A stretch of DNA of 25,546 nucleotides. Source: a virus. How positions within the stretch are numbered: the first letter of the stretch is position 1; the number at the start of each line of letters is the position of its first letter. Under the pieces are notes generated by a model. It was given only the letters and a program-made list of their open reading frames with translations, had not been told where the DNA came from and ran no database searches. The stretch is from positions 1 to 25,546 of IMG/VR virus record IMGVR_UViG_3300036715_000838. One strand, given 5' to 3'. This document shows positions 1 through 25,546 of this stretch, in pieces. A program made the position numbers and the translations under genes.

Positions 1-861
1 GGTGCTGGCCTGCAAGCGGATGACAAGCAGTTCGCGCAACCCGGCCGGCAGGTCGAGGTCGGCAATGCGCCGTTCCAGCGTGCTCTGCTGCATGTCCGGC
101 AGGTCGATGCCGTAGGCCGCGGCCAAGTGGCGCAGCAGCGCGTCGCGCTGGGTGGCCGCCTGCACCTCGCCCGCGGTCAGTTCGTTGGTGCGGTGGGCGA
201 GCACCTTCTGCGCGCGCTCCACGGCGCGGATGGCCGCGTGTGTGAGGTCAAGGTCAACCCAAAAGCCCCGGTCGTTGATCGCCTGGTCGAGGTGCCACAA
301 GGCAAGTTCGTCGCCCTGGTAGTTCCAAGCTGGCAGCTTCTCGTTGATAGCGCGCATGGCCTCGATGTCCAGCGCGGCGTACTCCACGAACTTTGCCCAC
401 TCGGCGGGGTGCGTTTCGCGCGTGGCACGGCGCAACTTGCTGGTGGCTGGGCGGGGCTTGCACAGCAAAAGAATCAAAGTCCTGCCGGCCTTGTCCTTGG
501 CCTTGTCGGTGGGTATCTTGAGGATGTCGCATAGATCGCCCAGCGAGCCCGGCAGCGAGTGTGCCAGGGCCTTGACCATCGTGTCGCGCCAGCGGGCTAC
601 CGGCAGGTGGTAGCCGTTATGACAAAGCACCGTGCGGTCAAAGTGGGAATTGTGGGCGTAGAGCACCACGGCCGGGTCGTCTAGCGCGTTGGCCAGTTCT
701 GCCGGCATGGGGGTGCCAGTGGTCAAGTCCCACACCTTCACCGGGCCGTCGTCTAGCGCGTAGGCAAAAAGCATTATTTCCACGTGCTCGGCGTAGGCGT
801 GGGTGCCGTTGGTGATGGGCACTTCGCAGTAGGTTTCGAGGTCAAGCCAAAGGATCGTCAT
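1..861 (-). CDS. Phage DNA polymerase I (family A), N-terminal part; runs off the window
   Basis: The frame is open from an ATG at 861 to base 1, giving 287 residues of a longer protein. The 3'-5' exonuclease domain is visible in order: Exo I LDLET (D7, E9), Exo II YAHNSHFD (N71, D75) and Exo III YAALDIEAM (Y161, D165). Residues from about 180 (PAWNYQGDELALWHLDQAIN) start the linker and thumb typical of phage Pol I proteins. The polymerase motifs A, B and C must lie outside the window. It should replicate the phage genome together with the DUF2815 and DUF2800 proteins encoded upstream in the same operon, a common phage replication set. An AT-rich GGAAAAG lies before the start and serves as a modest ribosome binding site. 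A long RNA hairpin (877-921) precedes it, so this gene may be expressed differently from the rest of the operon. Confidence 0.93.
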   Translation of the reverse strand, partial: MTILWLDLETYCEVPITNGTHAYAEHVEIMLFAYALDDGPVKVWDLTTGTPMPAELANALDDPAVVLYAHNSHFDRTVLCHNGYHLPVARWRDTMVKALAHSLPGSLGDLCDILKIPTDKAKDKAGRTLILLLCKPRPATSKLRRATRETHPAEWAKFVEYAALDIEAMRAINEKLPAWNYQGDELALWHLDQAINDRGFWVDLDLTHAAIRAVERAQKVLAHRTNELTAGEVQAATQRDALLRHLAAAYGIDLPDMQQSTLERRIADLDLPAGLRELLVIRLQAST

Positions 862-876
862 GTTCTTTTCCGTGTT

Positions 877-921
877 CGCTTTGGCAAGGGCGTGCGCTGA
901 ATTCACACCCTTGCCAAAACG
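877..921 (-). promoter_or_regulatory. Long RNA hairpin in the leader of the DNA polymerase gene
   Basis: Bases 904-921 pair with 877-894 around a 9-nt loop. In the minus-strand transcript the helix is 18 bp without interruption, counting two G-U wobbles (919/879 and 907/891). On the plus strand those two positions would be A-C mismatches, so the structure belongs to the leftward mRNA. It ends 15 nt before the polymerase start codon. Possible roles are RNase III processing of the polycistronic message or control of polymerase translation; neither can be decided from sequence. Confidence 0.7.
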
Positions 922-939
922 CCCGGCCCGAAGGCCGGG
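916..939 (-). terminator. UUCG-tetraloop hairpin, likely partial terminator
   Basis: On the minus strand CCCGGCC-TTCG-GGCCGGG forms a 7-bp GC stem closed by the very stable C(UUCG)G tetraloop, followed by CG and TTTT. It lies just after the stop codon of the 951-1157 gene. The U-run is short and two bases late, so termination is probably incomplete and would lower polymerase expression. It abuts the longer hairpin at 877-921. Confidence 0.55.
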
Positions 940-950
940 GCTTAGGGTGG

Positions 951-1157
951 TCAATGCGGAATTTCGTCGGCCCCAGCGACTACCAGATTTGGGCCTGTAT
1001 TTTCGAGTACCGAATGGATCGCGTTGAGGGCCACCGCGCCGAGTTTTTCGGCTTCGGTGAATTTGGCTTTCGGCCCGACGATGCGGGGTTCGGTAACGAG
1101 ATTGACCCCGACCGAACCGTCCGGCATGTCTTGCACCTGGATGACGATGAGCGCCAT
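951..1157 (-). CDS. Small phage protein of unknown function (68 aa)
   Basis: I do not recognise a family. The ATG at 1157 is 2 nt past the stop codon of the DUF2815 gene and GAGGA in the end of that gene can serve as ribosome binding site, so translation is probably coupled. The N-terminal half (MALIVIQVQDMPDGSVGVNLVTEPRIVG) has the alternating pattern of a beta hairpin, and the second half (FTEAEKLGAVALNAIHSVLENTG) looks like one amphipathic helix. The position between the single-strand binding protein and DNA polymerase suggests a small replication accessory protein, but this rests on context only. The gene is followed by the UUCG hairpin. Confidence 0.75.
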   Translation of the reverse strand: MALIVIQVQDMPDGSVGVNLVTEPRIVGPKAKFTEAEKLGAVALNAIHSVLENTGPNLVVAGADEIPH

Positions 1158-1159
1158 GG

Positions 1160-1708
1160 TTAAACCAAGTCCTCGGCGGCTGCGCCTTCGGCAATGTCAT
1201 CGAACTCATCCTCGCTTGCGGCACCGCCACCTACGAAGGCTTCGCCGTCCTTCAGGAACTGAACACCACGCAGGCTGGCGTTCACACGCTTGCCGTAGCT
1301 GTTGTCCTGCGCCCACATTTCAATGCTGGCGTTCACAAAGCAGCCGGAGTAGGGCTTTCCGTCCCTCTCGGTGAGCGGGCTCTTGTCCCTATCGATGACC
1401 AGCGGCCGGGTGGTGGAACGGGCGGAAACGTACAGGTTGCCTTGAAAGCCGTCATAGTTAGACTTGAGGTCGCCGTCATGCAGGGCTACCTTGTCCTGGG
1501 CACGCATTTGCTTGAGCACGGCCTCGGCCTTGGCACCCCACTTTTCCTCGGCGGCCTGCTCGATCGCCTTCTCGATCGCCTTCACTTGCGGGTCAGCCGG
1601 GTCGATCTGGAAGCAGGCGGAAAATTCCGGCTTGCCTTCACCGTTCACGGTCTCAGCGTCGAAAAGAACCGGGAATGCAAGCCGGACGTTGTTCAGTTTC
1701 AGTTTCAT
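1160..1708 (-). CDS. DUF2815 / Enc34-type single-stranded DNA-binding protein
   Basis: The 182-residue protein starts MKLKLNNVRLAFPVLFDAE and contains FSACFQIDPADPQ, NLYVSARS and YSGCFVNASIEMWAQDN, the pattern of the DUF2815 family (phage Enc34 single-stranded DNA-binding protein). The family has an OB fold and binds single-stranded DNA at the replication fork. The C-terminus is strongly acidic (EDEFDDIAEGAAAEDLV), as in other SSBs where the tail recruits partner proteins. A strong ribosome binding site AAGGAG lies 7 nt before the ATG and overlaps the end of the preceding 55-aa gene. Flanking DUF2800 and DNA polymerase genes support a replication and recombination role. Confidence 0.9.
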   Translation of the reverse strand: MKLKLNNVRLAFPVLFDAETVNGEGKPEFSACFQIDPADPQVKAIEKAIEQAAEEKWGAKAEAVLKQMRAQDKVALHDGDLKSNYDGFQGNLYVSARSTTRPLVIDRDKSPLTERDGKPYSGCFVNASIEMWAQDNSYGKRVNASLRGVQFLKDGEAFVGGGAASEDEFDDIAEGAAAEDLV

Positions 1709-1712
1709 GGTG

Positions 1713-1880
1713 TTACTCCTTAAAAAATTGGGGGTAATGACGCTTGACCCGCTCTGTGGCTTTCTCTATGGCTTTCACCCTGGCGAGCGGGTCATGCCCG
1801 GGGATCGGGGCTTGTGCCGCCTGTTGCAGTCGCCGCACGGCTTCCTGTGGTAGCACTTTAGCAGGCGGCAGGTTCTTCAC
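1713..1880 (-). CDS. Small basic protein of unknown function (55 aa, GTG start)
   Basis: This short frame fills the gap between the DUF2800 and DUF2815 genes. Its GTG start overlaps the DUF2800 stop codon in a GTGA arrangement, and its stop codon sits in the DUF2815 ribosome binding region (AAGGAGTAA), so it is coupled at both ends. The protein begins [20 protein letters not shown] and ends with a basic helix, [18 protein letters not shown], then QFFKE. No family is recognised. A basic helical peptide between a nuclease and an SSB could bind DNA or one of those proteins; that is inference. Its neat junctions are the main evidence that it is real. Confidence 0.72.
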
Positions 1881-3118
1881 ATCAGTTCCTCTGCCGTCAC
1901 GTTGTCGAATTCGTCGGCAGTGGCCTGAACAACAATGGCCGGCCGCTTGTCAGTAGCCGGGGCGACGCTGGGCTTGCCGTCCGATTGGGTAATGAGTTCC
2001 TGCAACTTCGGCCACTGGCGCGGCCCGATGACGCCAGCCTTGTGCAGCTTGTCGGCGGTGGTCGGGGAAATCAGCGAGAAGTCGTACATTTCTTCCAGCT
2101 TCAGGCGCATGGACTTCATGGTGGCTTCGACTTCCTTATCGTCGGCCCAACGGCGGGCGCCGCGCCGGCCTTCGACCAGCTTGTAGCCCGGCACCGGACG
2201 GCCAGCCAGCAGTTCGGCCTCGGCCTTGGCGCGGATGGCCTTACACCATGCTTCGATTAGATCAACCGCGGGCAGCAGGTTGCCCAAGGTGGCGTTGTCG
2301 AAGGCGCGCTCGGCGGCGTGCTCAAGTTGTGGGGCCACCGGCCGGGCGACATCGACAAAATCGTCGGCTACGGCGGAGAGCACGTTCTCGGTCAGCGCCG
2401 GGCAGATGGCCTTAGCACGGCAGAACCGGCATTGATCGTTGCCTGGGGCCAGGTAGTCGTCAAATCGGCCTCCATGCGTCCGACCAAGATGGAGCTCTAC
2501 GGCCGCGAAGCAGCGATGGGCCTTGACATGGACAGCCTCGCCGAACTCGCGCAGGTCCGGCACGCTGCGCACCCACTCGCTGATATGGTCGAGGCGAGGT
2601 TGCACGATGACGACGCGCGCGGTGTGGAAGTCGCCGAGAAAATCAAACTCGGTGAGCGCGGCCAGGGCGTAAATACACAACTGCTCGTTGTTCTCGGCGT
2701 CGACCTTGACGCCTCGGCCATACTTCAAATCGACGATGACCATTTCGTTGCCTGCTAGGATGACGGCGTCAGACGTGCCCTTTGCGTCTGCCTCGCCGGT
2801 AATGCCTTCAATGCTCAAGCGCTGCTCGACCATGAGTTCTCCACCTATGCTGCGCACGTAGTCGAGGTATTTCTGCACGTGGCCGGCCATATCGTCGGTG
2901 ACTTCCCAGCCTCTGCCATTTACCTGGATGACGCGGCCCAGGTAGGCGGAGGCATCGTTGCCGGCGGTCAATGCCATGGCGGCCAGTTCATGCGCAGCGG
3001 TGCCCTCGTCGGCGAATTCGCTGGATACGTCCAGGCACGTTGCCTCAAGGGCTACGCTGCCGGGGCAGTGTAGCCAACGGTGTGCGCTGCTGGGTGAGAG
3101 TTTTGCGTGCCCGCTCAT
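1877..3118 (-). CDS. DUF2800 PD-(D/E)XK nuclease, Cas4/RecB-like with iron-sulfur cysteines
   Basis: The 413-residue protein opens with [17 protein letters not shown], the family hallmark. The nuclease core is visible as [12 protein letters not shown] (D117), [10 protein letters not shown] (D130, K132) and [12 protein letters not shown] (Q146, Y150). Four cysteines, C18, C230, C233 and C239 ([12 protein letters not shown]), match the iron-sulfur cluster arrangement of Cas4 and AddB-type nucleases. The family is found in phage replication cassettes with DUF2815 and Pol I and is expected to process DNA ends for recombination or replication. GAGG lies 7 nt before the ATG, which overlaps the stop codon of the repeat-protein gene in an ATGA junction. 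Beyond about residue 270 the protein is a less conserved helical region ending in an acidic stretch ([13 protein letters not shown]). Confidence 0.9.
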
Positions 3119-4461
3119 TTTGCAACCTCGCTTTCATTTTCAACCTCTACGAATTCGCCATAGGCATCGAGGGTGTACCAGGTGTCAGGCTTGATGCAGC
3201 CTTCACCCACTATGCTTGCGCGGACATGGACCAGGCGACCGCTATCCTCGTCGCGGTAGACGAGGACGATTGCGCTGCCATCGGTAGCGCGGGCGCGCCC
3301 TTGGATGCCAAGCGATGCCGCGACTGAATCAGCGCCTTTCATATCGGCCTTTGAGTAGTCGGCCGTGTTCACGGCCGCCGAGCGGCTGCCCGTGTTCGTG
3401 GCCGTCGAGTAGCTGCCAGTGTTCAGGGCCGTCGAACGGCTGCCCATGTTCACGGCCACTGAGTAGCTGCCAGTATTCAGGGCCGTCGAGCGGTAGCCCT
3501 CGTTCCTGGCCGTTGAGTAGCTGCCATTGTTCGTGGCCGTCGAGCGGTAGCCCGTGTTCGTGGCCATCGAGCGGTATCCTGTATTCGTAGCCTTTGAGTA
3601 GTCGCCCGTGTTAGTGGCCTTTGAGTAGTCGCCCGTGTTCACAGCCACCGACCGGGCGCCCGTGTTCGTGGCAACCGAACGGTCGCCCATGTTCGCGGCC
3701 GCCGAGCGGTTGCCCGTGTTTAGTGCCGTCGAGTAGTCGCCCGCGTTCGCGGCCGTCGAGCGGTAGCCCTCGTTCATGGCAACCGAACGGTCGCCCGCGT
3801 TCACGGCCGCTGAATAGCTGCCAGTGTTCGCGGCCGTCGAGTAGCTGCCATTGTTCGTGGCCGTCGAGTAGCTGCCAGTGTTCATGGCCACCGAACGGTC
3901 GCCCATGTTCACGGCCACTGAGTAGCTGCCAGTATTCGTGGCCGCTGAGTAGCTGCCAGTATTCAGGGCCGTCGAACGGTAGCCTGCGTTCGTGGCCTCC
4001 GAACGGTCGCCCATGTTCACTGCCGCCGAGTAGCTGTCAGTGTTAACAGCAGCCGACGGGTTGCCCCTAACGAGGGCCTGCTCGGTGGTCTTGTCCAGCT
4101 TGACAAGTACCCAATCCACGGCGCGGGCGGCCAACACCGGAAGGCCGATTTCAGCCTCTACGGTAATGGCCGAGCTTGCGATATTGCAATCGCAATCGCT
4201 CCGGCTAATTTGGCCGGACGCCTTTACCACTGCGAACCGACTACCTGTCGGTGGGTAGTAGCTTAAAACATCGAGCGGGTACTCGCAGGAGTGGAATCCC
4301 GACTCGCCGGCTTTCGCCTCTTCTTCGCCTTCCAGCTCGTAGGTCTTGCCGACCTCGAACTGTGTGCCGCGATATTGCGGGGATTGATTGAATCCCATGT
4401 ATGCCGTGACGACTTCGGTAGTGGGCTGCGCTTTGGTGCGCTTCTTGGTGGTGGTGGTCAT
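3115..4461 (-). CDS. DUF7666-like protein with 27 nine-residue repeats
   Basis: The 448-residue protein has three parts. Residues 18-135 ([61 protein letters not shown]) match the DUF7666 type seen in many prophages. Residues 140-382 are 27 consecutive nine-residue repeats, consensus N-x-G-(S/D/Y)-(Y/R)-S-x-A-x. The C-terminus ([17 protein letters not shown]) is a short conserved tail. Regular Asn, Gly, Ser and Ala positions suggest a beta-helix or stacked-loop fold with an Asn ladder. Function is unknown; location in the early replication operon argues against a tail fibre. Its stop codon overlaps the DUF2800 start. Only GGGG serves as a weak ribosome binding site. Confidence 0.8.
3316..4044 (-). 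repeat. 27 tandem 27-bp coding repeats
   Basis: The repeat region of the DUF7666-like gene has a strict 27-bp period (nine codons) with no insertions across 27 units. Adjacent units differ in synonymous and non-synonymous ways; two neighbours (NTGDYSKAT twice) are identical in protein, suggesting a recent duplication. Variation concentrates at the residues after G (S, D, Y, N or A, then Y or R). Confidence 0.9.
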
Positions 4462-4464
4462 GGA

Positions 4465-4926
4465 TCAGACCCCCGCTTCTTCGCAAGCAGAGATGACGGC
4501 AGCGAACTGCTCGGGCTTCACGTCGGGCAACTTGGTGGCGCCGAACCGGGCGAGCACGGCGATGGCGACCTCGCGGTTTTTGGCGCGGACCAGCTTGGTA
4601 ACGGCGTCGGCGGTGGCCTGGTAGGTCGGCGCATCGGCCGGGGGGTTGGCGTGGCCGTGCAAGGGCTTCTCGGCTTCGGCGGCCTTTTCCTCGGCCTTTT
4701 CCTCGGCCTTTTCCTCGGCCTTTTCCTCGGCCTTTTCCTCGGCTTTCGGTTCGGTCCTGGCGGCTTCCTTCTTCGTGGTGGTGGTGGTGGCCTTGCCTTT
4801 TGCTTCTACGGTTTCGGCGACGTGGGTGGGCGTCGCCTTGGGCGGCTCAATGCCGCCGACGTTGAGGGCGGCCATAACAGCATTAAGCTGGGCCAGATTG
4901 TTGATAGTTAAGGTGACGGGGAACAT
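4465..4926 (-). CDS. Phage protein with EEKA repeat linker (153 aa), function unknown
   Basis: The protein has an N-terminal segment (MFPVTLTINNLAQLNAVMAALNV), a charged low-complexity linker at about residues 40-88 (KATTTTTKKE, then five EEKA units), and a C-terminal helical domain (VTKLVRAKNREVAIAVLARFGATKLPDVKPEQFAAVISACEEAGV). Both ends recur in phage proteins of unknown function that lie in early operons. The linker would be flexible or a charged single helix joining two small domains. AGGAG lies 7 nt upstream and overlaps the stop of the preceding gene. A protein-interaction or DNA-binding accessory role is possible but unsupported. Confidence 0.78.
   Translation of the reverse strand: MFPVTLTINNLAQLNAVMAALNVGGIEPPKATPTHVAETVEAKGKATTTTTKKEAARTEPKAEEKAEEKAEEKAEEKAEEKAAEAEKPLHGHANPPADAPTYQATADAVTKLVRAKNREVAIAVLARFGATKLPDVKPEQFAAVISACEEAGV
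4681..4740. repeat. Five perfect 12-bp coding repeats (ggccttttcctc)
   Basis: Five identical 12-bp units follow each other without change and encode EEKA on the minus strand. Because each unit is four codons, gain or loss of units by slippage would keep the frame and only change linker length. Confidence 0.93.
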
Positions 4927-4930
4927 TGAC

Positions 4931-5317
4931 TTACTCCTGTGTGGTTAAGAGGTCAGATAGGCGGGTGAAAACATCCCCCGCGTCCTCGATAAGGTCGCGG
5001 AATTTCTTTGCAAGGTCGAGTTCAGCCTTGAGGGATTCGGGATCTTCGATGCCTGCTTTGGCGATGGTATTCAGCAGGGCAACCGTGGTATCGGTGTTCT
5101 GGATCAGGGCATCGCCCAGGGCCCTGATGTCTTTGACCTCGAAGTCGAAATATTCAACGACTCCTTTTAGTTCGTCGTTCCTCTCATCGAGTAGCGCCTC
5201 GAATCGGGCTAGCAATTCTATTTCAGCGGCCGACGAGGTGAGCGGGTCGAGTTCGGCGTGGACGGACGCAACCAAGTGGCGGTCGTCCATCGACTTCATC
5301 AGTTGGGCGGTCATCAT
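4931..5317 (-). CDS. Acidic helical phage protein of unknown function (128 aa)
   Basis: An upstream in-frame start at 5398 is possible, but the ATG at 5317 is preferred: it overlaps the stop codon of the 43-aa gene (ATGA) and has GGAG 8 nt upstream. The protein (MMTAQLMKSMDDRHLV...) is acidic and nearly all helical, with segments AAEIELLARFEALLDERND, DFEVKDIRALGDALIQNTD and LKAELDLAKKFRDLIEDAGDVFTRLSDLL, suggesting a coiled-coil or helical bundle. No family is recognised. It is an early-operon gene and probably an accessory or host-interaction protein. Confidence 0.78.
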   Translation of the reverse strand: MMTAQLMKSMDDRHLVASVHAELDPLTSSAAEIELLARFEALLDERNDELKGVVEYFDFEVKDIRALGDALIQNTDTTVALLNTIAKAGIEDPESLKAELDLAKKFRDLIEDAGDVFTRLSDLLTTQE

Positions 5318-5445
5318 TTGGCGCGCTCCAACAGGGAGAGCCCGATGCAGATGGCGTCGCAGGGGTGCGACGCGATGATGGTCAGGTCGAGGCCGCAACC
5401 TCGAACGCGGTACAGCCGACCAGGAATCAGGGGGGTGGCAATCAT
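5314..5445 (-). CDS. Small protein (43 aa), first gene of the leftward operon
   Basis: The ATG at 5445 has AGGA 7 nt upstream and lies about 40 nt inside the predicted leftward transcript. The protein begins MIATPLIPGRLYRVRGCGLD, continues LTIIASHPCDAICIGLSLL and ends ERAK. It could be a small beta-rich domain; similar short proteins with a GRxYRVRG start occur in prophages, function unknown. Three cysteines (C17, C29, C33) could bind metal, although spacing is not a standard motif. Its stop codon overlaps the next start (ATGA), which supports it being a real gene. Confidence 0.72.
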   Translation of the reverse strand: MIATPLIPGRLYRVRGCGLDLTIIASHPCDAICIGLSLLERAK

Positions 5446-5478
5446 CGTTACGTCCTTTCGTTGGGTGGCTCAGGACGA

Positions 5479-5507
5479 ATATTAGCGATACGCGAATAAC
5501 TGGTCAA
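5479..5507 (-). promoter_or_regulatory. Leftward early promoter (PL-like)
   Basis: On the minus strand TTGACC (5507-5502), a 17-bp spacer and TAATAT (5484-5479) form a near-consensus sigma70 promoter. It is the only strong promoter upstream of the first leftward gene at 5445, so it should drive the whole replication operon. A pseudo-palindrome overlaps its spacer and -10. Confidence 0.82.
5480..5498. promoter_or_regulatory. Operator-like pseudo-palindrome over the leftward promoter
   Basis: TATTAGCG-ATA-CGCGAATA is an inverted repeat with 7 of 8 arm positions matching. It covers the -10 and most of the spacer of the leftward promoter, the normal place for a repressor site. A related but more degenerate sequence lies at the same place in the rightward promoter (about 5586-5603). 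The adjacent Cro/YdaS-like protein is the obvious candidate to bind both. Confidence 0.55.
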
Positions 5508-5576
5508 TAGCGCGCCGCAAATATTTTTTGGGCAAGAAAAAGCCCACCATCGGGCGCGCTGCAAAAATCGGAGCTA

Positions 5577-5604
5577 TTGACAAGGATTTGCATATTGCTA
5601 GTAT
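5577..5604 (+). promoter_or_regulatory. Rightward early promoter (PR-like)
   Basis: A perfect TTGACA (5577-5582), a 16-bp spacer and TAGTAT (5599-5604) precede the regulator gene; the leader would be about 25 nt. The region 5573-5604 resembles an inverted copy of the leftward promoter: both start GCTATTGAC and match at about 15 of 20 positions through spacer and -10. Confidence 0.75.
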
Positions 5605-5636
5605 GAAGCGGTTTTTATTCTTGATTGGAAACCGAT

Positions 5637-5876
5637 ATGGACATTGACACCTACCTTGAACAGGGCGGCAACGGCGCCGCCACCCAGCTTGCCAAACAAA
5701 TAGGGGTTCACCCCGTGCTTGTCAGCCAGTGGCGCAACGGCTCGCGCCAAGTGCCTGCCGCGCGCTGCCCCGACATCGAGCGCGCTACGGGCGGCGTCGT
5801 GCGCTGCGAGGATTTGCGCCCGGAAGTGGACTGGAACTATCTGCGCACCTCCGGAGACTTCGAGGTGGTGCGATGA
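5637..5876 (+). CDS. Cro/YdaS-like helix-turn-helix regulator
   Basis: The 79-residue protein starts MDIDTYLEQGGNGAATQLAK and carries a helix-turn-helix (TQLAKQIGVHPVLVSQWRNGSRQVPAARCPDIERATGG), the pattern of the YdaS/Cro family of phage regulators; the conserved ending CEDLRPEVDW is also typical. An in-frame TTG at 5625 is possible, but the ATG at 5637 fits the family start better; GGAAA upstream is a weak ribosome binding site. It is the first gene of the rightward early transcript and faces a divergent operon, the classic position of Cro. It probably represses one or both promoters at 5479-5604. No CI-like partner is in the window. The stop codon overlaps the primase start (ATGA). Confidence 0.85.
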   Translation: MDIDTYLEQGGNGAATQLAKQIGVHPVLVSQWRNGSRQVPAARCPDIERATGGVVRCEDLRPEVDWNYLRTSGDFEVVR

Positions 5877-8395
5877 CTGACAAGATTACCATCCTCAAGC
5901 ATCCTACCAACCTACTGGCAAAGACCTGGCTGGCGGATGGCACGATCAAGGCCTATGACAACGCGAAATACTTTATTCACAAAGAGGTCAGCCTTGAGAA
6001 TATCGGCGCGTTGTCGGCACTACTGACGAGCCTAGAGCACGACGCCCGGTCTTGTGTGGTCCGCGGTGTATATGTCGGCCATGACAAGGCGGCAGAGCTT
6101 GACCCGGAGTACAAACGGGGAAATGTTCGCCGCATCGCTGACCTGTACGAGGACGCGCCGCACCATTGGATGTTGGTCGAAATCGACAATTTCGAGCCGT
6201 TGTGCGCGGACCCTGTAGCGCAGCCGATGCTGGCGGTCGAAGAATTCATCACGACCAGCCTGCCTGATTGTTTTCAAGGCGCGGCCTACCACTGGCAACT
6301 GTCAAACAGCGCAGGGCACGCGAAGAATGTCGGAAAGCTCAAGGCGCACGTGTGGTTCTGGCTGGCGACACCCTACACCAGCGAGCAACTGAAAGCCTGG
6401 GCAACGGCTTTCGGGCTCGACCTCGACAAGTCCGTATTCAATGCGGTGCAGGTACACTACACGGCCGCGCCAGTGTTTGAAGCGGGAGTGGCTGACCCCG
6501 TGCCCGTGCGTAGCGGTTTCGTGCCTGGCTTAATTAGCGGCGACGTAGCGCTGGAAATTGACTCCGGGTTGTTGGCGTCGGTCAGTGCAGGCGCGCAGGC
6601 CAGCAGGCACCAGCGATTGCTTGAGGTGGTCGACAACGACCCGATAGCGCAGCGTCTGGCAGACCGCGAAATGATTAAGTCGGTCGGCAAGAAAGGCGAG
6701 TTGTACATTGAATGCCCCCTGTCTGAAAATCACACCCAGGAATCAGGCGCGACGGCGACGGTGTACTACCCGGCGCATACAGGCGGTTATGCCAATGGGG
6801 CTTTTGTTTGTCAGCACGCGCATTGCCGCGACGTGCCTCAATCGGTGTTTCTCTCAAAAATTGGCGTTGACCCCGTCGATGATGACTTCGAGGAGGTGGG
6901 CGAGGATACCCCCGCCGAAGCGGGTAAGAAAATCAGAATCCCCGAAGCGCAGCACCTCACGACCGACCAAGCCAATGCGGTGCGCATCGTCAAACGTTAC
7001 GGGCAGCGGCTCATGGTATCGGCCGACCGTTGGTTTGCCTGGGTGGGCACCCATTGGGCGCAGGATGACGCGGCGGTGTATCGCTTCGCTTTGAATCTAT
7101 CAAAGGTTGTTCACACCGAAGCAGACCAATGGCGCGCGGGGAAAGCCGACACATCCGAAGAGCGGGAGAAGAACAACAAGATCGCGGACGCCTTGATTAG
7201 CTGGGCCAAAAAATCGGAAATGCGCGGCACCATCGAGGCCGCGCTGGGACTGGCGAAACGCATGCTGGCCGTGAGGGCGGAGGATTTGGACGCTGATCAG
7301 TGGGCGCTTAATTGCGCCAATGGCACGGTCGATTTGCGTACCGGCAAGATTCGCCCTCATAACCCAGACGACTATCTGACCCGGTTCATCGGCCTGCCCT
7401 ACCTGCCCCAGGCCAAAGCCCCGTTGTTCGAAACCGTCATTGCTCGGGTGGCCTGTGAGGAAGGCGAGCCCGTGCTCCCGTTGTCGGGCTTTCTGCAACG
7501 CTGGTTCGGCTACTGCGCCACCGGCTCGGTGCGTGAACAGAAGTTCGCGGTGCATTATGGGCAAGGCCGCAATGGTAAGAGCACGGTGCTGGATATTGTG
7601 GCCGAGGTGCTTGGCGATTATGCGACCACTGCTGCGCCTGGCCTCCTTATGAGCAACAGCCGCGACAGGCACCCGACAGAGATTGCCGACCTTTCCGGGC
7701 GACGGATGGTGACGGCGCACGAAACTGGCGATGGGGGCGTGCTGCGCGAGGATTTTGTGAAGCAGGCCACGGGTGGCGACAAGATCAAGGCACGCTACAT
7801 GCGCGGTGATTTTTTTGAGTTCCTGCCGACGCACAAACTACAGCTATTGACCAACCACAAACCCGCTATCAAGGGGCAGGACGAGGGGATGTGGCGTCGC
7901 GTCCTTCTGGTGCCGTTCAAAGCCCGATTTGGCACACCAGAAGAAGTTGCCAGCGGGCGGGCCACCTGCCTACGAGATACCCGTATCGTCGAGCACCTGG
8001 CCGCCGAGAGGGAGGGCGTGCTGGCCTGGGTCATCGCGGGTGCGGTGGATTGGTTCAGGGATGGCCTCAACCCGCCCGACGTGGTGCTGGCGGCCTCGAA
8101 GGACTACCAGACAGAGCAAGACCGAGTGTTTCAGTTTGTCAACGAGGAATGCGAGCTCGGCGCAGAGTTCGAGGGGAAAATCAGCACGCCATTCGGGGGC
8201 GGCTTGTATCCGGCTTATGCTAATTGGTGCAAAGCGGGCGGGATTCACCCACTTGCAAAAAATCGCTTCCTCTCTGAGTTGGAGAGATGCGTGCCATTTT
8301 TTGCACGGTTTGATAAACACGAAGTGATCGAAGGCGCAAAGCGGCGCAGATTTGCAGCCATTCGCGGATTGCGTTTAGTCGAAAGCGAGCCTTGA
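5873..8395 (+). CDS. D5/P4-type phage primase-helicase
   Basis: The 840-residue protein combines primase-like and helicase domains. The N-terminal 270 residues contain HHWMLVEIDNF and KLKAHVWFWL, which resemble an archaeo-eukaryotic-type primase core (moderate certainty). A zinc-finger-like cluster follows at C281, H287, C313 and C318 (ECPLSENH, CQHAHC). The C-terminal half is the phage/plasmid P4-type primase helicase: D5_N region, Walker A GQGRNGKST (about 563-571), a following acidic segment near VTAHETGDG and sensor-like LLTNHKP, an SF3 AAA+ arrangement. It should unwind the origin, prime synthesis and act with the family A polymerase. The ATG at 5873 overlaps the regulator stop codon and is preferred to upstream in-frame starts. 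The candidate origin lies immediately downstream. Confidence 0.92.
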   Translation: MTDKITILKHPTNLLAKTWLADGTIKAYDNAKYFIHKEVSLENIGALSALLTSLEHDARSCVVRGVYVGHDKAAELDPEYKRGNVRRIADLYEDAPHHWMLVEIDNFEPLCADPVAQPMLAVEEFITTSLPDCFQGAAYHWQLSNSAGHAKNVGKLKAHVWFWLATPYTSEQLKAWATAFGLDLDKSVFNAVQVHYTAAPVFEAGVADPVPVRSGFVPGLISGDVALEIDSGLLASVSAGAQASRHQRLLEVVDNDPIAQRLADREMIKSVGKKGELYIECPLSENHTQESGATATVYYPAHTGGYANGAFVCQHAHCRDVPQSVFLSKIGVDPVDDDFEEVGEDTPAEAGKKIRIPEAQHLTTDQANAVRIVKRYGQRLMVSADRWFAWVGTHWAQDDAAVYRFALNLSKVVHTEADQWRAGKADTSEEREKNNKIADALISWAKKSEMRGTIEAALGLAKRMLAVRAEDLDADQWALNCANGTVDLRTGKIRPHNPDDYLTRFIGLPYLPQAKAPLFETVIARVACEEGEPVLPLSGFLQRWFGYCATGSVREQKFAVHYGQGRNGKSTVLDIVAEVLGDYATTAAPGLLMSNSRDRHPTEIADLSGRRMVTAHETGDGGVLREDFVKQATGGDKIKARYMRGDFFEFLPTHKLQLLTNHKPAIKGQDEGMWRRVLLVPFKARFGTPEEVASGRATCLRDTRIVEHLAAEREGVLAWVIAGAVDWFRDGLNPPDVVLAASKDYQTEQDRVFQFVNEECELGAEFEGKISTPFGGGLYPAYANWCKAGGIHPLAKNRFLSELERCVPFFARFDKHEVIEGAKRRRFAAIRGLRLVESEP

Positions 8396-8403
8396 CAAAT
8401 GGT

Positions 8404-8517
8404 TTGCACCTCCAGCACCTCATAAAAGGCTGTTTTACTGTTATCCTCCTATAGTAAAAATATAAAATATAATAGAGAAATAGGAAAAATAGCGTTTTTG
8501 AGGTGCAGGAGGTGCAA
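8404..8517. other. Candidate replication origin: 19-bp inverted repeat flanking an AT-rich core
   Basis: The left arm at 8404-8422 and right arm at 8499-8517 are inverted copies matching at 18 of 19 positions. Each arm holds two copies of GCACCTC (8406 and 8415; inverted as GAGGTGC at 8500 and 8509) at a 9-bp period, giving four iteron-like boxes. Between them are 76 bases rich in A and T (for example 8451-8490) in an otherwise GC-rich genome. Iterons plus an AT-rich unwinding element beside a P4-type primase is the usual origin layout; the alternatives are a regulatory cruciform or a strong RNA hairpin. This fills the non-coding stretch 8396-8539. Confidence 0.6.
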
Positions 8518-8539
8518 GCAACTTTTTACGGATAAGACT

Positions 8540-8782
8540 ATGAATGTACGAAAAGTGGCGGTGAACGAGTCCGGTTTACGAATCGGGGAGGATCACCCGA
8601 ATGCTAAGCTGACGGATGCCGAGGTGGAGCAGATTCGCTTGCTGCACAAGTCGGGCATGGGCTACGGCACCCTGGCCGAGAAGTACGAGGTCAGCAAATG
8701 GGCGATTGGCCGGATTTGCCGATATGAGCGGCGAGCGCAGACCCCGGTGAATTTTAATCAAGTGCACGTACCTAAAGACTGA
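8540..8782 (+). CDS. Small helix-turn-helix DNA-binding protein (80 aa)
   Basis: The protein contains GEDHPNAKLTDAEVEQIRLLHKSGMGYGTLAEKYEVSKWAIGRICRYERR, a resolvase-like helix-turn-helix of the sort found in small phage regulators and at the ends of HNH/NUMOD homing endonucleases. No HNH residues are present, so it is probably a DNA-binding protein rather than a nuclease. The ATG at 8540 is preferred to a TTG at 8498 that would lie inside the inverted repeat; its ribosome binding site is weak (GGATAAG). It lies between the candidate origin and the terminase genes and may regulate late genes or mark the packaging site. Its last codons include the 9-bp GTGCACGTA motif. Confidence 0.75.
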   Translation: MNVRKVAVNESGLRIGEDHPNAKLTDAEVEQIRLLHKSGMGYGTLAEKYEVSKWAIGRICRYERRAQTPVNFNQVHVPKD

Positions 8783-8800
8783 TATGGGGAAATGAGCACC

Positions 8801-9310
8801 ATGGAAACCAAAGGGCGACCCTCAACCTATACGCCGGAAGTTGCGGCATTGATTTGCGAGCGATTGGCCGCTGGCGAGTCGCTGCGTGCTATCTGCCGCG
8901 ACGCCGGAATGCCGCCTGAATCGACGGTGCGCGGCTGGGTTTTAGACAACGTGCAAGGTTTTTACGCGCAATATGCACGTGCGCGAGGTATTGGCCTCGA
9001 CGTACTGGCCGAGGAAACCCTCGCCATTGCCGACACGCCCATGGAAGGCGTGCGCCGTGAGGAAAGCTCCGACGGTTACAAAGAAGTCCACGAGGATATG
9101 CTGGGGCACCGCAAGTTGCAGGTTGATACCCGCAAGTGGCTGCTATCCAAGCTGGCGCCGAAGAAGTACGGCGAGCGCACCGCCATGGAACTGACCGGGG
9201 CTGATGGCGGCCCGGTGCGGATCACGGACACCGAGCGAGCGGCGAAGATCGCGGCCATTCTTGCCAACGCCCAGGCGCGCAAGGAAGGCGATGCTTCCGA
9301 CCTCGTTTGA
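8801..9310 (+). CDS. Terminase small subunit
   Basis: The 169-residue protein has GRPSTYTPEVAALICERLAAGESLRAICRDAGMPPESTVRGW, the helix-turn-helix of Sf6-type terminase small subunits, then a helical region (ARARGIGLDVLAEETLAIAD) and the conserved KLQVDTRKWLLSKLAPKKYGERTAMELTG. It recognises the packaging site and regulates the large subunit. An ATG at 8792 is in frame, but the only Shine-Dalgarno-like sequence (GGGGA, 8786-8790) is 1 nt from it and 10 nt from the ATG at 8801, so 8801 is chosen. The gene overlaps the large subunit by 20 nt. Confidence 0.9.
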   Translation: METKGRPSTYTPEVAALICERLAAGESLRAICRDAGMPPESTVRGWVLDNVQGFYAQYARARGIGLDVLAEETLAIADTPMEGVRREESSDGYKEVHEDMLGHRKLQVDTRKWLLSKLAPKKYGERTAMELTGADGGPVRITDTERAAKIAAILANAQARKEGDASDLV

Positions 9311-10805
9311 CCCTACCCTGTTGGGCTATCTCAAGCCCGAGGAATTGGCCGAACTGGACGCGTTGATCGCCGCCGACACGACGATATGGCGCCCGCTGCC
9401 CGGCCCGCAGTCGATTGCCTACCACTCCAAGGCCGATGTTATCGGCTACGGTGGAGCGGCCGGGGGTGGCAAGACCGACCTCGCGTGCGGCAAGGCACTG
9501 ACCCAGCACCAGAAGGTTCTTGTGCTGCGCCGTGAAGCCACGCAGCTAACCGGCATCATTGACCGATTCACCGAGCTAATCGGCAGCCGCGACGGCTACA
9601 ATGGCGCCGAGCGCATTTGGCGGTTGCCTGCCAAGCAGATAGAGTTCGGGTCGACGCCCAACCTTGACGACTGGAGCAAGTATCAAGGCCGCCCTCATGA
9701 CCTGCTGGTGTTCGACGAGGCGGCCAATTTTTTGGAGTCGCAGGCGCGCGCATTGTTGGGTTGGTTGCGGTCGGTGGATGCTACCCAGCGCTGCCAGGCG
9801 CTGCTGACATTCAACCCGCCCACCACGGCCGATGGCCGGTGGGTCGTTTCCTTCTTCGCGCCCTGGCTCGACCCGAAGCACCCAAACCCGGCCCAGCCCG
9901 GCGAGCTGCGGTGGTTCGCCATGATCGATGGCGAGGAGGTCGAGGTCGCCAGCGGCGAGCCATTCCGCCACGGCGCCGACCTAATCAAACCGATGAGCCG
10001 AACGTTCATCCCCTCGCGCGTCAGCGATAACCCCTACCTAATGGGGACCGGCTACATGGCAACCCTGCAATCCTTACCCGAGCCCCTGCGCTCTCAAATG
10101 CTCTATGGCGACTTCCAAGCTGGCATCGAGGATGACCCCTGGCAGGTTATCCCGACCGAGTGGGTGGAAGCGGCCCAGGCCAGGTGGAAGCGGCCCGACA
10201 AGCTGGCGCCCATGGATTCGCTGGGTGTGGATGTGGCTCGAGGCGGTCGCGACAACACCCTCATCGCCCGTCGCCATGGCATGTGGTTCGATGAGGCGCT
10301 GGTCTATCCTGGATCGCAGACACCGGACGGCCCGACCGTTGCGGGCCTAACGATTGCAGCGATGCGCGACCAGGCGGTGATCCATATCGATGTAATAGGC
10401 GTGGGCTCGTCGCCCTACGATTTTCTCAACGACGCCGGCCAGCAGGTGGTCGGAGTAAACGTGGCCGAATCTGCTACCAGCACCGACAAGTCAGGCCGGT
10501 TGCGCTTCAAAAACTTGCGCAGCGAGTTGTGGTGGCGGCTGCGCGAGGCCCTGGACCCGGCCAATAACACGGGTATCGCTCTGCCGCCAGATACCCGCCT
10601 TTTGGCTGACCTGTGCGCGCCGACGTGGGAGCTATCGGGCTCGACCATCTACGTGGCAAGCCGCGAGCAGATCATGGACAAAATCGGGCGCTCACCCGAC
10701 TACGGCAGCGCCTACGTGCTGGCCCTGCTCGACACTCCGAAGCGTCGGGCCCTTGCCCTGGGCAAGGACAAACAGCGCCGCGAATACGACCCCTACGCTA
10801 CTTGA
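9291..10805 (+). CDS. Terminase large subunit (DNA-packaging ATPase and nuclease)
   Basis: The 504-residue protein shows a Walker A GGAAGGGKT (54-62, K61), Walker B LLVFDEA (D142, E143), coupling motif LLTFNPP (171-177), and an RNase H-like nuclease with GVDVARGGRDNT (D314, D321), HIDVIGVG (D367) and SPDYGSAYVLAL (D470). It drives genome packaging through the portal and cuts the concatemer. Start at 9291 has AAGGA 5 nt upstream and lies inside the small subunit gene, giving translational coupling. Length is normal for the family. Confidence 0.95.
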   Translation: MLPTSFDPTLLGYLKPEELAELDALIAADTTIWRPLPGPQSIAYHSKADVIGYGGAAGGGKTDLACGKALTQHQKVLVLRREATQLTGIIDRFTELIGSRDGYNGAERIWRLPAKQIEFGSTPNLDDWSKYQGRPHDLLVFDEAANFLESQARALLGWLRSVDATQRCQALLTFNPPTTADGRWVVSFFAPWLDPKHPNPAQPGELRWFAMIDGEEVEVASGEPFRHGADLIKPMSRTFIPSRVSDNPYLMGTGYMATLQSLPEPLRSQMLYGDFQAGIEDDPWQVIPTEWVEAAQARWKRPDKLAPMDSLGVDVARGGRDNTLIARRHGMWFDEALVYPGSQTPDGPTVAGLTIAAMRDQAVIHIDVIGVGSSPYDFLNDAGQQVVGVNVAESATSTDKSGRLRFKNLRSELWWRLREALDPANNTGIALPPDTRLLADLCAPTWELSGSTIYVASREQIMDKIGRSPDYGSAYVLALLDTPKRRALALGKDKQRREYDPYAT

Positions 10806-10840
10806 TGCGCGCCACCACGGCAGCGTGCTGACGGCAGGCA

Positions 10841-10872
10841 GTGCACGTACCTGAAAACCTGCCGCCTACGAT
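10841..10872 (+). promoter_or_regulatory. Putative late promoter, copy 1 (before the acetyltransferase)
   Basis: GTGCACGTA (10841-10849), 16 bases, then CTACGAT (10866-10872). TACGAT fits a sigma70 -10 at its key T, A and last T positions, and CACGTA sits where a -35 would be with a 17-bp spacer. A 7-bp inverted repeat, CGGCAGG (10832) and CCTGCCG (10858), surrounds the first box. The predicted start point is near 10879. Confidence 0.55.
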
Positions 10873-10896
10873 GCTCGCAAACCTAGGAGCGAGCAT
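10871..10896 (+). promoter_or_regulatory. Start-codon hairpin of the acetyltransferase gene
   Basis: ATGCTCGC (10871-10878) and GCGAGCAT (10889-10896) form a perfect 8-bp stem with AAACCTAGGA in the loop. The right arm includes the first two bases of the ATG at 10895 and the AGGAG ribosome binding site is split between loop and stem. In any transcript from upstream the start would be hidden. Confidence 0.65.
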
Positions 10897-11347
10897 GTAC
10901 GAAATCCGCGAATCCACCGTCAGCGAAATGCTGGCCCTTGCCGGCGACCTGTTCGCCGAACACTGGGATGAAATCGCACTGAACAAACACATGATGGTGA
11001 TAAAGCCCGATACAAAACGGTACGAGGCCATGGAAGCCAGTGGTAGCCTGTTCATTTTTGCGGCTTTCGACAAGGATGGCGCGCTGGTCGGCTATTCGGT
11101 GAACTTCGTCGTGTACCACCTGCACTACGCCGACCTGTGTATTGCGTCTAATGACCTGCTGTTTGTCAGCAAAGAGCACCGCCACGGGCGCATTGGCCTG
11201 CAACTAATTCGGGCAACCGAGGCAAAGGCCCGGCGAGAAGGCGCGCGCCTCGTACTGTGGCACGCGAAACCCAACACACCGCTCGCCGAAATCATGCCCC
11301 GCCTGGGCTACGACGTGCAGGATATAACTTTCAGCCGGGAGGTTTGA
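10895..11347 (+). CDS. GNAT-family N-acetyltransferase
   Basis: The 150-residue protein has the GNAT layout: N-terminal helix, central strands (GSLFIFAAFDKDGALVGYSVNFVV), the acetyl-CoA loop and helix (LLFVSKEHRHGRIGLQLIRATEAKARREGA) and a C-terminal LGYDVQDITFSREV. The loop RHGRIG (96-101) departs from the usual R-x-x-G-x-G in having R at the fourth position. The substrate is unknown; in phages such enzymes may acetylate host or virion proteins or a toxin-like amine. The start at 10895 is chosen because AGGAG lies 5 nt upstream; an in-frame GTG at 10841 and ATG at 10871 lack a good site. It sits between terminase and portal and has its own candidate promoter and hairpin. Confidence 0.85.
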   Translation: MYEIRESTVSEMLALAGDLFAEHWDEIALNKHMMVIKPDTKRYEAMEASGSLFIFAAFDKDGALVGYSVNFVVYHLHYADLCIASNDLLFVSKEHRHGRIGLQLIRATEAKARREGARLVLWHAKPNTPLAEIMPRLGYDVQDITFSREV

Positions 11348-11349
11348 TC

Positions 11350-11652
11350 ATGGGAATAGTCGCAGCCGTCGCCGCTGCCGTAGGCACGGGCTACAGCATC
11401 TACTCGGGCGAACGCGCAGCCAGTGCCCAGGAAAACGCGCAGGGGCAAGCGAAGGCCAATGCCGACAAGCAAGCCGCTGCCGCCGACCAGGCGCAGAATA
11501 GAGCCAACCAGAAGCACCCCGACGTTTCCTCCATTCTCTCGGCCGCAAGTCAAGCGGGCAGAGCTGGCGAGTCCGGCACGATGCTGACCGGCCCGGCCGG
11601 CGTGGACGCCAGCACGCTGAAACTCGGCAAGAACACCCTCCTGGGGCAATAA
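11350..11652 (+). CDS. Small Ala/Gln-rich phage structural protein, unknown function (100 aa)
   Basis: The N-terminus (MGIVAAVAAAVGTGYSIYSGERAAS) is a hydrophobic Ala/Gly helix resembling a membrane-active or glycine-zipper segment. A Gln/Ala-rich helical region follows, and the end GTMLTGPAGVDASTLKLGKNTLLGQ is a pattern that recurs in small proteins encoded next to portal genes. GGGAGG, 7 nt before the ATG, lies in the end of the acetyltransferase gene. It may be a minor virion or ejection protein, since the gp14-like protein at 19941 has a similar composition; that is inference. Confidence 0.75.
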   Translation: MGIVAAVAAAVGTGYSIYSGERAASAQENAQGQAKANADKQAAAADQAQNRANQKHPDVSSILSAASQAGRAGESGTMLTGPAGVDASTLKLGKNTLLGQ

Positions 11653-11655
11653 GCT

Positions 11656-13323
11656 ATGGCCGACAAAACCCCGCGCTCTGAACTGCTCACACGCTGGGGT
11701 CAACTCAAGACCGAGCGGGCTACCTGGTGGGCGCATTGGAAGGAGATTAGCGACTACCTGCTGCCCCGTTCCGGCCGCTTCTTCATCCAGGATCGCAACC
11801 GGGGAAACCGGCGCCACAACAACATTTATGACAGTACAGGCACACGCGCGTTGCGCGTGCTCGCGGCAGGCATGATGTCGGGCATGACTAGCCCGGCGCG
11901 ACCCTGGTTCCGCCTGGCGACGGCCGACGCGGACCTGATGAAGTACGACCCGGTCAAGTTGTGGTTGAACGATGTAAGCAACTTGATGCACACGATATTT
12001 CAGCGCTCGAACACCTACCGGGCGCTGCACTCCATGTACGAAGAATTGGGCGCGTTTGGAACAGCGGCTAGCATCGTAATGCCCGACTTTAGAAACGTCA
12101 TCCACCACTACCCGCTGACAACGGGCGAATACTGCATTGCGACCAACTGGAAGGGCGAGGTGACTACGCTATACCGCGAGTTCCAGAAAACCGTCCACGA
12201 GGTCGTCTCCGAGTTCGGCATCGACAAGGTAAGCAACACGGTCAAAAACCTGTATGACCGTGGCAGCCTCGACGCCTGGATAACGATCATCCATTGCATC
12301 GAGCCCCGCACCGACCGCGACCAGACCAAGAGCGACAACCTCAATATGGAATGGAAGTCGATTTATTTCGAGGTCGGCGCACGCGAAGGCGAGGTCCTGC
12401 GCGAGGCCGGCTTTAATCACTTCCCCGCCTTAGTACCGCGCTGGGCGTTATCCGGCGGCGACATCTACGGCAACAGCCCCGGCATGGAAGCCTTGGGCGA
12501 CATCAAGCAGCTACAGCATGAGCAACTGCGTAAGGCGCAGGGCATCGACTACAAGACCAAGCCGCCTTTGCAGGTGCCCACCAGCATGAAGAACCGCGAC
12601 GTGGAAACCCTGCCCGGCGGCGTCAGTTACGTGGATATGGCTGGGCCGAATGGCGGCATTAAAACCGCCTTCGAGGTGAATATCGACCTCTCGCACTTGC
12701 TGGCCGACATTCAGGACGTGCGCCAGCGCATTCAGGGCGGATTTTACGCGGATATGTTCCTGATGCTGGCGAACCAAAGCGACGCCCGCATGACGGCCAC
12801 CGAGGTGGCCGAACGGCACGAGGAAAAACTGCTCATGTTGGGGCCCGTGCTGGAACGGTTGCAAAACGAACTGCTCGACCCGCTCATCGAGATGACGTTC
12901 GATCAGATATTGAAAGCGGGCATCGTGCCACCCCCGCCCAAGGAACTGCAAGGCCACGACATCAACGTCGAGCTGGTCAGCATGTTGGCGCAGGCGCAAC
13001 GTGCGGTGGGCACCAACAGCATCGACCGATTCGTCGGCAACCTTGGCGCGGTGGCGCAGTTCAAGCCCGAAGTCCTCGACAAGTTCGACGCCGATAAGTG
13101 GGCGGATGTCTATTCCGATTCGCTGGGCCTCGACCCGCATATCCTCGTGCCGTCCGACCAGGTGGAAGCCCTGCGCCAGCAACGCGCCCAAGCGCAGCAG
13201 CAAGCGCAGCAGGCCGCCATGCTGAACCAGGGCGCCGACACTGCGCAAAAGCTGGCCGCAGCCAGGGGCAGCGCTCCCAATGCACCGACCGACATAACCC
13301 GCGCTTTCAGCGGATACACCTAA
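11656..13323 (+). CDS. Portal protein (podovirus head-to-tail connector)
   Basis: The 555-residue protein matches the T7 gp8-type connector family in length and pattern: WWAHWKEISDYLLPRSGRF near the N-terminus, YDSTGTRALRVLAAGMMSGMTSPARPWFRL, YEELGAFGTAASIV and a C-terminal clip/barrel region with ADMFLMLANQSDARMTATEVAERHEEKLLMLGPVLERLQNELLDPLI. It forms the dodecameric ring at one capsid vertex through which the terminase pumps DNA and to which the short tail attaches. The C-terminal 60 residues are Gln/Ala-rich (RQQRAQAQQQAQQAAML) and likely form the barrel helix. It follows the small Ala-rich gene by 3 nt. Confidence 0.93.
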   Translation: MADKTPRSELLTRWGQLKTERATWWAHWKEISDYLLPRSGRFFIQDRNRGNRRHNNIYDSTGTRALRVLAAGMMSGMTSPARPWFRLATADADLMKYDPVKLWLNDVSNLMHTIFQRSNTYRALHSMYEELGAFGTAASIVMPDFRNVIHHYPLTTGEYCIATNWKGEVTTLYREFQKTVHEVVSEFGIDKVSNTVKNLYDRGSLDAWITIIHCIEPRTDRDQTKSDNLNMEWKSIYFEVGAREGEVLREAGFNHFPALVPRWALSGGDIYGNSPGMEALGDIKQLQHEQLRKAQGIDYKTKPPLQVPTSMKNRDVETLPGGVSYVDMAGPNGGIKTAFEVNIDLSHLLADIQDVRQRIQGGFYADMFLMLANQSDARMTATEVAERHEEKLLMLGPVLERLQNELLDPLIEMTFDQILKAGIVPPPPKELQGHDINVELVSMLAQAQRAVGTNSIDRFVGNLGAVAQFKPEVLDKFDADKWADVYSDSLGLDPHILVPSDQVEALRQQRAQAQQQAQQAAMLNQGADTAQKLAAARGSAPNAPTDITRAFSGYT

Positions 13324-13338
13324 CCCAAGGAGATAACC

Positions 13339-13632
13339 ATGCCTCGCGTACTTTTCAGCAAAGCCGCCTACACCCCCGGCCAGTTTCAATCGACCGAGTT
13401 CGAAGGTGAAGCCGTAACCCCCAGCGACTCCGCCGACTTGCCCAGCGGGGCCTGCACGGCCATCTACACGACCGGCGCCGGCAACGTAAACGTCAATCTG
13501 GCAGGCGGTGGCACTGCGGTGCTGACGGGCCTCTCTGCCGGTCAAATCGTGCGCGTGAATGCGAGCCGCATCCTTGCAACCAGTACCACGGCCACTGGCA
13601 TCTTCGCCCTGTACCCGGCCGGCAACCTGTAA
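13339..13632 (+). CDS. Small head protein, spike-base (Rcc01079)-like, copy 1
   Basis: The 97-residue protein contains VTPSDSADLPSGACTAIYTT, VNVNLAGGGTAVLTGLSAGQIVRVNASRI and ATSTTATGIFALY. This compact all-beta pattern matches the small family named for the gene transfer agent head-spike base protein Rcc01079. It would decorate the capsid or connector. A strong AAGGAG lies 8 nt upstream. The neighbouring gene encodes a diverged copy. The family assignment is moderately sure; its role in this virion is inferred from position between portal and scaffold. Confidence 0.7.
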   Translation: MPRVLFSKAAYTPGQFQSTEFEGEAVTPSDSADLPSGACTAIYTTGAGNVNVNLAGGGTAVLTGLSAGQIVRVNASRILATSTTATGIFALYPAGNL

Positions 13633-13644
13633 GGAGCCCAGGTC

Positions 13645-13926
13645 ATGAATCCGTTTTACGTTACGACCAATGACGCCAGCCCGATGCAGTCGGCGCTGGC
13701 CGTCACTCCAAACGATTCCGTCAACCTTGTACCCCCTACCGGCCCGGCCCGGCCGACGCGCGCCATTCTGGTGGGCGGCACGGGCAATGCGGTCCTAGTC
13801 ATGGCTGACGGCAGCACTGCGACCGTGACCGTGCCCGCGACGGGTTGCGGCTTCCTGCTCTCGTTGGCAGTGACCCGAATCTATGCCACCGGCACGACGG
13901 CTACCAGCATCGTCGCTTTCTACTAG
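13645..13926 (+). CDS. Small head protein, spike-base (Rcc01079)-like, copy 2
   Basis: The 93-residue protein shares with the preceding gene the framework AVTPNDSVNL, the strand pairs around AILVGGTGNAVLVMADGSTATVTVP and the ending TRIYATGTTATSIVAFY (compare ATSTTATGIFALY). It appears to be a tandem paralogue that has diverged, most in the centre. A GGAG lies upstream of the ATG at 13645. It could occupy a different site on the virion or mix with copy 1 in one structure. Confidence 0.7.
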   Translation: MNPFYVTTNDASPMQSALAVTPNDSVNLVPPTGPARPTRAILVGGTGNAVLVMADGSTATVTVPATGCGFLLSLAVTRIYATGTTATSIVAFY

Positions 13927-13939
13927 GAGCACCACTACC

Positions 13940-14269
13940 ATGCCACTGGTCAGTATGAAAACCGAGGACTCGGGCGTCGAAACCTACGAGCCCAACCCCA
14001 ACCTCAACCCCTACGGCTACGGCCTGCGCCTCCGGTTGAACGACGATCAGTGCGAAGCGCTGGGCATTACTACGCCACCGGCTGCCGGCACCAAGGTGAG
14101 CATTTCGGCGGCTGCCTTCGTATGTTCCGCTACGCAAACCACGGAACAGGACGGCGACGATTCAGGCATCGACGTGTTTCTCGAATTGCAGATTACCGAC
14201 ATGGAACTCGGCACGGCTACACCGAAAACCGACGCCCGATCGCTCTACCCGAACAGCACGCTACTCTAG
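13940..14269 (+). CDS. Capsid-staple-like protein
   Basis: The 109-residue protein starts MPLVSMKTEDSG and contains YGYGLRLRLNDDQCEALGITTPPAAGTKVSISAAAFV and VFLELQITDMELG, a pattern I associate with proteins annotated as phage capsid staple proteins. The start at 13940 is chosen because AGGAG lies upstream (13924-13928). Its C-terminus DARSLYPNS followed by TLL repeats the C-terminal motif of the scaffold protein two genes on. It should bind the capsid, perhaps replacing the scaffold. A strong terminator follows. Confidence 0.62.
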   Translation: MPLVSMKTEDSGVETYEPNPNLNPYGYGLRLRLNDDQCEALGITTPPAAGTKVSISAAAFVCSATQTTEQDGDDSGIDVFLELQITDMELGTATPKTDARSLYPNSTLL

Positions 14270-14288
14270 GCTTCTCCTGCCGCCTTTG

Positions 14289-14312
14289 GCCGCCTTCGGG
14301 CGGCATTTTTTT
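14289..14312 (+). terminator. Strong Rho-independent terminator
   Basis: GCCGCC-TTCG-GGCGGC forms a 6-bp GC stem with a UUCG tetraloop, followed by A and seven T. It lies 19 nt after the staple gene and just before promoter copy 2, so it separates the portal group from the capsid group of late genes. Confidence 0.92.
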
Positions 14313-14318
14313 CTTATG

Positions 14319-14350
14319 GTGCACGTACTGCCGATCGCGCGCCCTAGAGT
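14319..14350 (+). promoter_or_regulatory. Putative late promoter, copy 2 (before the capsid genes)
   Basis: GTGCACGTA (14319-14327), 16 bases, then CTAGAGT (14344-14350), at the same spacing as the copies at 10841 and 19882. It lies 7 nt after a strong terminator, where a new promoter is needed for the capsid genes. The predicted start point, near 14357, coincides with the ATG at 14358, so the first message could be leaderless. Confidence 0.62.
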
Positions 14351-14357
14351 TCCGCGC

Positions 14358-14666
14358 ATGAGCTATTTCGATCCTCTCGACATACGCGGTCAAGAACGTG
14401 CCCGGGCGGAAGCCGAGGAGCGCGCCCTCATGGCCTCGCAAATCGAGATCGACGATATAAAGTGGCTCATGAGCGACAAGCGGGGTCGTAGATTCGTGGC
14501 CCGCCTGTTTGAGCGGGCAGGCGTGTGGCGCCTATCCTTCAACACCAACGCGCTAACCATGGCCTTCAACGAGGGCACGCGCAACGAGGGGTTGAGGTTG
14601 TTGGCACAAATCACTGCGCATTGCCCCGACCGTTATACCGATATGCTCAAGGAGAGCAAGGAATGA
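14358..14666 (+). CDS. Bbp19-like protein
   Basis: The 102-residue protein contains DIKWLMSDKRGRRFVARLFERAGVWRLSFN, FNEGTRNEGLRLLAQITAHCPDRYTDMLKE, the pattern of the family named after BPP-1 Bbp19, a small helical protein encoded beside the scaffold. Its function is unknown; position suggests head assembly. The ATG at 14358 has a weak ribosome binding site, and promoter copy 2 predicts a transcript beginning almost at it. In-frame upstream starts would extend into the terminator. It ends in an ATGA overlap with the scaffold gene. Confidence 0.78.
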   Translation: MSYFDPLDIRGQERARAEAEERALMASQIEIDDIKWLMSDKRGRRFVARLFERAGVWRLSFNTNALTMAFNEGTRNEGLRLLAQITAHCPDRYTDMLKESKE

Positions 14667-15343
14667 CCACTGAGACGCTGATGACTGACGGCCAAAATAC
14701 CCAAACAGCCGACCAACAGCAAGCCGCGACTTCGCAAACCAAAGGCCAACCGGCTGCCGGTGGCGAACAAACGGCGCAGCAGCAGCAGCAAGCGACCGCA
14801 GGGCAGCAAGCGACCGCAGGGCAGAACGCCGAGGGCCAACAGGCCGAAGGCGCCAAGACCGAAGGCGAACAGGCAAAGCCGCAAGGCGCGCCCGAAAAGT
14901 ACGAGTTCAAAGCACCCGATGGCCAGAAGTTTGACGACACCGTCCTAGGTGCTTACTCCGAAATCGCCAAGGAATTGAACCTGCCACAAGACGCCGCGCA
15001 GAAGGTGCTCGACAAGGTGGCGCCTGTCATTCAGGCGCGCCAAGCCGAACAGATCGAGGCGGTACGCACCGCCTGGGCAGAGAGTGCAAAGACCGACAAG
15101 GAGTTCGGCGGCGACAAGCTGCCCGAAAACCTTGCCACGGCCAAGAAGGCACTCGACACCTTCGGCACGCCTGAACTGAAAAAGCTGCTGAACGAATCCG
15201 GTCTAGGCAACAACCCGGAAGTTATCCGAGCGTTTTACCGCGCCGGGAAAGCAATCAGCGAGGACAAGTTCGTTGGTGGCAAAGGCGCATCGCCTGATGC
15301 CAACGACGCGCGGTCCTTGTATCCAAACAGCGATTTGAAATAA
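14663..15343 (+). CDS. Scaffolding protein (putative)
   Basis: The 226-residue protein has a disordered Gln/Ala/Gly-rich N-terminal third containing an 18-bp duplicated unit (ATAGQQ), then a helical region (YEFKAPDGQKFDDTVLGAYSEIAKELNLPQDAAQKVLDKVAPVI, AVRTAWAESAKTDKEFGG) and AFYRAGKAISEDKFVGG near the end. Such acidic Gln-rich proteins directly before the major capsid gene are scaffolds that organise procapsid assembly and leave before maturation. The C-terminal DARSLYPNS then DLK likely contacts the capsid protein. The start is the ATG at 14663, overlapping the previous stop codon and preceded by AAGGA. Confidence 0.85.
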   Translation: MTTETLMTDGQNTQTADQQQAATSQTKGQPAAGGEQTAQQQQQATAGQQATAGQNAEGQQAEGAKTEGEQAKPQGAPEKYEFKAPDGQKFDDTVLGAYSEIAKELNLPQDAAQKVLDKVAPVIQARQAEQIEAVRTAWAESAKTDKEFGGDKLPENLATAKKALDTFGTPELKKLLNESGLGNNPEVIRAFYRAGKAISEDKFVGGKGASPDANDARSLYPNSDLK

Positions 15344-15354
15344 GGAGCACTTAA

Positions 15355-16362
15355 ATGGCTACTCTCACTAGCGGTCAACTTACCCTCGCCGATTGGGCGA
15401 AGCGCCTCGATCCCGAAGGTAAGGTCGAGGTCAAGATCGCCGAAATATTGAACCAGACCAACGAAATCCTCGAAGATGCAGTTTTCATCGAGGGCAACCT
15501 GCCGACTGGCCACCGCGTCAATATCCGCACCGGCTTGCCAACCGTCTATTGGCGTTCGCTGAACCAAGGCGTGCCGCGCTCCAAGAGCACCACGGCCCAG
15601 GTCGACGAGTCTTGCGGCATGCTGGAAGCCTACAGCGCGGTCGACAAGGACTTGGCCGAGCTGAACGGCAACACCGCCTCCTTCCGTCTGTCCGAGGATG
15701 TGGCCTTCCTGGAAGCCATGAACCAGGCCCAGGCGCAGACCATGTTCTACGGCAACCCGGCCACTGACCCGCGCCAGTACCTCGGCCTCTCCACTCGCTA
15801 CGGCACCATTTCCGGCGCCGGCAATGCGCAGAACATCATCGATGCGGGCGGCGCTTCCTCGAACAACGCCTCCGTCTGGCTGGTGGTGTGGGGTGAAAAC
15901 ACGGCTTTCTGCCCGTTCCCGAAGGGCTCGAAGGCCGGCCTCGTGTCTGAGGACGACGGCATCCTCACCATCTACGACAGCAGCAACAACCCCTTCAAGG
16001 CGTACCAGACCCACTACCAATGGAAGAACGGCCTCGTCGTCAAGGATTGGCGCTATGTCGTGCGCATCGCCAACATCAACACCGCCAACCTGGTGAATGA
16101 GTCCGGCGCTGCTGACCTGGTGAAGCTCATGAGCCGCGCGCTGGATCGCATCCCCAACCTGTCCATGGGCCGCGCTGCCTTCTATATGAACCGCACGCTG
16201 TTCTCGATGATGCGCATCCAGGCCCTGAACAAGAGCCAAAATGCCATCAGCGTACAGGAAGGCTTGACGCAATTCGGTCAGCCGGCCCGCTGGCTGGACT
16301 TCCTGGGCGTGCCGCTGCGCAAGGTTGACCAGCTTCTGAACACCGAAGCCCGCGTCGTCTAA
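15355..16362 (+). CDS. Major capsid protein (BPP-1 Bbp17-like)
   Basis: The 335-residue protein begins MATLTSGQLTLADWAKRLDP and includes NQTNEILEDAVFIEGNLPTGHRVNIRTGLPTVYWRSLNQGVPRSKSTTAQVDESCGMLEA, which I recognise as the major capsid of the BPP-1 group. In BPP-1 the capsid protein has a permuted HK97-like fold; by homology this one probably does too. It forms the icosahedral shell. AAGGAG lies 7 nt before the ATG. It follows the scaffold and precedes the cement gene, as expected. Codon use is strongly GC-ending and regular, typical of a highly expressed late gene. Confidence 0.93.
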   Translation: MATLTSGQLTLADWAKRLDPEGKVEVKIAEILNQTNEILEDAVFIEGNLPTGHRVNIRTGLPTVYWRSLNQGVPRSKSTTAQVDESCGMLEAYSAVDKDLAELNGNTASFRLSEDVAFLEAMNQAQAQTMFYGNPATDPRQYLGLSTRYGTISGAGNAQNIIDAGGASSNNASVWLVVWGENTAFCPFPKGSKAGLVSEDDGILTIYDSSNNPFKAYQTHYQWKNGLVVKDWRYVVRIANINTANLVNESGAADLVKLMSRALDRIPNLSMGRAAFYMNRTLFSMMRIQALNKSQNAISVQEGLTQFGQPARWLDFLGVPLRKVDQLLNTEARVV

Positions 16363-16412
16363 CCCGAAGGGGTGGAGCAATCTGCCCCGTCCTGAACATA
16401 GGAGATTCAACC

Positions 16413-16883
16413 ATGTATATCGACAACAACCTTCTCGTTTCCGGCTCTGTTTCGTCTGCGGGGGTCGTAGCCGGCCAAAACATTTTTAGTGCCGGCTCCA
16501 GCGTCCTATCGACCAACACCATTGACCTGCTGCAAGCGCGGGACGTAGGCCAAGGTTCCGACCTATTCGGCCGCTTTGAATACACCGTTGCGGCAGTGGG
16601 CGGCACCTCAATTGAGCACCAGATAATCGCAGCCGATGACGCAGCGCTAACCACGAACGTGACTGTCATCGCCACTACGGGCGCCATTCCCGTGGCCTCG
16701 CTGACGGTTGGCGCGCGCTTCGCTTGCGACATTAACCCACGCCTTGCCAGTAAGGGCCAGCGCTACGTTGGTGCTCGTTATATAAGCGTCGGCACCACGA
16801 CCGCTGGCGCTGTTATGGGCGACCTTGGCATCGAAATCCAAGACGGTCAGAAGTTCTACCCGCCCGGCTTTTCCGTGCTGTAA
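16413..16883 (+). CDS. Bbp16-like capsid cement protein
   Basis: The 156-residue protein contains MYIDNNLLVSGSVSSAG, STNTIDLLQARDVGQGSDL, RFEYTVAAVGGTSIEHQIIAADD and LASKGQRYVGARYISVGTTTAGAVM, the pattern of the BPP-1 Bbp16 cement family. These beta-sandwich proteins bind outside the mature capsid and stabilise it against DNA pressure. AGGAG lies 8 nt upstream. The 50-nt gap after the capsid gene holds no terminator or promoter I can support. Expression at near-capsid level is expected. Confidence 0.85.
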   Translation: MYIDNNLLVSGSVSSAGVVAGQNIFSAGSSVLSTNTIDLLQARDVGQGSDLFGRFEYTVAAVGGTSIEHQIIAADDAALTTNVTVIATTGAIPVASLTVGARFACDINPRLASKGQRYVGARYISVGTTTAGAVMGDLGIEIQDGQKFYPPGFSVL

Positions 16884-16895
16884 GGAGAATGAACC

Positions 16896-17114
16896 ATGGC
16901 GCAAGTCCGCGTTTTGCAAAAGTCCTACATCGGCAACCGCATCGTCGAGGAGGGCGAAGTTATTGAATACGACGGCGAGTTTTCCGACAACCTGGAACTG
17001 GTCAAGAAGGGGAAGAAGGCCGCCGTAGCACCGGCCCCCGACACCTCCGACACCTCCGACACCTCCGACACCTCGGGCGCTGACCCGGTCGGGGTAGGTG
17101 AAAGCCTAGTTTAA
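16896..17114 (+). CDS. Small phage protein with DTS repeat tail (72 aa)
   Basis: The protein has an N-terminal small beta domain (MAQVRVLQKSYIGNRIVEEG, EVIEYDGEFSDNLELVKKG), a pattern common in short phage proteins downstream of capsid genes, followed by a flexible tail with four DTS units encoded by 9-bp repeats (17040-17075). Function is unknown; a head-completion or minor decoration role is possible. AAGGAG lies upstream at 16882-16887. A terminator follows the gene. Confidence 0.78.
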   Translation: MAQVRVLQKSYIGNRIVEEGEVIEYDGEFSDNLELVKKGKKAAVAPAPDTSDTSDTSDTSGADPVGVGESLV

Positions 17115-17141
17115 CCGTTTCTCCCCAGGGGAAGCAGCTTG

Positions 17142-17167
17142 CGGGGGCCTCGTGCCCCCGTATTTTT
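17142..17167 (+). terminator. Rho-independent terminator before the tail genes
   Basis: CGGGGGC (17142-17148) and GCCCCCG (17154-17160) form a 7-bp stem with loop CTCGT, followed by TATTTTT. The U-run is immediately followed by AGGAG, the ribosome binding site of the next gene. There is no space for a promoter between them, so tail genes must depend on readthrough or an element further upstream. Confidence 0.85.
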
Positions 17168-17178
17168 AGGAGCATGCG

Positions 17179-17829
17179 ATGGCATCCGAAGTCGATATTT
17201 GTAACCTAGCCCTGGCGTACCTGGGCGACAACGCGACCGTGACAAGCCTAGACCCGCCCGAGGGGTCGGCGCAGGCCGAACACTGCGCGCGCTTCTATCC
17301 CATGGCCCGCGATTCACTGCTGGAAATGCACCCGTGGGGTTTTGCCACCTTGCGCGTTTCGCTGGCCCTGCTGGGCAGCGGATGGCCAGAGTGGGACTAC
17401 TCCTATGCCCAGCCGTCCGACGCGCTTAACATCCTCGCCATTCTGCCGCCCGACGCCACCGATGACTATAGCATGGGGCCCTCGAACGTGCCGGCAGCGG
17501 CTGGCGGTTCCTATGTGCCGCAAGCGTTTTCCTGCGAGGTGGATGGCAGCGGCAACGATGTGATTCTCACAGACCAGGTCGACGCCGTGCTGCGATACAC
17601 CAACATCGTGACCGATACGACCAAGTTCTCGCCGCTGTTCACCATGACCTTGTCCTTGCACCTAGCGTCGATGCTGGCCGGGCCGCTGCTAAAGGGCGAC
17701 GCGGGCGCCGCTGAATCCAAGCGCTGCGCCGCCTTGATGCAGAGCTATCTCTCGAAGGCTACGGAATCCGACGCCGCGCAACGGCGCATCAGTCCGCAGC
17801 ATAACGTCGGCTGGATCAACGGGAGGTAA
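17179..17829 (+). CDS. Tail tubular protein A-like (T7 gp11-like adaptor)
   Basis: The 216-residue protein starts MASEVDICNLALAYLGDNAT, followed by EHCARFYPMARDSLLEMHPWGFATLRVSLALL, the conserved start of the gp11/gp4-type podovirus adaptor family that joins portal to tail nozzle. The length is close to T7 gp11. It should form a dodecameric ring below the portal. AGGAG lies 6 nt before the ATG and directly follows the terminator U-run, so its expression may be set by terminator readthrough. The gene is 2 nt from the nozzle gene. Confidence 0.88.
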   Translation: MASEVDICNLALAYLGDNATVTSLDPPEGSAQAEHCARFYPMARDSLLEMHPWGFATLRVSLALLGSGWPEWDYSYAQPSDALNILAILPPDATDDYSMGPSNVPAAAGGSYVPQAFSCEVDGSGNDVILTDQVDAVLRYTNIVTDTTKFSPLFTMTLSLHLASMLAGPLLKGDAGAAESKRCAALMQSYLSKATESDAAQRRISPQHNVGWINGR

Positions 17830-17831
17830 GC

Positions 17832-19877
17832 ATGTCGAGCATCCGCACCTTGCAGCATTCCTTCGCTGGTGGCGAGATCAGCCCGGAAATGTTCGGGCGG
17901 ATAGACGATTCCAAGTATCAAAACGGGCTGGCAAAGTGCCTCAACTTCATCACCAAGCCGCAAGGCCCGGCCGAGAATCGGGCCGGTTTCCAGTTTGTGC
18001 GCGCGGTGAAGGATTCGACCAAGAAAGTGCGGCTGATTCCATTCACATACTCGACCACGCAAACCATGGTCATCGAGGTGGGCGCGGGCTACTTCCGTTT
18101 TCACACGCTGGGCGCCACCGTCATGAATGGCGTCGTGCCGTATGAGATTGCCAACTCGTTCGCCGAGGCCGACCTGTTCGACCTGCACTATGTCCAATCG
18201 GCCGACGTGCTCACCCTTGTGCATCCGAACTACGCGCCATGCGAACTGCGCCGCCTGGGCGCAACCAACTGGCAACTGACCACCATCGCGTTCACCCCGA
18301 CCATCGCCTCACCCACGGGCGCGGCCGCGACGCCCAACGCAACCGACACGACCTACACATACAAATACGTCGTGACTGCCATCGCCGCCGATGGATATAG
18401 CGAGTCGGCCGCCTCGGCGCAAGCCACCTGCACGAACAACCTCTACACCACCGGGCGGTGGAATAGTATTAGTTGGGGCACTGTGTCCGGTGCATCCAGG
18501 TACAACGTCTATAAAATGCAAGGCGGCCTGTACGGCTACATCGGGCAAACCACCGGGCTTTCGATTACTGACGACAACATCGCGCCCGACCTGGGCAAGA
18601 CCCCACCGATTTACGAAACTGTGTTCAACGCGGCCGGCGACTATCCGGCCGCTGTATCCTATTTCGAGCAACGGCGCTGTTTCGCTGGCACGACCAACAA
18701 GCCACAAAACATCTGGATGACGCGGAGCGGCACTGAATCGGCCATGTGCTACTCGCTGCCTATCCGTGACGATGACCGTATCGCCTTCCGCGTGGCCGCC
18801 CGCGAGGCGAACACCATCCGCCATATCGTGCCGCTGACCCAGCTCTTGCTGCTCACCAGTTCAGCCGAGTGGCGCGTCACCTCGGTCAATTCCGACGCCA
18901 TCACACCGGACACCATCAGCGTGCGCCCGCAGTCCTATGTCGGCGCGTCCAACGTGCAGCCGGTCATCATCAACAACAGCCTGATTTATGGTGCAGCCCG
19001 CGGTGGCCACATGCGCGAACTCGGCTATTCCTGGCAGGCCAACGGCTTCATCACCGGGGATTTGTCCCTACGCTCCGCGCACCTGTTTGACACCTTCGAC
19101 GTGCTGGACATGGCCTATGCCAAGGCACCGCAACCTCTCGTCTGGTTCATCAGCAGCAGCGGCAAATTGCTGGGCCTCACCTACGTGCCCGAGCAACAGA
19201 TAGGCGCGTGGCACCAGCACGATACGGATGGTGTGTTTGAATCCTGCACGGTGGTGGCCGAGGGCAGCGAGGACGTGCTTTATTGCATTGTTCGCCGAAC
19301 CATTGGCGGCAACTCGGTGCGTTATGTCGAGCGCATGGCCTCGCGTCAATTTACCGACCAGGCCGATGCCTTCTTCGTCGATTGTGGGTTGACCTACTCG
19401 GGCGCGCCCGCGACCACTATCAGTGGGCTGGACCACCTTGAGGGTAAAACGGTCAGCATCCTGGCTGATGGTGCGGTGCATCCGCAGCGCGTGGTCACGT
19501 CGGGCAGCATCATGCTCGACCAGGCGGCCAGCAAGGTGCAGATTGGCCTGCCGATTGTTGCCGACATGCAAACCCTGCCCGTGGCCGCGCAAATCGACGG
19601 TAGCTTCGGCCAGGGGCGCTACAAGAACGTCAACAAGGTGTGGCTGCGCGTCTATCGCTCGTCGGGCATCTTCGTGGGGCCTGACGCCAGCAACCTGACC
19701 GAAGCCAAGCAGCGCACGACCGAGCCCTACGGCTCACCCCCGGCGCTAAAGAGCGAGGAAATTCAAGTATTGCTGTCACCCTCGTGGGCCGATAGCGGGC
19801 AGATTTTCGTGCGCCAGTCCGACCCCCTGCCCTTGTCCATTGTGTCCTTGACGGCAGAGGTTACACTCGGCGCATAA
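17832..19877 (+). CDS. Tail tubular protein B-like (nozzle / DNA stabilisation protein)
   Basis: The 681-residue protein starts MSSIRTLQHSFAGGEISPEM and FGRIDDSKYQNGLAKCLNFITKPQGPAENRAG, the hallmark of podovirus nozzle proteins (T7 gp12-like). Residues about 165-260 (TYTYKYVVTAIAADGYSES, WGTVSGASRYNVYKMQGG) resemble a fibronectin type III-like insertion. It should form the hexameric nozzle that closes the tail and opens for DNA ejection. GGGAGG lies 6 nt before the ATG. Promoter copy 3 follows its stop codon. Confidence 0.88.
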   Translation: MSSIRTLQHSFAGGEISPEMFGRIDDSKYQNGLAKCLNFITKPQGPAENRAGFQFVRAVKDSTKKVRLIPFTYSTTQTMVIEVGAGYFRFHTLGATVMNGVVPYEIANSFAEADLFDLHYVQSADVLTLVHPNYAPCELRRLGATNWQLTTIAFTPTIASPTGAAATPNATDTTYTYKYVVTAIAADGYSESAASAQATCTNNLYTTGRWNSISWGTVSGASRYNVYKMQGGLYGYIGQTTGLSITDDNIAPDLGKTPPIYETVFNAAGDYPAAVSYFEQRRCFAGTTNKPQNIWMTRSGTESAMCYSLPIRDDDRIAFRVAAREANTIRHIVPLTQLLLLTSSAEWRVTSVNSDAITPDTISVRPQSYVGASNVQPVIINNSLIYGAARGGHMRELGYSWQANGFITGDLSLRSAHLFDTFDVLDMAYAKAPQPLVWFISSSGKLLGLTYVPEQQIGAWHQHDTDGVFESCTVVAEGSEDVLYCIVRRTIGGNSVRYVERMASRQFTDQADAFFVDCGLTYSGAPATTISGLDHLEGKTVSILADGAVHPQRVVTSGSIMLDQAASKVQIGLPIVADMQTLPVAAQIDGSFGQGRYKNVNKVWLRVYRSSGIFVGPDASNLTEAKQRTTEPYGSPPALKSEEIQVLLSPSWADSGQIFVRQSDPLPLSIVSLTAEVTLGA

Positions 19878-19881
19878 CCCG

Positions 19882-19913
19882 GTGCACGTAGCCGCGCGGT
19901 CGGGCGCTACTGT
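19882..19913 (+). promoter_or_regulatory. Putative late promoter, copy 3 (before the ejection genes)
   Basis: GTGCACGTA (19882-19890), 16 bases, then CTACTGT (19907-19913), with the spacing of the copies at 10841 and 14319. The predicted start point near 19920 leaves about 20 nt of leader carrying the GGGGGA ribosome binding site of the 19941 gene. It would drive the internal-protein genes separately from the tail genes. Confidence 0.6.
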
Positions 19914-19940
19914 TGCCCTCAATTATCAGGGGGATAGAGC

Positions 19941-20492
19941 ATGCTATTTACTTCGGACCAGTTGGCACAAGCGTCGATGTTTCCGCAGATTGGCGGCGCG
20001 TTAAGTTCGGCTATCGGCGGCTACTATAGCGCGCAATCCCAGCAAAGCAGCTTGCGCTTTCAAGCGGATATGGCCGCCATCAACGCACGAATCGCCGAGC
20101 TTGGCGCGCAATCGGCCCTCAACCAGGGTCAGCAGCAGGTCGGAGCGCTTACCCTCAAAGCGGGGCAACTCAAGAGCAGCCAGCGCGCGGCCATGGCCGC
20201 CAACGGTATCGACCTGGGCGAGGGCAATGCGGCCGAGGTGCAGGCGTCCACCGACATCATGAAGGAAATTGACGCCAACACGCTGACCGCCAACGCCGTG
20301 CGCAGCGCCTGGGGCTATCGAACTCAAAGCGTCAATTACCAGAATGAGGCGGCTTTGCGTTCGGCCACCGCCGACACTATCAGCCCTTTTGCTGCGGCGG
20401 CCACCTCCCTGCTTGGCAGCGCCGGCAGCGTGGCGAATAGCTGGTACAACTACAGCGTCCGGACATCCCCCCCAACAGCCGGAAAACAATAG
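19941..20492 (+). CDS. Internal virion protein (T7 gp14-like), putative
   Basis: The 183-residue protein has a short Gly/Ala/Ser hydrophobic region (IGGALSSAIGGYYSAQSQQSS), a long Gln/Ala-rich helix (ADMAAINARIAELGAQSALNQGQQQVGALTLKAGQLKSSQRAAMAANGIDLGEGN) and ANAVRSAWGYRTQSVNYQNEA. This pattern is typical of gp14-like core proteins encoded between nozzle and large ejection proteins. On infection such proteins enter the outer membrane to help form the DNA channel. GGGGGA is 6 nt before the ATG. Confidence 0.78.
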   Translation: MLFTSDQLAQASMFPQIGGALSSAIGGYYSAQSQQSSLRFQADMAAINARIAELGAQSALNQGQQQVGALTLKAGQLKSSQRAAMAANGIDLGEGNAAEVQASTDIMKEIDANTLTANAVRSAWGYRTQSVNYQNEAALRSATADTISPFAAAATSLLGSAGSVANSWYNYSVRTSPPTAGKQ

Positions 20493-20504
20493 AGGGATAA
20501 CCCA

Positions 20505-22676
20505 ATGCCCACCGTACCTCGTTATGACTCCCCACAAGTTGCGGCCACCAACATGCCGACGCCGGGCTTCGATGCGTTCGCCATGCCTGATGTCGCTGGT
20601 CGTCAAGATCAGCAAATGGGTCAGGCTATGCAGCAGTTCGGCGGCGATGTCGGCAGGATCGCCAACGATATTGCGCAGCAGGCCAACCAGTTGCGGGTTG
20701 ACGATGCGCTCAACAAGGCCAAGGAAGCCGCGCTGCGCCTTACCTACGACAAGGACGCCGGCTTCACTAACCTGAAGGGCGCCAACGCCCTGGAACGGCC
20801 GGGCGGCAAACCCCTGGCCGATGAGTACAGTGAAAAGCTCAAGAGCAGCATCGACGAAATCGCCGGCACCCTAGGCAACGACGCCCAGCAGCAAGCCTTC
20901 GCGCTGCACGCGAACGATATTCTCACTTCGATGCGCGGGCAGGCCATGCAGCACGAGGCACAGGAATTCACGACGTATGGCCTATCGGTGGCCGAAGGAG
21001 TCCAGGACACCGCATTGCGTGAAATCGGATTGAACTGGAAAAACCCCGACGTGGTAAACTCCGCCGTCGAACGCATCCGCGGGGAAACCTACCGGCAGGC
21101 TCAACTCCTCGGCAAATCAGCCGAATGGCAGGAAGCCATGGCGCGCAAGACGACCAGCAACGCGCACAAGATTGCGTTATTGTCTGCGCTGGAAAATAAC
21201 GACCCGACCTACGCCGACGCCTACCTCAAGAAGTATTCCGACCAGATGGACGCGGACGACATCCTCACCGTGCGCGGCCATATCACCAATGAGATGGACG
21301 CCCGCGCGGGCGTCGCCGTCGCCACCGACGTGGTGGGCAAGATGCAGCCGCGTATACAGGTGGGCGAAGCCGAGCGCGCGTTCAACATCGCCGTGGGCAC
21401 CGAATCGAACGGCCGTCAGTTCGGTGCGGACGGCGAGCCGCTGACCTCGCCCAAGGGGGCCATCGGTATCGCACAGGTCATGCCTGATACCGCACCCGAG
21501 GCCGCCAAGCTGGCCGGCCTGCCGTGGGACGAGAACCGCTATAAGAACGACCCGGCATACAACAAAGCCATAGGTCTTGCCTACTTCCAAAGGCAGCTAC
21601 AGGACAACGGCGGCGACCTCGCCAAAGCCTACGCAGCCTACAACGCCGGCCCCGGCCGACTGGATAACGCCATATATAAAGCCGAGCGGTCCGCGAAGTT
21701 GGCAAAAAACGACCCGGCCGTGCATGCGTTCACATGGCTTGACTTCATGCCGCCGGAAACGCGCGATTATGTCACCAAGAACATGCGGGATTTTGAGGCC
21801 GGCCAGGGGCAACCAAACCAACCGACCTTTCAGGAAATCGACAACCAACTGCGCGCTGACCCTCGTCTCGCCGACAACCCCGCCCGCTACAAAGTGGCGC
21901 GCGAGGAAGCCGAGCGCCAGTTCACCGAGCAAACCAATGGCATCAAGCAGCGCGATGAAGAGTCCGTGACCACGGCCATGCGCGGCATCATCGAGAACGG
22001 CGGGCGATTCTCTGACCTGCCGGTCAACATTCGCATGGCCGTACCGCCCAAGGAAGTGGATAACCTGATCGGCTTCGCGCAGAAGATCGCCAAGGGCGAC
22101 GATTCCACGAGCTTGTGGCTTTACGCCAAACTGGCCGGCAACCCCGATCAACTGGCGCGCATGAGTGATAACGAGTTCTTCGCACTGCGCCGCGAACTGT
22201 CGGAGGACGACTTCAAGCACTTTTCCAGCGAGCGCGCCAAACTTACCGGGGGCGCACCAGGCGGTAACGGGCCGGGTGACATCAACAGCCAGGCCATTAA
22301 GCAGTCGCTCGATGAGCGCCTACGCATGCTGCAAATCGACCCAACACCCAAGGATGACGGCAGTAGTGGCGCCGCGCGCGTTGGCGCCATCCGTCAGTTC
22401 GTCGATCAATACTTCATGGCCGCCCAGCGCGAAGCCGGTAAGAAATTCACTGACACCGAAGTGGCACAGCACCTCGACGCGCTGTTCGCAAAAAATGCCA
22501 CTTTCCGGGGCTGGTTCACCAATTCGTCCGGCCCGATGCTGGGCATGAATGTGGGCGACGTAGACAGCAATACTAAGGACAACATCAAGTCTGCTTTCAA
22601 GCGCCAAGGCCTCGACAACCCGACTGACGCGCAGATTCTCAACGCCTATTGGAACCTAAAGGCCACCCGTAAATGA
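20505..22676 (+). CDS. Virion ejection protein with lytic transglycosylase domain
   Basis: The 723-residue protein carries an SLT-type lytic transglycosylase domain at about residues 288-400: AFNIAVGTESNG with catalytic E300, then PKGAIGIAQVMPDTAPEAAKLAG and AYAAYNAGPGRL. Long helical regions on both sides are otherwise unrecognised. In T7-like phages the corresponding internal protein (gp16) is ejected and cuts peptidoglycan so DNA can cross the periplasm. GAGGG lies upstream of the ATG at 20505. The stop codon overlaps the start of the giant gene (ATGA), fitting a shared ejection role. Confidence 0.9.
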   Translation: MPTVPRYDSPQVAATNMPTPGFDAFAMPDVAGRQDQQMGQAMQQFGGDVGRIANDIAQQANQLRVDDALNKAKEAALRLTYDKDAGFTNLKGANALERPGGKPLADEYSEKLKSSIDEIAGTLGNDAQQQAFALHANDILTSMRGQAMQHEAQEFTTYGLSVAEGVQDTALREIGLNWKNPDVVNSAVERIRGETYRQAQLLGKSAEWQEAMARKTTSNAHKIALLSALENNDPTYADAYLKKYSDQMDADDILTVRGHITNEMDARAGVAVATDVVGKMQPRIQVGEAERAFNIAVGTESNGRQFGADGEPLTSPKGAIGIAQVMPDTAPEAAKLAGLPWDENRYKNDPAYNKAIGLAYFQRQLQDNGGDLAKAYAAYNAGPGRLDNAIYKAERSAKLAKNDPAVHAFTWLDFMPPETRDYVTKNMRDFEAGQGQPNQPTFQEIDNQLRADPRLADNPARYKVAREEAERQFTEQTNGIKQRDEESVTTAMRGIIENGGRFSDLPVNIRMAVPPKEVDNLIGFAQKIAKGDDSTSLWLYAKLAGNPDQLARMSDNEFFALRRELSEDDFKHFSSERAKLTGGAPGGNGPGDINSQAIKQSLDERLRMLQIDPTPKDDGSSGAARVGAIRQFVDQYFMAAQREAGKKFTDTEVAQHLDALFAKNATFRGWFTNSSGPMLGMNVGDVDSNTKDNIKSAFKRQGLDNPTDAQILNAYWNLKATRK

Positions 22677-25546
22677 GCAACGAATTCGACGATGCCGTAT
22701 CCGCCTCCCTGCAACCCGACCTTGGGCAAGCCGCCCGTGTCGGGTTTTCTGCTGCTGCTGGTACAAACCCCGACGCCTACGCCGAGGCGCAGCGCGTCGC
22801 CCGGCGCACGGGCGTGCCCGTGGACACCGTCCTGAACATGCCCAATGAGATGAAGCAGCAGGACGCCATGGGCACCATCGACTTCGGCACCCTGGCAAAA
22901 ACCTCGCCGGCCACGGCCACCTTACTGGCTGACGTGGAGAAAGCAAAGATCGCCCACGATAACGTGGGCAGCTTGAGCAAGATCGAGAACGCGCTGTCCT
23001 TTCTAGGCGGCTCGGCCAAAGCGGGGTTTAATGACGTGCTTGGCGTGGCTGCAAAGCTCACCGACGATTTTAACCCGTTTACTTTGAGCGATTCAGACGC
23101 CGCCGTCTTGTTCAAGAACGACCCGGCCAAATTGCAGCAAATGCGCGAACAAAGCCCCGCGATGTTTTTGTCGCGCTTTGCGCGTGATCGCTCCGAAGCG
23201 TCCCAACAGAATATGCAGGATATTTCGCCGGGCGCGCAAGATGAATACGGTGGCCTGAAATACGCGACAACCGATCCTAGCCAAGCCGCTTATCTGTCAC
23301 CTGTCAAGATCATCGGCGACGCTATCCGCTCTCTCCCGACCACGGCCGCCCTCGCGCTGACTACGTACCTTACCCGTGGTGCGGCCATTCAAGGTGAAAA
23401 ACAGGCGCTCGCTGCGGGCATGAGGGGAGAAGAGGCGCGGCAAGCGGGCATCGACGCCGCCACCAACATGGCGACAAAATTCGGCGCGGCTTCTGAAGGG
23501 GTTATCGGCTACGCCCAGCAGGCCGTTCAAACGCAAAGCCAGATAGAAGGTACGCCGCTGGACAAGCTCGCGTTGTCGCCCGAGTACCAGAATCTCGTCT
23601 CACAGGGCTTTGACCCAAACGCCGCGCGCATCTATCTCGCCGCGCGCGGCGGCACGCAGTCTGGTATCGGAGCGGGTGCTGTTGACGCCCTCACCAACGC
23701 TATCGGTGGAAAGTTTTTAGGCAAGATCATCGGTGAAGGCGGGGCGCTGCTACCGCGCATTGGCAAGGGTTTTATCAACGAGGGTACGGTTGAGTCCCTA
23801 CAGAGCGGCGGGGAACAGGTATTCCAGAATATGGCGGTGAAAGACAACGCCGACCCGAGTCAATCGCTATCCGACGGTGTGCTGGAAAATATGCTGCAAG
23901 GTTTGTTCGTCGGCGGGCTGACGGGCGGCGCATTCTCCGGTATTTTCGGGCGCGCCCACCAAATGGAACAGAAGGCTAACGGCGCCGCGCAAACCGCTGA
24001 ACTGCTGGCTGAGCTCAACAAGTTGGCCGCTGCCGACAAAGTGCTGCAACGCGACCCGCAAACCTTTCAGGAATGGATCAGCAAGGCGGCCGAAAGCGGC
24101 CAGGCACAGCAGTTGTTCATCGACGCGAATGCGCTCATGCAGTCTGGCGTGGCCGAACAGGTGGCCGCCGTATCACCGGCCGTCGCTGCGCAGTTGCCCG
24201 ACGCCCTGCAAACGGGCGGGCAGATAGCTATCCCGATCGATGAATACACCGCACGCATCGCGCCGACCGAGTACGCGCAAAGCCTGCTGGATCACCTCAA
24301 GACCGACCCGGAAGAATTCAGCCGGGCCGAGGTGCAGGAGTACATGCAAAACCACGCCGAGGAATTGAAGGCCGATGTCGAGCGTGTCTTGACTGAAAAG
24401 CAAGGCGACGATACGTTCAAGCAATCCACTGAGATGGTGCGCGCCGGGATCAAGAGCCAACTCGACGCGGCCGCGCGCTTCATCCCGCAGGTGAATGATG
24501 CCTATTCGGCCATGGTCGGCAACTTCTACGCGGTACAGGCCGCGAAGCTGGGCGTGACCCCCGAGGAACTGTTCCAGCGCTACCCGCTCAAGATCGTGGC
24601 CGAACGTATCGACGGCCCGCAATTCGACCAGGGGCGAGATGGGTATGACGCTCCGGTAGGAAGCCTACTGGTCCAGCACAACCTTACCGCCAGCAATTTG
24701 CTGCACGCGCATCGCATGGGCGGCATCGCCGTTCCGTCCCTCGCTGTGGCGCATAAGGGCAAACCAACTACCAAGTTCGGTGAGATAACGCTTATGGGTA
24801 GCGCGGGCATGATCGACCCGAAAGGTGGGGGTGGCGCTAAAGTGTTCGGCGCTGACATCTATTCCCCGCGCTATCCACGAGTCACCTACCAGGTAACTAA
24901 CGAGCAGGAAAAATCACTTTTAGAGAAGCTGACGGCTGGAGGAAAGGCGACTGGCGGTCCATTAGACCTTGATGCGTTTGAAGGCAAAGGCCGCGCGGAG
25001 CTGGAGGAATCTCCGGCGGTCATGTGGCATTTCCTGAGGGATAACGGTATTGAGCCGGGCATTGTCTACGCGCCGGGTTTCAATGAAGTTGAGAAAAACG
25101 CGCTCATCGATGCTGGGTTTTCACCGTACTTCGGCAGAAAAGATACCGGAGCCCTGGTCAACGATAAGGAGTTCCAGGAGCTTGTACGCCGTTATCTGAC
25201 CGAGCAGTACACCAGGATAGACGTGCCGGGATTGATCGCCACGATCGATAGCCATTTTGACGCCTTGGTTAGAAAAAGCGCGTTAAGTATGAAACTGGTG
25301 AACGCAGAGCCGAAGGTAGATGACTACGCAACCCGCTCCGCGCTTAGAGAGCAAATAAGCAACGGTTTGGCTGACGAGTTTGGCAATTACGTTTCTGACC
25401 TGTTCGACTCGATAGGCGCAAAGGAAAAGATATTCGTCGGATACACAAACAGCGGCAACAGAAAGTACAAGCCACACACGCTCGAAACCGTGGTCGCTAT
25501 GCTCAAGAAAGATTTGCGCGGCGGCGAAGGCTTCAACTACGGGCTG
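22673..25546 (+). CDS. Giant polyvalent phage protein, N-terminal 958 residues; runs off the window
   Basis: The frame is open from the ATG at 22673 to the end of the window. Residues 1-300 are helical with a Gly/Ala hydrophobic stretch (SLPTTAALALTTYLTRGAAI). Residues 320-430 contain Gly-rich segments (GGKFLGKIIGEGGALLPRIG, GLFVGGLTGGAFSGIFGRA) that could cross or perturb a membrane. From about 670 it has LLVQHNLTASNLLHAHRMGGIAVPSLAV and FGEITLMG, and at the end KIFVGYTNSGNRKYKPHTLETVV, both patterns I associate with large polyvalent (DarB-like) phage proteins that enter the cell with the DNA. Catalytic modules (methylase, helicase, ADP-ribosyltransferase, protease) would lie beyond the window. 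Codons from about 24890 onward are richer in A and T. Confidence 0.83.
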   Translation, partial: MSNEFDDAVSASLQPDLGQAARVGFSAAAGTNPDAYAEAQRVARRTGVPVDTVLNMPNEMKQQDAMGTIDFGTLAKTSPATATLLADVEKAKIAHDNVGSLSKIENALSFLGGSAKAGFNDVLGVAAKLTDDFNPFTLSDSDAAVLFKNDPAKLQQMREQSPAMFLSRFARDRSEASQQNMQDISPGAQDEYGGLKYATTDPSQAAYLSPVKIIGDAIRSLPTTAALALTTYLTRGAAIQGEKQALAAGMRGEEARQAGIDAATNMATKFGAASEGVIGYAQQAVQTQSQIEGTPLDKLALSPEYQNLVSQGFDPNAARIYLAARGGTQSGIGAGAVDALTNAIGGKFLGKIIGEGGALLPRIGKGFINEGTVESLQSGGEQVFQNMAVKDNADPSQSLSDGVLENMLQGLFVGGLTGGAFSGIFGRAHQMEQKANGAAQTAELLAELNKLAAADKVLQRDPQTFQEWISKAAESGQAQQLFIDANALMQSGVAEQVAAVSPAVAAQLPDALQTGGQIAIPIDEYTARIAPTEYAQSLLDHLKTDPEEFSRAEVQEYMQNHAEELKADVERVLTEKQGDDTFKQSTEMVRAGIKSQLDAAARFIPQVNDAYSAMVGNFYAVQAAKLGVTPEELFQRYPLKIVAERIDGPQFDQGRDGYDAPVGSLLVQHNLTASNLLHAHRMGGIAVPSLAVAHKGKPTTKFGEITLMGSAGMIDPKGGGGAKVFGADIYSPRYPRVTYQVTNEQEKSLLEKLTAGGKATGGPLDLDAFEGKGRAELEESPAVMWHFLRDNGIEPGIVYAPGFNEVEKNALIDAGFSPYFGRKDTGALVNDKEFQELVRRYLTEQYTRIDVPGLIATIDSHFDALVRKSALSMKLVNAEPKVDDYATRSALREQISNGLADEFGNYVSDLFDSIGAKEKIFVGYTNSGNRKYKPHTLETVVAMLKKDLRGGEGFNYGL

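Follow-up and report, generated by a model that had tools for sequence, protein, structure and literature searches.

The window, by which we mean the whole 25,546-nucleotide stretch of viral DNA analyzed here, carries a 114-base element behind a primase-helicase gene. Judging from sequence comparisons, this element is very likely the replication origin of the phage, which would be bound and melted by the adjacent enzyme. The original prediction of a candidate origin is thereby supported. This reading has the best support because the same layout recurs behind the same enzyme family (65 of 67 loci), because phage Sfi21 and plasmid pRN1 serve as anchors, and because iteron bases covary with wing residues of the enzyme in a sister clade.

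The element and its neighboring genes

The proposed origin has the following parts:

8404..8422, + strand: left arm, with iterons TTGCACCTC (8404-8412) and CAGCACCTC (8413-8421)
8423..8498, no strand: AT-rich core of 76 bp, the proposed DNA unwinding element
8430..8445, + strand: left half of an inner palindrome, CTGTTTTACTGTTATC, formed by conserved columns in the alignment of relatives
8479..8494, + strand: right half of the inner palindrome, AATAGGAAAAATAGCG, likewise formed by conserved columns
8499..8517, - strand: right arm, with iterons CTGCACCTC (8500-8508) and TTGCACCTC (8509-8517) as read on the minus strand

As was originally described, the inverted arms match at 18 of 19 positions, and we confirmed in both of them a pair of iterons, which are 9-bp repeats ending in GCACCTC. 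The claim of an AT-rich core is also borne out, in that positions 8422-8499 are 77% AT and rank first among all 78-bp windows of the 25,546-bp record, for which the mean AT content is 39.6%. Across the whole record, GCACCTC occurs at 13 places, and the tandem pattern is present once per strand, both times at the element. A detector designed to find inverted arms that repeat internally at a short period gives the element a score of 22, and its computed folding energy as single-stranded DNA is -29.3 kcal/mol, versus a mean of -9.9 for shuffled sequences (z -8.1). A comparison with Rfam yielded only miRNA-precursor hairpins, far below gathering scores, as is expected for any long inverted repeat, and these matches were rejected.

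The genes and protein domains that bear on the function of the element are as follows:

5873..8395, + strand: gene for the proposed initiator, a D5-type primase-helicase (PHROG 16950)
8123..8395, + strand: winged helix modelled with AlphaFold2 in the C-terminal region of the primase-helicase, the proposed iteron-binding domain
8303..8323, + strand: first strand of the wing; its counterpart in a sister clade (the L084 clade, see below) ends with the iteron-covarying residues
8540..8782, + strand: small HTH protein gene, directly behind the element

The reading frame of the primase-helicase as listed begins with a GTG at 5729, and homology begins with the ATG at 5873. Eight bases separate its stop (8395) from the left arm, which places the element directly behind this gene, as originally described. 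The description of the enzyme as 'P4-type' needs a qualifier. The C-terminal half of the protein matches D5_N/DUF5906/Pox_D5 in Pfam (an SF3-type helicase) and the PHROG name is DNA primase, while the N-terminal domain has no Pfam family above threshold and matched no PDB sequence. The model of the C-terminal region (AlphaFold2 model mde1a9f497f11) has a mean pLDDT of 79.9. A sequence match links the enzyme family to the SaPI5 primase-helicase (7ola), and the model of a homologue, L084, aligns with the SaPI5 fold from end to end (Z 28.7-29.1), with four rows from annotated phage records left out of these structure-model alignments.

A reading frame similar to that at 8540-8782 occupies the equivalent position in L003, L004, L007 and L032-L036, and most of the window's clade has the small HTH gene right behind the candidate origin. 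The product of this gene is possibly a replication or late-gene regulator. An Sf6-like small terminase gene then starts at 8792, ~275 bp downstream of the element, and is followed by the late genes.

Other genes in the window merit brief mention. An acetyltransferase-like gene (10841-11347, + strand) lies between the large terminase and head-tail connector genes. A DUF2800/PD-(D/E)XK nuclease-like protein (1877-3118, - strand) is encoded in opposite orientation to the primase, near a Gp2.5-like single-strand binding/annealing protein (1160-1708, - strand), and these two likely form a recombination module. A 448-aa protein with DUF7666 (3115-4461, - strand) matches PHROG 27197 at seven separate places in the C-terminal part, a sequence pattern which suggests that it is internally repetitive.

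The layout recurs behind related primase-helicases

Relatives of the element were gathered through homology of the enzyme. Searches with DNA alone came back empty, both when positions 8350-8600 were compared with annotated phages for similarity and when viral contigs were searched for the exact GCACCTC layout, indicating that the iteron sequence is not shared and that only the layout is. A scan of genome contigs with the family alignment recovered only three loci.

We applied the detector, which seeks inverted arms with an internal periodicity of 8-10 bp, to 67 non-redundant loci. In 65 of these an element is found within 1.3 kb behind the primase-helicase gene, and 55 have it no further than 450 bp away; over all such 450-bp zones, the off-site rate predicts ~0.4 chance elements. 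This rate comes from 806 kb of related DNA, in which the background of the detector is ~1 per 67 kb: of the 21 matches outside the zone, about nine represent the element at a position further downstream and about a dozen are truly off-site. Block shuffling of the surveyed regions gave only scores below 20. The element is also present in most of the further loci collected later, and no element was detected within 1.3 kb downstream of the homologues L046, L048, L181, L184, L188, L190 and L194. Phage phi105 shows the same architecture behind its primase-helicase gene, and the same detector scan found the layout 471 bp behind the gene in Bordetella phage BIP-1, which is treated in the paper on the pRN1 origin (PMC4234260).

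The original prediction held that the arms would be conserved and the core free to vary, and the pattern among relatives proved to be reversed, since they keep the layout and the inner palindrome while the iteron sequences vary. The closest relatives, which are 87-89% identical, have nearly unchanged boxes, and distant relatives have other iterons at the same place in the same layout (e.g., TGTCCCGCG, TGTCTGGT, TTGAACCGT and TGTACCCAC). All columns without any variation in an alignment of the window's own clade lie in the core, where they comprise TTT and AA/AAA within TTTTCCTATTATC ... AATAGGAAAA.

A further regularity emerges when the two arms of each locus are compared. The arms mismatch in 22 of 720 comparisons (3%) at positions that are identical in both iterons of an arm, versus 71 of 264 (27%) at positions that are not, counts that come from related rather than independent loci and are therefore given without a p-value. 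This pattern is what would be expected if repeated protein sites, rather than stem pairing as such, were under selection, and it fits that account better.

Palindromes resembling TGCAAAAA...TTGCA are present close to the end of the primase gene in the window (8254-8305) and, in the relatives L029, L033-L036 and L039, behind the element. This type of palindrome is not enriched in the window, where 3 are found and 1.5 are expected.

Comparison with known replication origins

The element resembles several origins that have been described previously. In Sfi21, the layout lies inside the annotated 'origin of replication', a 302-bp non-coding phage-inhibitory sequence located directly behind the primase gene orf382. 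Like the window, Sfi21 has two repeats per inverted arm (TTTAGTTACTTAGTTACT), separated by a gap of 71 with a core that is 89% AT. Unlike the window, it uses a different iteron sequence and has extra GTTAC repeats outside the arms.

A second anchor is provided by the Sulfolobus plasmid pRN1, wherein a stem-loop of ~100 bp behind orf904 is necessary for replication and can be moved, and a terminator is dispensable (Berkner et al. 2014, PMC4234260). The authors of that study described pRN1 as being without the iteron structure of many plasmids (PMC4234260). We find that each arm (L121, 5085-5184) contains two 9-bp TGTCC repeats, TGTCCATAG TGTCCAACT. As in the window, ~100 bp behind a replication-protein gene are organized as inverted arms, here of 20 bp, around an AT-rich loop, although pRN1 is an archaeal plasmid whose enzyme has an archaeo-eukaryotic primase domain.

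In SaPI elements, the origin comes right after the rep gene and is recognized by the C-terminal domain of the Rep protein, and SCCmec Cch2 likewise uses its C-terminal domain to bind downstream repeats (PMC7581432). The SaPI5 Rep/Cch2 systems share with the window the placement of iterons directly downstream of the initiator gene and an enzyme related by sequence and fold, a comparison that is based on the cited origin description and the enzyme. SCCmec differs from the window in having three AAGTG boxes, and thus in iteron number and layout.

In phage P4, the record annotation places in crr, just behind the alpha gene, 9-bp-spaced type-1 repeats with inverted partners; crr falls below the threshold of our detector, and the likeness is that given by this annotation. 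Unlike the window, P4 has a duplicated crr with a second origin kilobases away, and its alpha protein has a TOPRIM-type primase (PMC4234260). The P4 arrangement of TGTTCACC repeats in two 120-bp crr copies plus a distant ori is absent from the window, where a single GCACCTC element is found in a 25.5-kb record that is possibly incomplete.

The features shared with the kind of origin represented by Sfi21, pRN1 and SaPI are the position behind the initiator gene, the short iterons flanking an AT-rich region, and an SF3-type helicase with a predicted C-terminal winged helix. This kind of origin is already known, and the element would be a further instance of it.

Wing residues of the enzyme track the iteron bases in a sister clade

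The clade composed of L029 and L052-L098 has the iteron TTG-XYZ-CGT, in which XYZ is a variable triplet. Its enzymes, whose residues are given here in L084 numbering, are ~30% identical to the window enzyme in the C-terminal region. With iteron register and triplets assigned partly by hand, we scanned ~330 columns of the C-terminal half of the enzyme in 38 sequences for covariation with the iteron. Among these 38 sequences, Y is tracked best by residue 868, whose column holds all of Y's information, X is tracked best by residue 869, and residue 867 carries the most information on Z among the leading columns. In the L084 model (mean pLDDT 86), residues 867-869 lie where the first strand of the wing ends.

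The pairings are specific. At position 868, Lys or Arg accompanies G, whereas Gln, Met or Leu accompanies A, Asp accompanies C, and Ile accompanies T, a rule for Y that fits 46 of 47 loci (the exception is L142). At position 869, all 18 Asp residues are paired with C and 13 of 15 Asn residues with G or A. Among loci with G at Y, the occurrence of Lys or Arg goes with the triplet in every case, with Lys for CGA (9/9) and TGG (5/5) and Arg for CGT (8/8) and TGA (5/5). The near-identical loci L078 (iteron AGTGGCGTT) and L082 (AGTGACGTT) are one iteron base apart, and in this domain their enzymes differ only in the wing. Within the window's own clade, L034 and L112 also differ by one iteron base, with changes in the wing and at other places, and this pair is only suggestive.

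Changes were also placed on a helicase tree, which was built without the C-terminal region. On this tree, Y changes 11 times and the residue class at 868 changes 11 times. Independent pairs agree in direction in 5 of 5 cases for Y and in 7-8 of 9 for X, and the opposite direction is never observed. For 14 new loci outside the original sample, the rule predicts Y correctly in 13, which is a weak test given that a constant guess of G would give 12.

Because residues 868 and 869 track Y and X, and because these changes recur independently on the tree, the enzyme itself very probably reads the iterons through its wing, as far as sequence variation can tell. RFX1 contacts DNA through its wing, which fits with wing residues tracking iteron bases. 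A likeness of the ASFV C962R tail, identified as a structural match, to RFX1 and to the origin-binding domain of P4 alpha has been reported (PMC10516667).

We consider it likely that D5-family primase-helicases more generally use a simple wing code, wherein wing residues in succession contact successive variable iteron bases, and that origin and initiator switch together in small steps.

A model for initiation and its competitors

These observations are compatible with the following model. The C-terminal winged helix of the primase-helicase would bind the four iterons, and in the TTG-XYZ-CGT clade residue 868 would read Y, residue 869 would read X and, less surely, residue 867 would read Z. 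If adjacent wing residues read the variable bases, then initiator and origin would change their specificity together. Two SF3 helicase rings would be positioned face to face on either side of the core by the two inverted iteron pairs, both rings would melt the core in an ATP-driven manner, and the primase domain would then prime both strands to establish bidirectional forks. The inner palindrome perhaps provides contacts for the helicase hairpins or start sites for priming.

For a bidirectional origin, a GC-skew minimum is expected, and a minimum at the element had been proposed. This was not observed: the extremum nearest to the element is a maximum, within ~1.6 kb, in the window and in three near relatives. 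The fifth genome examined instead has a minimum as its nearest extremum, at a distance of almost 5 kb. Skew is not decisive in the window because gene orientation switches near the replication module.

The element might instead be extruded as a cruciform or stem-loop that is recognized by its shape, with the repeats inside the arms being incidental. Strong folding is seen not only in the window but in four relatives including pRN1, for which the authors proposed a stem-loop origin and found in one mutant that stem symmetry mattered (PMC4234260). Recognition of shape would not require a direct repeat within the arms, and such a repeat is present at almost every locus. Also against it, arm mismatches are concentrated at the non-repeated positions (27% versus 3%) and iteron bases track specific wing residues. 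We therefore regard recognition by shape as unlikely. A cruciform might still act in an auxiliary role, with protein sites being the better fit to the mismatch pattern.

The location of the element between the primase and terminase genes, with an HTH gene directly behind it, could also suggest a terminator or operator for the early and late genes, acting either as an RNA hairpin or as a site for the downstream HTH protein. Yet there is no promoter-like or terminator-like site in 8300-8800, and a loop of this length is far beyond what an intrinsic terminator would have. Moreover, the pRN1 and phi105 elements lie behind the primase gene without annotated terminase genes thereafter, and in pRN1 it is the terminator that can be dispensed with and the element that cannot (PMC4234260), making such a function very unlikely. 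The proximity of the Sf6-like small terminase gene, which starts at 8792, raises the idea of a packaging site (pac or cos) for its product. This proposal is hardly credible given that the element is also present in pRN1, a non-viral plasmid with three annotated genes, none for a terminase, and that phi105 and Sfi21 have no annotated terminase in the stretch read behind the element.

Implications of the origin reading

Recognition of the element as a probable replication origin has consequences beyond this phage. Neither a wing-iteron code nor a single layout uniting these origins was found in the open-access literature that we searched, and the code appears to be undescribed so far. Our comparisons suggest a common architecture for the pRN1 stem-loop and the origins of P4, SaPI and Sfi21. 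The origins of metagenomic phages are rarely known, and this layout allows an origin to be found from sequence across a large family of mobile elements and phages that extends from bacteria to archaea. Furthermore, the covariation of wing and iteron makes the specificity between initiator and origin, as well as its evolution, directly testable with natural protein pairs. If the wing code holds true, the origins of related phages would be mutually blind and origin specificity would be predictable from sequence, which may bear on why a multicopy origin stops certain phages from infecting but leaves others unaffected.

Follow-up and report, generated by a model that had tools for sequence, protein, structure and literature searches.

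In a 25,546-nucleotide stretch of viral DNA (IMG/VR record IMGVR_UViG_3300036715_000838; hereafter the window), which derives from a BPP-1-like podovirus, the same pair of short sequence boxes stands before three late genes. This raises the question of whether these elements are promoters of a phage-specific class and, if so, which protein reads them.

Two-box elements in the window

The initial annotation described the motif GTGCACGTA-N16-CTA(C/G)NNT at three plus-strand positions. A search of the whole window returned it exactly at all three, again only on the plus strand (Table 1), and in none of 100 dinucleotide shuffles. The first box alone, the 9-mer GTGCACGTA, occurs four times (8762, 10841, 14319 and 19882), always on the plus strand, compared to a mean of 0.11 and a maximum of 2 in the shuffles. 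The distance to the start codon had been given as 31-54 nt, which mixed two reference points; measured from the box start, it is 54 nt for the GNAT gene, 39 nt for the bbp19-like gene and 59 nt for the internal virion protein gene. The form CTA(C/G)NNT of the second box is exact at the three window sites, but across the family neither the C before TA nor the C or G after it is general, and the family-wide second box is TANNNT.

Two other early observations stood in part. A stem followed by a T run does precede the second element, but terminator-like sites in the region are no commoner than in shuffles (12 versus 11.5 expected). The copy at 8762 indeed consists of the first box only, with GGAAAT at the -10 position; it is not isolated, however, as a box near the HTH stop codon recurs in relatives. 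Within 75 nt of this codon, a phage's own box was found exactly in 15 of 66 genomes and with at most one mismatch in 22, where foreign boxes would give 0.04 and 1.22, respectively. The 8762 box is possibly a weak promoter or a feedback site.

Table 1. Features of the window around the two-box elements and the HTH gene
Feature	Position	Strand	Basis
Gene of the 80-aa HTH protein, a Bbp27 relative; proposed reader/activator	8540..8782	+	Ortholog upstream of terminase genes; covariation
Fourth box copy, within the last HTH codons, before the terminase small subunit gene	8762..8770	+	Sequence match
First late promoter-like element, before the GNAT gene (box 10841-10849; -10 TACGAT 10867-10872)	10841..10872	+	Exact match; equivalents in relatives
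GNAT acetyltransferase gene, ATG 10895, downstream of the first element	10895..11347	+	
Intrinsic-terminator-like stem, then T run, just 5' of the second element	14289..14304	+	
Second late promoter-like element (box 14319-14327; -10 TAGAGT 14345-14350)	14319..14350	+	Exact match
bbp19-like gene (PF25181 Phage_Bbp19); mRNA expected to be leaderless	14358..14666	+	
Third late promoter-like element, before the internal virion protein gene (box 19882-19890; -10 TACTGT 19908-19913)	19882..19913	+	Exact match
Internal virion protein gene, ATG 19941, downstream of the third element	19941..20492	+	

Spacing, strand and the bbp19 start in related phages

The proposal of late promoters with a phage-specific box led to the expectation that boxes and spacing would be conserved in related phages, and they are. 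Across 1.11 Mb from the window and 80 relatives (81 loci, copies of the window left out), the late strand contains 81 copies of the word GTGCRCGTA and the opposite strand 3; TANNNT follows exactly 17 nt after the box in 70 of the late-strand copies. The reversed and the complemented control words each occur 24 times over the two strands together, with 1 and 0 copies, respectively, at this offset. The box sequence varies between phages and is consistent inside one phage. Since boxes at bbp19 are defined by their 17 nt to TANNNT, the spacing was also counted on exact own-box words away from bbp19, where TANNNT lies at offset 17 in 77 of 102, at offset 18 in 4 and at offset 16 in none. Further exact own-box sites are present in 48 of 66 genomes, 77 on the late strand and none on the other, whereas foreign boxes predict 0.26 in sum; the DNA examined from the other 18 genomes contains no second exact own-box site. 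At a position weight matrix score of at least 12, 115 sites fall on the late strand and 1 on the other in the loci from which the matrix was built. The arrangement box-N16-NTANNNT is found at the junction of tail and internal virion genes in many divergent relatives, while some relatives, BPP-1 among them, lack a site there. In Caulobacter phage Jess A, the -10 position reads TAAATA, TAAAAA and GATACA.

The phage family is mosaic and the boxes stand where genes meet, so they might be recombination linkers between modules, or chance repeats, with no regulatory role. This is extremely unlikely given the fixed TANNNT spacing, the near-exclusive use of the late strand and the covariation with one protein described below; linkers would need neither a -10 nor a match to an HTH helix.

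The position of the element at bbp19 bears on how this gene may be read. Of 185 non-redundant loci with a bbp19-like gene, 174 have a TANNNT ending 5-9 nt ahead of its start codon, 117 of them at 6 nt; with five offsets allowed per candidate start, chance would give about 5 in 64, as reckoned without simulation. With TANNNT ending so close to the start codon, the transcript should be leaderless, and in the window transcription from the second element is predicted to start at or beside ATG 14358. Among the 11 loci lacking the leaderless -10, L019 and L152 keep box and -10, followed by the ATG at 10 nt, L221 and L090 keep the box without TANNNT, and the remaining seven have no clear box at the bbp19 start. 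In the outgroups epsilon15, PfDIW6 and phiSG1, the end of the portal gene and the start of the bbp19 homolog coincide or lie within about 12 nt of each other. A bbp19-like match was present in 53 phage records, 13 of which are also among the 50 records listed by tblastn of the window HTH protein (E ≤0.01); the other 40, including epsilon15, are not among the matches listed, and no epsilon15 ortholog was detected with the HTH profile HMM.

A DNA box with a -10-like element next to it, close to late genes, is also what a qut-like site would look like, so the box might bind a Q-like antiterminator, with the -10-like part acting as a sigma-dependent pause. We consider this highly improbable, because there are several of these elements per genome, placed at internal gene boundaries, and because a start codon 5-9 nt past the -10 in almost all bbp19 loci fits a transcription start there.

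The HTH protein and its covariation with the box

The HTH gene is present in all 47 non-redundant loci that cover 9.5 kb upstream of bbp19, a count that leaves out loci retrieved via the HTH protein itself. Its ortholog in BPP-1 is Bbp27 (64.5% identity), annotated in RefSeq as 'endonuclease'. The AlphaFold2 model (mean pLDDT 92.4) predicts three helices and two strands. Residues 53-60 are the predicted recognition helix, in which G57 and R58 are the proposed specificity residues. Many of the viral models with a similar fold are HNH or homing endonucleases, and the Hin recombinase domain heads the PDB matches (Z 6.5, a score shared with other entries). MotA is absent among the listed PDB matches, which are weak and tied, and such lists cannot exclude a family. 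The likeness to homing endonuclease and Hin/resolvase HTH domains concerns the fold only, as no nuclease or recombinase domain was found in the 80-aa protein. An HNH or homing endonuclease was accordingly rejected: the Pfam matches contain no nuclease domain, and the endonuclease PHROG aligned only over 172-226 of 261. A phage-encoded sigma factor with regions 2 and 4 was rejected as well, as the 80 residues hold a single HTH; weak sigma region 4 matches were obtained for 8 and 5 of 61 HTH members with two Pfam models.

The initial annotation named this protein as one candidate reader of GTGCACGTA, and residue-to-base covariation speaks for that choice. Mutual information (MI) with the box positions was calculated, with no formal phylogenetic model, for four protein alignments (HTH, portal, TerL and Bbp19), 1002 of whose 1926 columns remained after filtering and received a score. 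Of 91 genome groups with both genes, three without a leaderless -10 by rule (L245, L246 and L137) were left out and two with a poor box score (L045 and L126) were dropped; merging near-duplicates reduced the remaining 86 to 66 rows. For 13 of 88 rows, the register of the box was moved by one position. Of the two dropped rows, L045 (pair GR, box G3 A5) would agree with the code set out below and L126 would not.

Among the 1002 columns, HTH column 53 ranked first for box position 3 (normalised MI 0.372, next 0.240) and HTH column 54 first for box position 5 (0.503, best non-HTH column 0.222). These are adjacent positions of the recognition helix, corresponding to G57 and R58 in the window. For box position 4, no HTH column is among the top 14, and portal, TerL and Bbp19 columns lead with values up to 0.264, which shows the size of signal that shared descent alone can give and limits the code to positions 3 and 5. 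A Bbp19 column came first for position 7; for position 9, HTH column 63 came first, yet at only 0.247 (z 4.5). The column rankings cover box positions 3, 4, 5, 7 and 9.

The residue pair at the two columns corresponds closely to the bases. RD goes with G3G5 (13/13), GR with G3A5 (9/9), AG with G3G5 (4/4), AK with G3C5 (12/14) and QK with A3C5 (7/9). Exceptions are two QK with A3A5, one AK with G3A5, one AK with A3C5, SK, which is split between T3C5 (2) and A3C5 (1), L109 (HR with C3C5) and L243 (KS with GTGCACGTA), the last perhaps explained by another HTH gene. When genomes at portal identity of at least 0.9 were removed, a genome with the same pair was still available for 56 of 66, and the pair predicted both bases correctly in 50 of these 56, compared to 24/56 for the nearest portal, 20/49 for the nearest TerL, 28/56 for the nearest rest-of-HTH sequence and 17/56 for the majority bases. 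Under stricter portal cut-offs, the pair was right in 33/46 (0.7) and 12/24 (0.6), lower but still above the controls. Moreover, the rule, fixed beforehand, was correct in all four further phages with standard sites (DC33, zth2-2, ctQRb9 and ctEw122). That the HTH protein reads the box DNA is thus strongly supported by sequence comparison.

The same data bear on whether a host alternative sigma factor, for example of the ECF type, reads the element directly, the link to the HTH protein being one of shared ancestry only. ECF promoters likewise consist of two boxes at 16-17 nt spacing, a layout that the elements resemble, and weak matches to a sigma70-ECF model occur in 11 of 61 HTH members (E ≤0.01). 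Nevertheless, a host alternative sigma factor is very unlikely as the reader, as the box varies among related phages and its bases 3 and 5 track the HTH helix more closely than they do portal or TerL. Furthermore, in three MAGs with HTH relatives (about 8.1 Mb, searched with the window's box only), the window pattern with TANNNT occurs only twice, once as a prophage's own bbp19 promoter and once in L160, some 3 kb 5' of the HTH relative.

A candidate late activator acting from the -35 position

The three window sites and 77 of the 102 own-box words away from bbp19 carry what appears to be a sigma70-type -10 (TANNNT). Among 137 unique sites, none matches TTGACA at more than 3 of 6 positions and none has an extended -10 (TGn), compared to 129 (at least 4 positions) and 53 of 1279 background TANNNT sites, respectively. 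No sigma70-like promoter was found in 8400-20400, where 3.1 were expected. Without a TTGACA-like -35 or an extended -10, the sites should be weak unaided.

This weakness bears on the sign of the effect. Covariation points to reading and is silent on whether the protein activates or represses, and the box covers the -35 position, so the HTH protein might be a repressor that masks this region on the same boxes until late infection or during lysogeny; the exact box copy at the HTH gene end in 15 genomes is what its feedback might need. Such a repressor is unlikely, as the sites should be weak unaided and the fixed box-to--10 distance suits a protein that meets the polymerase better than a blocker.

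We therefore regard it as most probable that the two-box elements are sigma70 late promoters activated by the HTH protein from the -35 position; activation, sigma70 as the partner, the start sites, leaderless translation and binding are what we infer. In this activation model, host sigma70 RNA polymerase would use TANNNT as the -10, and the 9-10 bp box, 17 bp from it, would occupy the place of the -35 hexamer and its sigma region 4 contact. The box would be bound instead by the 80-aa product of the gene that directly precedes the terminase genes; a monomer is the probable form, since many variants of the box lack a palindrome. By recruiting or stabilising polymerase, the protein would switch on the GNAT, bbp19-like and internal virion protein genes, and, in relatives, a tail-fibre gene as well and occasionally those of terminase. 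Transcription of bbp19 would start at the AUG itself, giving a leaderless mRNA. With two adjacent recognition-helix residues setting box positions 3 and 5, protein and promoters would have changed together.

BPP-1, the model for diversity-generating retroelements, appears to have the same system, with the ortholog Bbp27 and three sites with the box GTGCCCGTG before bbp24, bbp19 and bbp9; it differs in specificity, having the pair AK and C at box position 5. A phage-encoded late activator acting where a -10 is present and the -35 is poor would resemble Mu C, P2 Ogr and P1 Lpa, whose sites are dyads or inverted repeats, whereas many boxes here, at about -38 to -30, are non-palindromic. In T4 middle promoters, according to PMC2988021, the MotA box replaces the -35 while the sigma70 -10 is kept, its centre is at -30 and its distance to the -10 is 12 ± 1 bp, and MotA works as a monomer through a DNA-binding half that is a double wing. 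The present elements would resemble this MotA/AsiA sigma appropriation in having a phage box in the -35 place with a sigma70 -10, but differ from it in the 17-bp distance, in the predicted three-helix 80-aa HTH protein and in serving late genes. Among the best-ranked literature matches, outside which the BPP-1 and epsilon15 genome papers fell, no earlier description of the promoter class, of a role for Bbp27 or of late gene activation in BPP-1-like phages was found.

A broader reading is put forward more tentatively, as a possibility that we hold about as readily as we doubt it: a minimal HTH protein, derived from the DNA-binding domain of a homing endonuclease and sitting as a monomer at -35 in place of sigma region 4, may direct host sigma70 polymerase to late promoters, some of them giving rise to leaderless mRNAs, its two-residue code having diversified into mutually distinct activator-promoter pairs in the family that includes BPP-1. 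For the switching-on of late genes in BPP-1-like phages, a candidate activator and its likely sites can now be named in many phages, and the residue-to-base code allows part of the site to be deduced from the protein. The family would thereby provide a test bed for the joint change of a transcription factor and all its promoters and a set of small activator-promoter pairs, and a conserved late gene with a leaderless mRNA is predicted for phages of Gram-negative bacteria.

Two-box sites in the window and its relatives

The initial annotation had described a two-part pattern before three late genes, a 9-mer (the box), then N16 and CTA(C/G)NNT, which holds a -10-like hexamer (TANNNT) 17 nt past the box, and the pattern was found exactly at all three sites and in none of 100 shuffled sequences. 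The 9-mer alone occurs four times in the window, every time on the late strand. The late half of the window is akin to Bordetella phage BPP-1: by megablast, 20% of 8400-20500 aligns at 78% identity, and the portal proteins are 69.5% identical. The 25,546-base record is a piece of a genome, since its outermost long ORFs are cut by its ends. From 8540, the genes encode an HTH protein, the small and large terminase subunits, a GNAT acetyltransferase, a small ORF, the portal protein (head-tail adaptor), two tail-fibre-like proteins, a phrog_825 protein, a bbp19-like protein, a protease, the major head protein, two small proteins, two tail proteins, an internal virion protein and an endolysin. Two adjacent genes both match phrog_12296 and are perhaps a tandem duplication.

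Features of the window and of compared phages
Feature	Sequence	Position	Strand	Remark
HTH gene	window	8540-8782	+	80-aa product, relative of BPP-1 Bbp27
Fourth box	window	8762	+	at HTH gene end
Two-box site	window	10841	+	before GNAT gene; with leader
Inverted repeat GCTCGC...GCGAGC	window	10873-10894		in predicted GNAT leader, around likely ribosome-binding site
phrog_12296 gene	window	13339-13632		tail fibre protein
phrog_12296 gene	window	13645-13926		tail fibre protein
Two-box site	window	14319	+	before bbp19-like gene; only leaderless layout in window (ATG 14358)
Terminator-like stem and T run	window	17140-17162		between small gene (end 17114) and tail gene (17179)
Two-box site	window	19882	+	before internal virion protein gene; with leader
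Two-box site	BPP-1 (L084, NC_005357.1)	~6153-6184	-	before bbp9; mtd and diversity-generating retroelement genes downstream
HTH ortholog	ctQRb9 (L307)	36495-36830		annotated '54S ribosomal protein'

Searching with the tail protein gave a long list of related viral loci, of which the top 80 were used; three of the locus searches were each limited to their best 80 matches, many loci are metagenome fragments, and counts refer to non-redundant sequences under the stated rules. In many divergent phages GGTGC(A/G)CGTA-N16-NTANNNT lies right after the tail gene, the place of the window's third site, and among the 80 loci other relatives, BPP-1 included, have no such site directly after that gene. In the window plus these loci (1.11 Mb in all), the late strand has 81 copies of GTGC(A/G)CGTA and the opposite strand 3, with TANNNT exactly 17 nt past the box in 70 of the 81. 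Two control words, one reversed and one complemented, were each found 24 times, spread over both strands, and had TANNNT at this offset in 1 and 0 cases. A weight matrix from 67 unique sites, scored on the same loci at a threshold of 12, gave 115 late-strand hits versus 1 opposite. Sites recur in relatives upstream of the GNAT gene, bbp19, the internal virion protein gene and a tail-fibre gene; BPP-1 has three, with box GTGCCCGTG, upstream of bbp24, bbp19 and bbp9.

Box variation and the HTH protein

The box differs among phages and hardly inside one phage. Boxes anchored at bbp19 include GTGCACGTA, GTGCGCGTA, GTGCCCGTA, GTACCCGTA, GTGACCGTA, GTGTGCGTA, GTATACGTC and ATGCACTTA. Among 66 non-redundant genomes having both an HTH gene and a box, 48 repeat their own box exactly at one or more further places, each with a -10 at the fixed distance; these further sites number 77 on the late strand and 0 on the opposite one, compared with a summed mean of 0.26 for other genomes' boxes, and four genomes have one site each with a one-letter variant. 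Such consistency fits a phage factor, and a host factor cannot easily account for it.

An HTH ortholog, found upstream of the terminase genes, is present in 47/47 non-redundant loci that extend 9.5 kb or more upstream of bbp19, HTH-fetched loci being left out. Box positions were compared by mutual information (MI) with alignment columns from four proteins (HTH, portal, TerL and Bbp19), of which 1002 were scored. For position 3 the top column was HTH column 53 (MI 0.372, next 0.240; shuffle z 15.4, uncorrected for descent), and for position 5 HTH column 54 (0.503, best non-HTH 0.222; z 24.4, likewise uncorrected). Position 4, for which portal, TerL and Bbp19 columns ranked highest (up to 0.264) and HTH columns were absent from the top 14 of the 1002, is a measure of what descent alone can yield. 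Descent was controlled for by this comparison with other proteins and by a leave-out test, in which relatives at or above a portal identity cut-off were removed and genomes were scored only where the same residue pair (columns 53/54) persisted in another genome. At portal identities of 0.6-0.75, positions 3 and 5 were both shared in 137/159 genome pairs with the same residue pair and in 148/1469 with different ones. The correspondence is not without exceptions.

Genomes with both bases (positions 3 and 5) correctly predicted in the leave-out test
Cut-off	Residue pair	Nearest portal	Nearest TerL	Nearest rest-of-HTH	Majority
0.9	50/56	24/56	20/49	28/56	17/56
0.7	33/46	13/46	6/39	8/46	13/46
0.6	12/24	4/24	1/18	2/24	8/24

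The residue-to-base rule was fixed before phage-collection records were examined, and it agreed in four of them: zth2-2 (QK, GTACCCGTA), DC33 (KK, GTACCCGTA), ctQRb9 (QK, GTACCCGTA) and ctEw122 (AK, GTGCCCGTA). Each has 4 or 5 late-strand sites and 0 opposite (at most one mismatch, 8-kb extension repeats discounted). This is a moderate test, because these phages are akin to training genomes, the DC33 helix being that of locus L049. The Limnohabitans phage DC33 (PQ492659.1) is placed in Inoviridae by its taxonomy line, yet the BPP-1-like genes for portal, Bbp19 and HTH proteins in its 39-kb genome are those of a tailed phage. In the more distant Caulobacter phage Jess A (pair RD), the box GTGCGCATG, found by eye before bbp19 and present again at two further gene boundaries, is consistent with the rule at positions 3 and 5. 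At the -10 position its three sites (GGTGCGCATGAT) read GATACA, TAAATA and TAAAAA in place of TANNNT, so Jess A was kept out of the rule count; a -10 preference peculiar to the host may be the reason for these readings.

An AlphaFold2 model based on 61 family members (mean pLDDT 92.4) has helices at 26-37, 42-49 and 53-60, the last being the predicted recognition helix, with the window's pair G57 and R58. Structure matches among viral models include many homing endonucleases, and those in the PDB, with tied Z values of about 5-6.5, include among others the domains of Hin, Tc3, resolvase, GcrA and sigma region 4. We infer that the HTH protein derives from a homing-endonuclease DNA-binding domain. 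Orthologs are annotated as 'endonuclease' (BPP-1 bbp27) and '54S ribosomal protein' (ctQRb9), names that look wrong.

Architecture of the putative promoters and a proposed mechanism

Among 137 unique sites, neither a usable -35 (best TTGACA match 3/6) nor an extended -10 was found; of 1279 background TANNNT sites, 129 have at least 4 matches to TTGACA and 53 have TGn. A consensus search of window 8400-20400 yielded 0 sigma70-like promoters versus 3.1 expected. TANNNT stands at offset 17 in 77/102 own-box words outside bbp19.

With bbp19 as anchor and a -10 plus start codon as the sole rule, TANNNT lies 5-9 nt ahead of the start codon in 174/185 non-redundant bbp19 loci (6 nt in 117 of these), a leaderless layout. 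At the 77 non-bbp19 own-box sites of the 66 genomes, ATG follows 5-8 nt past the -10 in 29 (~5 expected if all four bases were equally frequent); another 27 combine a Shine-Dalgarno-like stretch with a start codon further downstream.

A copy of the own box also stands no more than 75 nt from the stop codon of the HTH gene, exactly in 15/66 genomes and with at most one mismatch in 22/66 (expected 0.04 and 1.22). The -10 position in these 22 reads TGGAAT in 6, TTGAAT in 3 and full TANNNT in 6, with GGAAAT in the window; this box may serve the terminase genes as a weak promoter, or may act in feedback.

With the box in the -35 place and a fixed spacing to the -10, these sites look like activator-dependent promoters such as T4 middle promoters, although there the box lies 12 +/- 1 bp from the -10 versus 17 bp here, and the protein also differs. 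No description of this promoter and HTH system was found in the literature searched. From sequence comparison and one structure prediction, which make up all the evidence, we propose that the HTH protein would activate, not repress, the late promoters, with sigma70 as its probable partner and sigma region 4 displaced. In BPP-1, late transcription of the mtd and diversity-generating retroelement cassette may start at the bbp9 site.
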